Positions 1 to 64,000 of a DNA stretch of 64,000 bases are shown here, one piece after another. This DNA comes from an uncultured Magnetospirillum sp. Lineage in GTDB: Bacteria; Pseudomonadota; Alphaproteobacteria; Rhodospirillales; Magnetospirillaceae. The notes beneath the pieces were generated by a model, which was given only the letters and a program-made list of their open reading frames with translations, was not told the origin of the DNA and ran no database searches. Both the position numbers and the translations under genes were made by a program. How positions within the stretch are numbered: the first letter of the stretch is position 1; the number at the start of each line of letters is the position of its first letter. The stretch spans positions 62,001 through 126,000 of the forward strand of contig NZ_CAINTR010000008.1 in assembly GCF_903853455.1 (NCBI RefSeq). Reading direction: 5' to 3'.

Positions 1-166
1 TGAAGCGGGTGCTGTCGAACTCGGCCCAGCGGGGGAACATGACCCGCGCCGCGCCCTCCGCCAGCCCCAGCGCCACCACCAGCCCGATCAGCGCCGCGAA
101 CAGATTGCCCAGCAGCGAGCGCGGCCCGGACTCGTGGTAATGATGACTGCGCCGCCGCCTTTTCAT
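1..166 (-). CDS. N-terminus of a membrane-anchored protein (partial, runs off window); possibly SGNH/GDSL-like
   Basis: Minus-strand ATG at 166 reads MKRRRRSHHYHESGPRSLLGNLFAALIGLVVALGLAEGAARVMFPRWAEFDSTRF...: basic N-term then one TM helix. ATGA overlap with the next gene (163..1221). Confidence 0.55.
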   Translation of the reverse strand, partial: MKRRRRSHHYHESGPRSLLGNLFAALIGLVVALGLAEGAARVMFPRWAEFDSTRF

Positions 167-1221
167 ACCAGTCCCTCCGGAACCGAATCGGACAATCCCC
201 AACGCGCCTTCCAGGCCGGATCGGCGCAGTAGATGCGGTAGACCATCTCCATGGTCTTGAACGCTTCCCGCGACGAGCCGTTGACGATGGGCTTGGCGGT
301 CTTCACCGCCTCGGCGAATTCGGCGATCTCGTCGGCCCAGCTGGGGTCATGGTTGTAGCGGGTGGTCTGTTCCTTGGGGTCGCCGGCGTCGTCGGGATGG
401 GCCCAGGCCACCGTCAAGGTCTCGGCGCCATAGGATTTGGAGCCCGACAGGATACCGGCCAGCACGATGGTTCCCTTCGACAGGGTGATTTCCAGGTTGA
501 AGCGATGCCGCCACTGGGTCGCCGAGGAATGCAGCATGGCCACCACGCCCTCGGTGGAGCGCATCAGGGCGAAGGCGTTGTCCTCGACGTCGTGGTTCCA
601 GAAGTCGTTGGACACGAAGGAATGCACATCGGCGAACTCGCCGCCGAACAGCCGGATCAGGTCGACCATGTGGATGCCCTGGTCCAGCAGGACGCCCCCG
701 CCGGCGATGGCGCGCTTGGTGCGCCAGTGGTCGGGCGAGCGGTAATCGATGATGGTGGACTTGCCGTAGACGCCGCGCAGGTTCAGCACCCGGCCCAGTT
801 CGCCCGACTGCACCAGCGCCAGGGCGTCGCGTACCGAATCGTGGTAGCGATGGTTGAAGCCGTATTTGAGCCGCAGATCCGGATGATGCTTCTCGCAGGC
901 GATGACACGGGCGACGTCGGCCAAGTCGCGGCCCGGCGGCTTCTCGCAGAAGACATGCAGACCATGCTCCAGGCCGGCGATGGTGACCTCGGCGGCGATG
1001 TCGTTGGTCAGGCAGACGAACAGGATGTCGAGCTGTTCCGCCTCCAGCAGGCGCTGATAGGTGGTGTAGTGGCGCACGCCATCAGAAAAACAACCTTCAC
1101 CCTCCAGCCGGCGGTCGCACACCGCCACCGTCACCAGATCGGGATGCAGGTCGATACATTGACGGCGGCGCAGCCCGACCACGCCGTAACCGGCGATGCC
1201 CACCCGCAACCGGTCAGCCAT
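163..1221 (-). CDS. Gfo/Idh/MocA family oxidoreductase
   Basis: N-terminal GIAGYGVVG Rossmann motif, CEKPPGRDL (EKP motif), GGGVLLDQGIHMVDLIRLF typical of the family. Confidence 0.9.
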   Translation of the reverse strand: MADRLRVGIAGYGVVGLRRRQCIDLHPDLVTVAVCDRRLEGEGCFSDGVRHYTTYQRLLEAEQLDILFVCLTNDIAAEVTIAGLEHGLHVFCEKPPGRDLADVARVIACEKHHPDLRLKYGFNHRYHDSVRDALALVQSGELGRVLNLRGVYGKSTIIDYRSPDHWRTKRAIAGGGVLLDQGIHMVDLIRLFGGEFADVHSFVSNDFWNHDVEDNAFALMRSTEGVVAMLHSSATQWRHRFNLEITLSKGTIVLAGILSGSKSYGAETLTVAWAHPDDAGDPKEQTTRYNHDPSWADEIAEFAEAVKTAKPIVNGSSREAFKTMEMVYRIYCADPAWKARWGLSDSVPEGLV

Positions 1222-2330
1222 GGGCGGGGGTCCGGTAGAGATTGGACAGGGCCTCGTTGACCCGGCCCAGCCGGCTCGACTGCTCGGGCGAGTCCACCGC
1301 CACCCAACCGCCCGCCGCCTCGTCGGAGCGATAGAAGGCGTGCAGCAGCTTCAAGGTGCCGAGGCAATCCTCGCGGCTGACCGGATAGGGGGTGCCGTTG
1401 TGAAAAGTATTGGCGATGTCCTGGTACATGGTGGCATGGCCGTAGCCGTAGACCGCGCCATGGCCCTCGATGCCCTTGAAGTCCTCGGAGTTGACGGCGC
1501 AGGCGCCAGGATCGGGGGTGAAGACCTGCAGCTCGTTGACGGCGATGCCGCCGATCTGGGCCAGACCCTTCTCGCCGACGATGGAGATGGAAGCCTCGAA
1601 ATCGTCGGGCCGCGCCGCCGTGGTCACTTCCAGCACGCCCACGGCTTTTCCGGCGTAACGCAAGGTGGCGACGACGGTGTCCTCCACCTCGATATCGGCC
1701 CCCAGGGTGCGCATGGTGGCCGAGACCTGATCGACCTCGCCACCCAGATGGCGCAGCAGATCCACATGGTGGATGCCCTGGTTGGTCAAGGCGCCGCCGT
1801 CATGGCTGAAGGTGCCGCGCCACGGCGCCAGATCGTAATAGCGCTGCGGCCGGCACCAGCGCACCCGCACGCTCATGATGCGGATCTCCCCCAGCTCGCC
1901 GGTCGCCAGTGCCTGGCGGACGCGACGCACCGCCTTGTTGTGGCGGTTCTGGAACACCGGGAAGATGGAGAGTTTCAGCCGGTCGGCGGTCTCCCAGGCG
2001 CGCACCAGCTGCTCCGGCCGCATCATGGTGGGCTTTTCCAGGATGATGTGCTTGCCGAAGCGCTCCATCATCTCCATTCCGTGCTCGAAATGCATGCCCG
2101 ACGGCGTGATCACCGCCACCACCGCCACGTCGGGGTGCTCGGCCAGCATGCGGCGGTAATCGGTGTAGAACGGCACGGCGAATTCGTCGCCATAGGCCTT
2201 GGCCTTGTCCTCCACCAGATCGCAGACGGCGGCCAGTTGGACGCCCTCGGTGGCGACGATGGAGCGGGCATGGTGGCCGGCGATACGGCCGCAACCCACC
2301 AGTGCGATTTTGACGGTGTTACTGGCCAAG
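1214..2330 (-). CDS. Gfo/Idh/MocA family oxidoreductase
   Basis: VKIALVGCGRIAGHHARSI, LEKPTMMRPEQ, GGALTNQGIHHVDLLRHLGG. The listed ORF start (2422) extends into the upstream gene; true start near 2330. Confidence 0.88.
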
Positions 2331-3959
2331 GACGGTCCCCTGCTGATCGGCTGCAGGGTGCATATCACCAAACAGCAGGGATTTCCAGGCATCCATGTCC
2401 GGCGCCGCCAGCAGGTCGGCATAGGACAGCGGCGGCGGCGGCGGCGTGTCGGCCAGGGCCTGCGGCAGCTCGTCCGGCGTCACCGCCACCGCCTTGATTC
2501 CGGCGGGCAGGATGTCCACCGCCAGCCGGTCGTCGGGCAGCAGCCGGAAGGTGGGCAGGCCCAGCAACAGCCCCTCCAGGCTGGAAGTGCCGGTGGCGGC
2601 GATCACCGCCGACAGCGCCGGATGGCCGGTGATGCCGGTCTCGGTGCGCTCCAGATTGGCCTCCTCGGCGAAGTCCAGCGGATACATGGGATGCAGCTTG
2701 ACCAAAACCCGGCGGCCGCTTCGCGCGATCTGGCGCCCGGCCTCCACCTGCATGCGGGCGATGGCGGGAATGGCCGACAGCGGCACGAACACCGGCGCGC
2801 TCGCCTCGTAACGGCCGCCGCTCACCGGCGGCAGCCGCCAGGCGCCGGCGACGACCAGGCGCTCGGCCGGCATGCCCCAGGCGATCAACTCGTCGCGGTA
2901 GGCGGGACCGTCGGGGATGACCACATCGGGTATACTGACCAGTCCATCCACATTGGCGCGGACCGAATAATTGATCTGGTGCGGCCCGATCACGGTGTGC
3001 TGATAGCCCAGGCTGCGCACCCCCAGGCTCCGGGCGGCGCGGCAGAGGTCGCGCTCCCAGGCGTGGTTCTCCCACGGCCAGCACACCGCCGCCGGCTTGA
3101 CCCGTTCGAGGAAGCGGCGCTGGCAGTGCATCTGCCAGGCGTTCATGGCCGGGCCGCCGCCGCCGTTCTCGCGCGCCGCCGCCCGGCGGATCAGCCAGCC
3201 GAACTCCCCCGAAACCTCTTCGGCGGTGGGGCGCCACGCTTGGAACGGCATGGAAAGCGCGAACAGCACCGAGCCCCAACCGTGCAGCGAAGCGGTGCGG
3301 CCGTCCGCCGCCAGCTCGGCGGCACGGGCCGGCGGGCAGTCGCAATGCAGCAGGCGCTTGAGCGCCGGCAGTTCCCGCATCAGCGTGCCGAAATAGACGT
3401 CGAAACCGTCGGTGCGGCTGCCGGGATGGCCGTAGACCAGCAGCACCCGCGAACCTTGCGGAATCGCCGGCTTGAACCGCCGCGTCTTCAGCACCGAGGC
3501 GATCAGGCGAGCCGCCAGCTTGCCCCGGGCGGCGAAACCGCGCAGCGCCCGCTTGGCTTCCATCCCCCGCAGCGGCGGCGGCGTGCCGGCATCGACACCG
3601 GGACGCGACGCCAGTTGGCGGAAGGCCCAGGGATCGTCGCACACCATCAGATGGGTCTCGGGCAACGCCGCCAGCTCGCGGGCGATCAGGTCCCAGGCCA
3701 GCATCAACCCGAAATCCGAGCCGAAGGCGCCGCAGGCGACGCTGTGGGACAGCTCCGCCGTGGGAGTCCGGCCCAGCCGACGGGCGAGGTCCCACCAGGT
3801 CTCGCGGCAGGCCTCGAACGCCGCTTCCAGGCCATGGGCCAAACGCGGCAGTTTGCGCGACGACTCCAGGCCGGAGACGTCGGATTCGGTGACGGCCAAC
3901 CAGTGTCGCCACTGGGCGTCGGACGGCAGGTCGCGGGAGGTGCGCAGCAGGATGGTCAT
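2319..3959 (-). CDS. Putative GT-B-like surface-glycan protein of unknown function
   Basis: Start MTILLRTSRDLP at 3959; C-terminal ATGTSSLEGLLLGLPTFRLLPDDRLAVDILPAG resembles the nucleotide-sugar-binding half of GT-B enzymes; genomic context. Confidence 0.5.
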   Translation of the reverse strand: MTILLRTSRDLPSDAQWRHWLAVTESDVSGLESSRKLPRLAHGLEAAFEACRETWWDLARRLGRTPTAELSHSVACGAFGSDFGLMLAWDLIARELAALPETHLMVCDDPWAFRQLASRPGVDAGTPPPLRGMEAKRALRGFAARGKLAARLIASVLKTRRFKPAIPQGSRVLLVYGHPGSRTDGFDVYFGTLMRELPALKRLLHCDCPPARAAELAADGRTASLHGWGSVLFALSMPFQAWRPTAEEVSGEFGWLIRRAAARENGGGGPAMNAWQMHCQRRFLERVKPAAVCWPWENHAWERDLCRAARSLGVRSLGYQHTVIGPHQINYSVRANVDGLVSIPDVVIPDGPAYRDELIAWGMPAERLVVAGAWRLPPVSGGRYEASAPVFVPLSAIPAIARMQVEAGRQIARSGRRVLVKLHPMYPLDFAEEANLERTETGITGHPALSAVIAATGTSSLEGLLLGLPTFRLLPDDRLAVDILPAGIKAVAVTPDELPQALADTPPPPPLSYADLLAAPDMDAWKSLLFGDMHPAADQQGTVLGQ

Positions 3960-4056
3960 GGGTGAATGGGTTGTGGCATAGTGCCGTCCGCCGCGCAAGA
4001 CAGCGCGGAGGATGCGTGCCGGAGCGCGATTTCCGGAGCGCAGCGACTAGCCCGTT

Positions 4057-4118
4057 GAGGGCGCGCCGCTCATGCGGCGAAAGCCAAGCGGGCGGAAGCC
4101 CGCGCCGGCGATTGAGGC
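4057..4118 (+). repeat. Structured intergenic repeat, copy 1
   Basis: GAGGGCGC-GCCGCTCATGCGGC-GAAAGCCAA-GCGGGCGGAAGCCCGC-GCCGGCGATTGAGG. Confidence 0.75.
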
Positions 4119-4135
4119 GAGATAAAGGGAACACC

Positions 4136-5095
4136 ATGGGCACTCAAGCATTCTTCCGACAGGTCCTCGCCGCCATCGCCGAGGCCGATCGCAACGGTCT
4201 GGTCTCCGACAAGGGTTCGTCCGTCCTGGGCGGGTTGTCGGGCCGCGCCACCGTCGGCCTGCTCCAGCGTCTGGTCGGGCTGGTGGAGGACCGCAAGAGC
4301 CTGTGTTACCTGGAAATCGGCGTGTTCCAGGGCCTGTCTCTGCTGTCGGTGGCCATCGAGCATCCCGAATTCGCCTGCTTCGGCATCGACAACTTCTCCA
4401 TCCTCGACCCCAAGGGCGAAAACCTGGGGATCGTCCAGGACCGCACCCGCCGCCTCGCCGCCACCAACGCCCATCTGATCAACCGCGACTACGAAGCGGC
4501 GCTGGAGCATCTGCCCGAGCATATCGGCGCGCGCAAGGTGGCGGTGTTCTTCATCGACGGCGCCCACGACTACCGCAGCCAGTTGATGGCGCTGCTGCTG
4601 ATCCGCCCCTATCTGTCCGAGCGCGCCGTGATCATCGTCGATGACGCCAATTATTTCGACGTCCGCCAGTCCACCCGCGACTTCCTGGTGTCGCATCCCG
4701 AGTTCAAGATGGTGTTCGAGGCCTATTCCCCCGGCCATCCCGCCAACCTGGACGATTCCACCCGCGAGACCCACGAGGCCGGCTGGCTGAACGGCGTCAA
4801 CGTGCTGGTGCTGGACCACGAAAACGTGCTGCCGGTGATGCTGCCGCGCGTCGAGCCCCTGGCCCGCGACCTCTACGTCAACGAGTGGCTGGCCCATCGC
4901 CACCGCTTCGCCGAACTGGCGCCCCAGGCCCTCGACCTCGCCGCCGCCGTGCTGAACGGAAGCGACATGGTCGGACCGACCGACCGCATCACCGGCGCCT
5001 ACGCCAAGGACAAGGCCAAGTTCGACGCCCGTCTGGCCGACCGCAATCTGCATTGCGCGGGACTGCCGGCCCGACGTTTCACCGAGTGGGAATAG
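4136..5095 (+). CDS. Class I SAM-dependent methyltransferase-like protein
   Basis: CYLEIGVFQGLSLLSVA, FACFGIDNFS, VFFIDGAHDYRSQ, AVIIVDDANY; start ATG at 4136. Confidence 0.75.
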   Translation: MGTQAFFRQVLAAIAEADRNGLVSDKGSSVLGGLSGRATVGLLQRLVGLVEDRKSLCYLEIGVFQGLSLLSVAIEHPEFACFGIDNFSILDPKGENLGIVQDRTRRLAATNAHLINRDYEAALEHLPEHIGARKVAVFFIDGAHDYRSQLMALLLIRPYLSERAVIIVDDANYFDVRQSTRDFLVSHPEFKMVFEAYSPGHPANLDDSTRETHEAGWLNGVNVLVLDHENVLPVMLPRVEPLARDLYVNEWLAHRHRFAELAPQALDLAAAVLNGSDMVGPTDRITGAYAKDKAKFDARLADRNLHCAGLPARRFTEWE

Positions 5096-5103
5096 GTTAT
5101 ATT

Positions 5104-5175
5104 GCCCCTCAAGCGCCGGGCGCCGCCTCCGGCGGCTTGGCTTTCGCGGCACGAGCCGCGCCGGGCCTTGCCCGC
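5104..5175 (-). repeat. Structured intergenic repeat, copy 2
   Basis: Minus strand GGCAAGGCCCGGC-GCGGCTCGTGCCGC-GAAAGCCAA-GCCGCCGGAGGCGGC-GCCCGGCGCTTGAGGGG. Confidence 0.75.
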
Positions 5176-5201
5176 AACTCCTCGCCTTCGGCTCGTCAGG
5201 C

Positions 5202-5981
5202 CTACAGCCAGTCGCCGCCGGTCAGCGGGATCATCTGACCGGTCAGGAAGCTGGACCAGCCCGACAGCAGCCAGATCATCAGCGCCGCCGCCTCGTCCAC
5301 ATGGCCGCCGCGCCTTAGCGGCACCAGGGCGGCGCGCTCGTCCATCTGGGCGGGGGTGCGGCTGTGCCACCGCTGGTGGAAGCCCGATTCGATGAAGCCG
5401 AACCGCAGCCCGTTGACCAGGATGGAATGGCCGGCGCCCTCGCGGGCCATGCCCTGGACCATGCATTCGGTGCCGCGCTTGGCGATGGCGTAGGGAAACG
5501 AGGTGGCGGACCCGCCGTGGATGGCCGATTCGGTGCCGGTCAGCAGCACGCGGCCGCCGGCTCCTTGCGCCTTCATCAGCTCCATGGCGGCCCGCGCCAG
5601 GAAGAACGGCTGATCCAGGTTGATCTCCTGCTCGCGCCGCCACTCCTCCTCGCTGATGTCCTTCCAGTGGCCGGTGTAGAGGATGCAGCCCGACAGCACC
5701 ACCAAGGCGTCGATGCCGCCGGCCTTGTCCGCGAACACCTCCACCACGGAGCGGCAGTCGGCTTCGCAGGTAAAGGCCCGTTGCAGCGGAATCAGGTTGG
5801 CCGCCGGTTCGAACGACTGGCTGGCGCCGTGGGCGCCGATGATGCAGTCGCTGCCCGCTTGCAGCATGGTGACCAGGGCGCGGCCCAGCCCGCCGGTGGC
5901 GCCGGTGACCAGGATGCGCATGCCTTTGGGCACGGCCGGCACCCAATCGGGGCGGATGAAGGGGCTGCGGGGTTCGGTCAT
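5202..5981 (-). CDS. SDR family NAD(P)-dependent oxidoreductase
   Basis: MRILVTGATGGLGRALV, FPYAIAKRGTECMVQGMAREG (YxxxK), SFLTGQMIPLTGGDWL. Confidence 0.9.
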   Translation of the reverse strand: MTEPRSPFIRPDWVPAVPKGMRILVTGATGGLGRALVTMLQAGSDCIIGAHGASQSFEPAANLIPLQRAFTCEADCRSVVEVFADKAGGIDALVVLSGCILYTGHWKDISEEEWRREQEINLDQPFFLARAAMELMKAQGAGGRVLLTGTESAIHGGSATSFPYAIAKRGTECMVQGMAREGAGHSILVNGLRFGFIESGFHQRWHSRTPAQMDERAALVPLRRGGHVDEAAALMIWLLSGWSSFLTGQMIPLTGGDWL

Positions 5982-6000
5982 GCGGAAAGTCCTCTTCCGA

Positions 6001-7050
6001 TCAGAGCGCGACGCCGCGCCAACGCCGGCGCAAGGCGGCGAAGGGCTGCTCGACAAGGCGATGGAGCCCCCAGGCGGCGACCAGACAGACGGCCAGCTCG
6101 GCCGCGAACGGTCCCCATCCGCCATGGGAGCCCCACCCGAAGGCGTAGTCCATCAGCGCGATCAGCGGCACATGCACCAGATACAGCGGATAGGTCAGGT
6201 CGCCGGCCAGGATGTCGCCGTCGTGCAGCGACCGGGGGATCCTGACCTGGATCAGCGCCACCATCAGCGCCATCAGCGCCAGGAACAGCAGCAGCGAATT
6301 GACCCGCGTGGGCTCCAGGGCGAAGGGCGCATAGGCCGAGGGCGAGCTCAGCGACAGCAACAGGTGGACGCTTTCGGCCAGCGACAGCAGCACCAGCACC
6401 AGCGGCGCGCCCCGGAACCGGTTGCGCTGGGCGTAGAACACCGAGGCTCCCAGCATGAACAGCGGCGACCACCGCAGCGAGCCGAAAAAGCGGTAATGGC
6501 TGTGGGTCGCCTCGATCAGCACATAGGCGGCCAGGAAGCCCAGGCCCAGGGCGAACAGCACCGGCCCCCGCCGGCGCCCGGCCCGCTCGGCCAGCATCAC
6601 CGCCACCGCCGAGGCCACGTAGAACTGCGCCTCGACGCTGAGCGTCGCCGCCGGCGCCAGCGGCGCCCAGGCGTAGCCGTCGGCGAAGCCGCCGATCACC
6701 GACGCCGCCAGCACCGCCTGCCTGAGTCCCCAATGGTCCAGTTCCGGTCCGCCGGTCACCAGCACCTGGGCACAGCCCAGGGCCAGACAGACCCACAGCA
6801 GCGGATAGATGCGCAAGGCCCGGTTGACCGCGAAGGCCCCGGGCTTGCCGCGATAAAAGATCTCGTGGGCGGACAGGATCACATAGCCGGACACCGCGTA
6901 GAACAGCCAGACCCCGACGCCGCCCCACAGAATGTGGTCGCGCAACAGCGCCACCTGTTCGCAATGGGCGACGAACACCAGGACCGCCAGGGTCAGGCGA
7001 AAGCCGCCGAGAAACAGGTAGTTGGCCGGACCGGGCGACGCCGCGCTCAT
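6001..7050 (-). CDS. Acyltransferase 3 family membrane O-acyltransferase
   Basis: Start MSAASPGPANYLFLGGFRLTLAVLVFVAHCEQV...GGVGVWLFYAVSGYVI; multiple TM segments. Confidence 0.88.
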   Translation of the reverse strand: MSAASPGPANYLFLGGFRLTLAVLVFVAHCEQVALLRDHILWGGVGVWLFYAVSGYVILSAHEIFYRGKPGAFAVNRALRIYPLLWVCLALGCAQVLVTGGPELDHWGLRQAVLAASVIGGFADGYAWAPLAPAATLSVEAQFYVASAVAVMLAERAGRRRGPVLFALGLGFLAAYVLIEATHSHYRFFGSLRWSPLFMLGASVFYAQRNRFRGAPLVLVLLSLAESVHLLLSLSSPSAYAPFALEPTRVNSLLLFLALMALMVALIQVRIPRSLHDGDILAGDLTYPLYLVHVPLIALMDYAFGWGSHGGWGPFAAELAVCLVAAWGLHRLVEQPFAALRRRWRGVAL

Positions 7051-7883
7051 GAGTAACACCGCGTCAGCACGTCGCCGCCGCGCGCCACGTCGGCCAGGGG
7101 GTCGGCCTCGGACAGCAGGCGCTGCTCGGCCGAGACCCAACCGGTATAGCCGATCGCGCGCAACCGGCGCCCCAGCAGGGCGTGATCCACCGCGCCGGTG
7201 CTGCCGGGCGGTACCAGTCCGGGATCGTTGGCGTGGAAGTGGTCGAGTCGGCCCCGGACGGCGGCGAAGGTCGCCGCTCCGGTCTCGCCATTCTCCATCA
7301 ACGCCTTGGCGTCCAGTTGCAGGCCGAGACTGGGATGGCCGATCTCCTCCACCAAAGCCAGGCACTCGGCGGCGCTGTTGAGGAAGTCGCTGTCCTTGGG
7401 TCCCAGCGGCTCGAAGCACAGCTTGGTGCCGTGACCCTCCATGCGCGGCAGCAGCTCCGACAGGAAGTGCCGCGTCTCGGCCCGCGCCGCCTCGGCCGAC
7501 AGCTCGCCCCGCTTGCGGCCGCCGCCATAGATCAAGGTGACGCCGCCCAGGTCGCGGCACAGCGCCGACAGATCCACCATGAAATCCAGGGTCCGGGCAC
7601 GCAGCTCCGGCGCCTTGAACAGGCCCAGCTCGGGGCGGTCGAAGAACAGGGAGTGCAGTCCCACCACCGTCAAGCCGGCGGTTTCGACGGCGCGGCGATA
7701 GGCCTCGACCTTGGCCGCATCCCAACCGTCCCGCCACACCCGGCTGGGCGCCACCTCCAGGCCGGTGAAGCCGAGGCCGGGCAGGGCGGCGAGGGCGGGC
7801 AGGTGGTCGAAGGCGGGCAAGGCGATGTTGGAGACGGCGAAAGGCACGGGCGAGATCCCAGATGGCGTCGGGTCGGCCAGCAT
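7047..7883 (-). CDS. Sugar phosphate isomerase/epimerase (xylose isomerase-like TIM barrel)
   Basis: FTGLEVAPSRVW, LCFEPLGPKDSDFLNSA, LGLQLDAKALMENG, HFHANDPG. Confidence 0.85.
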   Translation of the reverse strand: MLADPTPSGISPVPFAVSNIALPAFDHLPALAALPGLGFTGLEVAPSRVWRDGWDAAKVEAYRRAVETAGLTVVGLHSLFFDRPELGLFKAPELRARTLDFMVDLSALCRDLGGVTLIYGGGRKRGELSAEAARAETRHFLSELLPRMEGHGTKLCFEPLGPKDSDFLNSAAECLALVEEIGHPSLGLQLDAKALMENGETGAATFAAVRGRLDHFHANDPGLVPPGSTGAVDHALLGRRLRAIGYTGWVSAEQRLLSEADPLADVARGGDVLTRCYS

Positions 7884-7932
7884 GCTAGTTTGCCCGCGCC
7901 GAAGCAACCGGACTTGCACGACAATTCCCGCC

Positions 7933-8436
7933 ATGACCGACGTCATCGAAACCCCGCGCCTGATCCTGCGCCCGTTCCACCCGGTGGACGACGTCGCCGA
8001 CTTCCAGCGCATCTACGGCGATCCGGTCACCATGGAACACATGAACGGCGCCAAGACGCCCGAGGCCGCCAGGATCTCGGTGGAGCGCAAGGCCGCCAAA
8101 TGGCAGACCCAGGGCTACGGGCTGTGGTGCGTGATCCACAAGGCCGACGGGCAGGCCATCGGCCATTGCGGCCTCGACCTGCTGGAACCGCTGGGCGAGG
8201 TCGAATGCGCCTATCTGATCGACCGCCCCTATTGGGGCCAGGGGCTGGCCACCGAGGCGGTGCGAGCCTCCATCGCCTACGGCTTCTCCCGCCTGGGCCT
8301 CGACCATGTCATCGCCATCTCGGAGCCGGAAAATCCCGCCTCCATGGCGGTGATGGCCAAGGCCGGCATGCACCGCGCCGACGCGGTGACGGTGTGGGGC
8401 CGCCCGTTCATCCGCTGGGTGATCAACGCTGCATAA
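7933..8436 (+). CDS. GNAT family N-acetyltransferase
   Basis: METPRLILRPF-like start (MTDVIETPRLILRPFHPVDD), YWGQGLATEAVRASIAYGF, ENPASMAVMAKAGM. Confidence 0.92.
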   Translation: MTDVIETPRLILRPFHPVDDVADFQRIYGDPVTMEHMNGAKTPEAARISVERKAAKWQTQGYGLWCVIHKADGQAIGHCGLDLLEPLGEVECAYLIDRPYWGQGLATEAVRASIAYGFSRLGLDHVIAISEPENPASMAVMAKAGMHRADAVTVWGRPFIRWVINAA

Positions 8437-8454
8437 CGAAAAGGAACCGTCATC

Positions 8455-9354
8455 GTGAGCCAAGTCACTTCCCTCGTCACCGGCGCCGCCGGTTTTCTCG
8501 GCAGCCACACCGTCGAGGCGCTGTTGGCCAAGGGCCATAAGGTGGTCGCCCTCGACCTGCCGGGAACCTCGTTCGAGGCCAATCTCGGCCCGGTCCTCGC
8601 CAATCCGGCCCTGACCACCGTAGCCCGCGACCTGATGAGCATCCCGGCCGACGATTCGTTCTTCGCCGGTATCGACTACATCTTCCACTGCGCCGGCATC
8701 CCCGACCACATCGCCTCCATGAAGACGCCCGAGCCCTATATCCAGGCCAATGTGGCGGCGGTGGTGCGCGTGCTGGAAGCCGCCCGTGCCCACGCCATCA
8801 AGAAGGTGGTCTACCCCTCCTCGGCGGCGGTCTACGGCACCGCCGTGCCGCCCACCCGCGAGGACCATCCCATCAACCCGGACAATCCCTATGCCCTCAC
8901 CAAGTGGATGGGCGAGGAGGTTTGCCGCCACTGGAGCAAGGTTTTCGGTGTCGGCACCGTGTCGTTCCGGGTCTTCAACGGCTATGGCCCGCGCTCGGCC
9001 ATCAGCGGCCCGGTGGGCTTCTTCCTCAAGCGCAAGAAGGCGGGCGAGCCCCTGACGGTGACCGGCGACGGCAGCCAGACCCGCGACTTCATCTATGTCA
9101 GCGACATCGTCGACGCCCTGATCGCCGGCGCGCTGAGCGACCGCTCGGGCGAGGTTTACAACCTGGCCACCGGCAAGCCGGAATCGGTCAAGCATCTGGC
9201 CGAACTGGTGGGCGGCGACATCGCCTTCATCCCGCCTAGGCCCGAGCCGCCGGTGATCCTGGCCGACGTGTCCAAGCTGAAGACCGAACTGGGCTGGGAG
9301 CCGAAAGTGTCCCTGGCTGAGGGCATCGCCCGCATGGTGGCGTTGCAGAGCTGA
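8455..9354 (+). CDS. NAD-dependent epimerase/dehydratase (UDP-glucose 4-epimerase-like)
   Basis: LVTGAAGFLGSHTVEALL, VVYPSSAAVYG, NPYALTKWMGEE (YxxxK), TRDFIYVSDIVDA. Confidence 0.93.
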   Translation: MSQVTSLVTGAAGFLGSHTVEALLAKGHKVVALDLPGTSFEANLGPVLANPALTTVARDLMSIPADDSFFAGIDYIFHCAGIPDHIASMKTPEPYIQANVAAVVRVLEAARAHAIKKVVYPSSAAVYGTAVPPTREDHPINPDNPYALTKWMGEEVCRHWSKVFGVGTVSFRVFNGYGPRSAISGPVGFFLKRKKAGEPLTVTGDGSQTRDFIYVSDIVDALIAGALSDRSGEVYNLATGKPESVKHLAELVGGDIAFIPPRPEPPVILADVSKLKTELGWEPKVSLAEGIARMVALQS

Positions 9355-9375
9355 AAATCAGGGCGGAGTTGACGA

Positions 9376-9410
9376 AAAAGGGGGCGCCTTCCGGCGCCCC
9401 CTTTCATTTT
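9376..9410. terminator. Bidirectional rho-independent terminator between convergent genes
   Basis: gggggcgcc-ttcc-ggcgccccc (9380-9401), perfect 9-bp stem, T-rich on + (tttcatttt) and cccttttcg on -; lies between the stops of 8455..9354 (+) and 9410..10714 (-). Confidence 0.85.
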
Positions 9411-10714
9411 CATTTCGGCCAGTTGACCGAAACCTCCTTGAACGCGCCGATGAAGCCGTCCAGCACGTAATCCGCCTGCTCGCGGGTCAGCGAATAGGGC
9501 GGCGTGAACGAGGTGCGGTGCCACTTGGCGTTGATGATCACCTGATGGCGCTCCAGCATGATCTTGGACACCGCCTGGGCGAACCCGTTCTTGTTCTCGC
9601 AATCGTGTTCGATGGAGAACAGCAGGCCGCGGCCACGCACATTGCGGAAGAACGGGTGGTCGCCCAATTCGCCGGTCAAGCGGTCGCGCATGTGCTGACC
9701 CAGGCTGGAGATATGGCCCAGCATCTCCGGGGTGTGGACGATCTTCTGCACCGCCAGCGCCGCCGCCGCGCCGAGGGAATAGCCCTGGTGGGTGTGGCCA
9801 TGCTGGATGCGGCCCTGGCCGGTGGGGCTGACCACGATCTTTTCCAGGCTGTCATTGGTGACCACCGCCGAGAGCGGGGCGTAGCCGGCACCCAGATTCT
9901 TGCCGATGGCGACGAAGTCGGGAGTCACGTCGTCCCAACTGCAATTGTAGATCTTGCCGCTGCGGCCCAGGCCGCAATAGATCTCGTCCAGGATGAGATG
10001 AACGCCGTATTTGTCGCAGACGGCGCGGATGGCCTTCCAGTAGCCCGGCGCCGCCGGCACGTCGCCCACCAGGGAGCCCAGCTGGGTCTCGCCGATGAAG
10101 GCGGCGACATTGTCGGGTCCGATCTCCAGGATCTTGTCCTCGAGCTCCTGCGCGCCGCGCGCCGAATACTCCTCCAGGCTCTCGCCCTCCTTGCGGCCGA
10201 GATAGGGGTTGTGCTGCTGGATCTGCGCCAGCTGCGCCGGCAGCAGCGGCCGGTAGAAGTTCAGGATCGGCAGCTCGGAGACCCCGACCCCGTGCAGGGT
10301 GGCGCCGTGGAACGATTGCAGCCGCGAGATGAACCAGGTGCGCTGCTTGTTGCCGGCGTCGTGATGGGCCTGATAGCTGAGCTTCAGGGCCGCCTCCATG
10401 GCCTCGGAGCCGGAATTGCCCACGTAATAGACCCGGTTCAGCCCCTTGGGCGCCTGGGACAGCAGCAGCTCGCCCAGTTCCTCCAGCATGGGGTTGGTCC
10501 AGACGTTGATGTCCACGTGGCAGAACTTGTCCATCTGGGCCCGCATGGCGTCCAGCACGCCCTGGTGACCCCAGCCCAGCACCGCCAACGAGGTGTTGCC
10601 GGCGGTGGTGTCCAGCAGCTTGCGGCCGTCGGCGGTGTGAATGTAGTTGCCTTCGGCCTTGACCACGACGGGGCCCGGGGCGTCCTTGGGGAACTTCCTG
10701 AGAATATGGTGCAT
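9410..10714 (-). CDS. Aspartate aminotransferase family protein (class III PLP aminotransferase)
   Basis: VYYVGNSGSEAMEAALKLSYQAH, LILDEIYCGLGRSGKIY, DFVAIGKNLGAGYAPLSAVV (PLP Lys). Confidence 0.92.
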   Translation of the reverse strand: MHHILRKFPKDAPGPVVVKAEGNYIHTADGRKLLDTTAGNTSLAVLGWGHQGVLDAMRAQMDKFCHVDINVWTNPMLEELGELLLSQAPKGLNRVYYVGNSGSEAMEAALKLSYQAHHDAGNKQRTWFISRLQSFHGATLHGVGVSELPILNFYRPLLPAQLAQIQQHNPYLGRKEGESLEEYSARGAQELEDKILEIGPDNVAAFIGETQLGSLVGDVPAAPGYWKAIRAVCDKYGVHLILDEIYCGLGRSGKIYNCSWDDVTPDFVAIGKNLGAGYAPLSAVVTNDSLEKIVVSPTGQGRIQHGHTHQGYSLGAAAALAVQKIVHTPEMLGHISSLGQHMRDRLTGELGDHPFFRNVRGRGLLFSIEHDCENKNGFAQAVSKIMLERHQVIINAKWHRTSFTPPYSLTREQADYVLDGFIGAFKEVSVNWPK

Positions 10715-10720
10715 GATGGG

Positions 10721-11902
10721 TCAGGCCTCTATGAGATGGCGGTACTTGACGGCGAAACGGGCGCCGATATCGGGCATGTCGTCGACGTCGCGGACATGCC
10801 CGAAAAAACGGCGTTTGTACAGGGCCTGCAACGCAGCCCCGTCGCCGGGCGGCGCAATGCCGTCCAGCAGATCGGACATGTCCCGGCAAAGGTCGAGGAT
10901 GTCGTCGGGATGGTTTTCCTCGGCGGTCAGGCCGATCTTTTCCAGGTTGCCGGGATATTCCCACCGCCGGGTGTTGGCGAGGTCGTCGTAGTCGTAGGCC
11001 CCCAGCTCGGCGCAGCGAGCATAGGTCAACACCGTGCCGACGGCGATTTCGCGAATCATCTTGGGGATATAAAGGCCGTTGCGCCCCACCGGGGTCGGCC
11101 GCAGCGGCATCATGTTGGCCTTGGCCACCGGCCGGTCGAACAGCGGCGGAATGGACTCGGTGCCGGTGCCGGCGCACAGCAGGAAGCGGCAGTTCCCCAA
11201 CAGGTAGATGTCGCCGAAATCACTGCGATGGCGGGCGGCGTAGTCGACGATGCGCCGCTCGCCGGTCTCCGGCAGCGGCCGCTCGGCGGTGGCGCCCATG
11301 CGCAAGGCCCAGCCGCCGCGCGCGGCGATGGCGTGGGCGGCCGGCAGGTAGTTCTCGATGCCGCAATTGCGGTGGGACCCGCTGTCGCCGAGGCCGCGCT
11401 GCTGATGGAACAGCGCCTCGCGCGCCTGGAAGCACACCCACCATTCACCCGGCCCGACACCCATCTCGGCCAGCAGGCGCTGGCCGCGCGCCTCGTCCTC
11501 GGCGTTGAAGCTCAGCACCGGCTGGTGGCGCAGCGCCCGGTGGTTGGCGAATTCCTGCGGCAGCGGCTTGAAGAAGCGCGTCCCCGACGCCGCCGGGCCG
11601 GCATAGTGATAAAAGGCCGACAGCCAGTCGCTCTCGACGACGGGCAAGACCCGCTTCCACATGTCGAAAAGCTGGCGGTTGGCGGGACGGGCGCCGAAAA
11701 AGACGCGGGTGGTGCGCTGCTCCGCCCCCTCGGTGGCCAGCTTGCCCAGCCACAGATGGGTGTTGAAGGCCAGCGGCCCGAACCGGGCGCACCACAGATG
11801 GGTGAAGCGCAGGCGCCAGAACGGCTCGATCAGCCACAGCAGCGGCAGGATCACGACAACGGTGACGGCTCGGCACGCGATCTGGAGAACAGCCTGTCTC
11901 AT
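10721..11902 (-). CDS. Putative glycosyltransferase, TIGR04372-like
   Basis: FLLCAGTGTESIPPLFDRPVAKANMMP plus IGLTAEENHPDDILDLCRDM; pattern recalled from the TIGR04372 family, not searched. Confidence 0.55.
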   Translation of the reverse strand: MRQAVLQIACRAVTVVVILPLLWLIEPFWRLRFTHLWCARFGPLAFNTHLWLGKLATEGAEQRTTRVFFGARPANRQLFDMWKRVLPVVESDWLSAFYHYAGPAASGTRFFKPLPQEFANHRALRHQPVLSFNAEDEARGQRLLAEMGVGPGEWWVCFQAREALFHQQRGLGDSGSHRNCGIENYLPAAHAIAARGGWALRMGATAERPLPETGERRIVDYAARHRSDFGDIYLLGNCRFLLCAGTGTESIPPLFDRPVAKANMMPLRPTPVGRNGLYIPKMIREIAVGTVLTYARCAELGAYDYDDLANTRRWEYPGNLEKIGLTAEENHPDDILDLCRDMSDLLDGIAPPGDGAALQALYKRRFFGHVRDVDDMPDIGARFAVKYRHLIEA

Positions 11903-11909
11903 GGCCGCC

Positions 11910-12086
11910 TTACCAGAGCGGATAGAGATCGTCGCCTGCCCGCTTCTCGCGGCGGATGCGCCGGAGGAGAGCCATGGTCTTTGCCGGCTGGAAAAGGAAT
12001 CGGACCAACAGCCTGGGACCCCACGTCCACACGGACGGGCTGTCTCCCGACTCAGGAAAAGCGGCGCGGATCAGGTCGTGGAGCAT
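11910..12086 (-). CDS. Small ORF (58 aa), unknown function, not in supplied ORF track
   Basis: Translated by hand: MLHDLIRAAFPESGDSPSVWTWGPRLLVRFLFQPAKTMALLRRIRREKRAGDDLYPLW*. SD-like GAGAGGA upstream of ATG; begins 9 nt after the upstream stop and ends 7 nt before the next ATG. Confidence 0.6.
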   Translation of the reverse strand: MLHDLIRAAFPESGDSPSVWTWGPRLLVRFLFQPAKTMALLRRIRREKRAGDDLYPLW

Positions 12087-12095
12087 ATGGTCCTC

Positions 12096-13235
12096 TCAAA
12101 GCCTCGGGGCGAGGGCCGTCGCCAGTGCCCCGGCCACGGCGTCGGCCATGGCTCTCGTATAGTGGCATACGTCCAGATACAGCACCGCGTCCAGTCCCTT
12201 TCCGGCACGGGACACCTCGATGAAGTCCGATCCGTTGCTCATGCCGGGAAAGCCGTTGGCGTGCAGCCAGTGATAGACCGGAGCGCTGAATGCTCCGGCG
12301 CGGAACAGCCGGTGCATGGAATCCATGACGCGCTGCTCGGGGCGGGTGGCGAAGAACGGGGTCGGCTGCCACGCGAACACCACCGGAACCCCATGGCGTT
12401 CCGCCGCCGCACGGATCAGCGCGACGCTGTCCAGATAGCGCTTCCACACCAGCTTGGCGACACGCTCTCCGGCCTCGCCGAATACGGCCGGGTCGGCGGG
12501 ACGGTCGCTGGCGGCAAGAGCGACCTGGACCGCGCCCTGGGTGATCAGGGGGGCGGCGAAGACCTGATCGGCCGCTTCGTAATTGGACGCCGACGGCAAT
12601 CCCCGGGCGCGGATGGCCTGGGCCTCGCGCCAATAGTCCAGCGTGGCGGCGATCAGTCCCTTGCGACGGCGGCGCTTCTCCGACTGATACAGGCCGTCCA
12701 GCGCCTCCACCAGCTTGGGATTGCCGAAGGCGTAGAAGGAATCATTGTAGCCGTCGATGAACAAAGCCATGTCCGGCACCTCGCCCTCGTCGAGCAAGGC
12801 CAGGAACCGCAGCATTTCATGGCGGCTGGTGTAGCTGCCGCTGCCGAAATTATAGACGCGCCAAGTGTCGTGACCCGCCAAGCCGAGCGCGGCTTGAAGC
12901 CGGGCCGGGATCGTGTCGCCGTCCGCCACGGCAAACCCGAAGGTGGTCGATCCGCCGAACACGAACAGCCGCTTGCAGTCTGGCGGCACCGGCCAGGGCT
13001 GGCCGGTGCCGTCGTCGCGAAAGCCGGCGGGATGAACATTGAGATGAGGGGTACGGCAGGGGTGAACGCCCAGCAGGCCATAGGGCATCACCGGCCGGCT
13101 GAGCGCCAGCGCGGTGTCGCGCAACACAGCATCCACATAGGCGAGGTCCCGGCCAGGGAAGGCGGGCAGCAGGTCTTCCACCCGAGCCCCCACCGCCTCG
13201 ATTTGCCCGACCAAGGCATTGGGATGGGCGGTCAC
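12096..13235 (-). CDS. SGNH/GDSL hydrolase family protein
   Basis: GTG start at 13235 (GTGA overlap with upstream gene); LFVFGGSTTFGFAVADGDTIPARLQ, YNFGSGSYTSRHE, DGYNDS. The 890-aa listed ORF is this gene plus antisense-frame shadow. Confidence 0.75.
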   Translation of the reverse strand: MTAHPNALVGQIEAVGARVEDLLPAFPGRDLAYVDAVLRDTALALSRPVMPYGLLGVHPCRTPHLNVHPAGFRDDGTGQPWPVPPDCKRLFVFGGSTTFGFAVADGDTIPARLQAALGLAGHDTWRVYNFGSGSYTSRHEMLRFLALLDEGEVPDMALFIDGYNDSFYAFGNPKLVEALDGLYQSEKRRRRKGLIAATLDYWREAQAIRARGLPSASNYEAADQVFAAPLITQGAVQVALAASDRPADPAVFGEAGERVAKLVWKRYLDSVALIRAAAERHGVPVVFAWQPTPFFATRPEQRVMDSMHRLFRAGAFSAPVYHWLHANGFPGMSNGSDFIEVSRAGKGLDAVLYLDVCHYTRAMADAVAGALATALAPRL

Positions 13236-14347
13236 GGTTTCCCGGTCGCCTTGTAGCAGCACTTGCAGACGGCCGGGATGTTGCCGTCCAGGTGATCTTG
13301 ACGGAACTGCCGCCAGGTCTCGCCGAACCAGGTGGCGTTGAAGTCCCGCGCGTCGCCCAGATCCGAGGCCTCGGGACTGGCGATGATGCAGCACGGCACG
13401 GCGCGCAGATCGGACGAGACATAGCCGCGCTCGAACGGCCAGGGGCACAGATGCGCGGGGGTGTCGGTGTCGTATTTGTCGGTGACGCTCCAGAACCGCA
13501 CCCGCACGCCGACCGCCTCGCCCAAGGCGATCAGCTCCAGACCCTCGGCGTAGGAAAAACTGCTTTCCACCGTGACGGCGTCGTTGCGCTCGCGCCAGAT
13601 CTCGCTGCCCCAATCGGTGAGGTTGAGCGAGAACACCATGTTGGTGAAGCCCAGCTCGGCCGACAGCCGCACCAGATCGGCCAGCTGATGGCGGTTGGCC
13701 TTCTGGACCACCGTCCACATTTTGGTGCGGTCGATGCCCAGTTCCCGGCAATAGGCGTTGATCAGCTTGCAGTTGGCCATCACTTGGGCGAACACCGCGC
13801 CACGGCGGATGGCGGTGAAGGTTTCCGCGTCGGCCCCGTCCACCGAGATCTGCAACTCGTTGATGCCGGAATCGATCAGCTTCTTGTAGTTGTCCTTGAG
13901 ATGCAGCAGCGAGGCGTTGGTGACCGAACGCACCCAGATGGCCTGGGAGCGGGCATAGGCGATCATGCGGAAAAAGTCGTCGCCCTGGATGGTGGGCTCG
14001 CCCATGCCCTGGAGCTTGATCTCCACCAGACCGTATTGCTGGTCGACGATGGCCTTGAAGTCGTCGAAGCTCATATCGGCGGCGCGGCGGCCCTTGGGCC
14101 AGTCGCTGACCTGGCACATGGTGCAACGGAAATTGCAGCGGCTGACATTCTCGAAGTCGAGGCGGACCGGCATGTAGTCCACCACCGCCGAACGCCGGTC
14201 CGACGCCATGTAGCGTTCGTAATTCTCCCGCCGCCGGGCGGAGAAGGCCAGCGCCCGCTCGCGCTCGCTCTGGTAGGCGGCGCCGTTGGGCACCGCCTCC
14301 GGAACGGGGAGGTCGGAAAGCGGACGGTCCTGGTCCCCGGTGGCCAT
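13232..14347 (-). CDS. Radical SAM/SPASM-type protein
   Basis: RLDFENVSRCNFRCTMCQVSDW (CxxxCxxC), GMGEPTIQGDDFF, C-terminal Cys-rich VPCCIIAS...VCKCCY. Confidence 0.88.
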   Translation of the reverse strand: MATGDQDRPLSDLPVPEAVPNGAAYQSERERALAFSARRRENYERYMASDRRSAVVDYMPVRLDFENVSRCNFRCTMCQVSDWPKGRRAADMSFDDFKAIVDQQYGLVEIKLQGMGEPTIQGDDFFRMIAYARSQAIWVRSVTNASLLHLKDNYKKLIDSGINELQISVDGADAETFTAIRRGAVFAQVMANCKLINAYCRELGIDRTKMWTVVQKANRHQLADLVRLSAELGFTNMVFSLNLTDWGSEIWRERNDAVTVESSFSYAEGLELIALGEAVGVRVRFWSVTDKYDTDTPAHLCPWPFERGYVSSDLRAVPCCIIASPEASDLGDARDFNATWFGETWRQFRQDHLDGNIPAVCKCCYKATGKP

Positions 14348-14350
14348 GGG

Positions 14351-15463
14351 CTAGAAGTCCGAGAACATGCCGAGACACTGCTCGACGATATTGCCCACGT
14401 CCAGGTAGCGGTAGGTGCCGGAACGGCCGATGGAATGGACGTTCTTGGGCATGGCGTCGAAGTACAACTGCGCCTGGGCCTGATCCTTCTTGGTGGTGAA
14501 GGGGTAAAGCTTGTTCTTGGTCGAGGGAATTTCCAGGCCGATGATGGAATTGGGCGACTCGTTGAAGAAGAACTTCTTGTAGTCGACGATGCGGGTGAAG
14601 GGCTCGTCGTTGGCGTAGTACAGGAAATACACCTCGTCGGGGAACACCTTCTCGATGGGCAGCACGATCTTGAAGAAGTCGCGGCCCATCCAGCGCAGCG
14701 GGCCATAGGCGTTGTTCATCAGCACTTCCGGGAAGATGGTGCTGATGATGACGTCGTATTGGTGCCACTCGCCGGCCACCTTGACCCGATAATTCTCGAT
14801 GTCATAGGCCTCGATGGTGGTGTCGAGGTGGACCTTGATGTCCTTGGTGGCCAGGGCGAAGTAATCGTCGTAGCCGTTCTGGGCGTAGGGGAACGCCGAC
14901 ATGATGCTGACATCGCCGGCCCAGGCGGCCTTGCCGCCGGTCGCCAGCGACACGCCTTTGGCGGTGTAGCCGAACTCGGTCAACTCGGTGTTGGACTCGA
15001 TCTGCCACATCTTCTTCGAATATTTCTTGACGAACTTCTCGTAGAGGATGTTGCCCACCGACATCTGCCAGTACTCTTCGAGGTTCTTGGCGTTCTCGGG
15101 TCCCTTGCACTGGGCCAGTTCGGCGATGACCTCGGCGGCGTCGGGCATCTCGTCCACTTCGTCGCGGTGCATGGGGAAGTGGTAGAAGCGCTCGTCGCCC
15201 TCGACGAAGGTCAGGAACTCATGGCCCTGATCGAAGTGGCGCAAGGGGCAATACTGGTTCAGCCAGGCGAAATGCTCTTCCTTCTTGGTCAGGAAGTGAC
15301 GCGGTCCGAACGTGTAGGGCAGGCCGCCGTAGCGGAAGGTCTTGCACCCGCCGCCCAGCCATTTGCCCTGCTCGATCATCGTGATGTCATGGCCCTTGCC
15401 GGACAGCAAATGAGAGGCGATGCAGCCGGCGAAACCGCCGCCGATGACGAGAATCTTCGCCAA
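14351..15463 (-). CDS. FAD-dependent UDP-galactopyranose mutase-like protein
   Basis: MAKILVIGGGFAGCIASHLL FAD motif, GGGCKTFRYGGLPYTFGPRHFLTKKEE, C-terminal GRSGTYRYLDVG typical of UGM/glf-like flavoproteins. Confidence 0.75.
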   Translation of the reverse strand: MAKILVIGGGFAGCIASHLLSGKGHDITMIEQGKWLGGGCKTFRYGGLPYTFGPRHFLTKKEEHFAWLNQYCPLRHFDQGHEFLTFVEGDERFYHFPMHRDEVDEMPDAAEVIAELAQCKGPENAKNLEEYWQMSVGNILYEKFVKKYSKKMWQIESNTELTEFGYTAKGVSLATGGKAAWAGDVSIMSAFPYAQNGYDDYFALATKDIKVHLDTTIEAYDIENYRVKVAGEWHQYDVIISTIFPEVLMNNAYGPLRWMGRDFFKIVLPIEKVFPDEVYFLYYANDEPFTRIVDYKKFFFNESPNSIIGLEIPSTKNKLYPFTTKKDQAQAQLYFDAMPKNVHSIGRSGTYRYLDVGNIVEQCLGMFSDF

Positions 15464-15588
15464 TATGGATTCCTCCGAGATTCGCGATGCCTGGCATGTC
15501 AGGAATCGCCTGAATAAAGTGGGGCGTTCATTCGAAGGCCCGCAGCGGGCCTATATTTATCCTGGGGGGGATTGCCGAGGCAATAGCT

Positions 15589-16515
15589 TCATTCAAAACA
15601 GCGCTTTTCCATATCCGGCGCCACGAGGTGGGCGCCGAAGCCGTTGAGGTGGGTGGGATTCTCGAACAGCTCGTCGCCCAGCGGCGCGTCGATCAGATCC
15701 ACGTAGACCGCGCCGGTCCGCCGAGCCAGGTCGGCGAAGCCGGCGCGCACCTCGCCGTATTGGGGATGGGCGGCGATGGCGGCCTGCATCTCCGGAGCGT
15801 AGGGGAAGGCCACGAGGCAAACCCTGGCGCCCTTGTCGCGCAGAAACCGAACCATCTCGGCATAGCCCTGCCACAACCGGTCTCGCCGCGCCGCCGGAAC
15901 CGGCAGCAGCCCCGCCGCCTCGCGTACCGCCGTCACTTGGCGCGTCGCGGGAGCTTCCTGGGAGAACCGGGTGTCCTTCAGCCGGGCGCCGTCGCTTTCG
16001 AAGCCGTATTTGGGGACGAAGGGCTGGCCGGTCAGCGCCAGCTTCCAATAGGTCAGGGACTCGGCGCGGTACACGCCCTCGAACACCTTCAACCCATAGC
16101 CTTGGCCCGCCAGTTGGCGGGGAAACTCGTCGTCGTCGTGGCTGGCCAGATAGCTCTGGGAGAAATGGTGCAGCCCGGCCTCGATGATGACCCGGTCCGG
16201 CCGCCGCTGGGCGAAATAGAGCCGGACCTTGCGGTCGATCTGGGGAAAAGTGTCACCTTCCCGCGCCAGGTTGACGAAGCCGGCGACGCCGGTGAAGCCG
16301 CCGGCCGCCATGGAATCGCCGAACACCACATTGGCGGACTTGGTCTCGCGGAACAGCCGGACATATTTCTGGAGGGGATGAACGCCATCGACGCGGCTGC
16401 GGATGATGGCCTCCGTGCCCCCCAGGAACACGGCCGCCACCGCCGACAGCCCGACGGCGAATCCAGCCAGGAACCGCCTAAAACTGGAAATAGATGAAGG
16501 CATTGGGTTTGACAT
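15589..16515 (-). CDS. Membrane-anchored SGNH-like protein (O-acetylation partner of adjacent MBOAT)
   Basis: N-terminal TM (FLAGFAVGLSAVAAVFLGG), ANVVFGDSMAAGGFTG (GDS block), THLNGFGAHLVA; overlaps the MBOAT gene end. Start could be 16503 or 16515. Confidence 0.65.
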   Translation of the reverse strand: MSNPMPSSISSFRRFLAGFAVGLSAVAAVFLGGTEAIIRSRVDGVHPLQKYVRLFRETKSANVVFGDSMAAGGFTGVAGFVNLAREGDTFPQIDRKVRLYFAQRRPDRVIIEAGLHHFSQSYLASHDDDEFPRQLAGQGYGLKVFEGVYRAESLTYWKLALTGQPFVPKYGFESDGARLKDTRFSQEAPATRQVTAVREAAGLLPVPAARRDRLWQGYAEMVRFLRDKGARVCLVAFPYAPEMQAAIAAHPQYGEVRAGFADLARRTGAVYVDLIDAPLGDELFENPTHLNGFGAHLVAPDMEKRCFE

Positions 16516-18010
16516 AGGCAAGGATGAGGGAAAGGCCGCCCACAAGGCCGGCGAAGAGACCTGCCGTCAATCCGGGACGCCAGCAAAGCCGGGACAGGGT
16601 GGCGCTCGGCCGGGTCTCCTCCAGGTGCAGCACCGGGGTGAAATGACGCATCAATTGCTGGGTGTTCGGGGCCGTCAGCGCCAGCACTCCGAACGCCGCC
16701 ACCAGCATCATGTCGATCCGGTTGGGATATCCCGGCACGAACTGGGAATCGAAGGTGACGCCGGCCGGCAGCAGCCCGGCCAGAACGGCCTGCAGGCTGG
16801 ACGGCAGAACCATGCCGTTCAACCCGGCCATGCCCTTGATGAAGCCCAGCCCGACCGCGAAATCCGGCGCCCGGAAAAACACCCAGGCCACCGCCACGGC
16901 GAGCAGGGTCAGCACGCGTCCGCCCACGATCTCCGCCGCCGAACCACCGCCGAATCCGAGCCTGCGCTTGAGGGCGCGCCAGCCCCAATTCACGCAGAGA
17001 TAAAGACCGTGCAGCCCGCCCCAGATGGCGAAGGTCCAGTTGGCACCGTGCCACAGCCCCCCCAGCAGCATGACCGCCATCAGGTTGACGTAGCGCCGGG
17101 TCACGCCGCGGCGACTGCCCCCCAGGGGAATGTAGAGGTAGTCGCGCAGGAAGCGCGACAGGGTGATGTGCCAGCGGCGCCAGAAATCGATGATGCTGGT
17201 GGCCTTGTAGGGCGAGTCGAAATTGGCGGGCAGCCGCACCCCGAACATGCGTCCCAGCCCGATGGCCATGTCGGAATAACCCGAGAAGTCGAAATAGATC
17301 TGCAGCGCGAAGGCCAGGACTCCGATCCAGGCCGGCACGAAGCCCACCGGACCGCCGGATTCCGCGACCTGGAAAATGCTGTCGGCCACCGGTTTGAGGG
17401 AATCGCCCAGCAGGACCTTCTTGGCCAGCCCCATGACCAGGATGTTCAGCCCGACGCAGAAATTGGTGAACTTGGGCGTCCAGGTCTTCTCGTCATCGAA
17501 CTGGGTCAGCATTTCCCCGTGATGGAGCAACGGCCCGGCGATCAGATGGGGGAAGAACACCACGAACAAGACGTAATGGGAAAAACGCTTGGCCGGAGCG
17601 ACGCCGTTCCAGATGTCGACGATGTAGGCGATCTGCTGGAAGGTGAAGAACGAGATGGCCAGCGGCAAGACGATCGCCCCGAGGGAATAGCCGGTACCGG
17701 CCAGCGCGTTGACCGTATCGACGAACAGACCGGCATATTTGAAGATTCCCAGCAGCGTGAGATTCAGACCGATGGCGCCCAGCATGATCGGCCGGCTGCG
17801 GGTGCTCGCGACCGCCATGCCGGCGAAATAGTTGACGACCACCGAGGCAACCAGCAGGCCGATCAGCCGCCAGTCATGCCATCCATAGAAAAAGAGGGAA
17901 CAGCCGATCAGCCAGTGGACCCGCTGGGTGGCGGTGCGGGCAAGCATGACGAATCCGGCGACGACCACCGGCAAAAAGAAAATCAGGAACTCGGTCGAGT
18001 TGAAGATCAC
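16478..18010 (-). CDS. MBOAT family O-acyltransferase (AlgI-like)
   Basis: MIFNSTEFLIFFLPVV, YFDFSGYSDMAIGLGRMFGVRLPANFDSPYKATSIIDFWRRWHITLSRFLRDYLYIPLGGSRRG, GGLWHGANWTFAIWGGLHG. Confidence 0.96.
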   Translation of the reverse strand: MIFNSTEFLIFFLPVVVAGFVMLARTATQRVHWLIGCSLFFYGWHDWRLIGLLVASVVVNYFAGMAVASTRSRPIMLGAIGLNLTLLGIFKYAGLFVDTVNALAGTGYSLGAIVLPLAISFFTFQQIAYIVDIWNGVAPAKRFSHYVLFVVFFPHLIAGPLLHHGEMLTQFDDEKTWTPKFTNFCVGLNILVMGLAKKVLLGDSLKPVADSIFQVAESGGPVGFVPAWIGVLAFALQIYFDFSGYSDMAIGLGRMFGVRLPANFDSPYKATSIIDFWRRWHITLSRFLRDYLYIPLGGSRRGVTRRYVNLMAVMLLGGLWHGANWTFAIWGGLHGLYLCVNWGWRALKRRLGFGGGSAAEIVGGRVLTLLAVAVAWVFFRAPDFAVGLGFIKGMAGLNGMVLPSSLQAVLAGLLPAGVTFDSQFVPGYPNRIDMMLVAAFGVLALTAPNTQQLMRHFTPVLHLEETRPSATLSRLCWRPGLTAGLFAGLVGGLSLILAYVKPNAFIYFQF

Positions 18011-18031
18011 GCTACGCTCGCCCCGCCGCTC

Positions 18032-18451
18032 TCAGCCCGGACCGGTCCGCTCGGGCAAATAGGGGGTCTGCACCGACTGGTCGTCGTAGTGGTGGAACTC
18101 GACCATGGTGCCGTCGGGATCCTTGATCCAGACCTGCAAGGCCCCGTCCTTGCGCCCGCGCTTGATCTCCGTCTCGTAGCCCAGCGCCGCCAGATGGGCC
18201 TGGGTGGCCTCCATGTCATCGACCTGGAACGACAGGTGGCGGAACAGCCCGCCCTCGCCCATGTCGCGATCCTCGTTGAACAGCTCGATGAAACTGCCGC
18301 CGCCGGTGGCAATGAAGACGCCGTAGAGAAAGCCGTCGTCCCGGCGGTACTCGAAGATCACCTCGCAGCCCAGCACCTCCTTGTAGAAGGCAATGGAGCG
18401 AGGCAGGTCCCGCGCGCCCAGGCAGGCATGGGACAGGCGGCGGACGATCAT
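18032..18451 (-). CDS. VOC (glyoxalase-like) family protein
   Basis: RLSHACLGARDLPRSIAFYKEVLGCEV, LSFQVDDMEATQAHLAALG, VWIKDPDGTMVEFHHY. Confidence 0.9.
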   Translation of the reverse strand: MIVRRLSHACLGARDLPRSIAFYKEVLGCEVIFEYRRDDGFLYGVFIATGGGSFIELFNEDRDMGEGGLFRHLSFQVDDMEATQAHLAALGYETEIKRGRKDGALQVWIKDPDGTMVEFHHYDDQSVQTPYLPERTGPG

Positions 18452-19689
18452 AGCGGCAAGGGCATGGCGAAGACGCCGCCCTTCTCCGTGAAGGCGCGAT
18501 GCTTGGCCATGATCGGCTCGGCATAGCGCCAGGCCAGGATCACCACCAGGGCCGGGTTCTGGTCGTACAGCGCCGGGGAGGCGACGATGGGAATACGGTA
18601 GGTGGGGCCGGCCAGGGCCTCGCCCAGCGGCTTGTCGTCGGCGATGAAGGCCAGCCGCCGCGACAGGTCGAACTGGTGGATCAGGGTGACGCTGCCCACC
18701 GAGGCGCCATAGGCGGCGAGGGGACGGCCGGTCTTGGCCGCTTCGGCGATCTGGTCTTCCAGCTTGGCGCGGGCGACCTCGATACGATCGGAAAAGGCCT
18801 GGTAGATCGGGCGGCGATCCAGACCCAGCGCCGTCTCATGGGCGATCAACTCGGCCACGCCCGGCAGGATCGGGCGGCCGGCCTCCTTGTGCTGGACGAA
18901 GCCGCGGATGGAGCCGCCCTTGGTCCAGATGCGCTCGACGTCGAACATCTCCATGCCGTGACGGCGGAAGAACCGCTCCAGCGGCCGCACGGTGAAATAG
19001 GACAGATGCTCGTGATAGATGGTGTCCAGCAGCCCCTTCTCGATGACGTCGGCGCCGTAGGAGGTTTCGAACACGAACAGCCCGTCGGCGGCCAGCAGGG
19101 CGACGATGCCCTGGGTGACGTCGTCGCAATCGTCGAGATTGGCGAAGGTGTTGTTGCTGATGATCACCTTGGCGGCGCCGCGCGTCTCGCGCAACTGGCG
19201 GCCCAGCGCCCCGGTGAAGAAGTCGCCGATGGTCTCGATCCCGGCCTCGGTGGCGCGCCGCGCCGTCTCCCGCGCCGGATCGATGCCCAGCACGACCATG
19301 CCGGCATCCTTGAAGAAGCGCAGCAGGGTACCGTCATTGCTGCCGACCTCGACCACCAGATCGCCGGCTTTAAGGCCGGCGCGCTCGATCACCTCGCGGG
19401 CCAGCGCGCCGAAATGCTCGGCCAGGCCCAGCGAGATGGAGGTCGTGTACAGGAAGTTGTTGTACTGGATCGCCGAATCGATCACGTCCAGCAGTTGGAT
19501 GTGGCCGCAATCGTGGCAGACCCACACATCCACCGGCACCATCACCTCGGTGTCGCCCCGGCTGCGCAATTCGTCGGTCATCCCGATATTGGGGCTGGTC
19601 AACGGAATCGGATTCAGCGGCACGAAGATCTCCACCTGGGAGGAGCCGCAGAGCCGGCAGGTGGTGCGATGGTGGAACAACGAGGTCAT
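18448..19689 (-). CDS. Class I SAM-dependent C-methyltransferase with N-terminal zinc-binding domain
   Basis: TCRLCGSSQVEIFVPLNPIPLTSPN...CHDCGHIQL (Zn), GDLVVEVGSNDGTLLRFF (SAM), AAYGASVGSVTLIHQF C-terminal domain. Confidence 0.85.
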   Translation of the reverse strand: MTSLFHHRTTCRLCGSSQVEIFVPLNPIPLTSPNIGMTDELRSRGDTEVMVPVDVWVCHDCGHIQLLDVIDSAIQYNNFLYTTSISLGLAEHFGALAREVIERAGLKAGDLVVEVGSNDGTLLRFFKDAGMVVLGIDPARETARRATEAGIETIGDFFTGALGRQLRETRGAAKVIISNNTFANLDDCDDVTQGIVALLAADGLFVFETSYGADVIEKGLLDTIYHEHLSYFTVRPLERFFRRHGMEMFDVERIWTKGGSIRGFVQHKEAGRPILPGVAELIAHETALGLDRRPIYQAFSDRIEVARAKLEDQIAEAAKTGRPLAAYGASVGSVTLIHQFDLSRRLAFIADDKPLGEALAGPTYRIPIVASPALYDQNPALVVILAWRYAEPIMAKHRAFTEKGGVFAMPLPL

Positions 19690-19698
19690 GGATTTTCC

Positions 19699-20742
19699 TT
19701 ACAATCCCAGGGCGAGGCGCCACAGGCGCTCGGCGAGGCGCAAATCTTCGACGGAATCGGAACCGCTGGCAAGGGGAGTGCGGGTTTGGCGGATGTCGGC
19801 GACGAACGCCTCGGCCTGACGCTTGAACGACCAGCTCCAGCCCAGGTCGAACCGGGTGACCTCGGTGCCACGGGTCAGGGTGACCCGCGCCGGCTGATTG
19901 CGCACCAGCGGCGAGACGAAGTCCAAGGTCAGGCGGCCGCGCTCGAACACGATCTCGACCCCTTCGGTCCAGGCGGTGCCCTGCTGCTCGCCGAACTCCA
20001 TCACCACCGGGAAGCCGCCGCCGTCGAACGCCGCCACGCGGCCGTTGCGACGCGTGAAGTCGGCGTAGCGCGGCTCGGGGGTGCGGCCCAGCAGATGGCG
20101 CAGCAGGTTAAGGTCGTGACAGAACACGTTGAGGAACCAGGCATAGTCCTCGGCCCGCTCGGCGGGCAGCCAATCGGGGGCGGTGGGCCACAGTTCCAGC
20201 CCGTCCGGGCGCGGCTCCGGGGTCATGACGAAGCCGCCGGTGCCACAGGCGAACTCGCCGCACCACGATGCCAGCCGCAGGGTCAGCACCGCGCCCAATT
20301 CGCCGCTGGCCACATAGTGGTCGAACAGCGCCTTGGCCTTATGGGTGCCGGCGTCGTGGCGCTTCATGTAGCCGACGGAATAGATCCGCCCCGCCGCCTC
20401 GGCCGCTTGCGCCAGCCGCTCGGCCTGCTCCACCGTGTGGGCCATGGGCTTTTCCGACAAGACGTGGCGGCCCGCCGCGAGGCAGTCCAGCACCACCGGC
20501 CCGGTGGCCGGGCGCTTGGTCACCACCACCACCGCCTCGACCTCGGGGTCTTGCAGCAGGGTGCGATGGGAGTCGTAGAGCCGGGGCACGCCGAACCGGG
20601 TCGCGGCCGACTGGCCCAGATCCGGGCGCAGTTCGGCCAGGGCGACCACGCGGCAGCCGGGGATCTCGGCGAAATTGGCGAGATGGGCCAGTTGACCCAC
20701 CATTCCGGCTCCCACCATGCCGATGCCCAGGAGCTTGGTCAT
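19699..20742 (-). CDS. Gfo/Idh/MocA family oxidoreductase
   Basis: GIGMVGAGMVGQLAHLANFAEIPGCRVVAL, HVLSEKPMAHTVEQAERL, FCHDLNLLRHLLG. Confidence 0.92.
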   Translation of the reverse strand: MTKLLGIGMVGAGMVGQLAHLANFAEIPGCRVVALAELRPDLGQSAATRFGVPRLYDSHRTLLQDPEVEAVVVVTKRPATGPVVLDCLAAGRHVLSEKPMAHTVEQAERLAQAAEAAGRIYSVGYMKRHDAGTHKAKALFDHYVASGELGAVLTLRLASWCGEFACGTGGFVMTPEPRPDGLELWPTAPDWLPAERAEDYAWFLNVFCHDLNLLRHLLGRTPEPRYADFTRRNGRVAAFDGGGFPVVMEFGEQQGTAWTEGVEIVFERGRLTLDFVSPLVRNQPARVTLTRGTEVTRFDLGWSWSFKRQAEAFVADIRQTRTPLASGSDSVEDLRLAERLWRLALGL

Positions 20743-20832
20743 TCACGTGCACCCTTCATTTGCAAACCCGGCGTTGGAGACCATGGGCAGGATGCCCGGC
20801 CGAACGGGTGCCGCCAAGGGTAAAGAGTTCGG

Positions 20833-21852
20833 TCATGGAGGAGTCTCTCGGCCCCGGCATTCGGCCGGCAGCGGCGGCAGGTTGCCGGGCCACCCCAATG
20901 CCGGATCGATGCGGCCGGCCTCCTCCCGCGTCACCAGGTAGCGCTCGCTGCGCAGGGCGCAGATGGCGCGGCGCGCCCCCATGGTGTTGAGATGGTGGGC
21001 GTCGGAGAAGTTGGCGGGGTCCTCGCTGATCCCCTCGATCCGGCTTAGGTCATGATAGCCCGGCAACACCTTCAGAAACCGCCGCTTTTCCGCCGCCAAG
21101 GTGGCGTGATCGAGACCGGCGACGGCCGCGTCGGGCAAGGTCGGAACATAGTAATGGATGGTCCAGCCCCGGCGATGGGCCAAGGCGTCGATTTCGCCCA
21201 AAAGCGCCAGGGTACCGTCCTCGAACGGCTTGGGCGGAAAAGGCGGAATCGGCCGCTTGGTCCAACTGCCATCGAAGGCGGCGGGATCACGGCTGAGCAA
21301 CGCCCCGTTCTCGCCTCCCACCAGATCCGCCCGGCCCATGGCGATCTTGATGTTGCGGATCAGATCAAGGGGAAGCCGATTGGCCGTCTCGGGAAAATGC
21401 GCCAGTTTGTAGAGCAGAACGGACCAGAACGAGGTGTAGTCGACCTCCTCGATCCCGCAGCCCTGACAGAAGGTGTGACGGTCCAGCAGGTAGAAAATTT
21501 CCCGCACATGCCCCGAACGCGGACCATCAAGCCGATTGAGGAAATCGAGCACCGCCCGGGGGTTGCCGTAGATGGAGTAGAGGTTCAGGGTCGGCTCGCC
21601 GGTGGCGGCCGCCGACACCATGGCCGAGCGGCTGGTTCCGAACACCAGGGCGTAGGACTCCCGATCCAGGCGGTGCAGCATCGCTCCCGCCGTCAAGACC
21701 CGGCTGGCGTAGCGGACCGGCGACGGCCAGGGCTGCCAGCTGTTCTCGCCGAAGGGGTCGAAGGCCTCGGTCACGGCGAACACGGCCAGCGCCATGGCGG
21801 TCAGGGCCAGGACGAAACTGCGCAGGAAGACCGGGGCGGAAGGAGTCTGCAT
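20833..21852 (-). CDS. SGNH-like membrane-anchored protein adjacent to MBOAT
   Basis: MQTPSAPVFLRSFVLALTAMALAVFAVTEAFDPF (TM), YALVFGTSRSAM (GTS block), FSDAHHLNTMGARRAICAL (DxxH-like). The listed 590-aa ORF includes an antisense shadow of the MBOAT. Confidence 0.65.
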   Translation of the reverse strand: MQTPSAPVFLRSFVLALTAMALAVFAVTEAFDPFGENSWQPWPSPVRYASRVLTAGAMLHRLDRESYALVFGTSRSAMVSAAATGEPTLNLYSIYGNPRAVLDFLNRLDGPRSGHVREIFYLLDRHTFCQGCGIEEVDYTSFWSVLLYKLAHFPETANRLPLDLIRNIKIAMGRADLVGGENGALLSRDPAAFDGSWTKRPIPPFPPKPFEDGTLALLGEIDALAHRRGWTIHYYVPTLPDAAVAGLDHATLAAEKRRFLKVLPGYHDLSRIEGISEDPANFSDAHHLNTMGARRAICALRSERYLVTREEAGRIDPALGWPGNLPPLPAECRGRETPP

Positions 21853-21860
21853 GGCCGGGG

Positions 21861-23279
21861 CTAAAAGTTGAAGTACAGGAAATGCGACGGCTGGTTCATG
21901 GCGAAGATCGACGCCAGGCTGAAGCCGGCCGCCAGTATCGCCCATCCCGTGCTGGGAACCCAGCGCAGCCGGCCCGTCGCCGTGCCATGGACGATCTCCT
22001 GGGAATTGGGCAGCGTCCACGCCACCAGACACTCCACCACCGTCAGGCCCGCCTGCGTCAGGCCGGGCCGGGTGCCGACGCCGTCCAGGCCCGCCATGCC
22101 GTGCAGCACTCGGCCGGCGGTGGCCACGTCGGGAGCCCGGAAGAACACCCAGGCGACCACCACCGCCAGAAAAGTGGCCAGCCACGCCGCCCCGCGTCCG
22201 AAAAGGCCCGCGCCGCTCCAGCCCAGGCGGGTGGCGAAGCTCCGCCAGAAATGAGCCAGCGTCAGATACATCCCGTGCAGCAATCCCCAGATGATAAAGG
22301 TCCAGCCGGCTCCGTGCCACAATCCCCCCAGCAACATGGTCAGCAGCAGGTTGGCGTAGCGTCGCCCTGCCCCCAGGCGATTGCCGCCCAACGGAATGTA
22401 AAGGTAGTCGCGCAGAAAGGCGGACAGCGTCATGTGCCAGCGCCGCCAGAAGTCGATGATGTCGGCGGCGCGGTACGGCGAATTGAAGTTGTAGGGTAGG
22501 CGGATGCCGAACATCTGCGACAACCCGACCGCCATGTCGCAATAGCCGGAAAAATCGAAATAGATTTGCAGTGTGTAGGCCAAGGCCCCACCCCAGGCCT
22601 GCCACACCCCAAGCGAACCTCCGGGTCCGAACGCCGCGTCGGCGAAGGGGGCGATCTGGTCGGCCAGGATGGTCTTCTTGAACAGGCCGATGGCAAGCAG
22701 CATCAGCCCCTGCGCCATGTTGTCCGCATTGATCCGGAACACCTGCGGCCTGGAGAACTGGGGCATGATGTCGGCGTGGTGGATGATCGGACCGGCGATC
22801 AGATGCGGGAAATAGGTGACGAACAGGAGATAGCGGACCGGCTCGTATTCACTGGCCTTGCGGCGCCAGGTATCGACGAGGAAGGCGACCTGGGTGAAGG
22901 TGAAGAACGAAATTCCAAGCGGCAGGTGGGTGTCGCCGCCATCCATCGCGATGCCGAGCAATCCGTTCAGGGTCGCCACCGCGAACGCCAGATACTTGAA
23001 GAATCCGAGAACCGAAAGGTCTCCGACCAGACCGGCGATCAGCAGCGGCTTCTTCCAACGGGACGGCGCGCGTCCGATCCCATAGGCGATCCCCCAGTTG
23101 AAGCCGGCCGAGGCCAGCAGCAACGGCACGTCGGACAGCCGCCACCAGCCATAGAAGGCCAGCGACGCCAGGGTCAGCCAGGCAACGGACCAGCGCGGCG
23201 ACCAGCGCCCCAGCGTGAAGAACCCGGCAAGGACGACGGGCAGGTAGAGAAATAGAAAGACGTACGAATTAAACAGCAT
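21861..23279 (-). CDS. MBOAT family O-acyltransferase (AlgI-like), second copy
   Basis: MLFNSYVFLFLYLPVVLAGFF, YFDFSGYCDMAVGLSQMFGIRLPYNFNSPYRAADIIDFWRRWHMTLSAFLRDYLYIPLGGNRLG, GGLWHGAGWTFIIWGLLHG. Confidence 0.96.
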   Translation of the reverse strand: MLFNSYVFLFLYLPVVLAGFFTLGRWSPRWSVAWLTLASLAFYGWWRLSDVPLLLASAGFNWGIAYGIGRAPSRWKKPLLIAGLVGDLSVLGFFKYLAFAVATLNGLLGIAMDGGDTHLPLGISFFTFTQVAFLVDTWRRKASEYEPVRYLLFVTYFPHLIAGPIIHHADIMPQFSRPQVFRINADNMAQGLMLLAIGLFKKTILADQIAPFADAAFGPGGSLGVWQAWGGALAYTLQIYFDFSGYCDMAVGLSQMFGIRLPYNFNSPYRAADIIDFWRRWHMTLSAFLRDYLYIPLGGNRLGAGRRYANLLLTMLLGGLWHGAGWTFIIWGLLHGMYLTLAHFWRSFATRLGWSGAGLFGRGAAWLATFLAVVVAWVFFRAPDVATAGRVLHGMAGLDGVGTRPGLTQAGLTVVECLVAWTLPNSQEIVHGTATGRLRWVPSTGWAILAAGFSLASIFAMNQPSHFLYFNF

Positions 23280-23297
23280 CTTTCTTCCAAACCGCGC

Positions 23298-23960
23298 CTA
23301 TTCGAAATAGATGAAGCCGTAATCACCGGTATAGCCGGCCCGCTCGTACAGCCAGCGCCACCCTTCGGGACGGTGGAATCCTTCGCAGGTCAGCTGCCAA
23401 TACAGCATGTTGGCCTTCTCGCTCTCGGTACGGTAGCTCTCGACGCAGAGATAGCCCTTTCCCTTGCCCACCCGCTGCATCTCGCGCAAGGCCTGATCCA
23501 GTTCGAAAACCTGGAGGTTGTGGAAGGTGTTGAGGGAGATCACCAGATCGAAGGTCCCGTCGGCCCAGGGCAGCGAGGTACAGTTGCCCTGCTTGAGGAA
23601 AGGCCGCACCTCCTCCTTGGCGTTGGCGATGCCGTATTCGGAAATGTCCAGCCCCGCCACTTGGAGGCCGGGGCAGGCGCGGGTGAACTCGTAGAGCAGG
23701 AACGCCTTGCCGCAACCGATGTCGAGCACCTTGTCGCCGGCTTTCAGGCCGTAATGCTTGACCATATCCTCGGCCAGCGGCAGCCAGCGGCCGTCATAGC
23801 GCATGCCGCCGAAACCGTACTGGCGTTCGCCGTCCCAGTAATCGGCCCCCCAGCGCTTGGCCGTGGTGGCGCATTCGGCCTTGTCGTAGTCAACCACCCG
23901 CTGGACATAGTCCCGCTTGGTGGCGTTGTGAAAACGTCCGATGAAGTCGATCTCAACCAT
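23298..23960 (-). CDS. Class I SAM-dependent methyltransferase
   Basis: GDKVLDIGCGKAFLLYEF, VAGLDISEYGIANAKEEV, FDLVISLNTFHNL. Confidence 0.9.
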   Translation of the reverse strand: MVEIDFIGRFHNATKRDYVQRVVDYDKAECATTAKRWGADYWDGERQYGFGGMRYDGRWLPLAEDMVKHYGLKAGDKVLDIGCGKAFLLYEFTRACPGLQVAGLDISEYGIANAKEEVRPFLKQGNCTSLPWADGTFDLVISLNTFHNLQVFELDQALREMQRVGKGKGYLCVESYRTESEKANMLYWQLTCEGFHRPEGWRWLYERAGYTGDYGFIYFE

Positions 23961-23976
23961 TGCCCCCTGCCCCTCT

Positions 23977-25785
23977 TTACACCAAAATCTCCGACAATTC
24001 GGCCATGCGGCGGAAGTCCGCGTTTTCATCGGCCAGATCCTGATGGCGGCCCTGGCCGGCGATTTTCCCGTCCTTCAGCAGGACGATGGTGTCGCAGTTC
24101 CGCAAGGTGCTGAGCCGGTGAGCGATCAGGATCATGGTCTTCTGGCCCGCCAGCCCCTCGATGGCGCGGGTCACCTCGCGCTCGGTCTCGGCGTCAAGCG
24201 CCGACGTCGCCTCGTCGAAGATCAGCAACTCGGGCTGATGGTACAGGGCACGGGCAATGCCGATCCGCTGGCGCTGCCCCCCCGACAGATTGAGGCCGCG
24301 CTCGCCGACCCGAGTGTCGAGACCCCGGGACAGGCCATCGACGAACTCCGTCAATTGAGCCATGTCCACCGCCTGACGTAGTTGCGTCTCGTCGATCTCG
24401 GAATCCGGCAGCCCGAAGGCGATGTTGCGGCGAAGCGTGTCGTCGGTCAGGAAGATGACCTGCGGGACATAGCCGATCCTGCGCTGCCATGCCCGAGAGT
24501 CGGCGGCGATGTCAGCGCCATCGACCAGCACCCGGCCGCCCGTGGGCGTGAGCAATCCCAGAATCACGTCGATCAGCGTACTCTTGCCGGAGCCCGTGGC
24601 TCCGACGATCCCCACCGACAGGCCGCGCTCGATGGTGAGCGATATGCCGTTCAGAATCTGGCGGTCGCCGCCGGGGTAGGTATAGCAGATGTCGTCGAGG
24701 GTCAGGCGCTCGGTGAAGGGCAGCGGGGCGGGATGCGACAGCGGCCGGGCGGCGGCGGCGGAGATAGCCGGCCAATCGTGCATCAGGGTATCGACCGAGG
24801 CCCCGGTCTTGACGATGCTGTTGAGGTAAAGCACCAACCGGTTCAGCGAGGGCTGAAGCCGGAAGCCGGCATAGCCGAACAGCCCCAGCGTCGGCAGAAC
24901 CGCCGCCCGGTCTCCATCCCCCAGCACCACCAGCGCGACAATCAGCACCATCCCGACCACCATCAGGGTCTCGGTGGCCAGACGCGGCGCTTGGCCCAGC
25001 ACGGCGGCAACCCGCTGGTTGCGACTGCGTTCGTGCCGCAGGGCGGTGAAAATATCGGAGAAATAGTCCTCCCGCCCCAGGACCTTGACCTCCTTGACCG
25101 CCCCCAGCCCCTGTTGCACCGCCTGCACCACCTGGACCCCCGACGCCTGGATCGTCTTGCCGACCTCGGCGAAGGTCCGGTGACTGGTCCGATAGACGAC
25201 CAGCATCAGTCCTCCCAGAAACACGGTGGTCACCAGGGAGATCAGCGGCTCGCTGACCAGCAGGACCGTGATCAGACCGAGGGCAATGAGGGCCTCCGAA
25301 ATCACGGTCGCCGCCGATTGCAGGCCGCCGCGGATGGCGTCGTCGGCCGAAAACTCCAAGGCTCGGATCATCTGGGCCGAATTGCGGTGAAAGTAGAAGG
25401 AATAGGGGACATGCATGTAGCCCCGCATCAGCTTCGTCACCACATGGTCGGCCGCGTCGAAGGCGGTCTTTTCCTGGTTGTAGAGCTGAAACAGCAGAAA
25501 CCCGCTCTTGGCGACGAAGAACACCACCACGCCGAGCCCGAAGGCGAGGACGGTGGCGGTCTGGTTGGCCCGGGCCATCTCGGCCAGCGCGGACCCGACC
25601 AGCGGCAGCCGGGCGAGCGAGCCGGGATCGGCGACCACCCCGATCAGGCCGAACACCGCGCCGGTGCCCACCGTCTCCAGCACCGCCGCGATTGCGGCCA
25701 AAACCACCAGCCAGGCCCACCGCCGCCGCAGGGGCGCGTCGAGCATGGACAAGCAGGCCCGAACGATCGCAACCGGCGAGGTCAT
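23977..25785 (-). CDS. ABC exporter, fused TMD-ATPase (MsbA/PglK-like)
   Basis: GIVGATGSGKSTLIDVILGLL (Walker A), LNLSGGQRQRIGIARALYHQPELLIFDEATSALD; N-terminal TM domain. Confidence 0.95.
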   Translation of the reverse strand: MTSPVAIVRACLSMLDAPLRRRWAWLVVLAAIAAVLETVGTGAVFGLIGVVADPGSLARLPLVGSALAEMARANQTATVLAFGLGVVVFFVAKSGFLLFQLYNQEKTAFDAADHVVTKLMRGYMHVPYSFYFHRNSAQMIRALEFSADDAIRGGLQSAATVISEALIALGLITVLLVSEPLISLVTTVFLGGLMLVVYRTSHRTFAEVGKTIQASGVQVVQAVQQGLGAVKEVKVLGREDYFSDIFTALRHERSRNQRVAAVLGQAPRLATETLMVVGMVLIVALVVLGDGDRAAVLPTLGLFGYAGFRLQPSLNRLVLYLNSIVKTGASVDTLMHDWPAISAAAARPLSHPAPLPFTERLTLDDICYTYPGGDRQILNGISLTIERGLSVGIVGATGSGKSTLIDVILGLLTPTGGRVLVDGADIAADSRAWQRRIGYVPQVIFLTDDTLRRNIAFGLPDSEIDETQLRQAVDMAQLTEFVDGLSRGLDTRVGERGLNLSGGQRQRIGIARALYHQPELLIFDEATSALDAETEREVTRAIEGLAGQKTMILIAHRLSTLRNCDTIVLLKDGKIAGQGRHQDLADENADFRRMAELSEILV

Positions 25786-26849
25786 ACGAACTGGCCGTGT
25801 TCGGGATCGATGGCGAGGTACTGCATGATCGCCAGATTCTTGGAATGCGACACGCAGTGGTGCCGACACAGGGTCGAGGGGTCGAACTCCGCCATGGCGC
25901 GACGGTTCTCCTCGGAAAACCAGTAGTCCTTGAACGACCGCTGCTTGATCGAACCCAAGGTCCCTTCCTTGGTGTAGGCCTTGTCCTGGCAGGTGTAGAC
26001 GGTCTGGTCGGCGCCGATCACCGTCAGGAATTGCAGGAACGGACAGCGGTGGTAGTCTTTCTCGAACCGGCTTTCCATCTCGTGGAAATGGTCGATGACG
26101 GTAAAGCCGTCACCGGTCAGGCCCAGGCAGCGGTCAATTTCGGCCCGCGCGCCCTCGGCGAATTCCCGGTGATAGCGATTGTTGGCCTCCGCCGAATTGC
26201 CGACCACGGCGGCCGACAGCTTGACGTGGTTGACGCCGATCGCCTTGAACCGGGCGCACACCTCGTGCAGACGGTGGTAATTGTCCTTGCCGGTGATGAA
26301 GCTGACCCCCAGCACGCATTTGGTGCCGGTCTGGACGAAGGCCTTCATGTTCTCGAGCAGCTTGGTGAACTCGCCGTCCTTGGCGCCCCGGCTCTTGACA
26401 TAGGACTCGTCGTCCCAGGCGTCCACCGAGACCCGCACCCAGGTGGCGTGACGGGCCAGGGATTCGGCGACGCGGCCCTTGAGGTTGGCGCCGTTGGTCA
26501 GGGTCGCCACCCGCACCCCGCCGGCCGCCAGACGATCGATCACTTCGGGCAACGGCTTGTAGAGCAGCGGCTCGCCGCCGCCGGAAAAGGTCACCGCCTT
26601 GACCCCCATGGCGACCACGTCGTCGACGATCTCGAACATCTTGGCCTCGGGGATCTGGTCGCCCAGATCCATGTCCTCGCCCAGCTTGAGGTCGTCGGTG
26701 CGATAGGCGCAGTACCAGCAATGATGATTGCAGCGGTTGGTCGGCTTGATGCGGATGTGCACCGGCGCGGCAACCGTGCCGGCGGCCAAGGCGTCCAGTT
26801 GATCGCGGAACCGCAGGAATTTGAGGTTGCTGTAGAGTACGCTGCTCAT
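25782..26849 (-). CDS. Radical SAM protein
   Basis: IRIKPTNRCNHHCWYCAYRTD (CxxxCxxC), VTFSGGGEPLLYK; C-terminal Cys residues (CPFL, CQDKAY, CRHHC) suggest SPASM-like clusters. Confidence 0.9.
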   Translation of the reverse strand: MSSVLYSNLKFLRFRDQLDALAAGTVAAPVHIRIKPTNRCNHHCWYCAYRTDDLKLGEDMDLGDQIPEAKMFEIVDDVVAMGVKAVTFSGGGEPLLYKPLPEVIDRLAAGGVRVATLTNGANLKGRVAESLARHATWVRVSVDAWDDESYVKSRGAKDGEFTKLLENMKAFVQTGTKCVLGVSFITGKDNYHRLHEVCARFKAIGVNHVKLSAAVVGNSAEANNRYHREFAEGARAEIDRCLGLTGDGFTVIDHFHEMESRFEKDYHRCPFLQFLTVIGADQTVYTCQDKAYTKEGTLGSIKQRSFKDYWFSEENRRAMAEFDPSTLCRHHCVSHSKNLAIMQYLAIDPEHGQFV

Positions 26850-26909
26850 GACCTCATGCTCTTCCCCGCAGGCGCGGCGCGGCTCTTGGGTTGCTGTCGA
26901 AGGCGCAAG

Positions 26910-26938
26910 CTATAACTTGTTCACGTTGTGAACGTCAA
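26910..26938 (-). promoter_or_regulatory. Promoter with embedded palindromic operator (site A) for the radical SAM/ABC exporter operon
   Basis: Minus strand: TTGACG-TTCACAACGTGAACAAG-TTATAG (17-bp spacer); perfect GTTCAC-GTT-GTGAAC palindrome at 26919-26933; overlaps the stop codon of the upstream gene. Confidence 0.65.
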
Positions 26939-27359
26939 CCGGCATTGCCGACGAAGCAAGGCTTCGCGGGCATCGCGGCAGGGCTTGGCGAACCAGGGCG
27001 ATGTCCTCCCAGCGCCGCAGGTCGTCCTCGTCGGCCAGCCGCAAATCCTCCAGCGCGGCGTAGAGCACCGCGCCGCTGGCCAGCGCCCGCCGCAGCAGGC
27101 CGAGGCGGCGGGCGCGCCCCTCGGGCAGTTGCACCATGGAATAGAGGATGGCTCCGGCGATGGCCGGCAGTTCGTCCACCACCTGCTCCAGCATCAGGTA
27201 CGAGCCGGGCATGACGTATTCGGTGGCCGACAGCAGGAAGTCCAGCCCCCGCCGGCGGGCGAAGTCGCGCACCACCAGATTCTGCACCGCCTGCGGCACC
27301 CGGTCGCCGCCCACGGGGCGCGATGAGATGTAGCCGCGATAGCCCCGGCGCCCGGTCAT
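26910..27359 (-). CDS. LIC12192-like 'sporadic carbohydrate cluster' protein
   Basis: MTGRRGYRGYISSRPVGGDRVPQAVQNLVVRDFARRRGLDFLLSATEYVMPGSYLMLEQVVDELPAIAGAILYSMVQLP; recalled family signature. Confidence 0.7.
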   Translation of the reverse strand: MTGRRGYRGYISSRPVGGDRVPQAVQNLVVRDFARRRGLDFLLSATEYVMPGSYLMLEQVVDELPAIAGAILYSMVQLPEGRARRLGLLRRALASGAVLYAALEDLRLADEDDLRRWEDIALVRQALPRCPRSLASSAMPVDVHNVNKL

Positions 27360-28171
27360 GTCTCGAAGCCCTCGGGCAGGGCGTAGGTCAGGCCGACGCG
27401 GCTGGCCGGGCGCAGGGTGATCGGCTCGAAGAACTCGCCAATGCGCTTGTCGGCATAGGGGGTGAACACCCCCTTGAAGCGACAATTCATCGACCAGCGG
27501 GTCGCCGCTTCCTCGTTGACCCGATTGCCGTGCATCAGGGTCTGGTTGAACACCAGGACCTCGCCATAGCGGATGGAAACGAAGGTCAGGTCGGCCGCCG
27601 CGGCCTGATACAGCTCCTCGGTGGAGCGGAATTGAGCCAATTTCGGCGCCCAGCGGGCATTGGCCTCGGGCGAGGCGATGAACATGGACTTGGTGGCGTG
27701 GCAATCCACCAGCGGCAGCCACACCACCAGCTCGAACGCCGAATCGCCCGACCACACGTCGGAATGCAGCGGCAGCAGCGACGATGCGTCCCGAGGCAGT
27801 TGAATGGACAGGTTGACCCGGCGCTGCATGGCCAGCTCGTTGCCCACCAGCTCGAACAGCGCCCGGCGGGCGAGACGGAAATAGACCGGCCGCAGCCACG
27901 CCTCGGCGTTGACGCCGTCGATCACCGCCAGCCGCAGCCCGTTCAGCGCGGCGGCGTCCACATGGTGGTGGATGGTTTCGAGAAACCCGGCGACGTCCTC
28001 GGGCGGCGTCAGCCCGAGATGGGACGCGGTCAGGTCGGCCACCCGCCGCCGCAACCGCTCCAGCCCGGCGGCATCCTCCACCGGCAGCACCACCCGGCCA
28101 TCGCTCAGGAAGCGACCGGCCAGGATCCCTTCGTCGTCATCGAAAAAATCGCTCACCTGCATGGTCTCCAT
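27356..28171 (-). CDS. Sporadic carbohydrate cluster 2OG-Fe(II) oxygenase-like protein
   Basis: LPLHSDVWSGDSAFELVVWLPLVD (HxD), VFNQTLMHGNRVNEEAATRWSMNCRFK (distal H...R); ATGA overlap with the LIC12192-like gene. Confidence 0.75.
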   Translation of the reverse strand: METMQVSDFFDDDEGILAGRFLSDGRVVLPVEDAAGLERLRRRVADLTASHLGLTPPEDVAGFLETIHHHVDAAALNGLRLAVIDGVNAEAWLRPVYFRLARRALFELVGNELAMQRRVNLSIQLPRDASSLLPLHSDVWSGDSAFELVVWLPLVDCHATKSMFIASPEANARWAPKLAQFRSTEELYQAAAADLTFVSIRYGEVLVFNQTLMHGNRVNEEAATRWSMNCRFKGVFTPYADKRIGEFFEPITLRPASRVGLTYALPEGFET

Positions 28172-28197
28172 GACGGCGGCACGAGTTATACCAAAAT

Positions 28198-28221
28198 GCG
28201 TTGATCGAACCCGATCAACGC
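28198..28221. terminator. Perfect 10-bp inverted repeat (possible terminator or repeat component)
   Basis: gcgttgatcg-aacc-cgatcaacgc; on the minus strand followed by ATTTTGG. Confidence 0.5.
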
Positions 28222-28300
28222 CGCCCTCAAGCGGCGGGCGGGCCACCTCCGTGGCCCTTGCCTCCCGCGCCATGAGGCGCGCGGCCCCTTGGGCCTAACC
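28222..28300 (-). repeat. Structured intergenic repeat, copy 3
   Basis: Minus strand GGCCCAAGGGGCCGC-GCGCCTCATGGCGC-GGGAGGCAA-GGGCCACGGAGGTGGCCC-GCCCGCCGCTTGAGGG; same layout as copies at 4057, 5104 and 41400. Confidence 0.7.
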
Positions 28301-28335
28301 AAGCCGCCATGAGTCCCGCTCATCACGGCTTGGTG

Positions 28336-29259
28336 TCACGCGCCCAACGTGGTCCGCACCTTGGCGGCGATCTGCTCGGCCTTGAGGCCGAAGGTCTCGA
28401 ACATGGTCTCCTGCAACCCGTATTCCTTGGGGAAGACGTCGGGAATCCCCAGGCGCAGCACCTTGGGCAGGGCGACGCCCGCGTCCACCAGGCATTCCAG
28501 CACCGCCGAGCCCAACCCACCGGCCAGCAGATGCTCTTCCACCGTCACCAGCAGGTCGCGGCCAGGCACCAGCGCCCGCAGCGCCTCGGCGTCCAGCGGC
28601 TTGACCGTATGCATGTGCAGCACCCCGGCCTCGATCCCGGCGGCGGCCAGGATCTCGGCCGCCTTCAAGCAGCGCTCGGTGGTGGCGCCGGTGGACACCA
28701 TCAGCACCCGACCCGGCTCGCGCCGCAGGATGGCCTTGCCGATGCGGAAATCGTCGGTGGGCTGGCTGATCACCGGGTCGCCGCCCTTGGCCAGGCGGAT
28801 ATAGAGCGGACCCGGCCAGTCCAGCGACACGTCCATCAGCCGCTTCATCTCCTCGGCGTCCGACACCGCCACCACCGCCATGTTGGGCAGCGCCCGCATG
28901 ATGGCGAAATCCTCGATGGCGAGATGGGTGGCGCCCAGCGGTGCATAGACCACGCCGCCGCCATTGCCGATCAGGCGCACCGGCAGGTTATGGACGCACA
29001 GGTCCACCGCCACCTGCTCGTAGCAGCGCCGGGTGATGAAGGTGGCGATGGTGTTGACGTAGGGAATCATCCCGTCCAGCGCCATGCCGGCGGCGATGCC
29101 GACAATGTTCTGCTCGGCGATGCCTTCCATGATGAAGCGGTCGGGCATCTCGGCCTTCATGGCCTTCAAGGTGCCGACACCGAGATCGGAGCCGATGAAC
29201 ACCACCCGCGGGTCCGTCTTGGCCAGGTCGTGGACCTTGTTCAGGCAGGTATTGCGCAT
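28336..29259 (-). CDS. Transketolase family protein, C-terminal subunit (Pyr + C domains)
   Basis: VVFIGSDLGVGTLKAM, RFIMEGIAEQNIVGIAAGMAL, THLAIEDFAIMRALPNMAVV. Confidence 0.92.
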   Translation of the reverse strand: MRNTCLNKVHDLAKTDPRVVFIGSDLGVGTLKAMKAEMPDRFIMEGIAEQNIVGIAAGMALDGMIPYVNTIATFITRRCYEQVAVDLCVHNLPVRLIGNGGGVVYAPLGATHLAIEDFAIMRALPNMAVVAVSDAEEMKRLMDVSLDWPGPLYIRLAKGGDPVISQPTDDFRIGKAILRREPGRVLMVSTGATTERCLKAAEILAAAGIEAGVLHMHTVKPLDAEALRALVPGRDLLVTVEEHLLAGGLGSAVLECLVDAGVALPKVLRLGIPDVFPKEYGLQETMFETFGLKAEQIAAKVRTTLGA

Positions 29260-30116
29260 CACGCATCCTCCAGCGCGGCTTTGATGGCGCGCACTTCGTC
29301 TTCGGTGAACTTGTTCTTGTGGTGCCAGGACGGCTGATGCTCGGCGAACGGCACGCCGCGCCCCTTGACGGTATGGGCGATGATGGCGGTGGGCTTGTCG
29401 CCGCCGAAGTCGAGGCTCTTGAACAGCGCCGACAGGGCGTCCACGTCGTGGCCGTCCACCTCCACCGCGTTGAAGCCGAAGGCGGCCCACTTCTCCGGCA
29501 GCGGGTCCAGCGGCTGGACCTCGTCGGTGAAGCTGTAGGACTGGATCTTGTTGTAATCGACGATGGCGACCAGGTTGGACAGCTTGTGCTTGCCGGCGCT
29601 CATGGCCGCCTCCCACACGGCTCCCTCGTTGATCTCGCCGTCGCCCATCACCACGAACACGCGCGAGGCGCGCTTTTGCAGCCGGGCCGCCAGGGCCATG
29701 CCGATGCCGATGGACAGGCCGTGGCCCAAGGCGCCGGTGGAGGCCTCGACGCCGGGAATCTTGCCGGCCTCGGGATGGCCGCCCAGGATGGAGTCGCGCT
29801 TGCAGAAGGTCCCCAGAATTTCCCTGGGGAAGAAGCCTTTGTCGGCCAACAGGGCGTATTGGGCCAGACAGCCATGGCCCTTGGACAGGATGAAGCGGTC
29901 GCGCTCGGGCTGGTGGGGATCGGCCGGGTCATAACGCATAACCTCGTCATACAGCACCCGCAAGATCTCGATGGGCGACATGGAGGAGCCGATATGGCCG
30001 CGCCTTCCCCCCAGCAAGCCTTCCATCACCAGCCGGCGCAGATGCTTGGAGCGGTTGTCGAGGGGACGCGCCTCGGCCTGACGCGCGGCCTGGCGGATAG
30101 CGGAGGGTTGACTCAT
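29259..30116 (-). CDS. Transketolase, N-terminal subunit (ThDP-binding PP domain)
   Basis: GHIGSSMSPIEILRVLYDEVM, DRFILSKGHGCLAQYALLAD, VVMGDGEINEGAVWEAAMSAGKHKLSNLVAIVDYNKIQS (GDG...N ThDP motif). Confidence 0.95.
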   Translation of the reverse strand: MSQPSAIRQAARQAEARPLDNRSKHLRRLVMEGLLGGRRGHIGSSMSPIEILRVLYDEVMRYDPADPHQPERDRFILSKGHGCLAQYALLADKGFFPREILGTFCKRDSILGGHPEAGKIPGVEASTGALGHGLSIGIGMALAARLQKRASRVFVVMGDGEINEGAVWEAAMSAGKHKLSNLVAIVDYNKIQSYSFTDEVQPLDPLPEKWAAFGFNAVEVDGHDVDALSALFKSLDFGGDKPTAIIAHTVKGRGVPFAEHQPSWHHKNKFTEDEVRAIKAALEDA

Positions 30117-31093
30117 CACGTGGTCACCTTTGAAAGCAAGAAACGGGCCTTGTCCAACTGGCGTGCCCGCGCGGCGACGGCGTCGTCTTGCCCCGCCGCC
30201 TGGCGCCGCGCCCACCGCTCGGGCAGGAACTCGTTGAGCACGATCAGCGCCCAGCGCGCCACGAACAGCGGCCGGAACGCCGCCAGCCGCGCGGCATAAC
30301 CGGGCATGTCCTCATACACCCGGTCGCACCCCCGACGCCAGTGGTCGGCATGGTCGGGGGGCAGGCTCATGCCCGGATGCAGGAGGAATTCCGCCGCCAG
30401 CTTGACCGGGTCGTCCCAGCCGAAATACTCGAAATCGATGAAGACCAGCCCGCCATCGGCCCGGCGGATGGCGTTGTGAAAGCCGAAATCGGCCGGCGAC
30501 AGGGTGCGGCCTGCCGGCTCCAGCGCGCCGAACGCCGCCGCCCCGGCAGATTGATTCACCAGCGGAACGATGCCGTCTTCCAGAATCCCGCTCAAGGCCG
30601 GATGATCCGGCGCCACCTGGCGCAGCCGTTCCAACCGGCTTTCGACCTGCCGCGCCAGTTCAGCCCCGGACACGCAGGCCTCCGACGCCCAGGCCAGCGC
30701 CGCCGCGCCCTCGGCATGGCGCAGACCATGCAGCCGGGCGGCGAATGCCAGCGCCGCGTCCATGTCGGCCAGACTGGGCGCGTCCACCGCCGCGCCCTCG
30801 ATCCACTCGTAGAGGGCATGGCCGGATGCGTCGTCGCGGGCCAGCGCCGCCGGCACCTCGGCGATACCGTTGCGCTTCAGGAACGACAGCGCGGCGAACT
30901 CGGCCCCCAGCCGGTCGCGGCCGTCGCCCGTGGTGCGGGGATAGGATTTCAGGGCAAAGACCCGCCCATCTTCGGCCTCGACCCGATACAGACGGTTGTT
31001 GCCGCCGCGACCGCCGGCCACGACCGCCCGCACCGGCGCTCCCGCCAGCCGGGCCGCCAGCTCAGCCGAGGCGATGGAACAGGTGGCGACCAA
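30116..31093 (-). CDS. Aminoglycoside phosphotransferase/choline-kinase-like sugar kinase
   Basis: RVFALKSYPR, LSPADFGFHNAIRRADGGLVFIDFEYFGWDDPVKLAAEF (catalytic loop HxxxxN/D-type and DFE). Start uncertain (TTG 31093 or nearby). Confidence 0.75.
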   Translation of the reverse strand: MVATCSIASAELAARLAGAPVRAVVAGGRGGNNRLYRVEAEDGRVFALKSYPRTTGDGRDRLGAEFAALSFLKRNGIAEVPAALARDDASGHALYEWIEGAAVDAPSLADMDAALAFAARLHGLRHAEGAAALAWASEACVSGAELARQVESRLERLRQVAPDHPALSGILEDGIVPLVNQSAGAAAFGALEPAGRTLSPADFGFHNAIRRADGGLVFIDFEYFGWDDPVKLAAEFLLHPGMSLPPDHADHWRRGCDRVYEDMPGYAARLAAFRPLFVARWALIVLNEFLPERWARRQAAGQDDAVAARARQLDKARFLLSKVTT

Positions 31094-31679
31094 GGGAATT
31101 CCAGTCGGAAAAGGCGAGGAAGGCACCGGACGGCAGCGGCTTGCCGGGATGATAGAGGTAGCGCTCGACCCCAGCCGGGAAATCGGGCTCGGCGAACACC
31201 TCTTCCAGGTCGTCAACGAAGGCGGCGCAGCGCAAGGCGCCGATGCGGGCGACCTTTTCCGTCCTCGTGGTGCAGAAATGCACGTTGGTCCGCTTCAGCC
31301 CGAAGCCGCTGTCGGCGAAAAAGCCCTGGACCTCCATCCAGGCCAAGGCGGCATGGCGCAGATTGATCCGGTCGGGATCGTAAGGCGCCGTCTCGGTCTT
31401 GTGGCTGATGATGGCGATGTCCCAGTCGCGCCGCTGGCACTCGGCCAGGAACTCGGCGACGCCCTCGATCAGGTCGGCCTCGGCCATCCGTCGGGCGTAG
31501 ACCTCGGCCTGCAGGCGCTGCCAAGCGATATCGGCCTCCGGCGACAGACGCACCAAGTCGCGCACCTGCTTCTTGGTGGTGGCACGGGCGGCACCGGGAA
31601 ACCCGGCCGCCACGGCGGCGTCGCGAAAGACGCGATCATAGCCGGCGATGGTGTTGTCGAAGTCGAGACCGATCAGCAC
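31062..31679 (-). CDS. HAD family hydrolase
   Basis: MLIGLDFDNTIAGYDRVF (DxDxT), AIISHKTET, CAAFVDDLEEVF. Confidence 0.85.
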   Translation of the reverse strand: MLIGLDFDNTIAGYDRVFRDAAVAAGFPGAARATTKKQVRDLVRLSPEADIAWQRLQAEVYARRMAEADLIEGVAEFLAECQRRDWDIAIISHKTETAPYDPDRINLRHAALAWMEVQGFFADSGFGLKRTNVHFCTTRTEKVARIGALRCAAFVDDLEEVFAEPDFPAGVERYLYHPGKPLPSGAFLAFSDWNSLGRHLFHRLG

Positions 31680-31744
31680 GGGGCAGGGTTCCTATTGCAA
31701 CATCAGCCGGATCTGGACGGATGCGAGGCCGGTCATGCCGCCCC

Positions 31745-33319
31745 CTATTTGAGCAGCGTGTTGACGAATTTGAGTAGCGCCACCTTGTCCACCGACGAGC
31801 GATGGCCGACGATGCCGACCTTGATGGCGCCGGCGGCGTTGCCGACGAAGGCCACCTGATGCATGGGGCAGCCGGCCGCCACCAGCGGTGCCGTCACCGC
31901 CAGGAAGGCGTCGCCGGCGCCGACCGTGTCGACCACCTGCTTGGTGAAGGCGGGAACCCGCTGGACCATCTTGTCGCGCTCGTAGGAGACGCTGCCGTGC
32001 AGGCCGGCGGTGACGATGATCTTGTCGCAGGCCACCAGGGCCGGCAGATGGCGGGCGGCCAGTTCCGCCACGTCGCAATACTTGTCGGCGGCGGCGAAGC
32101 GGGCCTCGCGATGGTCGATGCAGACATAGTCGGCGCTGGCGTATTTGGTGATGAAGTTGAAACCCAGATTGCCGGCATTGGTCTGGGTGTTGACGGTGAG
32201 GAACCTGGAGCGCTCGCGCAGCAGGCCGATGGTGCTGGGCGCCAGCATGCCATGGCCGAAATCGGTCACCACCACCACGTCCGAGGCCGGGCAACGATCA
32301 GCCAGCACCGCGTTCACCTGATCCACCACCTCGGCCGCATAGGGACTGTCGTCCATATGGTAGACCTCGAACAGCTTGCGCACGTAGTTCGGTTCGATGA
32401 AGCGGGTCTTGCGGGTGGTGGGAGCGCCGGGACGGCGAATGACGGTGAGCCGCACATTGGACTTCAGGCTGGCGCGGATCAGGTCCTCGCAGCTGTCGTC
32501 TTCGCCCAGCACGGTGACGATTTCCACCTCGCCCACCAAGTCGGCCACATGGTTGGCCGCCGCCACCACGCCGCCGGCAAAGACTTCGCGGCTGCGGAAC
32601 AGGGTGGCGACCAGTTGCTCCTTGGAGGAGCGCTCCATGGTGTCGACGTAATTGTATTCGTCGATGATGGTGTCGCCGACCATCAGCACCTTATAGGCCT
32701 TGATCTTGTCCATATAGGCGGCGATGGAGGCGGTGGCGTCCTCCTGGCGCAGCTCTTCCAGGAAGTCGCGCAGCGGCGGATCGTAGACGTCGAGATAGCG
32801 GTTGATCAGGGTGGAGGAGCTGAAGGTGATGTCCTTGGTGAACACCAGCCGGCCGCCATGTTGCTCGACCGCGTCCTTCTCGGCGCGGATCTTGCCGGTG
32901 ATGTCGTCTTCCGGGTTTTCGTAGTCCGAGCCCTTGACGTAGACCGACGGGCGCACCGTATCGAGTACGTTCTCGGCGGTGGGGGCATGGTTGACCGCCA
33001 CCCAGTCCACATACTGGCAGGCGGCCAGCATCTCGGCCCGCAGACCTTCCGGGAAAATGGGCCGGCCCGGCCCCTTGTTGACGAAGCGGTCGCCGGTCAA
33101 GGTCACGCACAGCCTGGTGCCTTCGCGGCGCGCCGCCTCCAGATGGCGGACATGGCCCATATGGAGGAGGTCGAACACGCCGTGACACAGCACCACCTGC
33201 TCGCCGGCCTCCCGCTCCCGACGCACGACCTCGGCCATGGCCTCGAGAGTGAGGATCTTGTCGCGGGCGGTCGGCATGCCGTTGGCGGGAGCCGGAGGGA
33301 GGGAATTGTCTGCGGACAT
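31745..33319 (-). CDS. Bifunctional nucleotidyltransferase (N-term) / PfkB carbohydrate kinase (C-term), HldE-like with reversed domain order
   Basis: N-term VVLCHGVFDLLHMGHVRHLEAARREG (HxGH), KGSDYENP; C-term VLMVGDTIIDEYNYVD, VFAGGVVAAANHVADL, VVDTVGAGDAFLAVTAPL. Confidence 0.9.
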   Translation of the reverse strand: MSADNSLPPAPANGMPTARDKILTLEAMAEVVRREREAGEQVVLCHGVFDLLHMGHVRHLEAARREGTRLCVTLTGDRFVNKGPGRPIFPEGLRAEMLAACQYVDWVAVNHAPTAENVLDTVRPSVYVKGSDYENPEDDITGKIRAEKDAVEQHGGRLVFTKDITFSSSTLINRYLDVYDPPLRDFLEELRQEDATASIAAYMDKIKAYKVLMVGDTIIDEYNYVDTMERSSKEQLVATLFRSREVFAGGVVAAANHVADLVGEVEIVTVLGEDDSCEDLIRASLKSNVRLTVIRRPGAPTTRKTRFIEPNYVRKLFEVYHMDDSPYAAEVVDQVNAVLADRCPASDVVVVTDFGHGMLAPSTIGLLRERSRFLTVNTQTNAGNLGFNFITKYASADYVCIDHREARFAAADKYCDVAELAARHLPALVACDKIIVTAGLHGSVSYERDKMVQRVPAFTKQVVDTVGAGDAFLAVTAPLVAAGCPMHQVAFVGNAAGAIKVGIVGHRSSVDKVALLKFVNTLLK

Positions 33320-33354
33320 GCGTGCTTCCAAACCTTAAACAGCCGTGGGCGAGG

Positions 33355-33383
33355 CTATAGCCCGTTTTTCCGATCGCGGTCAA
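33355..33383 (-). promoter_or_regulatory. Sigma70-like promoter for the 31745..33319 gene
   Basis: Minus strand TTGACC-17 bp-CTATAG; imperfectly placed palindrome GTTCA-N5-TGAAC at 33391-33405 just upstream of the -35. Confidence 0.45.
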
Positions 33384-35091
33384 TGCCAGCGTTCAATTCG
33401 TGAACAGCCAGTTCGGGGATTTCAGCGCAGACCACCTCGTGGTAGGGGCGCTTGTTCAGGTTGACCAGCCCGGCGAAGCGCTCGCGCTCGAAGGTGTCGA
33501 CGCCGTCGCTCCAGCGCTTCAACTGGGCGACCACCGCTTCGGCGCTGGTGGCGCACAGGCCGGGAAATTCGCGGAAGATGGACTTCTTCTGACCGGGGAT
33601 GACGTCGATCATCAGGGTCGGCGTGCCCAACTGAATAGCTTCGGCAATGATGGTCGAGGGGTCCGAAACCACATAATCGGCGCGCGACACCAGTTCGTAG
33701 ACCGGGTCGGCCACATGAACCACGTTGGCCAGGCCCCGGCGGCAGTCCTCGATGAAGTCCGGAATCAGGCTGTCATGGGGATAGCCGCTCTTGACCTGCA
33801 ACAGGATGCGGCGATCAGGGAAGCTCTCGGCCGCCAGCCGCACGGCGCGGACGAATTCCGGGTTGCCGATGGCAAAGCGGGCCATGAACAGAATGTCGTG
33901 GCTGGTCCGGTGGGGCTGGTCGAGAAACTCTTGGGTGAAGGCGAAGGAACCGATGGAATGCAGCCCGCCCACCTCCCAGCTGTCCTTGAAATGGCGATGG
34001 AAGGCGCTGCCGATGGTGAAGTAGCGGTCCATGCTCACCCAGCGCAGCTGCGGCATCAGGATGGTGATGCCCTGGACGGCGTGGTTGAGGCCCCATTGCT
34101 GGGCGCCGACATGGTGCAGTTCCTGCCGCCGCAGCACATGCTCCACGTTGTAATCGTCGCGGGCCCAGAAATATTGAGGCCGGAAGCGGTTGAGCAGCGC
34201 CCGGATCTTCAGGCGGCGAAACGGCAGCAACGCCATCTCGTAGAACAGGCCTGGGGCGAGGTCGCCCCAGCGGGCCCAGATGGAAAATCCGTCCAGCGCG
34301 GTTCCGACCGCCTCCACCGCCCCCTTGGGGTCGAACACGCCGTCGCCGGGCATGCATTGCCGCCATGCGGCGAACGGCTTGGCGGCCTCGTAAGCGGCGA
34401 TCTCGGCATTGCGCATCACCATGACGGTCTCGCCGCCCCGGTTGAAGGCCCGGCACAGTTCCAGGTCGCGCCAGTCGGCGATCTGGTCCACCAGGGCGAA
34501 GACCGGCCGGCGCGGCGCCGACGGCCGCAGCTTGATCGCCACCCAGGCCAGGGCCGCCAGCAGACCGATCAGCAGGGCGGGAAGGTTGACCAGACGGTTG
34601 GGCAACCCCGTCGCCGTCACCCCCGGCAAGGCCGCCGCGCCGAACCAGGCCCGCGCCAGCCCCAGGATCTCCGGCGACAGGCCCACCACCGTGGCTCCGG
34701 TCAGCCCCACATGCTTGTTGAGCAGGAACGCCGCCATGTAGCGGCGGAAGGTGAACATGGTGGCCAGCAGCTTGAGGGCGAAACCGTGGCGCGCGTCCCG
34801 CCCCGCCGTTTCAAAACCGTAATGCCGGCCCTGCCACGGCTCGATGGTTTCCAGCACGTTGTCGGCGAAGATCAAGGTGGGGTAGGCCCATTCCTGGGCA
34901 TGCTCGGGATAGTCGTCGATCAGCCGCCGCGCGCCGCGCGCCAAGGCCCAGGCCTGCACCTTGTCCAGCAAACCCCGCAGGGGCGGCAGCAGCGGGTCCA
35001 CCAGCAGGATTCGCGGCGCCTCGCCGCGGCGCACCCGGCGGATCAGGCCGAAGGCGGTGATTTCGTTGAGGAGGATGACGGTGTCGGTCAT
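33355..35091 (-). CDS. Putative GT-B-like surface polysaccharide protein
   Basis: Start MTDTVILLNEITAF at 35091; YELVSRADYVVSDPSTIIAEAIQLGTPTLMIDVIPGQKKSIFREFPG resembles the capsule/teichoic-type GT-B C-terminal half. Confidence 0.5.
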   Translation of the reverse strand: MTDTVILLNEITAFGLIRRVRRGEAPRILLVDPLLPPLRGLLDKVQAWALARGARRLIDDYPEHAQEWAYPTLIFADNVLETIEPWQGRHYGFETAGRDARHGFALKLLATMFTFRRYMAAFLLNKHVGLTGATVVGLSPEILGLARAWFGAAALPGVTATGLPNRLVNLPALLIGLLAALAWVAIKLRPSAPRRPVFALVDQIADWRDLELCRAFNRGGETVMVMRNAEIAAYEAAKPFAAWRQCMPGDGVFDPKGAVEAVGTALDGFSIWARWGDLAPGLFYEMALLPFRRLKIRALLNRFRPQYFWARDDYNVEHVLRRQELHHVGAQQWGLNHAVQGITILMPQLRWVSMDRYFTIGSAFHRHFKDSWEVGGLHSIGSFAFTQEFLDQPHRTSHDILFMARFAIGNPEFVRAVRLAAESFPDRRILLQVKSGYPHDSLIPDFIEDCRRGLANVVHVADPVYELVSRADYVVSDPSTIIAEAIQLGTPTLMIDVIPGQKKSIFREFPGLCATSAEAVVAQLKRWSDGVDTFERERFAGLVNLNKRPYHEVVCAEIPELAVHELNAGIDRDRKNGL

Positions 35092-35099
35092 GACGTCCC

Positions 35100-35228
35100 C
35101 CCAAATCTCCCTCGCCACCCGCGAGAGCGGGGGGAGAGGGTCGGGGTGAGGGAGCTGTCGGCGACAGACGAGCCCTCACCCGGCTCGCTTCTGCTCGCCA
35201 CCCTCTCCCGCAAGCGGGCGAGGGTTGC
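35100..35228. repeat. Repeat-like intergenic sequence with complementary arms
   Basis: ctccctcgccacccgcgagagcggggggagagggtcggggtgaggg ... ccctcacccggctcg...ccaccctctcccgcaagcgggcgagg; complementary GC-rich arms in the gap between genes. Confidence 0.55.
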
Positions 35229-35229
35229 T

Positions 35230-36018
35230 TTAACCTCTGCCATAGGCCTTGGCGTTCCACAGGGGGTCGGTGGCCATGGTCTTGGTCACCCGCGCCAGAT
35301 CCTCGGCGTTGTCGACGGTGTCGGACACGATGGGGGTCACCAGCACCTTCATGGTGCGGCCCATCTCGATCACCCGGTTATAGTCGATGCCCTCGACCTC
35401 CTCGTTGTAGGTCATGCCGAACTCCAGGAACTCTTTCAGGAAGTCCGGCTTGAAGGCGATGATGGCGGTGTGCTTGTAGACCCGCTCGGGCAGCACCCCA
35501 TGCTTCTTGGGGCTGGGGATGGGCGCGCGCGACATGTAGATCAGGCCACCGTCGCTGTCGCGGAACAGCACCTTGACCCGGTTGAGGTCATGGAATTCCT
35601 CGATCAGGGTCAGCGGTTCGACCAGGGTGGAGGACTCCAGCGCCGGCTCGGCGGCATGCGCGGCGATGATCTGGTCCAGCATGGCGGGATGGACCAGCGG
35701 CTGGTCGCCCTGGACGTTGATCACCAGGTCGTACGGGCCGTCGGTCTCGGCGATCTTCTCATAGGCCCAGGCGATGCGGTCATTGCACATGTCGAATTCG
35801 GGGGTCACCACCACCTCGCCCCCCAAGGCGCGGATGTCGGCCGCCACCTCCTCGTTGGGGGTGGCGACCACCACCTTGGTCAGGGTCCGGCACAGGCGGG
35901 TGCGCAAGGCGCAGTGGCCGATCATGGACATGCCGTCGATTGCTTTAAGCGGCTTGCCGGGAAAGCGGCCGGAATTCATGCGGGCGGGGACGATGGCGAT
36001 AGTCCGAAGGGTGGTCAT
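35230..36018 (-). CDS. 3-deoxy-manno-octulosonate cytidylyltransferase (KdsB)-like
   Basis: TIAIVPARMNSGRFPGKPLKAIDGMSMIGH, DLVINVQGDQPLVHPAMLDQII, VYKHTAIIAFKPDFLKEFLEF. Confidence 0.85.
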   Translation of the reverse strand: MTTLRTIAIVPARMNSGRFPGKPLKAIDGMSMIGHCALRTRLCRTLTKVVVATPNEEVAADIRALGGEVVVTPEFDMCNDRIAWAYEKIAETDGPYDLVINVQGDQPLVHPAMLDQIIAAHAAEPALESSTLVEPLTLIEEFHDLNRVKVLFRDSDGGLIYMSRAPIPSPKKHGVLPERVYKHTAIIAFKPDFLKEFLEFGMTYNEEVEGIDYNRVIEMGRTMKVLVTPIVSDTVDNAEDLARVTKTMATDPLWNAKAYGRG

Positions 36019-37958
36019 GAGCGGTCTTCCACATCCAGAATGATCTTGAGCCGGGCGCCCGAGCGGGCCAGATCCCAGGCCTCGGCGAACGATTCCAGCG
36101 GCAACCGGCAGGCCAGCAGCGGCGACAGGTCGAGGCTGGGCATCAGGCGGATGGCCTCGGCGAAATCCTCCGCCGTGCTGCCGACCGAGCCCACCACCGT
36201 CTTGTCGAAGGCGGCGATGGCCTCGAACGAGAACTCCTTGCGGGCATAGGGCAGGCCCAGCAGCAGCAGGGTGGCGCCGGCCGGGGCCGAATGCAGCGCC
36301 TTGTCCAGCACCTCGGGATGGCCGGTGGCTTCCACCACCACGTTGAACGCCCCCAGGCGGTCGAGATCCTGCGACGTCTCGATGCCGGCCCGGCCCTTGA
36401 ACACCTCCAGCCGGGCGGCGTTGCGGTCGAAGATGGTGACGGGATAGCCCCGCCGCGCCAGCTCCACCGCGCAGATATGACCGATGCAGCCGGCCCCGAT
36501 CACGGCGCAGCGCCGCTCGGCATCGGGAGCCGCCGCCAGCGCCGGCATCAGCCGGCGCATGCCCTTCAGCACCACCGCCAAGGGCTCGCACAGCGCCGCC
36601 TGGCGCAGGTCGGCGCTGGCATCCAGCTTGTGAACGAACCGCGCCGGGACCGTAACGAAATCGGCATAGGCGCCGTTGCGGCGAAACACCCCCAGCTCGG
36701 TGCGCTCGGCACAGCCGATGAAATTGCCGGCGCGGCATTCGGTGCAAGTGCCGCAGCTCTGGATACACTCCACCACCACCGGGTCGCCTTCCTTGACGGC
36801 GGTGACGTTCTGGCCGACCGCGACGATACGGCCGGAGAATTCGTGGCCGGGCACGATGGGATACTTGGCCATGCCGGTCTTGTAATAGCCCAGGCTGCCG
36901 GACAACAGTTCCAGGTCGGTGGCGCAGACCCCCACATGGGCGGTGCGGATGACCACGTCGCCGGGCTTGAGCTCGGGCAGCTCCATCTCTTCCAGCGCCA
37001 CCTTGCCGGGGCCGTGGATGACCACGGCGCGGGTGGAGCGGTCGAACAGCGCGTCTTCGCGTTCCTCGGCAGTCTCCAACGGATGCGCCTCCAACAGCCC
37101 CCGGAAGGTGCCGTAATTGCGGTTGAGCCGGAAATAGACCACTTCGCGCAAACGCTGGCCCAGACTGAGCCGTTGCGCTACCGGATTGACCCCGGGAGCG
37201 ACGGCGCGGCCCAGGTCGGCGACGGTGTTGCCCAGCTCGACCGCCAATTCGCGCAGCACCAGTTTCGGCCCCTTGATCCCCATGCGCCGCGCCGCCACCG
37301 CTTCGCGGTAATAGCGCCGGCGGATCTGGCGCCAGCTTTCCTCGTGCAGGTGATAGAGCGCCGCGTCCGGCTGGTAGACCACCCGATAGCCCTCGCCCAT
37401 CCAGCGCCGGGCCCAGTCGATGTCTTCCAGCCCGGTCAACTCCTCGTCGAACGGGTAGGTTTCCCACAGGTCGCGGCGGATGGCGGAATTGGCGTTGTTG
37501 ACGGCGAAGCGTTCCGGGCTCTCGTCGCGGCCGCGATGACCGAAGCTGCGCTCGAAATCCTCGGCCTCGCTGAATTTGGAACAGGCCTTGCCCAGCTGAC
37601 GGCCATAGGTCATGGCCACCTTGGCGTCGCGCAACGGAGCGATCAGGTTCTCCAGCCAGTGCGCGTCGCAGGGCTCGGTATGGGCCGAGGCGATGGCGAT
37701 GAAGCGGCCCTCGGCGGCGCGGATACCGGTGTTGAGGGAATAGCCGAAGGTGAAGTCGTGGCTGGAGATGCGCAGCACCTTGTGGGCGCGCGCCTCGGCG
37801 ATGTCGCGGGTGCGGTCGAACGACCCCGAATCGACGATGATGACCTCGAAGTCGCGATAGACCTGACGGTCCAGCGCGTCGAACAGGCCGGGCAGGTATT
37901 TCTGCTCGTTGAAGCAGCGGATGACGACCGATGTCTCGACCCGCCGGGACTCAGGCAC
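36015..37958 (-). CDS. Fusion: GT2 family glycosyltransferase (N) + zinc-dependent MDR alcohol dehydrogenase (C)
   Basis: N-term TSVVIRCFNEQKYLPGLFDAL...EVIIVDSGSFDRT (GT-A), C-term VCATDLELLSG, PIVPGHEFSGRIVAVGQNV, GTCTECRAGNFIGCAERTE (structural Zn), AVIGAGCIGHICAVELARRG; one uninterrupted 647-aa ORF. Confidence 0.9.
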   Translation of the reverse strand: MPESRRVETSVVIRCFNEQKYLPGLFDALDRQVYRDFEVIIVDSGSFDRTRDIAEARAHKVLRISSHDFTFGYSLNTGIRAAEGRFIAIASAHTEPCDAHWLENLIAPLRDAKVAMTYGRQLGKACSKFSEAEDFERSFGHRGRDESPERFAVNNANSAIRRDLWETYPFDEELTGLEDIDWARRWMGEGYRVVYQPDAALYHLHEESWRQIRRRYYREAVAARRMGIKGPKLVLRELAVELGNTVADLGRAVAPGVNPVAQRLSLGQRLREVVYFRLNRNYGTFRGLLEAHPLETAEEREDALFDRSTRAVVIHGPGKVALEEMELPELKPGDVVIRTAHVGVCATDLELLSGSLGYYKTGMAKYPIVPGHEFSGRIVAVGQNVTAVKEGDPVVVECIQSCGTCTECRAGNFIGCAERTELGVFRRNGAYADFVTVPARFVHKLDASADLRQAALCEPLAVVLKGMRRLMPALAAAPDAERRCAVIGAGCIGHICAVELARRGYPVTIFDRNAARLEVFKGRAGIETSQDLDRLGAFNVVVEATGHPEVLDKALHSAPAGATLLLLGLPYARKEFSFEAIAAFDKTVVGSVGSTAEDFAEAIRLMPSLDLSPLLACRLPLESFAEAWDLARSGARLKIILDVEDRS

Positions 37959-38886
37959 GCAGGCCGTCCAGCAGATTCTTGAGGGTGGAGTGGTGGATCC
38001 GCTCCCAGGCCTTGGGGCTGGAATTGCTGTTGTGGGGCGCCAGCATCACGTTATCCATGGCTTTCAACGGGTTGTCGGCGGCCAGCGGCTCGTGCTCGAA
38101 CACGTCCAGGGCGCAGCCGGCGATCTCGCCCGATGTCAGGGCGGCGACCAGGGCGGCCTCCTGCACCACCGGGCCGCGGCCGGTATTGATGATCACCGCA
38201 CTCTTCTTCATGCGCTTGAACTGGGCATGGCTGAACAGGTGATGGGAGGTGGGGTTGAGGTCGCAGCAGACGCTGACATAGTCCGACTGCTCCAGCAGGG
38301 CGTCGAGGCCCATCATCTCCACCCCCACCTCCGCGATGAAGGCGGGATCGATCTCGCGGATGTCGTTGCCCAGCAGCCGCGCGCCGAACGGCTTGGCCCG
38401 GCGCAGCACCGCCGACCCCATGCAGCCCACCCCCACCACCCCGATGGTGGATTCGTTGAGCGCCCGGCCGGGGATCTTGTCCCAGATGCCGGCCTTCATC
38501 ATGCGGTCCATCCACGGCAGGTTGCGGGCGAATGAGAGGATGTAGCCCAAGGCGGTATCGGCCACCGGCTGGGTGAAGGCATCCAGCGTGCGGCCGGTGG
38601 GAATGCCCTTGGTGGCGGCATAGGCCGAATCGATGGAATCGATGCCGGTGCCCCACTTGGAGATGACCTTCAGCTTGGGCGCGGCGTCGATCACCGCCTG
38701 GGTGATGCGGTCGTCGCCACAGACGATGCCGTGATACTGGCCGATGATCGGCAGCAGGTCGGCCTCTTCCAGACGCTCGTTGACCTCGGCCACGGTGATC
38801 GCGATGTCGTGCTCGGCGAACCACGGCCGGAAACGGTCGATGACCGGGATCATGTAGGGCGCGCTGATGAGGACGTTCCAGGTCAT
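37951..38886 (-). CDS. D-isomer specific 2-hydroxyacid dehydrogenase (phosphoglycerate dehydrogenase-like)
   Basis: VISKWGTGIDSID, IGVVGVGCMGSAVLRRAKPFGARLLGND, NTGRGPVVQEAALVAAL, CALDVFEHEPL, MLAPHNS. Confidence 0.92.
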   Translation of the reverse strand: MTWNVLISAPYMIPVIDRFRPWFAEHDIAITVAEVNERLEEADLLPIIGQYHGIVCGDDRITQAVIDAAPKLKVISKWGTGIDSIDSAYAATKGIPTGRTLDAFTQPVADTALGYILSFARNLPWMDRMMKAGIWDKIPGRALNESTIGVVGVGCMGSAVLRRAKPFGARLLGNDIREIDPAFIAEVGVEMMGLDALLEQSDYVSVCCDLNPTSHHLFSHAQFKRMKKSAVIINTGRGPVVQEAALVAALTSGEIAGCALDVFEHEPLAADNPLKAMDNVMLAPHNSNSSPKAWERIHHSTLKNLLDGLRA

Positions 38887-38928
38887 GGGAGCTCCGAGGC
38901 TTTCCGATGCAGGCCTCTTTCTCGCGCG

Positions 38929-39558
38929 TCAGGGCCGAGTCGTCAAGACTACCCGGCAAGGCGAGCCGTCGGCGCCGATCAATTTGAGCGGCAGGCAGGC
39001 AAGCTCATAGGCGCCGGAGGCGACGCCGCGCAGGTCCAGCCCCTCCACCGCGATCACCCCGGCGCCCAGCAGGATGCGATGAGTAGTGGGCTCGGCATCG
39101 TGAAAGCGCTGCACCGACAGGTAGTCGATGCCCACCAGCCGGATGCCGCTGTCCACCAGCCATTGCGCTCCTTCCGGGGTGAAGGCGACGAAATCGCGCT
39201 CGAACGCGTGGGCGGGATGGTCCCACAGCGCCGAATTGCGGGTCCGCACCAGCAGGCGGGTGCAGCCGGGCGGGATCTCGAACGCCTCGGGGCCGATGGC
39301 ATCGACCGCGTCGCCGACGCGGGCCACGTGGCACGGTCCCATCAGGATGCCCAGATCCAGGCCGGCCACGTCGCCGCCGCCGGGAATGAAATGGATGGGG
39401 GCGTCGAGATGGGTGCCGTAATGCACCGCGAAATCCATCCGGGTGACGTTGCACTCGTCGCCCTTGGCCATGTCGGACAGGCGCGTGACCACCGGGGCCG
39501 GCTCGCCCGGCCACGGCGGCACGCCGCTGCCGATGGCCAGGGTTACATCATAAATCAC
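38929..39558 (-). CDS. Cyclase family protein (kynurenine formamidase-like)
   Basis: GTG start; VIYDVTLAIGSGVPPWPGEP, FAVHYGTHLDAPIHFIPGGGDV (HxGTHxDAPxH), GIDYLSVQRF. Confidence 0.9.
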   Translation of the reverse strand: MIYDVTLAIGSGVPPWPGEPAPVVTRLSDMAKGDECNVTRMDFAVHYGTHLDAPIHFIPGGGDVAGLDLGILMGPCHVARVGDAVDAIGPEAFEIPPGCTRLLVRTRNSALWDHPAHAFERDFVAFTPEGAQWLVDSGIRLVGIDYLSVQRFHDAEPTTHRILLGAGVIAVEGLDLRGVASGAYELACLPLKLIGADGSPCRVVLTTRP

Positions 39559-40537
39559 GGTTTTCCCACTCCAGCGCCGAGCGGATGATGAGGTCGAGGT
39601 CGTCGCGCTTCGGGATCCAGCCCAGAATCCGCTGCAACAGGGTCGAATCCGCCACCAGGGCCGGCGGGTCGCCGCGTCGGCGCGGGCCGATGTCGATGGC
39701 GAGCTTACGCCCCGCCACACGCTGCACCGCGTCCAGCACCTCGCGCACCGAGAAGCCCCTTCCATAGCCGCAATTGGCGACCAGCGATTCGCCGCCCCGC
39801 TCCAGATGCCCCAGCGCCAGCACATGGGCCTCGGCCAGATCGGAGACATGGATGTAGTCGCGGATGCAGGTGCCGTCGGGAGTGGGGTAGTCCTCGCCAT
39901 AGATGCTGAGACCGGGGCGCTTGCCCACCGCCGCCTCCACCGCGATCTTGATCAGATGGCTGGCCACCGGCGAGACCTGACCGCTGCGGCCCATGGCGTC
40001 GGCGCCGGCGACGTTGAAATAACGCAGCGCCGCGAAGCGCGTGTCGCCCACCGAACAGGCGTCGGCCAAGGCCCATTCCAGCGCCAGCTTGGAGCGGCCA
40101 TAGGGGCTGATCGGCCGCAACGCCGCATCCTCGGCGATGGGCAGGCGGTCGGGGCTGCCGTAGACGGCGGCGGTGGAGGAATAGACCAAATGCCGCACCC
40201 CCGCCCCGATGCAGGCGTCGAGGAAGGCGAAACCGGCGCCGACATTGTTGCGCCAATAGGGCAGCGGCGTTTGAAACGACTCCGAAACGATGATCGAGCC
40301 GGCGAACATCATGACGCTGTCGCAGGCCTGCTCGGCCAGGATGCGGCGCACCAGGGCGCCGTCGCCCATGTCGCCCGGGATGAAGACGGCATCCGCCGGA
40401 ACCAAGTCCCGCCGTCCGGTGGACAGGTCGTCCAGCACCACCACCTTGCGGCCGCCGGCCACCAGCTCCAGCGCCACATGGCTGCCGATATAGCCGGCAC
40501 CGCCGGCGACGAGAACAGCCCTGCCTTCCATGGTCAC
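39548..40537 (-). CDS. galE: UDP-glucose 4-epimerase
   Basis: VLVAGGAGYIGSHVALELVAGGRKVVVLDDLSTG, VYSSTAAVYG, YGRSKLALEWAL, YGEDYPTPDGTCIRDYIHVSDLAEAHVLAL. Confidence 0.93.
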   Translation of the reverse strand: MTMEGRAVLVAGGAGYIGSHVALELVAGGRKVVVLDDLSTGRRDLVPADAVFIPGDMGDGALVRRILAEQACDSVMMFAGSIIVSESFQTPLPYWRNNVGAGFAFLDACIGAGVRHLVYSSTAAVYGSPDRLPIAEDAALRPISPYGRSKLALEWALADACSVGDTRFAALRYFNVAGADAMGRSGQVSPVASHLIKIAVEAAVGKRPGLSIYGEDYPTPDGTCIRDYIHVSDLAEAHVLALGHLERGGESLVANCGYGRGFSVREVLDAVQRVAGRKLAIDIGPRRRGDPPALVADSTLLQRILGWIPKRDDLDLIIRSALEWENRDL

Positions 40538-40655
40538 TCCTGCCGCTTATCCGTCTCGGGTATATCGTGGCCGCCGCTGTGGCGCTTCACAAATTTTTCC
40601 GGCTGGGCTAGTCTCCCCCCAATCTCGGAAGGATCAGAATAGGTTAGGATGCGTC

Positions 40656-41354
40656 ATGACGTTCAATGCCAATCCCAAGCTTGAGTTCGCTCGGAAGCTG
40701 CTGGGAAAAAATTACACCAAACTGCTGACCATCCATAACTACTGCAAGATGCAGGAGGTCTTCTCCGACGTCAGCAAGGATGTTCTGTTCGTCGACAAGC
40801 TGCTCAAGGACGGCAATCGCGCCCGTTCCATCATCTTCAAGCACATCGCCGAGAGCGAGCTCAAGGGCGAGCCCATCGACTACCTGGAATTCGGCGTCCA
40901 CAAGGGCGAGAGCTTCCGCGAATGGATGGGGCTGTCGTCCAATCCCCAGTCGCGCTTCTTCGGCTTCGATACCTTCGAGGGCCTGCCCGAGGATTGGGGT
41001 CCCACCCCCAAGGGCTGCTTCGACGTCAAGGGCAAGCTGCCGGAGATTCCCGACGGCCGTGGGCAGTTCTACGCCGGCCTGTTCCAAAAGACGCTGCCGT
41101 CCTTCCTCGCCACCTACGAGCCGAAGAACCGCATGGTCGTCCACCTGGACGCCGACCTCTACACCTCGACCCTGTTCACCCTGACCTCGCTCGACCGCTT
41201 CTTCAAGCCGGGCACGCTGATCATGTTCGACGAGTTCTCCGACTGCCTGCACGAGTTCTCGGCGTTCTACGACTATTGCCGCAGCTTCTACCGCGACTGG
41301 GAGCTGCTGGCGTCCCGCGTGGATCTGTGGAAGACGGTTTTCCGTCTGAAGTAA
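40656..41354 (+). CDS. TylF/macrocin-O-methyltransferase-like class I SAM methyltransferase
   Basis: DYLEFGVHKGESFREWMGL, RFFGFDTFEGLPEDWG, VVHLDADLYTSTLFTLTSLDRFFKPGTLIMFDEF. Confidence 0.85.
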   Translation: MTFNANPKLEFARKLLGKNYTKLLTIHNYCKMQEVFSDVSKDVLFVDKLLKDGNRARSIIFKHIAESELKGEPIDYLEFGVHKGESFREWMGLSSNPQSRFFGFDTFEGLPEDWGPTPKGCFDVKGKLPEIPDGRGQFYAGLFQKTLPSFLATYEPKNRMVVHLDADLYTSTLFTLTSLDRFFKPGTLIMFDEFSDCLHEFSAFYDYCRSFYRDWELLASRVDLWKTVFRLK

Positions 41355-41372
41355 CGCCCACCCTCTCCGACG

Positions 41373-41398
41373 GCCGAATGAAACCCTTCATTCGGCCG
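41373..41398 (+). terminator. Perfect 11-bp stem-loop downstream of methyltransferase gene
   Basis: ggccgaatgaa-accc-ttcattcggcc starting 19 nt after the 41354 stop; lacks a clear poly-T, so may be part of the adjoining repeat. Confidence 0.5.
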
Positions 41399-41399
41399 G

Positions 41400-41477
41400 A
41401 GGCAAGGCCAAGGGCCGCCGCCGCTCATGCGGCGAAAGCCAAGGGATGCGGAACGCATCCCGCCCGGCGATTGAGGG
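41400..41477 (+). repeat. Structured intergenic repeat, copy 4
   Basis: GGCCAAGGGCCGCC-GCCGCTCATGCGGC-GAAAGCCAA-GGGATGCGGAACGCATCCC-GCCCGGCGATTGAGGG. Confidence 0.75.
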
Positions 41478-41485
41478 ACACTCTG

Positions 41486-42553
41486 TTAAGCCAACGGCGA
41501 ACCGGCCCCGAAGAACTCGTCGTAATCGCCGTTGGCCTTGGCGAAATCGTCGAGCCGGCCGATGTCGAGCCAGTATTCCCGGATGGGAAAGGCCACCACC
41601 TCCTCGCCGTCATCCATGACCTGTTGCAGCAAGGTGGTCATGTCGCACCGCTCGCCCGCCGTCAGGCGGCGCAGGGTGGCGGGCTCCAGCACATAGATGC
41701 CGGCGTTGATGAAATTGGTCAGCGACGGTTTTTCCTGCAGCCGGCTCACCCGCGAATGCTCGACCTCGACCACGCCATAGGGCACCTGGATGGTGTATTC
41801 GCGCACGCACATGGTGGCGGCGGCGCGATGCTCCTGATGGAAGTCGAGCAGGGCGCGGTAGTTGACCGAGGTCAGCACGTCGCCGTTCATCACCAGGACC
41901 GGATGCTCCGCCGGCTGCGGCAGAACCCCCAGGGCGCCGGCGGTGCCCAGCTTGCTGTCCTCGTGCAGGTAGGAAATCTCCAGGCCCAGGCGCGACCCGT
42001 CGCCGAAGGTCTCCTGGAACTTCTCCGCCATGTAGTTGACCGCCAGGAACACCCGCCGGAAGCCGAACCCCGCCAGTTGGACCAGGATGGTTTCCAGCAG
42101 CGGCCGCCCGCCCACCGGCAGCAGCGGCTTGGGGGTGGTGGCGGTCAGCGGCCGCAGCCGCTCGCCCAGTCCGCCCACCATGAGAACCACCGCGTTGGGC
42201 AGGTCGTCGGCGGCGACGAACTCGCTTTCGGTCTCCACCCCCACCACCACGCCGTCGTGGTTGACCAGCGGAATGTGGCGCAGCTTGCGCGACCGCATCA
42301 GCATCAGCCGCTCGTGGGCGGTGCTGGCGGTGGATGCGGTCAGCGGCTTGGGGTTCATGATCACCGTCACCGGGTCTTCCAGGCGCACGCCGCGCAGGAT
42401 GCCGCGACGGATGTCGCCGTCGGTGATGGTCCCCAGCAGGCGGCGCCCGTCATCCACCACCAGACAGATCTGGGCCGCCGACCGGTCGAGACTCTTGATC
42501 GCCTCGATGATGGGCAGGTCGGCGGCGATGAGGATGTCGGGCCAGTTCTTCAT
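41486..42553 (-). CDS. Nucleotidyltransferase with N-terminal CBS-domain pair
   Basis: CLVVDDGRRLLGTITDGDIRRGIL (CBS), VVLMVGGLGERLRPLTATTPKPLLPVGGRPLLETIL (NTP_transferase), PVLVMNGDVLTSVN. Confidence 0.93.
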   Translation of the reverse strand: MKNWPDILIAADLPIIEAIKSLDRSAAQICLVVDDGRRLLGTITDGDIRRGILRGVRLEDPVTVIMNPKPLTASTASTAHERLMLMRSRKLRHIPLVNHDGVVVGVETESEFVAADDLPNAVVLMVGGLGERLRPLTATTPKPLLPVGGRPLLETILVQLAGFGFRRVFLAVNYMAEKFQETFGDGSRLGLEISYLHEDSKLGTAGALGVLPQPAEHPVLVMNGDVLTSVNYRALLDFHQEHRAAATMCVREYTIQVPYGVVEVEHSRVSRLQEKPSLTNFINAGIYVLEPATLRRLTAGERCDMTTLLQQVMDDGEEVVAFPIREYWLDIGRLDDFAKANGDYDEFFGAGSPLA

Positions 42554-43572
42554 GATGGGGCGTTCAGTGTTCCGCTGGAGGAGTCGGTGATTACCGCATG
42601 GGCCGCCGCCAGAGTCCATGGACACGGATCGGCCCCCGCCGATTTCGGCAGGTCGTTGGTGTCGAGGCGCGGCAGGACGAAGCGGGTCGCCGGACCGGGT
42701 TCGGCCAGGGCCGTCCGGGTGGTCACCGCCGCCTTGAAGTCCAGCCTGGCCAGGATGGCCACGGTGTCCTCGGTGAACTCGCCATAGGGATAGCACATGC
42801 TGCGATAGGCCGGCGCCGTCCCCACCGCCGCCAGCAGCCGCAGCGAGGCGGCGATGTCCTTTTCCTGCTCGGCGGGGGTCAGGCGGCTCAGCCAGTAATG
42901 GGAGGCGCCGTGCGACCCCACATGCATGCCGGCCGACACCATCAGCCGCAATTGCTCCACCGAGACATACAGCCCCTCGGCGAAGGCGGTCTCGTCGGCC
43001 GAGACGTGGCGGGCGAACAGCTCGGCGGTCACCTGGGCGCGCAGCGCCTCGGGCAGGGCCTGCTGCAACATGCGTTTGACGTAGCTGACCTCCACCGGAT
43101 CGTAGCGGTTGGCGTGATAGTTGCCTTTACGAAACGAGTCCAGGCCGGGCAGGCCGAATTCGGCCGCCCGCTCGACGCAGGCGCGCTCGACGGCGGCGAC
43201 CAGATCGTCGGGCGCGGCCCCCGAGGCCAGGATGAAGTGGATCTTGTTGACGTCCAGCATGGCGCGCTCCAGCACCACCTTGGAGGGCGGGAAGAAGGCG
43301 CCGGTCAGGCCGCGCGCCGCCAGCCGGGGAAAAACATAAGTGTAGTGGTCGAGATAGCCGTCGTCGAAGGTCAGCAGCACCGCCTGGGGCGGCAATTCGC
43401 CGCGCCCGTCCAGGGCGTCGATCACCGCTTCCATGGAGACCGGGTTGTAATGGCGCGCCAGATAATCCAGCTGCTGGTCGAACAGCGCCAGGTCCAGGCC
43501 CTTGATGGCGGGAAAGGCGCTGCGCCCCAGCGGCCGCACATAGTGGTACATGACGATCGTCAGCGGCGTCAT
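42550..43572 (-). CDS. Polysaccharide deacetylase family protein
   Basis: TIVMYHYVRP, AVLLTFDDGYLDHYTYVFPRLAARGLTGAFF (TFDDG), MHVGSHGASHYWLSRL (HxxSH-like). Confidence 0.92.
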   Translation of the reverse strand: MTPLTIVMYHYVRPLGRSAFPAIKGLDLALFDQQLDYLARHYNPVSMEAVIDALDGRGELPPQAVLLTFDDGYLDHYTYVFPRLAARGLTGAFFPPSKVVLERAMLDVNKIHFILASGAAPDDLVAAVERACVERAAEFGLPGLDSFRKGNYHANRYDPVEVSYVKRMLQQALPEALRAQVTAELFARHVSADETAFAEGLYVSVEQLRLMVSAGMHVGSHGASHYWLSRLTPAEQEKDIAASLRLLAAVGTAPAYRSMCYPYGEFTEDTVAILARLDFKAAVTTRTALAEPGPATRFVLPRLDTNDLPKSAGADPCPWTLAAAHAVITDSSSGTLNAPS

Positions 43573-44918
43573 GATCCCATCCCCTGGACGCGGCGGATAA
43601 TGGGCAGCATGACGGAAACCGGCTTGGCCGCCGCCACTTTCACGAAGCTGCGGGTCTGGCGGGAATCGATGCGCGGCAACCGCTCCACCACCATGCGCAG
43701 GCGGGGAAACTTCCGCTCAAGGGCGGCGCACAGCCCCTCGCCAGCCTGCTTGGCCAGGGCGTATTCCAGCATGTCGGCCGGCGGCTTGGCCACCGCGACG
43801 CTGGAGGGATAGAACACCGTCAGCGGCGCGGCGGGCCGCAGCTTCGTCAGGCCGCGCATCAGCTCGTAGAAGCCATCGACATAGACCGCGGCGAAATCGG
43901 CGAAATCCTCTGCCTGATACGGCTCCAGCCGGCGGCGGAAGATGCGCGGACTGGCGAAGTAGTAGACCTGGCCGCCGCTCCAGCCCAGCCGGACCAGCTC
44001 GGCCAGTCCCGCCGCCGGATCGGTGACGTCGAGGCGCACCTGCCCGACCGACCGATGGCCGGTAACCACCGGCTCGGCCCCGCCAGCCGCCAGCAGCCGC
44101 GCCGTGGTCGCCCCCAGGCCGGAGCCGCCGCCCACCACCAGCGGCGTCTGACCGGCGAATTCCCCCGGCGCCACCAGACCGGCGACGTCCTCATCCTCTT
44201 CCGGGGCCTCGGGCGCGCCGGCCGAAGCCGCCACCGTGCCGGCAAGGCCGCCGCCCTCCACCGCCAGGGTCACCCGGCTGAAACGGCGGTCCAGCTGGGT
44301 CACCCGGTAACGCAAGGTCCCGTCGCTTTTCCCGGCGAACGTCACCGCCAGATCGGCGAAGACGCTGTGCAAGCCGGGGCATTCCATCCCCACCAGGGTG
44401 GACAGCCCCGCCAACCCGGCCAGCGCGGCTCCGCCCACCGCCCGGGCCAGCCTCGGGAAAGCCTCGGCCAGGGGTGCGGCGGCGGGCAGGGCCATCTCGC
44501 CGCCGCGGTCGGTCATTTCCGCCGGGGACAGAGCGCGGGGAGCGGATGGAAGCACGCCGGCCGGCGGCGGCTCCGCCTCGGCGGCAGGCGGCCCGAAGAC
44601 GAGATCGAGCCGCGCCATCACTTCGTCGCGGGCCAGGACCATCACCACCAGACCGCCCTCGGTCGGCGTCACCTTGGTCTCCAGCCGGTCGCCCAGCAGC
44701 ACCGGCCGCACGAAGGTGACCGCCAGCCGGGCCAGCCCGCGCCCGTCCACCACCTGATCCAGCAGTCCCAGCACCAGATGCATGCCGTGCACCACCACCC
44801 GACCGGGATAGACGGTGGCGGCCCAGTCCGGGTCCACATGCAGGGGGTTGCGATCCCCCGACAGGGCGGCGAAGCGGTGCTGATCCGCCAGGGTGAAGAC
44901 CCGCTCGGGCGTCGTCAT
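43569..44918 (-). CDS. Fusion: MaoC-like hydratase domain (N) + SDR-like domain (C)
   Basis: N-term FTLADQHRFAALSGDRNPLHVDPDWAATVYPGRVVVHGMHLVLGLLD (MaoC hot-dog motif), C-term TPLVVGGGSGLGATTARLLAAGGAEPVVTGHR and MLEYALAKQAGE (YxxxK). Confidence 0.85.
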   Translation of the reverse strand: MTTPERVFTLADQHRFAALSGDRNPLHVDPDWAATVYPGRVVVHGMHLVLGLLDQVVDGRGLARLAVTFVRPVLLGDRLETKVTPTEGGLVVMVLARDEVMARLDLVFGPPAAEAEPPPAGVLPSAPRALSPAEMTDRGGEMALPAAAPLAEAFPRLARAVGGAALAGLAGLSTLVGMECPGLHSVFADLAVTFAGKSDGTLRYRVTQLDRRFSRVTLAVEGGGLAGTVAASAGAPEAPEEDEDVAGLVAPGEFAGQTPLVVGGGSGLGATTARLLAAGGAEPVVTGHRSVGQVRLDVTDPAAGLAELVRLGWSGGQVYYFASPRIFRRRLEPYQAEDFADFAAVYVDGFYELMRGLTKLRPAAPLTVFYPSSVAVAKPPADMLEYALAKQAGEGLCAALERKFPRLRMVVERLPRIDSRQTRSFVKVAAAKPVSVMLPIIRRVQGMGS

Positions 44919-45970
44919 GCCCCCACCTCGTCCAGCATGTTGGGGCGATCCTGGTCGGCGTCGCCCTTGCAGATCACCCGCCGGCCGGCGGGGCCGCGCA
45001 GGCTGTAGAGCAGCGGCACGTTGCGGGGTTCGAACGGCTCGAAATGGCCGGGCAGGACCAGCCCCTCCACCGCAGCGCAATCCACCAGCCCTGCCGCCCG
45101 CAGCTCGTCGTCCAGGCCACAGCAATAGAAATCCAGGTATTCGGCGCCGGTGTCGCGCAACAACCCGGCCAAAGCCGGCCCCGCTCCCGCCAGGACCTCG
45201 GGGGCGCCGAGGAAATCCACCACCCGCAGGGCGACGGCCCCGTCATGGGCGCAGAGCCGGGTGACGACCAGACCGGCCAGACCGCCCCGGCGGGCGAGGA
45301 AAACCCGGTAATCGTAGAAGGGATGGGCGAGGTAGCGGCTCTCCACATAGGCCCGGGTCTTGAGCGGCACCTGCGGCGGCGCATCCAGACCCAGCCCCTC
45401 GGTGGCCGCCCGGAAATCGCCGCGCGACAGCGGGTGCAGCACCGTCTCGCCGGACGACGGCGGGGTGGCGAAGCCGGCCGGCAGACGTGCCAGGGCGTAA
45501 TCCCCGATGGCGGGGTTGACCAGACAGAACCGGGTCAGCAGACCGGTGGCGTAGCCCAGCGCGTCGTAGAGGCCCCTCGTGGCTGGATTGAGGCCGGTGG
45601 TGCCGATCCAGGCCTCGGGATGGGCCTTCTGCAACCACCGCAGCAACGCCAGACCCAGGCCGTGGGCGCGATCCGGCCGCACCTTCCAGGTGGTCAGCCA
45701 CAGCGTCTCGCGCCCGGCGCCGGTCAGGGTGGAATCGTAGCGGCTGAGCGGGATGTAGCCGAGCATGCCGACGATGCCCTCGGCCGCGTCGCGCGCCACC
45801 ACGAAATTGCAGCGGCCGGCTGCGGGTTCGGCATGCTGCCAGTCGAACAGGGGACGGCTGCGGGCCAGGACATGACGGGCCGACCAGTGGTCGCGGATGA
45901 ACCCCATCACCGCCTCGGCCTCGTCGGCCCGGCAGAAATCCAGCACCGTGGAGGCCTTGGCCGCGCTCAT
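44915..45970 (-). CDS. GNAT-fold acetyltransferase-like protein
   Basis: MGFIRDHWSARHVLARSRPLFDWQH, GMLGYIPLSRY, TTGLNPATRGLYDALGY. Confidence 0.65.
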   Translation of the reverse strand: MSAAKASTVLDFCRADEAEAVMGFIRDHWSARHVLARSRPLFDWQHAEPAAGRCNFVVARDAAEGIVGMLGYIPLSRYDSTLTGAGRETLWLTTWKVRPDRAHGLGLALLRWLQKAHPEAWIGTTGLNPATRGLYDALGYATGLLTRFCLVNPAIGDYALARLPAGFATPPSSGETVLHPLSRGDFRAATEGLGLDAPPQVPLKTRAYVESRYLAHPFYDYRVFLARRGGLAGLVVTRLCAHDGAVALRVVDFLGAPEVLAGAGPALAGLLRDTGAEYLDFYCCGLDDELRAAGLVDCAAVEGLVLPGHFEPFEPRNVPLLYSLRGPAGRRVICKGDADQDRPNMLDEVGA

Positions 45971-47616
45971 GGGCCGGACTGGATGGCGGCGGGTTTGGCG
46001 TAGGGCCGGGCCGCATCCCAGGTGAAGAGATTGGGCTCGGATTCGGCGAAGCCCGACTGGCGCCAGAACTCCAGGCAGGGATGGTTGCGCTCGGTGGGGA
46101 TGGCGCGGGCCAGAACCCGCTTGGCTCCGGCGGCCCGCGCCGCCTCCACCGCCAGATGCAGCATGTACGGCTCCACCTGCCGGCCCATGGCGCGGCAACT
46201 GAGCAGGTAGTCGGCGATCTCCAGGTCGTCGCCCCGCCGCTCCCAACTGATCAGGCCGGTGAGGCCGAGATCGCCGAAGCGGTCGGCGACGCCGAGCGTC
46301 ATCACCTGGCGGCCCTCGCCCTCCGCCACCCAGGCCAGCAGCTCGGTCTCGGTCAGGCGGCGGGTGCGCAGGTTCAACTGGTTGGTCTTGTTAAGCAGTT
46401 GGACCGCGCGCTTGAGGTTGACCTCGTCCAACGGCGCCGCTTCCACCCTGATCTCCAGCGAGGCCAGCCAGTCCTCCAGGGAGGTGAAGGCGGCGACGCT
46501 GTCTTTACGCTGGCGCTCCACCACATACATGCCGGTGCGGTTGCGGTCTTCGGCGGTGATGGCGGCCTGCTCGAAACAGTCCAGCCGGCGCAGGGCGTCG
46601 CCGTAGAGGGTCGGGTCCTTGGGCCAGTCGGGGACCAGCACCTCGGGCAGGGCTTCGGCGACCCGGCCGCGCTCGGCGGGGTTATCGTCGATGAACACCA
46701 CCGACGACAGCCCCAGATTGAGCTCGGCCACCAGATCGGCCACGTTGCGGGCCTTGTCGGTCCAGTTGATGCGCCAGCCAGCCAGATCGCCGCGGCGCAG
46801 CACCATGGCGGGATGGTTGTCGATGGCGTCCAGCGCCACCGCCTCGTCGTTCTTGCTGACCAGCGCCACTTGGATGCCGCGCCGGGTCAGCGCCTTCAGC
46901 GCCTTCTGGAAATCGACGAAGGCCTCGCCCACATGGTCGTGGCCGCCCAGGCGCAGCTTCCGCCAGCCGACCTCGCCCACCACGCCCCCCCACATCGTGT
47001 CGTCCAGGTCCACCACCACCAGCTTGCGGCTTTGGCCCAGAGCGCCGCGCAGCGCCGCCTTGACATCGCGCGCCGCCGCCTGGCAGACCGGTTCGGTGAA
47101 TGGGCATTTGAGGGCGAACCAATGCTTGGCCGAGCGGGGACTCCCGTGGCCCGCCTCCAGCCAGCGGCCGGCATCCAGCAGATGGACGCCCCTGGCCCCG
47201 GCCAGCGCCTCGGCCAGCCGCGCGTTCATGCGGGCCAGCACATAGGCGGGACCCATCGGACTCCAGTCCAGCATCCCCAGGCCGCGGTCGTTGCGCGACG
47301 GCACCAGGGTGGCGACCAGCACCAGCGTCTTGCTGTCGGCAAAGCGGCGGATCAGTTGGGCGAAGGCCTCGGTCTCGGCCAGGAGGGCGTCCAGGTCGGC
47401 CGCCTCGCCGTCCAGCAGGCCGGCATAGCGCGGCGACACCCCCTCGGGCCGCGCCCACACCACCCCGACCCCGGCGGATGAGGGCGATTGCAGCGCCTGG
47501 AACAACTGGCCGAACGGGGCCTTGGCGACGGTGCAGACCGGCGTGGTCTGGTCGGCGGCAAGATAACGGCCGAAAACGTCGGTGTTGAAATCCGAGACCA
47601 GCTGGATTTCCGTCAT
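45967..47616 (-). CDS. HAD-IIIC family phosphatase / FkbH-like protein
   Basis: KLVVVDLDDTMWGGVVGEVGW (DxDxTxWGG), LVSKNDEAVALDAIDNHPAMVLR, VVFIDDNPAERGRVAEALP, C-terminal GNAT-like region. Confidence 0.94.
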   Translation of the reverse strand: MTEIQLVSDFNTDVFGRYLAADQTTPVCTVAKAPFGQLFQALQSPSSAGVGVVWARPEGVSPRYAGLLDGEAADLDALLAETEAFAQLIRRFADSKTLVLVATLVPSRNDRGLGMLDWSPMGPAYVLARMNARLAEALAGARGVHLLDAGRWLEAGHGSPRSAKHWFALKCPFTEPVCQAAARDVKAALRGALGQSRKLVVVDLDDTMWGGVVGEVGWRKLRLGGHDHVGEAFVDFQKALKALTRRGIQVALVSKNDEAVALDAIDNHPAMVLRRGDLAGWRINWTDKARNVADLVAELNLGLSSVVFIDDNPAERGRVAEALPEVLVPDWPKDPTLYGDALRRLDCFEQAAITAEDRNRTGMYVVERQRKDSVAAFTSLEDWLASLEIRVEAAPLDEVNLKRAVQLLNKTNQLNLRTRRLTETELLAWVAEGEGRQVMTLGVADRFGDLGLTGLISWERRGDDLEIADYLLSCRAMGRQVEPYMLHLAVEAARAAGAKRVLARAIPTERNHPCLEFWRQSGFAESEPNLFTWDAARPYAKPAAIQSGP

Positions 47617-47906
47617 GCGGCAAGCCGCTCCAAAATCAGGTCGGCCAGGGCGGCGGGGCTGCGCAGCCCGCCGGCGTCCTCGCCGAAATCGCTGTCGTCC
47701 AGCAGGCCGATCTCGGCACCGGCCAGAGTGGAAACCCGGCTCTCCACCGCCAGGATCAGCGTCACCAGCGCCAGCGAATCCAGGGCGCCGCCCTCGCCCG
47801 CCAGCAGCAGGTCGGGGGTCTTGGCCAGTTGCTCGGTCTCGGAGCGCAGGCCGTTCACCACGTCGATCGCCTGATAAACGATGTCCAGCGCGGTCGCCCT
47901 ATCCAT
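47613..47906 (-). CDS. Acyl carrier protein-like
   Basis: About 97 aa helical protein with LLLAGEGGALDSLALVTLILAVESRV (LDSL phosphopantetheine-site motif); ATGA overlap with FkbH-like gene. Confidence 0.8.
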   Translation of the reverse strand: MDRATALDIVYQAIDVVNGLRSETEQLAKTPDLLLAGEGGALDSLALVTLILAVESRVSTLAGAEIGLLDDSDFGEDAGGLRSPAALADLILERLAA

Positions 47907-47955
47907 AGACAGCCTCAAGCAGTCGAGAGTGAAATTTCCGGCCCGAATGGGGCGC

Positions 47956-47984
47956 TTATAGCCCGTTCACCGGATGAACGTCAA
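47956..47984 (-). promoter_or_regulatory. Promoter with embedded palindromic operator (site B) for the ACP/FkbH operon
   Basis: Minus strand TTGACG-TTCATCCGGTGAACGGG-CTATAA (17-bp spacer); GTTCA-N5-TGAAC at 47965-47979. Confidence 0.65.
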
Positions 47985-48835
47985 GCCGGGGCGCCGCTTT
48001 TGCCGGCGGGCGTCTTGACCGCCTCGGCGAAGACCGACCACTGGGGATGGCCGGTGTCGAAGCCGACGATGCGGCCCAGGGAGACCACATGCTCCAGGCC
48101 GAGGAAGTTGCCCTCGCCCCGCATTTCGGGCACCTGGCTGCCTTGCGGCCCGGTGCGGATCACCTGGGTGAAGCCGGCCGCCTTCAGCATGCGCTCCAGC
48201 TTGGGATAGTTGAACCAGTTGATGTGGTTGCCGCCATTGGCGATCTGGGTCTCGCGCGGCACCAGCCCGGTGTATTTGTCGGCGAAATCGTCCTTGGACA
48301 GGGACTGGAGGTCGGCGCGGACCTCCTCCAGCGGCGTCTGGCCGGCCATGCCGGTGGCGAAGGCGCGCAGGAAGGCCCATTCGATCTGGTCGAGCTTGTA
48401 GCGCTGATACTTGAACACCTCCATGTCGCGGCGGAAATAGGCGTCGTAGAGGATGTCGAAATCGGGCATGGACAGCCGCACCACCCCACCCGGCGCCAGA
48501 CAGCGATACAGCTCGGCGAAGATATGGTCGCAATATTCCTGGGGAATATGCTCCAGGGTGTGGGCCGAGTAGAAATACCGCACCGAGCCGTCGGCGAACG
48601 GCAGGGGGTCGTGGGTCATCAGGTTGACGTTGAAATCGACGTAGTCGAGCTTGTAGGGGTAGGACCCGGTCTTGTAATCCAGGCAGGTCCAGCCGGGACG
48701 GCAGAAATAGCCGCCGCCGATGTTGACGCGAAGCCCATCCTTGGGCGTTCCCGCCAGCTTCTTGGCCAGCAGCAGGATGGGCAGCAGGATCTTGTGCTCG
48801 ACCACCAGCCGCAGATACCGCAAGAAACCCGCCAT
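47981..48835 (-). CDS. Class I SAM-dependent methyltransferase
   Basis: RVNIGGGYFCRPGWTCLDYK, YSAHTLEHIPQEYCDHIFAELYRCLAPGGVVRLSMPDFD. Confidence 0.88.
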   Translation of the reverse strand: MAGFLRYLRLVVEHKILLPILLLAKKLAGTPKDGLRVNIGGGYFCRPGWTCLDYKTGSYPYKLDYVDFNVNLMTHDPLPFADGSVRYFYSAHTLEHIPQEYCDHIFAELYRCLAPGGVVRLSMPDFDILYDAYFRRDMEVFKYQRYKLDQIEWAFLRAFATGMAGQTPLEEVRADLQSLSKDDFADKYTGLVPRETQIANGGNHINWFNYPKLERMLKAAGFTQVIRTGPQGSQVPEMRGEGNFLGLEHVVSLGRIVGFDTGHPQWSVFAEAVKTPAGKSGAPA

Positions 48836-48875
48836 TCGTTCTCTCCTGTCCAGGCGACCGGATATAACACAAGCC

Positions 48876-50672
48876 CTATTGGTTCAGCACCCGCCAAACC
48901 GCCGCCGAAGCGTTGGGAATGCGGCTGAAATCGCACATATGGTCGAGGATGGCGTCGCGGTCGGGCACCTCGCCCGCCGCCAGCGCCGCCGCCAGCGCCT
49001 CGGCGTCGGCGTAAAGCGGCACCGGTCCCATCACCGCCGGATCGACGCTGTTGGGCTGCGGCACCAGGGCGTAATAGGGCTTGCCCGCCGCCAGGGTCTC
49101 CACCAGCGAACCGGAATCCGCCGGCCCGATCACCAGATCGGCCCAGACCATCTGCTGCGGCACCGAGCCGCCGGTGACGATCTCCAGGCCCAGGTCGAAT
49201 TCGCGGTCGAGGGCGGCCCAGGCCGCCGGCCCGAAGGCGGGATGGACCTTGAGGCGGATCTCCTGGTAGCCCAGCCGGCGCAGCATGCGGGTGACGTCGA
49301 CGATGTTGGAATAGGTGGTGCCGCGCAGCATGCGGAAATTGTAGATGGAACTGGTGCCGGGCAGCAGCAGCACCCGCCCCCGGCCCACCGGCGGCAGGCT
49401 CAGCGCCGCCGATCCCCGCCGCACCGGGTCGAGGCCGGGATAGCCGACGCGGGCGGTGGGCAGCTTTGAGCCGATGCGGCGCAGCCAGTCCTCCTGCGAC
49501 GGCCCCCAGGACAGCAGCCGCGACAGTTTGGGCGGGCCGCAACGGTCGCCGCAGCGGATGTCGTAGGCGCAGTCATGCACGAACATGCCGTTCAGCAGCT
49601 CGTCGGCGGGAATGCCGGCGGCATGGGCGGCCTCGACGATCAGCCGGCCCGAAGTGTTGGTGGCGTCGCCCACCACCACCCGGGCCACCCGATGGCGGGT
49701 CAGCAGGGCGCGGTAGGACTTGGCCTCGGCGGCGAAGTCCAGCAGCCGGCCGTTGGTGAGGATCTTCTCCTCCACATGGGCGCGCCGCGCGGCCTCCACC
49801 GGCGCGGCCGGCGGATGAGTCCGCCAATGCTCCCTTAAGTCTGCCGCCCCGGCCTCCAGCCGCCGCACCTCCTCCCTGGTGAGGGACAGACGCGGCAGGC
49901 TGGCCAGGGTGGCGCCGCGCCGCAGGCAATCCCGCAGGAAGGACAGGGACTTGGGCGAACGCTGGGCGATCAGCACGGTTCCCGCCGGCCCGCCCGGCCA
50001 GGACTCCAGCAACCCTTGCTCCATCAACGGGTTGAGGAAGAACAGCACGCCGCCGGTCTTGCGCCGGAACGGCCGCAGCAGGCGAAACGCCAGATCGGTG
50101 AGGTCGGCCAGCAGATTGCGCAGAACCGCCTTGGCCCCCTTGGGACGCAGCGGCGCGCCGATCCCCAGCACGTCGTGGAAATGGCGGATGTCGTCGGGCG
50201 GGTCGAGGCGATCCACCACCGTCAGCCCATGACTCGCCGCCAGGGCCTGGACCAGGATGCGCTTCTGGGTGTCGCCGACCTGGCCGTATTCGCCGCGCAG
50301 GTCGTAGAGCACCAGTTCCTTGGGGGCGTAAACGCGACAGAAGCCGTCCAGCGCATGCCACAGCCGCTGGAATCCCAGCACCGACAGCTCCACCTCGCGA
50401 TTGAGCGCCTTGGCGGTGGACATGCCATCCAGCAGACCGACCTCGCCGCCGGCCTCGATCATCCATTCGCCGTGGCGCAGCAGCACGTCGGCGGGCGGGT
50501 CGTAATCGCCCAACATGGCGTCCACATGGCGGACGGCGACGCCCTCCCGCTCCAACTGGCGGCAGGTCAGCCAATCGGTACTCACCACCAGCGCGCCGGG
50601 GCCGGCATTACGGGCGGCGTCGAGATGGCGGGGATGGCTGATCAGCACCAGCCGGGTGACGGGCTCGGCCAT
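48876..50672 (-). CDS. Putative GT-B-like surface-glycan protein of unknown function
   Basis: C-terminal RLGYQEIRLKVHPAFG...VWADLVIGPADSGSLVETLAAGKPYYALVPQPNS resembles GT-B C-terminal half. Confidence 0.5.
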   Translation of the reverse strand: MAEPVTRLVLISHPRHLDAARNAGPGALVVSTDWLTCRQLEREGVAVRHVDAMLGDYDPPADVLLRHGEWMIEAGGEVGLLDGMSTAKALNREVELSVLGFQRLWHALDGFCRVYAPKELVLYDLRGEYGQVGDTQKRILVQALAASHGLTVVDRLDPPDDIRHFHDVLGIGAPLRPKGAKAVLRNLLADLTDLAFRLLRPFRRKTGGVLFFLNPLMEQGLLESWPGGPAGTVLIAQRSPKSLSFLRDCLRRGATLASLPRLSLTREEVRRLEAGAADLREHWRTHPPAAPVEAARRAHVEEKILTNGRLLDFAAEAKSYRALLTRHRVARVVVGDATNTSGRLIVEAAHAAGIPADELLNGMFVHDCAYDIRCGDRCGPPKLSRLLSWGPSQEDWLRRIGSKLPTARVGYPGLDPVRRGSAALSLPPVGRGRVLLLPGTSSIYNFRMLRGTTYSNIVDVTRMLRRLGYQEIRLKVHPAFGPAAWAALDREFDLGLEIVTGGSVPQQMVWADLVIGPADSGSLVETLAAGKPYYALVPQPNSVDPAVMGPVPLYADAEALAAALAAGEVPDRDAILDHMCDFSRIPNASAAVWRVLNQ

Positions 50673-51361
50673 CAGCCCCGATCCGCCAGCAGCAGCTCGG
50701 CCAGCCGGAAGTCCAGGACGCTGTCGATGTCCACCGAACGTTCGGCCGGCATGACATAGCCGACCGTGCCCTCGGCCATGAAGGTCAGCGACTGACGGAA
50801 CCAGGGAATCTTGGCGACGAACACCGCCCCGTTGGCGGCGAAGGCGGTGGGCAGGTCCTGACGCCGGGTGACGCCGCCGGACTCCAGCAGCCGCGACAGC
50901 CGGCCCTGCTCGTCCATGCGGTACATCCAGTAGGGCGACTTGGCCGCCTCGGTCACCCCGACGCAGGCGGGAGCGTCGGCGGCGACGCAGGCGGCCAGCG
51001 CCGCTTCCAGGTCCTCGGCCAGCCGCAGCGGCGAGGTGGGCTGCAGCAGCACCAGCAGGTCGAACGCCTCGTCCAGGGCGTCCAGGGCATGGATCACCAC
51101 CGGCGCCGAGGGGGTGTCGTCGCGGGCCAGCTCGGGCGGACGCACGAAGGGAGCCTCGCAGCCAGCCGCCACCGCCGCCGCGATGATGGCGGGGTCGTCG
51201 GACGAGATCACCACCCGGTCGATAGAGGGCGCCGCCAGGGCCTGCTCCACGCTCCAGGCCACCAGCGGCTTGCCACCCAGCGGCCGGATGTTCTTGCCCG
51301 GCAGCCCCTTGGAGCCGCCGCGCGCGGTGATCAGGGCGAGAACCTTGCGTCCGGCGATCAT
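50672..51361 (-). CDS. legF: Acylneuraminate cytidylyltransferase (CMP-nonulosonate synthetase, LegF/NeuA-like)
   Basis: VLALITARGGSKGLPGKNIRPLGGKPLVAWSVEQAL, LLVLLQPTSPLRLAEDLEAAL, SVDIDSVLDFRLAE. Confidence 0.88.
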   Translation of the reverse strand: MIAGRKVLALITARGGSKGLPGKNIRPLGGKPLVAWSVEQALAAPSIDRVVISSDDPAIIAAAVAAGCEAPFVRPPELARDDTPSAPVVIHALDALDEAFDLLVLLQPTSPLRLAEDLEAALAACVAADAPACVGVTEAAKSPYWMYRMDEQGRLSRLLESGGVTRRQDLPTAFAANGAVFVAKIPWFRQSLTFMAEGTVGYVMPAERSVDIDSVLDFRLAELLLADRG

Positions 51362-51368
51362 AATTCTC

Positions 51369-52037
51369 TCATTTCCGGCACGTGATCAGCCATTCGCGCA
51401 CCTCCCTGGTGCGGTTGCGGTCGGTGCGGATGACGTAATCCAGGGCGATGTCGGGGAAGACGCCGTAGAGGCCGGGGATCTCCTCCTCGGCGGTCAGGCG
51501 GATCAGGCCATATCCCTTGTTGAACGGGCCGTCGGGGATTTCCAGGAAGGTGTTGGGCTCGCCCTCCATCCTGCGGCCGGTGGCCTCGCCGCTGGTGCCG
51601 GTCATGAAGGCCTTGGAGAACAGCAGCCCGCCGGGTTTGAGCACCCGGTGGGCCTCGGCGACGATGCGGCGCGAATCCGCCAGCGTGTTGGCGTAGATGC
51701 ATTCGATGTCCAGCACGCAGTCGAAGCTGGCATCGGCGTAGGGCAGCTCCATGGCGTCGCCCTGGTCGAGGCGCGCCGCCAATCCCCGCTCGGCCAGCCG
51801 CTCGGCGGCGCGGTCCAGCCCGACCCGGCTGCCGTCCAACCCGGTGGCGTCGAAACCCTCGCCGGCCAGGAACACCATGTTGGCGCCGGCGCCGCAGCCG
51901 ATTTCGAGGAATTTCACCGCCTTGCGATCAGGGGCACCGAAATAGGTGCGCCCGATGAACCGCACCAGCTCCTCCGGGGGATATTTCCCCCAGTCCTTGG
52001 CGCTGAATACGTCGTCCCAGCCAGGATTCCACATCAT
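51369..52037 (-). CDS. Class I SAM-dependent methyltransferase
   Basis: VKFLEIGCGAGANMVFLAGEGFDATGLDGSRVGLDRA, FDCVLDIECIYAN, EAHRVLKPGGLLFSKAFM. Confidence 0.92.
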   Translation of the reverse strand: MMWNPGWDDVFSAKDWGKYPPEELVRFIGRTYFGAPDRKAVKFLEIGCGAGANMVFLAGEGFDATGLDGSRVGLDRAAERLAERGLAARLDQGDAMELPYADASFDCVLDIECIYANTLADSRRIVAEAHRVLKPGGLLFSKAFMTGTSGEATGRRMEGEPNTFLEIPDGPFNKGYGLIRLTAEEEIPGLYGVFPDIALDYVIRTDRNRTREVREWLITCRK

Positions 52038-53080
52038 CGATACCTGTATTTGAGAAAGCGTCCGCCGAACCGTTCGACCAGATCGGGATGGTCTTGCGCC
52101 CAGCCGGCGCAGACCGAATCATAGGCGGCACGGTCGATCATCACCTTGCCGAAGCGGAAGGTGGTCCGCTCGGGCGAATAGCCCGCCTTGAAGCGCAGCA
52201 GGCTGTCGTCGGCAGCGGCGGTGCGGCCGCCGCCATAATGCAGCCGCTCACGCCCACCGCCCAGCAGGTCCATGGTGACGGCGTGGCGCAGCAGGTTGTT
52301 GGGGCCGAACGCCGTGTAGGCCTTCAGCGACGACGACAGATGGTAATGGGCCCAGCGCGCCGACAGCAGGATCAAGGCGCCGCCCAGCACTTCCCCCTCC
52401 CGCTCGGCCAGGTAAACCCGCCACGAATTCGCCCCCAGGCTGGGGATGGCGCGGAAATAGTCGTCGCCGAAGAAGTAATCCTCGTGGGCATCCAACTCGC
52501 GCATATGGGTCTCGTAGAGACGGGCGAAGACCTCCAGCGCCGCCTGATCGGCGCGCCCGGTCACCACCACCCCGGCCTGCTCGGCCTTACGCACCTTGCG
52601 CCGGGTCTCGGAGGCATAACCGGCCAGCACGGTGTCGCGGTCCTTGGACAGGGTCAGGGCCACGGTCTGGCGGTCGTCGATCACCGTCACCGCCCCATGC
52701 GCCGCCCAGCGGTGGTTGTCCAGCAGCGGGTGAAAGCGGATGAAGCCGCAGACGACGCCACGGGCGCGGCAATGCGCCACCAGTGCCTCCCACGCCGCCG
52801 CCAGAAACGCCGCGTCGTCGCTGGTGGACAGCGGCCCGCCATAGCCGTAGGCGGTCTCGAAGTCGAACAGCGGCCGGTCGGACTGGCTTTCGATCTCCCG
52901 CACCAGCCAGGGCAGCAGGAAGGTCTCGCCGCCCTGCTCGAACACGAACAGTTCGTTGACGTCGCCCGGCCGGGCGTAGAGGGCGGCGTAGGCGGGACGG
53001 AAATAGACGTCGGCGAGACCGCCCAATCCATCGAGCAGGCGGTTCCAGGACCCGTGATCTTGGATCAGGCGGACGCTCAC
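52034..53080 (-). CDS. FemAB/GNAT-like peptidyl or acyl transferase
   Basis: GTG start; CGFIRFHPLLDNH, ALTLSKDRDTVLAGYASETRRKVRKAEQAGVVV, GGALILLSARWAHYHLSSS, LHYGGGRTAAADDSLLRFKAGYSPE (FemAB pattern). Confidence 0.85.
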   Translation of the reverse strand: MSVRLIQDHGSWNRLLDGLGGLADVYFRPAYAALYARPGDVNELFVFEQGGETFLLPWLVREIESQSDRPLFDFETAYGYGGPLSTSDDAAFLAAAWEALVAHCRARGVVCGFIRFHPLLDNHRWAAHGAVTVIDDRQTVALTLSKDRDTVLAGYASETRRKVRKAEQAGVVVTGRADQAALEVFARLYETHMRELDAHEDYFFGDDYFRAIPSLGANSWRVYLAEREGEVLGGALILLSARWAHYHLSSSLKAYTAFGPNNLLRHAVTMDLLGGGRERLHYGGGRTAAADDSLLRFKAGYSPERTTFRFGKVMIDRAAYDSVCAGWAQDHPDLVERFGGRFLKYRYR

Positions 53081-54111
53081 CGCAGGTCGGCCCATTGCAG
53101 CGGCTCGTCCTCGGCCAGGGCACGGTTGACGGTGAAGCCGGCCAGCCGGTCCAGGTCTTCGGGCTCGATGCCGCCGCCGGGGCGCTTGCAGGTCAGCATC
53201 TCAGGCCGCAGCACGGTGCCGGCGGCGATGGGTACCAGGGCCACCACGCCGCGGCGGATGCCGTTCATGTTGGCGATCTCGGCCTTGGTCGGGCGCTTGA
53301 CGCCGTCGCCCAGCATGGCCTCGATGCGGCGGATGGAGGCCACATAGGCAGCCAGCCCGGCCGGGTCCAGCGAGGCCTGATGGTCGGGACCGGGCAGCGA
53401 GCGGTCGAGGGTGAAGTGCTTTTCCACGATCGCCGCCCCCATGGCCACGGCGGCCAGCGAGGCTTCCGAGCCCAGGGAATGGTCGGACAGGCCCACCGGC
53501 AGGCCGAAGGCATGGCCCAGCGTCACCATGGCGCGCAGGTTGATCTGGTCGTCGGGGGCGGGATATTCCGAAGTGCAGTGCAGCAGGGCCAACGGCCCGA
53601 CGCCGCCTTTGCGCAGCGCCGCCACCGCCTTTTCCACCTCGCCCAGGGTGGACAGGCCGGTGGACAGGATGGCGGGACGGCCGGTACGGCCGATAGCCTC
53701 CAGGTACTGAAGATGGGTGACCTCGGTGGAGCCGATCTTGACGATGGGCATGTCCAGCTCGCCCACCAGGAAGGCCAGGCTGTCGAAGCCGTCGGGGGTG
53801 GACAGGAACAGGATGTTCCGGCTCTCGGCATGGGCCTTCAGCTCGCGGAACGCCGGATAGGGCAGGGCCAGCCGGCAGGACAGCTCGTAGCGGCTTTCCG
53901 CCGCGTCGGTGGTGGTCTCCAGATAGTCCACCTTGTAGGCGAACTTGCCGGTGATCTCGCCCGGTCGCCAGGTCTGGAACTTGACCGCGTCGGCCTTGGC
54001 CTCGGCGGCCACGTCGATCAACCGCTTGGCGCGGGCGATGTCGCCGTCATGGTTGACGCCGGCTTCGGCGATGATGAAGGCACGGCCGGCAGTGGCATAG
54101 GGCAGGGTCAT
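53077..54111 (-). CDS. legI: N-acetylneuraminate/legionaminate synthase (NeuB/LegI family)
   Basis: FIIAEAGVNHDGDIARAKRLIDVAAEAKADAVKFQTW, PIVKIGSTEVTHLQYLEAIGRTGRPAILSTG, LLHCTSEYPAPDDQINLRAM, GLSDHSLG, EKHFTLDRSLPGPDHQASL, C-terminal SAF. Confidence 0.94.
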   Translation of the reverse strand: MTLPYATAGRAFIIAEAGVNHDGDIARAKRLIDVAAEAKADAVKFQTWRPGEITGKFAYKVDYLETTTDAAESRYELSCRLALPYPAFRELKAHAESRNILFLSTPDGFDSLAFLVGELDMPIVKIGSTEVTHLQYLEAIGRTGRPAILSTGLSTLGEVEKAVAALRKGGVGPLALLHCTSEYPAPDDQINLRAMVTLGHAFGLPVGLSDHSLGSEASLAAVAMGAAIVEKHFTLDRSLPGPDHQASLDPAGLAAYVASIRRIEAMLGDGVKRPTKAEIANMNGIRRGVVALVPIAAGTVLRPEMLTCKRPGGGIEPEDLDRLAGFTVNRALAEDEPLQWADLR

Positions 54112-55277
54112 GGCGAGGGGGTATCCACGAAGCTCTTGCGGATCAGACCGTCGAGCGGATGGGTGGCGAGGATGTCGCGGATGCGCTCCGAGGCATGGCC
54201 GTCGCCGAAGGGGTTGACCAGCCCGGCCAGTCCGGCGCGAAACCCGGGCGACAGCAGCCGGCGCAGAGCGGCGGCGATGGCGGCGGCTTCGGTGGGGCAG
54301 TCGATGATGGAGGCGGCGCGCAACCGGCCTTTCTGGCGGTCGCCGATATTGACGGTGCCGATGCCGAAGCTGGGCACCTCGATCAGGCCGGAGGAGGAAT
54401 TGCCGACCACGCCGGAGACCAGCGCCAGGGCCGACAGATAGCCCTGATGGCCCAGCGACTTGACCGCCACGGCACGGCCAGGGCGCGTCGCCACGAAAGC
54501 CTCCACGGCGGCGGCGATGGCGCGGCCGCCGGCATCGGCATTGACCCCGGTGAAGATCAGCCGGACGTCGTCCTCGATCCCGGCCAGGGCGGCCAGCAGC
54601 TCGGCCACCTGACGCTCGGGGGCCAGGGCCGACAGGGTCTCGGGATGGAAGGTGACCAGCAGCGAGCGCTGGCCCAGGTCCAGCCCCAGCCGCGCCTCCA
54701 GCTCGGCGCGCGGCAGACGCTGGCCGTCGCGGATGGCGTCCAGCCCGGTGGAGCCCACCACGAACACCCGCTCCGGCGCCTCGCCCATCTGGACGATGCG
54801 GCGGCCATAGGCCTCGATGGCGGTGAAATGGAGGTGGGCCAGCTTGGTGATGGCGTGGCGGATGGCATCGTCCACCGCGCCTTCGGTCAACTGTCCGCCG
54901 GCGATATGGGCCAACGGCAGGCGCAGCGCCATGGCGGCGCTGGCGGCACCCAGCATCTCGTAGCGGTCGCCGAACACCAGGACGAGATCGGGCGTGAGGC
55001 GGGCGAAGGCCTCGGCCAGGCCCATGGTGGCCAGGGCCAGCGACTTGGCCATGCCGAGGCCGCTGTCGGAGGCCAGCACGATCTCCACCCGCTCGGCGAT
55101 GGCCACGCCCTCGGCCTCGATCTCGGTGACCGTCATGCCGAATTCGGGAGCAAGGTGAGTGCCGGTGACCACCACCAGCGGCTCGGTCCGCCCGTCCTCG
55201 GCCAGCAGCCGGATCAGCCGCGACAGCAGGCCGTATTCGGCCCGCGACCCGGTGACAATGGCGATCCGGCGCTTCAT
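54108..55277 (-). CDS. legG: UDP-N-acetylglucosamine 2-epimerase, hydrolysing type (NeuC/LegG-like)
   Basis: IAIVTGSRAEYGLLSRLIRLL, LVLVFGDRYEMLGAASAAMALRLPLAHIAGGQLTEGAVDDAIRHAITKLAHLHF, VVGNSSSGLIEVPSFGIGTVNIGDRQKGRLRA. Confidence 0.94.
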   Translation of the reverse strand: MKRRIAIVTGSRAEYGLLSRLIRLLAEDGRTEPLVVVTGTHLAPEFGMTVTEIEAEGVAIAERVEIVLASDSGLGMAKSLALATMGLAEAFARLTPDLVLVFGDRYEMLGAASAAMALRLPLAHIAGGQLTEGAVDDAIRHAITKLAHLHFTAIEAYGRRIVQMGEAPERVFVVGSTGLDAIRDGQRLPRAELEARLGLDLGQRSLLVTFHPETLSALAPERQVAELLAALAGIEDDVRLIFTGVNADAGGRAIAAAVEAFVATRPGRAVAVKSLGHQGYLSALALVSGVVGNSSSGLIEVPSFGIGTVNIGDRQKGRLRAASIIDCPTEAAAIAAALRRLLSPGFRAGLAGLVNPFGDGHASERIRDILATHPLDGLIRKSFVDTPSP

Positions 55278-56632
55278 TCGAACGTCACGATACCGCGCAG
55301 GTCCATGCGCTGGTCCAGATAGCGGTGCTTGCCGATGCGGGTGCGCGGAATGTCGTCCACCAGCTGCACCTCGATGTGGAATCCGGCCAGGATGGCGCCG
55401 ATGCGCCGTTCCAGCAGGGCCTTGACCACCGCCGGATCGTCAGCGGCCAGTTCGGCCTCGGGCTGGATCAGGATGGTCAGCGCGCCGGCCTGCTCCTGGA
55501 TCACCCGGAACTCGCGGATGCCCTTCCAGTCCATGTCGTTGTAGTTGAACACCGCCGGGGCCAGCGGGGTGGGATGGCCGGCGGCGTCGATGACGAAGTC
55601 CTGGAAGCGGCCCTCGACCCCTTTCAGGATCTTGTAATGGCGACCGCAGGGGCAGTCCTGGCTGTCACCGAGATAGCCGATGTCGCCGGTGCGGTAGCGG
55701 ATCAGCGGCATGGTGGGATTGTTGAAGCCGGTCACCACCATCTCGCCGCGCCCGCCCGGCTCGGTGACGTCGCGGCCCTGCTCGTCCAGCAGTTCCACGA
55801 TCCCCACCTGGGGCAGGAAGTGCAGGGCGTCGGAGTGCTGGCAGGGAAAGCCGGCGGCGCAGGCCTCGGTGTGGCCGAAGATGTTGATCAGCCGGGCCTG
55901 GAAGGCGCGCTCGATCATGGTGCGCTGGCCGTCGGTCAGATATTCGCCGTCGCAGGCGATGGTGCGGATGGGCCGGATCTCCAGCCCGTCCTGCAGGATG
56001 TACTTGGCCAGCGGCAGGATGGAGGACGGCCGCGTGTGGATATAGCGCGGCGCGAAGGCGTTGATCTCGGCCACATAGGCCGGGGCGGTCTCGGCGGTGA
56101 TGTGGTAGCACGACATCACCAGCTTGCGGCCGTCCTCCACCCGCCAGTAGCGGTTCTCGGCCAGGATCTCGGGGGCGAGCTTGTCGCCGTAGAGCCGCAC
56201 CGAGCGCCAGTTGAAGACGTCGAGGCCAAACGTCTCCATGTAGTGGTTGGTGCAGGCCTTGTCGCGGGCCAGGAAGTCGTCGTCGTACCAGATGGTCAAG
56301 GGCGTGCCGGTGCTGCCGCCGGTGGTGCGGTGGCGCAAAGTGGCGCGGTCCGCGTTGTCGGCCAGGAAGGCGTCGGGATCGGCCTGGATCGCCCGCTTGT
56401 CGATGATGGGAAAGCGCTTGAGGTCGGCCAGGGTGACGATGTCGTCGGGTCCGAACCCGGCCGCCGCCATGGCGCGGCCATAGGCCGGCACCCTGGCATG
56501 GGCGTGGCGCACCAGCCGCCGCAGGGAATTCAGCTGGTACTCGTCCTGCTGCCGGCGCGACCAGAACTGGCTCTGCTCGAGGAAGATCCGGCGTTCGACG
56601 AAGATCGGATTGGAAAAAGGATCGGCGCTCAC
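55274..56632 (-). CDS. Phenylacetate-CoA ligase-like AMP-dependent ligase (CapK-like)
   Basis: GTG start; RHRTTGGSTGTPLTIWYDDD (AMP-binding loop), NIFGHTEACAAGFPC, LIRYRTGDIGYLG, CPCGRHYKILKGVEGR. Confidence 0.92.
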   Translation of the reverse strand: MSADPFSNPIFVERRIFLEQSQFWSRRQQDEYQLNSLRRLVRHAHARVPAYGRAMAAAGFGPDDIVTLADLKRFPIIDKRAIQADPDAFLADNADRATLRHRTTGGSTGTPLTIWYDDDFLARDKACTNHYMETFGLDVFNWRSVRLYGDKLAPEILAENRYWRVEDGRKLVMSCYHITAETAPAYVAEINAFAPRYIHTRPSSILPLAKYILQDGLEIRPIRTIACDGEYLTDGQRTMIERAFQARLINIFGHTEACAAGFPCQHSDALHFLPQVGIVELLDEQGRDVTEPGGRGEMVVTGFNNPTMPLIRYRTGDIGYLGDSQDCPCGRHYKILKGVEGRFQDFVIDAAGHPTPLAPAVFNYNDMDWKGIREFRVIQEQAGALTILIQPEAELAADDPAVVKALLERRIGAILAGFHIEVQLVDDIPRTRIGKHRYLDQRMDLRGIVTFE

Positions 56633-57798
56633 CGTTCGCCCTCCCCGGCAAGGCGTGGACTGGACGGAATGTTGATCAGCCGGGCGGCGACGCTGTCGGT
56701 CACCTTCAACTCCATGCGTGGGCAGTCGGCGTACATGGGCAGGTGGTGCATGGGAGTCCAGGCCGGCCGGCATTGCAGGCCGCGCTGGTTGGACAGGGTC
56801 AGCACCGGCTCCAGCAGGGCTTCGTTGCCCGGCTCCAGCAGCGCCACGTTGAGCCAGTAATTGCTGCGGCCGAAATCAGTCTCGACGAAGGCGCGGATGC
56901 CGGCCAGCGGCGCGAAGGCGGCATGATAGCGCCCGGCCAGCAACCGCTTGCGCTCGAGGAAACCGGGCAGCCGCTCCAACTGGGCGCAGCCGATGGCGGC
57001 GTTGACGTTGGGCAGGCGGTAGTTGTAGCCCACCATGTCGTGGCGGAATTCGAACGGATGGGGCTGCTTGGCGGTGGTGGTGAGGTGCTTGGCCCGCTTG
57101 GCCAGCTCGGCGTCGTTGGTGAGGATGGCGCCGCCGCCGCCGGTGGTGACGATCTTGTTGCCGTTGAAGCTGAGCGACGCCAGCTTGCCGTGATTACCGG
57201 TGTGGCGACCCTTGTAGGTGCTGCCCAGGCTTTCGGCGGCGTCCTCCACCAGCGGCAGGCCGAAGCGCTCGCACACCGCCACCAGCGGATCCAGATCCAC
57301 CGGATGGCCGAAGGTGTGCATGCAGACCACGGCGCGGATCGGCCGCCCGGTCAGGCGGTTGACGACACAGCCGTCGCCGGGACGGGCGATGTCGGCCAGA
57401 TAGTCCGCCAGCCGGGCCGGGTCGAGGCCCAGGGTCCGCTCCTCGATCTCGGCGAAATGGGGCGTGGCGCCGCAATAGGCCACGGCGTTGGCGGTGGCGA
57501 CGAAGGTCAGCGACGGGATGATCACCTCGTCGCCGGAACGCACCCCGGTCAGCAGCAGGCCGGCATGCAGGGCGGCGGTGCCGTTGACCACCGCAACCGC
57601 GAAGCCGGCGCCGGTAAACTCGGCCAGCATCTTTTCGAAGCGGTCCACATAGGCGCCTACGGTGGAGACCCATTCGGTGTCGAGGCATTCCTTGACATAG
57701 GTCCACTCGTTGCCGGCGATCTCGGGGGCGTGCAGCAGCGCCTTGCCGCCGGTGACGCTTTCGATGGCGGCGACCACCTGTTCGGCGGTAAGCGTCAT
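56629..57798 (-). CDS. legC: LegC family DegT/DnrJ/EryC1 aminotransferase
   Basis: LHAPEIAGNEWTYVKECLDTEWVSTVGAYVDRFE, VNGTAALHAGLLLTGVRSGDEVIIPSLTFVATANAVAYCGATPHF, LSFNGNKIVTTGGGGAILTND (PLP Lys). Confidence 0.94.
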   Translation of the reverse strand: MTLTAEQVVAAIESVTGGKALLHAPEIAGNEWTYVKECLDTEWVSTVGAYVDRFEKMLAEFTGAGFAVAVVNGTAALHAGLLLTGVRSGDEVIIPSLTFVATANAVAYCGATPHFAEIEERTLGLDPARLADYLADIARPGDGCVVNRLTGRPIRAVVCMHTFGHPVDLDPLVAVCERFGLPLVEDAAESLGSTYKGRHTGNHGKLASLSFNGNKIVTTGGGGAILTNDAELAKRAKHLTTTAKQPHPFEFRHDMVGYNYRLPNVNAAIGCAQLERLPGFLERKRLLAGRYHAAFAPLAGIRAFVETDFGRSNYWLNVALLEPGNEALLEPVLTLSNQRGLQCRPAWTPMHHLPMYADCPRMELKVTDSVAARLINIPSSPRLAGEGER

Positions 57799-59816
57799 GC
57801 CCGCGCCTCCTTCTCCACCTGATAAAAGAACATGTCCGGCGAGGCGTATTCCGCCATCTTGCGCAGCGTCAGGTTGATGTTGTTCGAGCGGAACTGCTCG
57901 AACCGCGATCTGAGCGCGCTGCGCTGGGCATCCGCCAGCGTGAGGTGGTAGCTCACGGCGCCGGCATAATCGGCGATGGGATGGGTGTGGCCGTCCCGCT
58001 TCCACGCCAGCACGTCGTGGGACACCGCCAGCCGGCGTTCGTCGGCAAAGCCGCTCTCGTCGATGTCGATGCGGGCGGCGGCGGTGAAGCGCAGCACGTC
58101 GTCGAAACGGGCCAGCGCGTCGGGCCGGTCGGCCGCCAGTCCCCGGAACACCGTCCGCAGCATGGCCTCGAACGCGCCGGCGCAATGCAGCAGCAGCCGC
58201 GCGGTGTAGACGTAGTTGAGCTTGCCGTAGGAGCCGTCGCCCAGCTTGTCGAAATTCTCCGGCACCGACCAGAATTCGGCCAGTTCGTCGTAGGTGCCGA
58301 AGCGCTCGGTGTCCTGGTCGTGCTCGAAATCGGCCTTCAGCGCCGCCAACTCACCTTCGCCCTTGGGCCAGGCGGCGATGGCGGCCAGGGCGAAGTCCAC
58401 CGGATGAACGCCCGCCTCCTGGCGGACCAGCTGCATCAGGTCATGGTAATAGCCGCGCCCCCACATCATCTGGAGCAGGAAGTGGATGTAGCGGAACGAA
58501 CTCAGTTCCTCGAAGCTCATGGTCGAGGTGGCCAGCACGATCTCCTGGCCCTCGAACAGCTTGCGGCCGTCATAGATGCCGAAGGCGTTGTCATGCAGCC
58601 GCCAGCCGGTGCGCTTGAAATAGGCGGCGCGGGATTGGGCGCCCTCCATCTTGGTGCCGGGCAGGAGGTGGAGATTGTAGTTGAACACCTCGGCGCCGAT
58701 ATCCATCAGCGTCTTATTGGCATCGATATGGGTCTGCCAAGTCTCTTCCGGCAAGCCGACGATCAGCTCGGACACCATGCGGGTCTGGATGCCCTCGTCG
58801 GCGAGACGCCGGTTCAGCGTGATGACCTCGCCGATGGGCAGGTTCTTGCGCTCGATGGCCTTGAGGGTCGGCGGATGGAAACTCTGCATGGAAGCCCCCA
58901 CCTGCGACAATCCGCGCATCTGGCGCACCGCCTCGAACACCCGGTCGGGGCGGGTCTTGTTCCACTGGGCGTTGACCCGAAGCGGAAAGCCCTTGTCCTG
59001 GCTGCGCTCGTACAGGCGGGCCGCGAACAGGGCGTCGCGCTCCAGGATGCCGAAATTGGCGTCGCCGACGAACAGGCTGGTGGACTGGGTGCAGTGATCG
59101 GCGATGTAGTCGATCTCGGCCATCACCCGGGCCTCGCTGAAGCGGGCCAGCTTCTCGTTGCCGATGCCCCAGGCGCAGAAGGTGCAGCGATAGGGGCACG
59201 AGCGGTTGGTCTCGATGATCGGCGAAATGGGTTCTTCGAAGAACTCGTCCATCATGCCGTTGAGATAGGGCGACGGAATGACGTCGAGATCGTCCAGCGC
59301 CTTCAGCGACTCGCCCACATGGATGCGGCCACCGGCTCCCAGGTCGTTGACCAGACAGCCGGCCACCGGATCGCGGCGCAGCCGGACGGGATCGCCGCCC
59401 AGGTCGAGGAAGCGCCCCAGCAGCTCGGCGAAGCCGCGCTCGCCCTGGTTCAGCACGAAGGCGTCAAAATCGGGCGAACCGGCGAAGAACGGGGTGGCGC
59501 CCTCGGATGAAGCGTTCATGGAGGTGAAGATGGGGCCGCCACCCACCAGCAGCACCGCCGGATTGGCTTCGCGGGCGATCTCGGCGATCAGGCGGTTGAG
59601 GTTGACGTTCCACACATAGTGGGACAGGGCGACCACGTCCGGGCGTTCGGCCCGAATCGCCTCGATCATCCGCTCGGGACGCTTGAACAGCCGGATATCG
59701 AGGGGCTCGGTCAGCTGGGTGCGGGCGTAACCGGACACGAAGCCGATATTGATCGGCATGGTCCAGATGCCGATCTTGCCCCAGGTGTGAACCAGGTCCC
59801 CGAGAAAAACCTTCAT
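57795..59816 (-). CDS. B12-binding domain radical SAM protein
   Basis: N-terminal B12-binding-like domain (PDVVALSHYVWNVNLNRLIAEIAREANPAVLLVGGGPIF), ETNRSCPYRCTFCAWG (CxxxCxxC). Confidence 0.93.
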   Translation of the reverse strand: MKVFLGDLVHTWGKIGIWTMPINIGFVSGYARTQLTEPLDIRLFKRPERMIEAIRAERPDVVALSHYVWNVNLNRLIAEIAREANPAVLLVGGGPIFTSMNASSEGATPFFAGSPDFDAFVLNQGERGFAELLGRFLDLGGDPVRLRRDPVAGCLVNDLGAGGRIHVGESLKALDDLDVIPSPYLNGMMDEFFEEPISPIIETNRSCPYRCTFCAWGIGNEKLARFSEARVMAEIDYIADHCTQSTSLFVGDANFGILERDALFAARLYERSQDKGFPLRVNAQWNKTRPDRVFEAVRQMRGLSQVGASMQSFHPPTLKAIERKNLPIGEVITLNRRLADEGIQTRMVSELIVGLPEETWQTHIDANKTLMDIGAEVFNYNLHLLPGTKMEGAQSRAAYFKRTGWRLHDNAFGIYDGRKLFEGQEIVLATSTMSFEELSSFRYIHFLLQMMWGRGYYHDLMQLVRQEAGVHPVDFALAAIAAWPKGEGELAALKADFEHDQDTERFGTYDELAEFWSVPENFDKLGDGSYGKLNYVYTARLLLHCAGAFEAMLRTVFRGLAADRPDALARFDDVLRFTAAARIDIDESGFADERRLAVSHDVLAWKRDGHTHPIADYAGAVSYHLTLADAQRSALRSRFEQFRSNNINLTLRKMAEYASPDMFFYQVEKEARA

Positions 59817-59819
59817 GGG

Positions 59820-60986
59820 CTATGCCTCTGCCGCCGGGTAATCGATGGCGTAGTTGCCGAAGAAGCTGGCCGGCTGCTCCACATTGCGGAACAGGCCCGA
59901 GCGCAGGGCGGCGATCAGCTCGGACACCCCGTCGTGGACGGTGTAGCGCGGCTGGAAGAACAGCCGCTCGCGGATCTTGGTGAAATCGACCCGGTAGTTG
60001 CGCGGGTCGCTGCCATGCTGCTGGTAGCCGACCTTGGCGTCGGGCAGCTGGGTCAGGATGGCGTCGACGATCATCTGCTTGGTGAAGTTGTTGACCTCGC
60101 CGCCGGCGTTGAACACCTCGAAGGCGACACGTTCGGGCTTGGCCTCCAGCACCCGGCGGATCACCTCGGAAAAGTCGCCCAGATGGCAATAGGGCCGCCA
60201 GGTATGGGCGTCGTAGACCACCAGTTCGTGCCCCAGATACATGGCGCGGGTGAACTCGGAGACGGTGAGGTCGAAGCGCATGCGGGGCGACAGGCCGAAG
60301 GCGGTGGCGAAGCGCAGCACCGTGGTCTGGTAGTCCACCCGGCCCTTGATGCCCAGCAACGCCGTCTCCATGGCCACCTTGGCCTTGGCGTAGAGCGACA
60401 GCGGCGACAGCTCGTAATTCTCGTCGGCCAGGGTGTCCTGGGGGATCAGGCCGTAATTGGAACAGGTGGAGACGAACACCACCCGGTTGAGGCCGCGGCC
60501 GTCGAGGCGGTCGATCAGGGCCAGCATGCCGTCGTGATTGATGCGCTGGGATTCGTTCGGGTACTTCTTGGTGATGGGGTCGCCCACCAACCCGGCCAGG
60601 ATCACCACGTCGGTGACGCCCTCCAGGCAGGCTTCCATGTGGTCGCGGTCGGCGTAGTCGCCTTGGACGAATTCATAGCCGGGGCGGCCGAGGAAGGGCA
60701 GCACGGTTAGCTGGTTGTGATAAAGCAGCAGATCCTGGCTGCGGACCCGGTAGCCCTGGCGCAGCAGTTGCTCGGTCAGCACGCTGCCGATATAGCCGGC
60801 GCCGCCGACGATCAGGACCAGCCGCTCCTCCAGGCCGCGCGGCGCCAGCACCGACTCCGCCACCCGCAGCGATTCCTCGAACAGCTCGACCTGATAGGCT
60901 TCGGGCAGGTGGGCGTTGTTGACGAAGGCCACCGTTTTGGCGCGTTCGAACTGCTGGTGGGACAGGCCCTTGCGGATGGCGGTCAT
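59820..60986 (-). CDS. NAD-dependent epimerase/dehydratase (SDR-e)
   Basis: VLIVGGAGYIGSVLTEQLLRQGYRVRSQD, VFVSTCSNYG, LSLYAKAKVAMETALL (YxxxK), YCHLGDFSEVIRRVL. Confidence 0.93.
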   Translation of the reverse strand: MTAIRKGLSHQQFERAKTVAFVNNAHLPEAYQVELFEESLRVAESVLAPRGLEERLVLIVGGAGYIGSVLTEQLLRQGYRVRSQDLLLYHNQLTVLPFLGRPGYEFVQGDYADRDHMEACLEGVTDVVILAGLVGDPITKKYPNESQRINHDGMLALIDRLDGRGLNRVVFVSTCSNYGLIPQDTLADENYELSPLSLYAKAKVAMETALLGIKGRVDYQTTVLRFATAFGLSPRMRFDLTVSEFTRAMYLGHELVVYDAHTWRPYCHLGDFSEVIRRVLEAKPERVAFEVFNAGGEVNNFTKQMIVDAILTQLPDAKVGYQQHGSDPRNYRVDFTKIRERLFFQPRYTVHDGVSELIAALRSGLFRNVEQPASFFGNYAIDYPAAEA

Positions 60987-61021
60987 TCTCGTCTCCCTCT
61001 TTTTTCGAAAGCGCGGCCTTG

Positions 61022-61648
61022 TTAAGCCGTTTTTACGCCGATGGCGTCTTCGGATTGGCTGACAACGCACTGAACCTCGAGCAGGGGCAGCGGCAGCACC
61101 CGCTCGGGCGGCATCAGGCCGGCGAGGCGCTCCCAGGCGGCCTGCGGATTGGTCAGGTCGGCCAGGATCACCGCGTCGAGCCGGCCTTTGGCCGCCAGTT
61201 CGGCGGCGATGGCGGCGATGGGCCGCTCGGGGTTCACTTCCACCGGCCCTACCGTGTCGATGGGGAATTCGCGCGCCGCCAGGATGGCGATCTCGGCCAG
61301 GTCGCCGGTGCCGCACACCGCCACCCGCCGCCAGCCCTTGGCCTCGCAGATGCGGAAAACCCCCTCGCACTGGCCCTTGGCGTCGCGGAAGAACTGGAAG
61401 GAATAGGACAGGTAGCGGGCGACCAGGGCGCTTTTTTCCGCCAACCCGCTGGGCGTCAGGTAATAGGCGTAGCGGTTGGTCGGCACCGAGCTGACCTTGA
61501 CGTAACCCTTGCGGATGCAGCGGCGCAGATAGGAATTGGCCAAGCCCAAGGCGATGCCAAGCTCGTTGGCCAGCCGCCGCTGGGTGACGTTGGCGTCGGT
61601 CTGGATCAGCTTCAGCATGTCCAGCGTAAGGCGACCTTCCTTTTCCAT
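61022..61648 (-). CDS. Winged-helix transcriptional regulator with Rossmann-like C-terminal domain
   Basis: N-term LTLDMLKLIQTDANVTQRRLANELGIALGLANSYLRRCIRKGYVKVSSVPTNRYAYYLTPSGLAEK (wHTH), C-term RRVAVCGTGDLAEIAILAAREF. Confidence 0.88.
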   Translation of the reverse strand: MEKEGRLTLDMLKLIQTDANVTQRRLANELGIALGLANSYLRRCIRKGYVKVSSVPTNRYAYYLTPSGLAEKSALVARYLSYSFQFFRDAKGQCEGVFRICEAKGWRRVAVCGTGDLAEIAILAAREFPIDTVGPVEVNPERPIAAIAAELAAKGRLDAVILADLTNPQAAWERLAGLMPPERVLPLPLLEVQCVVSQSEDAIGVKTA

Positions 61649-61675
61649 GCCGCTCCTAGGGAAAACCGTATGGGC

Positions 61676-61704
61676 TTCTACCGCGTTCATGCCATGAACG
61701 TCAA
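61676..61704 (-). promoter_or_regulatory. Promoter with embedded palindromic operator (site C), upstream of the regulator gene
   Basis: Minus strand TTGACG-TTCATGGCATGAACGCG-GTAGAA (17-bp spacer); perfect GTTCATG-C-CATGAAC palindrome 61685-61699. Confidence 0.65.
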
Positions 61705-61761
61705 GCTGGGCCTAACGTCTGGTTCGTGACAGAGGGAAAAATCCGGGTTAAGAAGAACGCC

Positions 61762-63924
61762 ATGAAACAGGTCATCCAAAGTGCCAAATCCGGCAAGCTG
61801 AGCTTGCGCGAAGTCCCGGAACCCCGCGTGCGGTCGGGCCATCTGCTGGTGGCGACGCGCGCCTCGCTGATCAGCGCCGGCACCGAGCGTCTGGTCATCG
61901 ACTTCGCCCGCAAGAGCCTCGCCGCCAAGGCCTCGGCGCGGCCCGACCTGGTGCGCAAGGTGGTCGACAAGGCCCGGCGCGACGGCATCGTCTCCACCTT
62001 CAAGGCGGTGATGGCCCGGCTCGACGAGCCGCTGCCGCTGGGCTATTCCGCCGCCGGCCGGGTGGTGGCGGTGGGCAACGGCCTGGAGGGCGCCTTCGCC
62101 GTCGGCCAGCGGGTCGCCATGGCCGGGGCCGGCCTGGCCAACCATGCCGAACTCAACGTGGTGCCGCGCAACCTCGCCGTCGCCATTCCCGACGGAATCG
62201 CCGACGAGGAGGCCGCCTTCGGCACCGTCGGCTCCATCGCCCTGGCGGGAGTCCGCACCCTGGGCAGCCAGTTGGGCGACGTGGTGGCGGTGCTGGGCGT
62301 CGGCCTGATCGGCCAGATGGCGGTTCAACTGCTGAGTCTGGCCGGCGCGCGGGTCGTCGCCCTCGATATGAATCCGCAACGATTGGCCCTGGCCAAGGCC
62401 ATGGGGGCCGAGCTGACCTGGAGCCTGGGCGAGCCCGGCCTGCCCGAGGCGGTTGCCGCCCTGACCGGCGGGGTGGGCTGCGATTCGGTGCTGATCGCGG
62501 CGGCCACCGATTCGTCGGAGCCGCTGGCCTTGGCCGCCGAGCTGGCCCGCGACCGGGCGCGGGTGGTGCTGGTGGGCAAGACCGGCACCGAATTCGACTA
62601 CGCCGCCTATATGAAGAAGGAGCTGACCCTGACGGTGTCACGCTCCTACGGCCCCGGCCGCTATGACGAGGATTTCGAGGGGCGCGGCGTCAAGTATCCG
62701 GTCGGCTGGGTCCGCTGGACCGAGACCGAGAATCTGCGGGAAGTGGTCCGCCTGATGAGCCCCGGCCTGACCCGGCGCCTCGACGTGGGCGCCCTGATCA
62801 CCCACCGCTTCGCCTTCGAGCAGGCCGAAAGCGCCTATGAGCTGGTCACCGGCGGCACCACCCCCCATCTCGGCGTGGTGCTGCGCTACGACGACACCGC
62901 CAAGGCCGCCCCGGTCACCGCCTTCCCCGCTCCCAAGACGGCGGCCGGCACCTGTGTGCTGGGGGTGATCGGCGCCGGCAACTTCGCCCGCACCGTGCTG
63001 CTGCCCGAACTGGCCCGCATCCCCAAGCTGGAGATGCGCACCATCTGCACCCAGCGCGGCGCCACCGCCGAGCATGGCCAGCAGACCTTCGGCTTCGCCC
63101 ATGCCACCACCGACCTGGACGAGGTCCTGAACGACCCCGCCATCAACGCGGTGCTGGTGGCCACCCGCCACGGCAACCACGCCGAAATGACCGCCCGGGT
63201 GCTGGCGGCGGGCAAGTCGGTTCTGGTGGAAAAGCCGCTGGCCCTGGACCGCGCCCAGTTGGAACAGGTGCGGACCGCCCGCCAGGGCTCGGCCGGCTTC
63301 TTCCTGGTCGGCTTCAACCGCCGCTTCGCCCCTATGACCGTCAAGGCCAAGGCCCATCTCGCCCGCCATGCCGGCCCCAAGGTGCTGGTGCTACGGGTCA
63401 ACGCCGGGGCGCTGCCGGCGGAAAGCTGGGTCAACGCGGCGGAGGAAGGCGGCGGCCGCATCCTGGGCGAGCTGTGCCATTTCGTCGATCTCGCCCGCGC
63501 CCTGATCGGCGCTCCCATCGCCACCGTCCAGGCCGACGCCGCCGCCGTCACCCATGGCGGCTGCGACGATCTGGCGGTGTCGCTGACCTTCACCGACGGC
63601 TCGCTGGCCACCATCGTCTACACCGCCCTGGGCGACACGTCGCACAGCAAGGAACGCTTCGAGTGTTTCGCTGGCGGAACGGTTGTCACCCTCGACAATT
63701 TCCTGACCCTCGCGGTCACCTCGGGCGGCCGCACCAAGGTCGAGAAGTCGCTCGGCCAGGACAAGGGCCACCGCGCCGAGCTGGAGGCCTTCGTCACCGC
63801 CGTGGCCCATGGCGGTCCCGCGCCGGCCGACGAGGCCGAGTTGATCGAAACCAGCCTTGCCACCATCGCCGTGCTGGAGAGTCTGCGCGACGGGCGGCGA
63901 GTCCATCTGACCGAGGCGCCATGA
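61762..63924 (+). CDS. Bi-domain oxidoreductase: zinc-type MDR alcohol dehydrogenase (N) + Gfo/Idh/MocA (C)
   Basis: N-term PLGYSAAGRVVAVGNGLEGAFAVGQRVAMAGAGLANHAEL, VVAVLGVGLIGQMAVQLLSLAGARVVALDMN; C-term LGVIGAGNFARTVLLPEL, VLVEKPLALDRAQLEQV. Confidence 0.93.
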   Translation: MKQVIQSAKSGKLSLREVPEPRVRSGHLLVATRASLISAGTERLVIDFARKSLAAKASARPDLVRKVVDKARRDGIVSTFKAVMARLDEPLPLGYSAAGRVVAVGNGLEGAFAVGQRVAMAGAGLANHAELNVVPRNLAVAIPDGIADEEAAFGTVGSIALAGVRTLGSQLGDVVAVLGVGLIGQMAVQLLSLAGARVVALDMNPQRLALAKAMGAELTWSLGEPGLPEAVAALTGGVGCDSVLIAAATDSSEPLALAAELARDRARVVLVGKTGTEFDYAAYMKKELTLTVSRSYGPGRYDEDFEGRGVKYPVGWVRWTETENLREVVRLMSPGLTRRLDVGALITHRFAFEQAESAYELVTGGTTPHLGVVLRYDDTAKAAPVTAFPAPKTAAGTCVLGVIGAGNFARTVLLPELARIPKLEMRTICTQRGATAEHGQQTFGFAHATTDLDEVLNDPAINAVLVATRHGNHAEMTARVLAAGKSVLVEKPLALDRAQLEQVRTARQGSAGFFLVGFNRRFAPMTVKAKAHLARHAGPKVLVLRVNAGALPAESWVNAAEEGGGRILGELCHFVDLARALIGAPIATVQADAAAVTHGGCDDLAVSLTFTDGSLATIVYTALGDTSHSKERFECFAGGTVVTLDNFLTLAVTSGGRTKVEKSLGQDKGHRAELEAFVTAVAHGGPAPADEAELIETSLATIAVLESLRDGRRVHLTEAP

Positions 63925-64000
63925 TCGTTACGGCCGTCATCGCCCTGACCACCGTCATCATGAGCGCGGCGACGACCCGGCTGGTGCTGGGCTGGCTGCA
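63921..64000 (+). CDS. N-terminus of a membrane protein (partial); possibly a MraY/WecA-like glycosyl-phosphate transferase
   Basis: ATGA overlap with previous gene; MIVTAVIALTTVIMSAATTRLVLGWL... hydrophobic start. Confidence 0.4.
   Translation, partial: MIVTAVIALTTVIMSAATTRLVLGWL

Follow-up and report, generated by a model that had tools for sequence, protein, structure and literature searches.

A conserved glycosyltransferase-zinc dehydrogenase fusion and a possible oxidative route to CMP-ulosonates

In the Kdo and sialic acid pathways to CMP-ulosonates (KdsA-KdsC-KdsB and NeuB-NeuA), a KdsB/NeuA-type enzyme activates a 2-keto sugar acid, which is then transferred by a glycosyltransferase (GT). 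Oxidative aldose pathways of the Weimberg and De Ley-Doudoroff type use an aldose 1-dehydrogenase and a lactonase, and in systems of the TarIJ and Bcs1 type a dehydrogenase or reductase is paired with a cytidylyltransferase for surface-polymer synthesis. The 2-hydroxyacid dehydrogenase family includes PdxB (4-phosphoerythronate dehydrogenase), which according to an excerpt of PMC6303947 forms a 2-keto acid by oxidation of an aldonate phosphate.

The cassette described here would share with the Kdo and sialic acid pathways the activation of a 2-keto sugar acid and its transfer. In contrast to them, its core has no PEP aldol synthase and carries a 2-hydroxyacid dehydrogenase instead, its GT is GT2-like without a D-X-D motif, and its KdsB-like protein differs in motif from the true KdsB of the genome. 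As in the Weimberg and De Ley-Doudoroff pathways, the proposed route opens with an aldose dehydrogenase and then a lactonase, but the aldonate would be oxidised at C2 and saved for a glycan instead of being dehydrated and catabolised. A dehydrogenase is paired with a cytidylyltransferase as in the TarIJ and Bcs1 systems; here, however, the dehydrogenase is an MDR enzyme fused to a GT, and the cytidylyltransferase belongs to the KdsB family. The 2-hydroxyacid dehydrogenase belongs to the family of PdxB but scored below the curated PdxB model and is located in a glycan cassette. In the open-access literature, searched by titles and the beginnings of abstracts, no paper was found that deals with this GT-ADH fusion or describes an oxidative route to CMP-ulosonates.

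Domains of the fusion protein and its neighbours

The window, which is the whole 64-kb stretch of DNA analysed, comes from contig C8 of a 5.18-Mb genome (Table 1). The nearest named relatives carrying the fusion gene are Magnetospirillum and Paramagnetospirillum. A sequence-only reading had described a GT2 domain and a complete MDR dehydrogenase in one unbroken ORF; the ORF list and Pfam agreed, with no internal stop and the gene on the minus strand. Pfam matches, every one above its curated cut-off, were Glycos_transf_2 (residues 10-126), ADH_N (331-446) and Glu_dehyd_C/ADH_zinc_N (approximately 454-631). The close spacing described in that reading was also found, as an ATGA overlap between the KdsB-like gene and the fusion stop and an 8-nt overlap between the D-2-hydroxyacid dehydrogenase gene and the fusion start. 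A structure prediction from a six-row alignment had a mean pLDDT of 47, too low for a usable model.

Table 1. Positions in the window of the fusion gene, its domains and its neighbours
Feature	Coordinates	Strand	Evidence
GT2-MDR fusion protein of 647 aa (starts with GTG at 37958; stop ends at 36015)	36015..37958	(-)	ORF list, Pfam, full-length conservation
Glycosyltransferase domain (GT-A/GT2), residues 7-300	37059..37940	(-)	Pfam and alignment
MDR zinc dehydrogenase domain, residues 310-645	36024..37031	(-)	Pfam, solved-structure matches, alignment
KdsB-like cytidylyltransferase (CTP_transf_3)	35230..36018	(-)	Pfam, curated models; below KdsB equivalog cut-off
D-2-hydroxyacid dehydrogenase, 311 aa	37951..38886	(-)	Pfam, solved matches, motifs
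PF04199 metal-dependent hydrolase (cyclase/kynurenine formamidase-like), proposed lactonase; start codon chosen by the analyst	38929..39558	(-)	Pfam, motif
GalE-type UDP-sugar 4-epimerase	39548..40537	(-)	Pfam, curated models
Conserved 587-aa neighbour	33355..35118	(-)	Homologues beside fusion in several relatives

The GT domain scored 70.3 bits against PF00535 (gathering cut-off 23.3). It has S-A-H in place of D-X-D, and S-[AGS]-H was present at this position in 17 of 17 aligned family sequences, the window protein included; three more distant GT paralogues from the same genome had DAD, NQD and DAD in the same alignment. GT-A families vary at the D-X-D position, so its absence narrows the mechanism and not the fold. 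The replacement is compatible with a CMP donor and with no metal being required at that place.

The MDR half aligned nearly end to end with solved MDR enzymes (residues 311-641) and contains ADH_N, an NAD-binding half with GAGxxG and D511, and both catalytic and structural zinc ligands, as expected of an MDR zinc dehydrogenase. C345, H372, E373, C402, C405, C408 and C416 were invariant in 11/11 aligned fusions, E458 and D511 nearly so, the row from a Bdellovibrionales genome reaching only to its stop. By analogy with the MDR family we take C345, H372, E373 and E458 to be zinc-site residues and C402, C405, C408 and C416 to bind the structural zinc. The best-ranked relatives, solved and curated, were threonine 3-, galactitol-1-phosphate 5-, sorbitol and scyllo-inosose 3-dehydrogenases, with D-arabinose 1-dehydrogenase and glucose dehydrogenase ranked lower. 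The domain therefore lies closer to threonine and polyol dehydrogenases than to the lactone-forming aldose 1-dehydrogenases, which makes its substrate the weakest step of the route proposed below; the first step may be the oxidation of a secondary carbon.

The KdsB-like protein scored 119 bits against the kdsB equivalog TIGR00466, below the cut-off of 155.2, and 198.3 against the looser subfamily model NF003952, above its cut-off of 193. At a position whose residues presumably bind the Kdo tail, the true KdsB of the genome has EKLEQLR and the window protein has EGIDYNR, the cassette types being EGIDYNR or ESIDMMR-like. Identification of the window gene as true KdsB was rejected on the score, on the motif and on the presence of the true KdsB on another contig. 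The proteins at most other fusion loci fall into KdsB-like groups different from that of the window protein, and none is the genome's true KdsB.

The D-2-hydroxyacid dehydrogenase has the family match, G-x-G-x-x-G and an Arg/Glu/His motif, the roles of these residues being assumed from the family; a probable 2-ketogluconate reductase was its third-best solved match. The PF04199 hydrolase carries HYGTHLDAPIH, a full H-x-G-T-H-x-D-x-P-x-H motif, which an excerpt of PMC5341072 gives as the metal motif of PF04199, whose members there include a carboxylesterase as well as the trans-dienelactone hydrolase from Pseudomonas reinekei. Its nearest curated model was arylformamidase, an amide hydrolase, with a score below cut-off, and it is chiefly for amide hydrolysis that PF04199 enzymes are known. 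The 587-aa neighbour had no significant Pfam or PHROG family and a weak Epimerase_2-like tail.

Elsewhere in the window, a nonulosonic acid pathway is represented on the minus strand at 50672-55277 by genes for a CMP-sugar synthetase-like protein, NeuB (53077-54111) and a UDP-GlcNAc 2-epimerase. An HldE-like gene (31745-33331, minus strand) has the nucleotidyltransferase domain before the PfkB kinase, opposite to the usual HldE order, and a transketolase is split over two genes (28336-30215, minus strand) within the polysaccharide region. Approximately 13 kb before the window (G000:C8; L092:4757-7179), adjoining genes for a KdsB-like protein, a HAD phosphatase and a D-2-hydroxyacid dehydrogenase resemble another CMP-ulosonate-type set in the same genome.

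Conservation and origin of the fusion

When 317 genomes of the order were searched for the fusion (E<=1e-45), 17 matched: 14 with the full-length fusion, two with the GT alone, both from one genus, and one in which the match was ended by a contig edge. G856 was set aside, and rejected as a GT-only genome, because its GT runs to the end of a 3515-base contig. The same architecture, sought as proposed with the sequence-only reading, was also found outside the order, in a Bdellovibrionales MAG of a distant phylum (55% identity). The Bdellovibrionales copy (L041:8001-9902) has a single in-frame TGA within the ADH half, for which an error in the MAG, decay of the gene or a nonsense mutation may account. 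In draws of 385 genomes from the class and 398 from the phylum (E<=1e-50), the fusion was present in none except the window's own genome, and relatives of the GT half occurred in three genomes of each draw. Plasmid searches for further split forms returned just the four records previously found.

In trees of the GT half and of the ADH half, the fused proteins formed one clade against the outgroups with support of 100, which fits a single fusion event behind all of them; branching within the clade was poorly supported in both. The fusion clade of the GT tree also takes in the two GT-only sequences and one cut sequence. In both GT-only genomes a short sequence, FDHAAANIEEVPLP, may be what is left of the beginning of the ADH half, which hints that they lost this half secondarily, and the tree agrees weakly (support 39).

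Four close pairs gave dN/dS values of 0.20-0.26 for the GT half, 0.15-0.24 for the ADH half and 0.04-0.20 for the 19-codon linker. Purifying selection thus acts on both halves, and the linker is conserved in the aligned fusions. Within the window's fusion ORF, a plausible ribosome site accompanies just one internal start, TTG at codon 294, which is preceded by a purine-rich stretch, and this codon would serve a reading in which two genes were joined by sequencing or separate proteins arise by internal initiation. We consider either artefact extremely improbable. A sequencing join, or a lone fusion, was rejected because the frame is open and full length in 14 of the 317 genomes. Internal initiation is unsupported, since codon 294 is CTG, CTC or CTT in 6/10 sequences, ATG in 2/10 and TTG in only 2/10. 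These findings confirm that the GT2-MDR fusion is a real, conserved two-domain protein.

Gene sets of the fusion loci and of distant relatives

The sequence-only reading had linked the KdsB-like and hydroxyacid dehydrogenase genes with the fusion, and the comparison of loci bears this out. All 12 fusion loci counted had a cytidylyltransferase no more than 4 kb from the GT, and 11 of them had a 2-hydroxyacid dehydrogenase within 1 kb (of the 14 loci, L077 and L085 were omitted as contig-limited). In G011 the 2-hydroxyacid dehydrogenase is on a separate contig, beside a PF04199 gene. Among 99 relatives, the dehydrogenase (E<=1e-60) was present in exactly the 12 with a close GT; these genomes are related, so the co-occurrence does not amount to 12 independent events. 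The PF04199 gene (E<=1e-40) was found in 13 of the 99, namely 9/10 fusion genomes, 0/2 GT-only genomes and 4/87 others, and is thus enriched alongside the ADH half. One fusion genome (G062) had no PF04199 match at all, and in G007, G011 and G078 the gene lies away from the fusion. In some relatives NeuB-like ORFs, judged from ORF starts, are found upstream of the cassette.

The decisive clue to the pathway was provided by the gene sets of distant relatives whose GT lacks an ADH half. In 12 such outgroup loci (GT 35-44% identity), a cytidylyltransferase was present within 1 kb in 10 and a 2-hydroxyacid dehydrogenase nearby in nine. Genes of lactonase type were present in five loci, SGL/gluconolactonase in L060, L061, L069 and L072 and UlaG-like in L064, where the lactonase domain, of metallo-beta-lactamase fold, is fused N-terminally to the same GT family (L064:7225-8892). 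The gene order in L060, L061 and L064 was GT, cytidylyltransferase, 2-hydroxyacid dehydrogenase and SDR. The SDR of these three loci was nearest to models of glucose 1-dehydrogenase, and a nearby SDR in L069 and L072 to D-xylose 1-dehydrogenase, in all cases below the curated cut-offs. The six GT-only genomes checked had 2-8 SGL genes each, and by hand arithmetic approximately 0.13 SGL genes were expected in the stretches read, compared to two found. No lactonase of the types sought was found in L059, L062, L063, L065, L070, L071 and L073 (7/12), and L059, L062, L063, L070 and L071 had neither a lactonase nor an SDR of those types with GT and cytidylyltransferase present.

The proposed route and its alternatives

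The combination of aldose dehydrogenase, lactonase, 2-hydroxyacid dehydrogenase, cytidylyltransferase and GT was read as an oxidative route, in which the fusion would act both first and last in a cassette producing an acidic 2-keto sugar by oxidation and attaching it. We put the probability of this reading at roughly 0.48, a little short of even, and we infer the reactions of the cassette, their order, the sugar and the acceptor. The MDR domain would oxidise an aldose at C1 with NAD+ to a lactone, the aldose perhaps being galactose, given GalE in the cassette. The PF04199 hydrolase would open the lactone to an aldonic acid, the D-2-hydroxyacid dehydrogenase would oxidise C2 to give a 2-keto-aldonate (an ulosonic acid), and the KdsB-like enzyme would use CTP to form the CMP-sugar. 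Finally, the GT2 domain, with its S-A-H, would transfer the CMP-activated sugar to a surface glycan.

Counted in favour of the route were the linkage of the cytidylyltransferase and 2-hydroxyacid dehydrogenase genes to the GT, the tracking of PF04199 with the ADH half, the SDRs and lactonases of the parallel loci, for the steps of C1 oxidation and lactone opening, and the second pairing of a cytidylyltransferase with a 2-hydroxyacid dehydrogenase at L092. PdxB, the 2-ketogluconate reductase match and the esterase and dienelactone hydrolase of PF04199 serve as precedents. Counted against it were the nearness of the MDR half to threonine and polyol dehydrogenases, the absence of PF04199 from G062 and its distance from the fusion in three genomes, the five of 12 outgroup loci with neither lactonase nor SDR, the NeuB genes in the window and, for the lactonase role, the nearness of the PF04199 protein to arylformamidase. 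Against the C2 oxidation, 2-hydroxyacid dehydrogenases work for the most part as reductases in vitro.

The sequence-only reading had supposed that acceptor or donor is oxidised or reduced in concert with transfer. The gene context supports a place for the dehydrogenase in the transfer pathway but not this coupling. It fits better with an early dehydrogenase and a GT that comes last, several enzymes later, and suggests that donor synthesis begins with the dehydrogenase, on a donor precursor. Two relatives of one genus have a GT lacking the ADH half, so that in them transfer needs no ADH domain in cis.

The same CMP-ulosonate cassette could also be served by an MDR domain that is a polyol or secondary-alcohol dehydrogenase, oxidising C-OH to C=O at a carbon of the ring or chain and so setting a keto group or stereocentre; no lactone would form, and the PF04199 protein would hydrolyse something else. 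This is rather unlikely in our estimate: the threonine, inosose, galactitol phosphate and sorbitol dehydrogenases nearest to the MDR half favour it, but the aldose 1-dehydrogenase-like SDRs and lactonases of the parallel loci and the tracking of PF04199 with the ADH half speak against it. The chances are poorer that the sugar modified by the cassette and handled by the fusion is a nonulosonic acid, or one of Kdo type, from the usual PEP aldol route (NeuB/KdsA). The genes for NeuB, UDP-GlcNAc 2-epimerase and CMP-sugar synthetase-like protein lie 13-17 kb away, several relatives have a CBS-nucleotidyltransferase gene right beside the cassette, and the cytidylyltransferase is KdsB-like; yet it falls below the KdsB cut-off and has EGIDYNR for EKLEQLR, with the true KdsB elsewhere in the genome. 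Moreover, no NeuB or KdsA was listed in the Sulfitobacter and Gemmobacter stretches, although Thalassovita has kdsA approximately 7 kb off.

It is more improbable still that the fusion only serves to co-express two unrelated steps, with the dehydrogenase outside the donor pathway of the GT. Retention of the GT without the ADH half in two relatives would agree with such an arrangement; however, a single fusion has been kept with the same cassette by 14 genomes of the order and also by a member of a distant phylum, and both halves are constrained.

If the oxidative reading holds, it may define a new class of CMP-ulosonic acid pathway, a tentative proposal to which we give slightly less credence than to the route itself. 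In it, an aldose would be oxidised stepwise (C1, lactone opening, C2) without PEP aldol condensation, and the D-X-D-less GT2 family would have been fused at least twice to enzymes of its own donor pathway, the MDR dehydrogenase here and the UlaG-like lactonase in L064. At least one bacterial capsule is known to contain a hexulosonic acid, for PMC10433991 cites a paper on the E. coli K3 antigen with its 4-deoxy-2-hexulosonic acid. The hypothesis is directly testable because one protein holds both ends of the route. If it is true, a set of enzymes would become available for the production of rare CMP-sugars, CMP-activated keto-sugar acids would be made straight from common aldoses, and the chemistry of surface glycans would be wider.

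Follow-up and report, generated by a model that had tools for sequence, protein, structure and literature searches.

Proteins of the FkbH type are best known from pathways in which they yield a glyceryl group on an acyl carrier protein (ACP) (PMC7489565). Furthermore, in a published pathway table D-lactate-ACP appears as the FkbH product (PMC7901079), and in OocJ a DH-MT-FkbH-ACP module has been described (PMC4552970). Among surface sugars, N-lactyl groups are known on Rha4N and Fuc3N (PMC9912281), and the pseudaminic acid of Psychrobacter marincola bears an (R)-lactyl group at N5 (PMC7281560). In the literature searched we found neither a biosynthetic route to N-lactyl sugars nor, on combining FkbH with MaoC, ketoreductase, O-antigen, nonulosonic or lactyl, any paper on a module like the one presented here. 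Bryostatin may offer a precedent for D-lactyl loading.

In the present study we have analysed 64,000 nucleotides of DNA from an uncultured Magnetospirillum sp. (the whole stretch is called the window), where genes for an ACP, an FkbH protein, a GNAT-family acyltransferase, a MaoC-SDR fusion and a polysaccharide deacetylase follow one another. We propose that this cassette draws on glycolysis to build a C3 acyl donor on the ACP, with which it re-acylates a legionaminic-type nonulosonic acid (NulO), lactyl being the group predicted, a proposal that we consider to have about an even chance of being correct. The existence of the module and its link to FkbH and NulO genes are supported by comparative genomics; the chemistry is inferred.

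The gene cassette and its encoded proteins

The original prediction had placed ACP, FkbH, GNAT and MaoC-SDR genes at 43569-47906, and all four are confirmed there, on the minus strand and coupled by ATGA overlaps; the deacetylase gene that it also mentioned lies outside that range, at 42550-43572 on the same strand. The five genes run gapless from 47906 to 42550 with ATGA overlaps at all four junctions, and a fifth ATGA junction joins the deacetylase gene to that of a PtmE-like protein with CBS (PF00571) and sugar-1-phosphate nucleotidyltransferase (PF00483) parts (41486-42553, minus strand). The latter protein is matched at 4.7e-112 by one located between LegH and the CMP transferase at locus L127. 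Just upstream of the ACP gene a promoter-like TTGACG-18-TATAAG can be read directly from the sequence (47955-47984, minus strand), which is weak evidence, and its spacer contains the perfect dyad GTTCA-TCCGG-TGAAC (47965-47979). A consensus promoter scan gave nothing by its rule, the above element being absent from its list because the last base is not T.

The first gene (47613-47906, minus strand) has an ATG start, overlaps the FkbH gene by ATGA and encodes an ACP-like protein of 97 amino acids belonging to an atypical subtype, with a weak DltC match and no Pfam match. The protein shows an LDSLALV attachment site, conserved within the subtype, and an insertion of about 11 residues after helix II. 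The same subtype stands beside FkbH-GNAT at L025, L127 and L130, and is also matched next to FkbH at L159, L161, L162 and L163. The second gene (45967-47616, minus strand) encodes a predicted FkbH-type HAD glyceryl transferase/phosphatase of 549 amino acids, scoring 267.3 bits against a TIGR01686 cut-off of 146.65. The DxDxT, SKN and DDNxxER motifs are invariant in the FkbH alignment, the first of them reading DLDDT in the window protein, and the HAD region matches the solved BF1531 (3slr), the solved relatives reaching the N-terminal and HAD parts only.

The MaoC-SDR gene (43569-44918, minus strand; 449 amino acids) encodes a MaoC hydratase/dehydratase domain (PF01575, 51.5 bits against a cut-off of 27), a second hotdog and an SDR reductase part that at 18 bits falls under the Pfam cut-off. 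The analysis of 81 aligned homologues reveals Asp22 and His27 of the MaoC domain in 80 of 80 ungapped rows, a conserved PGLHS-type stretch in the second hotdog, the SDR catalytic residues Ser372 (81/81), Tyr386 (80/81) and Lys390 (81/81), and a Gly-rich nucleotide motif at G263-G269. The AlphaFold model (pLDDT 91) matches a MaoC-like double hotdog in its first half and an SDR in its second half (Z about 21-22), so that the model shows a double hotdog followed by an SDR.

Association of the MaoC-SDR protein with FkbH

With the MaoC-SDR protein alone as the query, six further genomes carrying it were found among 149 related ones, and in six of six FkbH and a carrier protein lie close by. A wide scan of 84,980 species gave 80 MaoC-SDR loci, some of which are not independent of one another (eleven belong to Methylobacterium, and L066 and L076, bearing two phylum labels and nearly identical in sequence, were regarded as one origin). 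At 60 of these 80 loci FkbH is found within 10 kb (median gap 295 bp), and 47 have a carrier protein. The 60 FkbH-linked loci span 11 named phyla and include one unassigned locus; L077, titled Mycobacterium, is the sole Actinomycetota in that count, and we dropped it as a lead to mycobacterial N-lactyl sugars because its neighbour genes do not look mycobacterial, which makes contamination probable. At the other 20 loci, many of them on short contigs, FkbH occurs elsewhere in the genome in 16 cases. Overall FkbH is present in 76 of 80 MaoC-SDR genomes compared with 33 of 337 alphaproteobacteria, and both other MaoC-SDR genomes among those 337 have FkbH within a few kb. A plasmid search with the MaoC-SDR protein gave no match. 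The proximity within 10 kb together with the contrast in genome frequency thus indicates that the MaoC-SDR protein belongs to FkbH chemistry, its dependence on FkbH being almost strict.

A reverse sample of 34 alphaproteobacterial loci was picked by FkbH alone, and MaoC lies near FkbH in 11 of them, nine with SDR; at the own-genome MaoC density (7 in 5.2 Mb) the chance of this is about 2e-10. The architectures are varied: window-type fusions (L115 and L123), shorter MaoC-SDR fusions (L125, L129, L140 and L142), separate neighbouring MaoC and SDR genes (L133 and L135) and a MaoC-SDR-ACP fusion next to FkbH (L134). This variety beside FkbH, with one form joined to a carrier domain, constitutes strong evidence that MaoC and SDR work on what FkbH forms on the ACP. 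At about fifteen loci of the same sample the arrangement is FkbH-ACP-MBOAT.

These data bear on whether the acyl chain comes from elsewhere. MaoC plus SDR are the classical (R)-3-hydroxyacyl enzymes, and 3-hydroxybutyryl-type groups are found on viosamine- or anthrose-type sugars; the fusion could thus use the CoA or fatty acid pool to make a 3-hydroxyacyl group such as 3-hydroxybutyryl, leaving FkbH to a separate decoration. A ketosynthase III (KSIII) does occur at 14 of the 80 loci, mostly in Methylobacterium. However, none was found at most loci, the operon has a single ACP, beside FkbH, and both the 76 of 80 genomes with FkbH and the ACP-bearing fusion adjoining it speak against this possibility, which we regard as very unlikely. 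Since the window also has no ketosynthase that we could find, the acyl unit should stay C3. FkbI/FkbK-type dehydrogenases were not seen in the operon either. Taken as a whole, the FkbH-MaoC-SDR set forms a real, widespread and apparently undescribed modular system.

The transfer unit and the acceptor sugar

The GNAT gene (44915-45970, minus strand) encodes a predicted acyltransferase of 351 amino acids, possibly a tandem GNAT, ending in a C-terminal GDxDQDRPN motif. It reaches 18 bits with PF00583, where the cut-off is 20.7, and the homologue at L165 passes with 26 bits. In family alignments the homologues beside FkbH elsewhere are 36-55% identical, and strong homologues with the C-terminal DQDRPN mostly adjoin FkbH (L025 in Gemmatimonadota, L103, L127, L130, L159, L161, L162 and L163). 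A model built from 3 sequences reached a pLDDT of 50 and gave low-confidence GNAT/NMT-like matches only; at that pLDDT we discarded the fold matches to N-myristoyltransferase and tandem GNATs as evidence. Across the cassette, it is motifs, homologues and folds rather than Pfam cut-offs that support the probable SDR, GNAT and ACP assignments. The deacetylase of 340 amino acids is clear by PF01522 (74.8 bits, cut-off 23.1), with Asp70, Asp71, His221 and His225 invariant in the alignment, and no signal peptide was seen in its sequence.

All five genes are contiguous at L025, L103, L159 and L163 and gathered at L123, and FkbH occurs with GNAT and deacetylase at L123, L127 and L130 of the reverse sample. 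On a quick FkbH tree with long branches the GNAT/deacetylase label requires about four changes, and we therefore claim no single origin for the combination. The GNAT travels with the deacetylase at L127, L130, L161, L164, L165 and L168, the last three being genomes without any FkbH, in which more distant GNATs and the deacetylase accompany NulO genes. The NulO locus of the window recurs at L165 in a congeneric species (PtmE 70%, GalE 79% and LegC 65% identical); there the FkbH set is absent, and a fusion of an ACP with an LnmK-family acyltransferase/decarboxylase adjoins NeuB. Because the pair persists without FkbH and has ACP-LnmK instead at L165, it looks like a transfer unit that accepts different ACP-borne acyl groups, the FkbH set being one donor. 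The idea that an acyl group is built on the ACP and then moved to an amine that the deacetylase has exposed on a sugar, central to the original prediction, fits all these findings and is strengthened by the recurrence of the module across phyla and of the GNAT-deacetylase pair in NulO loci; the acyl group had been left vague and the NulO context had been missed.

That context is, from gene content, a legionaminic-type NulO locus. Besides the PtmE-like gene it holds, on the minus strand, a PseF/LegF-type CMP-NulO cytidylyltransferase (50672-51361; PF02348; TIGR03584 at 157.7 bits, under the cut-off of 205.7), a NeuB-family NulO synthase (53077-54111; PF03102 plus SAF; TIGR03569 at 393.6 bits, just under 399.65), a NeuC/LegG hydrolysing UDP-sugar 2-epimerase (54108-55277; TIGR03568 at 436.7 bits, above 235.9) and a LegC-family aminotransferase (56629-57798; TIGR04181 at 510 bits, above 420). 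The location of the module among these genes points to a nonulosonic acid, or a precursor of it, as the most probable acceptor. Around some five-gene cassettes (L159 and L163) NulO genes are lacking over about 10 kb.

A LegH/PglD-like protein was not found in the window and is present at L127, L165, L166 and L167, so that the GNAT might take the place of LegH and acylate the LegC-made 4-amine of the nucleotide sugar (the future N7), with any of the acyl groups considered here, leaving the deacetylase to another sugar. The loci bearing LegH have it side by side with the GNAT, though, and the GNAT is paired with the deacetylase at the six loci named above; we judge such a scheme rather unlikely. 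Acylation of the amine that the deacetylase frees is the reading that we follow.

The predicted lactyl donor and its relation to known pathways

In the pathway that we propose, FkbH would dephosphorylate 1,3-bisphosphoglycerate and load D-glyceryl onto the ACP, as is established for the family. The MaoC/double-hotdog part would then eliminate the 3-hydroxyl to give enolpyruvyl/pyruvyl-ACP, since the primary hydroxyl is the only β-hydroxyl of glyceryl, and the SDR part would reduce pyruvyl-ACP to lactyl-ACP. MaoC enzymes usually use 3-hydroxyacyl thioesters without a 2-hydroxyl, and the elimination would be unusual for the family. Finally, the PF01522 enzyme would N-deacetylate the NulO or a precursor, and the GNAT would transfer lactyl from the ACP to the freed amine. 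As product we expect a legionaminic-type acid bearing a single N-lactyl group, for which N5 is the simplest site: this position normally bears the acetyl of UDP-GlcNAc, and as its nitrogen arrives acetylated, a deacetylase plus a new acyl transfer fit an N5-lactyl sugar. Lactyl is the best-predicted acyl group because MaoC and SDR accompany FkbH even where there is no ketosynthase.

Variants of the cassette show where this prediction may fail. At L127, L130 and L161 FkbH, GNAT and deacetylase occur without MaoC-SDR, as expected if FkbH and the ACP feed the GNAT directly with glyceryl while MaoC-SDR serves for proofreading or some other function. N-glyceryl-Qui4N is known (PMC9912281), and Campylobacter pseudaminic acid bears di-O-methylglyceric acid, with the FkbH gene cj1302 in the locus (PMC3068675, PMC7099621). 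Direct glyceryl transfer leaves unexplained, however, the near-obligate link of FkbH with MaoC-SDR and the conserved active sites of both parts, and we find it improbable for the window. Conversely, MaoC stands without SDR beside FkbH and ACP at the own-genome locus L017 and at L112, and beside FkbH, ACP and GNAT at L166, L167 and L169. Such variants would stop at pyruvyl, and glyceryl-ACP is oxidised in FkbK/FkbI-type pathways (PMC7489565); the end product could thus be a C3 group that is oxidised or unsaturated, pyruvyl for example, the SDR acting in the other direction or on another carbon. Against this, the window SDR retains the Ser-Tyr-Lys residues and the nucleotide motif, and sugar pyruvyl amides were not found in the literature searched, which leaves such a product with a low probability. 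Both kinds of variant imply that glyceryl and pyruvyl products exist elsewhere, or else that the lactyl reading is wrong.

Extending the lactyl prediction beyond the window, FkbH, ACP, MaoC and SDR together may form a widespread, undescribed lactyl-ACP synthase, which would need neither free lactate nor CoA to obtain an activated lactyl donor from 1,3-bisphosphoglycerate; the group would be placed on surface sugars by distinct transfer modules, GNAT plus deacetylase for N-acylation and MBOAT for O-acylation, and this could be the missing route to N-lactyl NulOs. We hold this wider proposal tentatively, at somewhat under even chances. The set is in any case a concrete candidate for a route to N-lactyl sugars, including N5-(R)-lactyl-pseudaminic acid. 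If the proposal is true, glycolysis is tied to surface-sugar decoration via a carrier protein and lactyl becomes an acyl group predictable from genomes. Module swaps (FkbH/MaoC-SDR against ACP-LnmK, GNAT plus deacetylase against MBOAT) could also help to predict the acyl decoration of NulOs and glycans, which decides how phages and hosts see flagella, capsules and LPS. What appears to be new is the near-obligate coupling of MaoC-SDR to FkbH, the modularity of the donor and transfer units, and the lactyl prediction for a NulO target.

Compared with known systems, the window GNAT resembles the PseH/LegH N-acetyltransferases in N-acylating, as predicted, an amino sugar of a NulO pathway; those enzymes use acetyl-CoA, whereas the window protein exceeds them in length, carries a DQDRPN motif of its own and is accompanied by an ACP and a deacetylase. 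The Nod factor system NodB/NodA/NodF/NodG likewise combines a PF01522 N-deacetylase, an acyltransferase using acyl-ACP, a special ACP and an SDR reductase, but there a fatty acyl group made via the ketosynthase NodE goes onto a chitooligosaccharide, while the cassette would put a C3 unit from FkbH onto a NulO. In the FkbH pathways of the tetronates, methoxymalonyl-ACP, the FR901464 starter and suomilide/varlaxin, glyceryl passes, as proposed here, from 1,3-bisphosphoglycerate to an ACP and is tailored on it (PMC7489565, PMC10143770); the unit then enters a polyketide or peptide and the tailoring is by FabH, dehydrogenases or an O-methyltransferase, in contrast to MaoC, SDR and the transfer to a sugar predicted for the cassette. 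The di-O-methylglyceryl-pseudaminic acid of Campylobacter jejuni is likewise a NulO with a group derived from glycerate, and its locus contains an FkbH gene; this sugar is Cj1295-dependent, and the accessible parts of those sources describe no MaoC-SDR or GNAT-deacetylase cassette. In the capsule of Psychrobacter marincola, Pse5(R-Lac)7Ac carries N-lactyl on a NulO at N5, as we predict for the cassette.

Promoter-like element and further genes of the window

Directly before the ACP gene of the five-gene cassette lies a promoter-like TTGACG-18-TATAAG element (47955-47984, minus strand), whose spacer holds the perfect 5+5 dyad GTTCA-TCCGG-TGAAC. The NulO (nonulosonic acid) operon includes, on the same strand, genes for a B12-dependent radical SAM protein related to KedN5-type C-methyltransferases (57795-59816), a PaaK-like AMP ligase (55274-56632) and a FemAB-like acyl/aminoacyl transferase (52034-53095), the last of which is a further candidate N-acyltransferase. 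A split transketolase pair together with an HldE-like kinase/nucleotidyltransferase (28336-33277, minus strand) and a KdsB-like cytidylyltransferase (35230-36018) are also found in the window, and these genes possibly represent a second ulosonate or heptose branch.

A second FkbH module in the same genome

A further module, formed by an ACP, a standalone MaoC, a radical SAM protein and another FkbH, is localised on contig C8 of the same genome (L017:10690-14977), ~23-27 kb left of the window. This module lacks an SDR, and its FkbH shares 37% identity with that of the window across the main part.

Variants of the donor and transfer genes in other loci

Two Leg (legionaminic-type) loci, L166:7655-13847 and L167:5664-11896, carry LegH, PtmE, a methyltransferase, ACP, MaoC, GNAT and FkbH with neither SDR nor deacetylase, and are adjoined by HisF/HisH-like genes. 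One locus, L077, stands on a contig titled Mycobacterium sp. 1245111.1, which is likely contamination because its neighbouring genes do not look mycobacterial. In L127, an FkbH-GNAT-deacetylase locus without MaoC-SDR, a methylmalonyl-CoA-epimerase/glyoxalase-like gene (9116-9514) is flanked by FkbH and GNAT; its product may epimerise glyceryl-ACP at C2. KSIII is also present in ten Methylobacterium loci with MaoC-SDR and FkbH (L029, L033, L035, L039, L041, L043, L050, L051, L059 and L069), most of them with additional carrier proteins and a PglD-like acyltransferase; these loci may extend the C3 unit. Another species of the window's own genus has the same NulO locus, but with the FkbH set replaced by a fusion of ACP and LnmK-family acyltransferase/decarboxylase (L165:13834-14910), which suggests propionyl, not lactyl, on the same sugar.

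Follow-up and report, generated by a model that had tools for sequence, protein, structure and literature searches.

WggR (ExpG) of Sinorhizobium meliloti is a MarR-type regulator encoded in an EPS locus that binds palindromes at its own promoter and at several EPS operon promoters, and it works together with PhoB, mainly as an activator of galactoglucan synthesis (PMC3233446). Polysaccharide operons are also associated with RfaH and other NusG paralogues, and a survey of RfaH describes its cluster CL4 as associated with an HTH regulator (PMC7593976). Here we have analyzed a window of 64,000 nucleotides from an uncultured Magnetospirillum sp., in which a winged-helix regulator is encoded within a polysaccharide/EPS locus that includes NeuB, NeuC-type, NeuA-type, epimerase, aminotransferase and transporter genes. 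It resembles WggR in being MarR-type, EPS-located and linked to palindromes, a likeness of description. The best NCBIfam match of the regulator is TIGR04176 MarR_EPS (MarR family EPS-associated transcriptional regulator), with 62.1 bits over residues 7-85, a score that falls short of the curated cut-off (88 bits). Both share a related winged helix and the polysaccharide locus, but the TIGR04176 model covers 105 positions whereas the window regulator carries an extra Rossmann-like domain. In the open-access literature we found no paper on the operator sequence described below, or on the operator or function of TIGR04176.

The winged helix is shared with the Lrp/AsnC family as well: residues 8-51 match PF13412 HTH_24 (2e-10, 40.4 bits against a gathering score of 21.9), the only Pfam match at E <= 0.001, and superpose on Mycobacterium tuberculosis LrpA (2qz8; Z 9.3, 49 residues, 1.3 A). 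In contrast to that family, the C-terminal pieces gave no RAM (AsnC_trans_reg)-type Pfam model even at E <= 10, and no Pfam family could be assigned to them. In the AlphaFold model this alpha/beta domain is confident (pLDDT about 90-97 across most of residues 91-190), the join between the two domains being less certain, and it resembles instead the lobes of periplasmic-binding/LacI-type proteins (Z about 11, about 9% identity). As Foldseek returned no match to the model below E 0.001, this comparison gives a fold type and not a function; a sequence search for relatives of solved structure found none. Table 1 collects the features of the locus; the gene model was built from codon usage, the glycan part was annotated with Pfam, and operon limits were inferred from strand and spacing.

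Table 1. Regulator, predicted promoter, operators and presumed operons in the window
Feature	Position	Strand	Sequence or content
Operator A	26919..26933	-	GTTCACAACGTGAAC; TTGACG 26938-26933, TTATAG 26915-26910
Presumed operon A	23298..26849	-	Radical-SAM/SPASM protein, ABC transporter, methyltransferase
Operator B	33391..33405	-	GTTCACGAATTGAAC; 7 bp upstream of -35 TTGACC 33383-33378; -10 CTATAG 33360-33355; overlaps end of gene 33355-35091
Presumed operon B	26910..33277	-	HldE-like PfkB/cytidylyltransferase, 31062-31679, 30116-31033, transketolase N and C halves, two further genes
Operator C	47965..47979	-	GTTCATCCGGTGAAC; TTGACG 47984-47979, CTATAA 47961-47956
Presumed operon C (six genes)	41486..47906	-	Small 97-aa protein, HAD-like, 351-aa protein, MaoC-domain, polysaccharide deacetylase, CBS/nucleotidyltransferase
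Operator D	61685..61699	-	GTTCATGGCATGAAC; in the regulator's own promoter, conserved upstream of orthologues
Regulator operon promoter (predicted)	61676..61704	-	-35 TTGACG 61704-61699, 17-bp spacer, -10 GTAGAA 61681-61676
Regulator, 208 aa	61022..61648	-	AsnC-type winged helix and Rossmann-like alpha/beta C-terminal domain; Shine-Dalgarno AGGAG before ATG 61648
Presumed operon D (genes after regulator)	47981..60986	-	Epimerase, radical SAM/B12, DegT aminotransferase, AMP-binding-like, UDP-GlcNAc 2-epimerase (NeuC type), NeuB, GNAT/FemAB, methyltransferases, cytidylyltransferase (NeuA type)
Divergent dehydrogenase	61762..63924	+	Zinc dehydrogenase and GFO/IDH/MocA domains

We propose, with a probability of about 0.8, that GTTCA-N5-TGAAC is the operator of this winged-helix protein, which would repress its own operon and three further surface-glycan operons. 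The minus strand of the regulator promoter reads TTGACG-TTCATGGCATGAACGCG-GTAGAA, as described in the first-pass annotation, and it does contain the 15-bp perfect palindrome reported there, with two corrections: the central base is different (GTTCATG-G-CATGAAC on the minus strand), and the palindrome is not wholly inside the 17-bp spacer because its first G is the last base of TTGACG, so that 14 of the 15 bases lie within. Together with its flanks (61684-61700) it extends to a perfect 17-mer palindrome, CGTTCATGGCATGAACG. The window holds exactly four matches to GTTCA-N5-TGAAC, all at the operators of Table 1. The order at A, C and D is TTGAC, operator, spacer and TATA-like box, read on the minus strand in all three cases, TTGAC plus palindrome being present with zero mismatches, and the 20-mer TTGACGTTCAN5TGAAC recurs at 26919-26938 and 47965-47984. 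These three sites do share one promoter context; the 33391 copy is a real site in a different context, as it departs by three bases from TTGAC plus palindrome, lacks TTGAC directly before the operator and stands ahead of a promoter with 17 bp between TTGACC and CTATAG. Operator D could possibly control the divergent 61762 gene as well.

Chance can be ruled out as the origin of the four sites by shuffling, by a first-order model, by genome clustering and by footprinting. Allowing one mismatch, the window has five sites against 0.70 expected, and none of 100 shuffles reached five; the first-order model expects 0.02 exact palindromes and 0.00002 20-mers per window. Pattern searches of the whole genome (5.18 Mb in 223 contigs, Magnetospirillum group) found only five exact palindromes, four of them inside the glycan locus and within 35 kb, a clustering with a simulated P of about 8e-6, so the motif is not abundant away from promoters and glycan genes. 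Furthermore, a profile built from the orthologues' operators scored the four window sites at 20.2-23.7 and the next window site at 10.9, and its top score on ten random windows was 17.0. The one-mismatch site at 58395 lies in a coding region without a promoter and was taken as a chance match, and the fifth genomic exact site (C35:23259) has a context conserved in genomes with and without the regulator and belongs to something else. The relaxed pattern GTTCRN5YGAAC was at control level genome-wide, and an Rfam scan of the window gave no matches. The alphaproteobacterial LexA/SOS box is a direct repeat, GTTC-N7-GTTC; identity with it was rejected, the present operator being an inverted repeat that tracks the wHTH gene.

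The link between motif and regulator gene is borne out by phylogenetic footprinting. Regulator relatives are encoded in 18 of the 55 family genomes, and nearly all of them have the palindrome or one of its variants GTTCGCGCCGTGAAC, GTTCGCGGTATGAAC and GTTCACGCGCCGAAC directly before the gene. One of these genomes has tandem regulator copies (G031:C93:15331-16998; L017, L024), the second with a TAG stop within the matched stretch. We have also examined 80 named relative loci from Rhodospirillales, other Alphaproteobacteria and some Gammaproteobacteria (40-84% identity, most 43-55%), in which the exact palindrome occurs within 200 bp upstream in 72 and with at most one mismatch in 76, while 59 control palindromes with permuted arms, again at one mismatch or less, matched a mean of 0.32 loci and a maximum of 2. 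Three exceptions (L093, L094, L103) have exact palindromes before a co-directional RfaH-like gene preceding the regulator, and L082 is cut at a contig end with 7 bp of upstream sequence, so that all 79 testable named loci carry the palindrome. Across the 80 loci (1.2 Mb), 114 exact palindromes lie at regulator promoters and 11 elsewhere, where control arms average 0.9. As the same site precedes regulator relatives in two bacterial classes, the regulator itself almost certainly binds it, and the comparison of sequences comes close to being decisive for autoregulation.

The layout of promoter D recurs in most orthologous promoters, in which the operator lies between or directly beside the regulator's own -35 and -10, as expected of an autorepressor. 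TTGAC or TTGAT directly precedes an operator in 61 of the 80 promoters, and others have a TATAGT-like -10 directly before it. Promoter D holds a single operator copy, and most orthologue promoters two or more; tandem copies are usually 22-23 bp apart from start to start, about two helical turns, as expected for neighboring dimers on one face of the DNA. In 14 loci (L042, L049, L051, L054, L055, L071, L073, L076, L080, L085, L086, L087, L096 and L101) the predicted ATG start is located inside the operator (GTTCANNNNATGAAC), which in most of them sits right after a TATAGT -10; this predicts a leaderless mRNA in which the operator doubles as the start of the coding sequence.

The association extends to true members of TIGR04176. 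A phylum sample gave 17 matches above the cut-off, 16 of them testable because L174 begins at a contig end, and 12 of the 16 (L161-L165, L167-L171, L173 and L186) have the exact palindrome upstream, suggesting that the operator is an old property of this winged helix. The members without it are L166 and L172, from one bacterial family, and L175 and L176, which have open frames of about 700 residues.

Presence and absence of the regulator point in the same direction. Among 217 genomes of the order, 84 with the regulator and 133 without it, the 20-mer occurs in 47 carriers and in 2 non-carriers (Fisher 6e-22), an association that is partly built in because 47 of the 62 20-mer sites lie in the regulator's own promoter; the reversed control pattern is found in none of the 217. 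Counting only sites outside the own promoter, 12 of the 84 carriers and 2 of the 133 non-carriers have them (P 3e-4). The 20-mer separates carriers from non-carriers, unlike the bare palindrome, whose counts do so poorly because the single copies inspected in non-carriers are mostly in open frames and none stands beside TTGAC.

Conservation of the targets could be demonstrated for A and B, site C having no demonstrated orthologue. Operator A is kept before orthologous proteins of 86% (G048), 85% (G049) and 61% (G043) identity, on a different contig from the regulator in the sister species G048 and G049 and 35 kb from it in G043, and it is absent before the 89% identical protein of G040, a genome without the regulator. 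The B operator is kept in G048 and G049 at the end of a 578-aa gene, with a 4-bp gap to the -35. In four related genomes (G038, G039, G043 and G047) another operator copy is present inside a B-type operon, between the orthologue of 30116-31033 and the transketolase gene; it lies just before transketolase-N (L134:1718, L136:1738, L137:1707, L138:1767), versus the operon head in the window. A separate conserved palindrome, GTTCAACTGTTGAAC or GTTCAACACTTGAAC, was seen near a TGTATGAT/TGTATAGT box in four of the genus's genomes (L005:1501-1515, L130:1703, L121:1501, L127:1784), including one that lacks the present regulator, and is probably the operator of another regulator.

According to the model that we favor, a regulator dimer would bind the palindrome with each winged helix reading one GTTCA half-site, covering the -35/-10 spacer at A, C and D and the stretch just upstream of the -35 at B. 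RNA polymerase would thus be kept off the covered promoters, and the regulator would repress its own operon and the three other operons for surface-glycan synthesis. A small-molecule ligand of the Rossmann-like C-terminal domain, perhaps a nucleotide sugar or some other metabolite of the pathway, could alter DNA binding, and this feedback would keep the glycan pathway in step. The sites, their clustering and the way they are conserved alongside the regulator and at two of the targets are direct observations, while binding by the 61022-61648 protein, repression, the dimer and the ligand are inferred. The sign of regulation is read from promoter geometry: operators are placed between elements of normal spacing, directly after the -10, or at a small varying distance upstream of the -35, positions that suit blocking of the polymerase better than activation from a fixed face of the DNA, so repression is quite strongly favored. 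Moreover, with normal spacing and near-consensus -35 boxes, the promoters do not look as if they need an activator. The earlier proposal, in which the wHTH protein acts as a repressor of its own gene and of these operons, stands firmly as to the tie between motif and regulator, and as a geometric argument as to repression itself.

The regulator could instead bind the same sites and activate some or all of the operons, as is mostly the case for WggR, the one related EPS regulator for which we found the sign measured (PMC3233446), or act both ways depending on a ligand. An activator could sit at operator B, upstream of the -35 with a gap of 7 or 4 bp, and promoter D has a weak -10 (GTAGAA). Blocking, in contrast, suits operators that occupy a 17-18-bp spacer of normal length, as at A, C and D, or that directly follow the -10, as in other orthologues. 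Across species, upstream operators lie at distances of 0 to 7 bp from the -35 that do not differ by whole turns; we regard activation as unlikely. It is less probable still that some other DNA-binding protein reads the palindrome and that the regulator gene is just one of its targets. The two genomes without a detected regulator that hold one 20-mer each would fit such a protein, as would the similar GTTCAACTGTTGAAC palindrome at another conserved place, also in a regulator-less genome; against it, the site follows the regulator family over two bacterial classes down to 35-45% identity, it is found with true TIGR04176 members, whose resemblance to the regulator is confined to the winged helix, and the A site is missing where the regulator is missing.

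About as improbable, or slightly more so, is that autoregulation alone is real and that chance or relict promoter similarity accounts for the three other sites. Most named loci do have no operators outside their own promoter within 20 kb, which such a restricted role would predict, yet the window has four exact copies where 0.02 are expected, A and B are kept with their genes in sister species, and the same transketolase operon contains a site in four related genomes. We consider the autoregulated winged-helix repressor a well supported model and the finding itself real.

The relatives of the regulator frequently have a partner that is missing here. An RfaH-like NusG paralogue adjoins the regulator in 71 of the 80 named loci (L025-L104), directly after it in 61, for example at L034:10621-11124, and before it in 10, as in L051, and the genes further downstream are mainly sugar-nucleotide epimerases/dehydratases, aminotransferases and glycosyltransferases. 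The four RfaH-like proteins sampled scored 105-139 bits versus the TIGR01955 cut-off of 144.5. This pairing is shared by most regulator relatives, but neither the window genome (G000) nor G048 and G049 have an RfaH-like gene adjoining the regulator; each has only one weaker match, probably the housekeeping NusG. As a tentative idea, and one we hold with considerable doubt, the regulator family might supply the transcriptional half of a glycan switch with two steps: by also limiting an RfaH-like antiterminator of the same operon, the autorepressor would allow one signal to open long polysaccharide operons to initiation as well as elongation; the Magnetospirillum clade of the window might then have lost the antiterminator and rebuilt control via operator copies at separate operons. 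A simple correspondence between RfaH loss and more operators was not clean, G043 and G034 having both RfaH-like genes and extra sites.

The type of control is familiar, an autoregulated winged-helix regulator with a small regulon, but the family is undescribed in that respect within the open-access literature searched, and what sets this regulator apart is its unusual domain make-up and the missing RfaH-like partner of its relatives. The surface-polysaccharide regulators of this widespread group, known so far only by an automatic name, gain a candidate DNA site, a regulon and a testable mechanism, and scanning any genome for the operator would allow prediction of the glycan operons that are switched together. 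Finally, through the RfaH-like link the control of initiation would be coupled to that of elongation in polysaccharide loci, and this locus, where the RfaH-like gene is absent, offers a case for studying regulatory rewiring.
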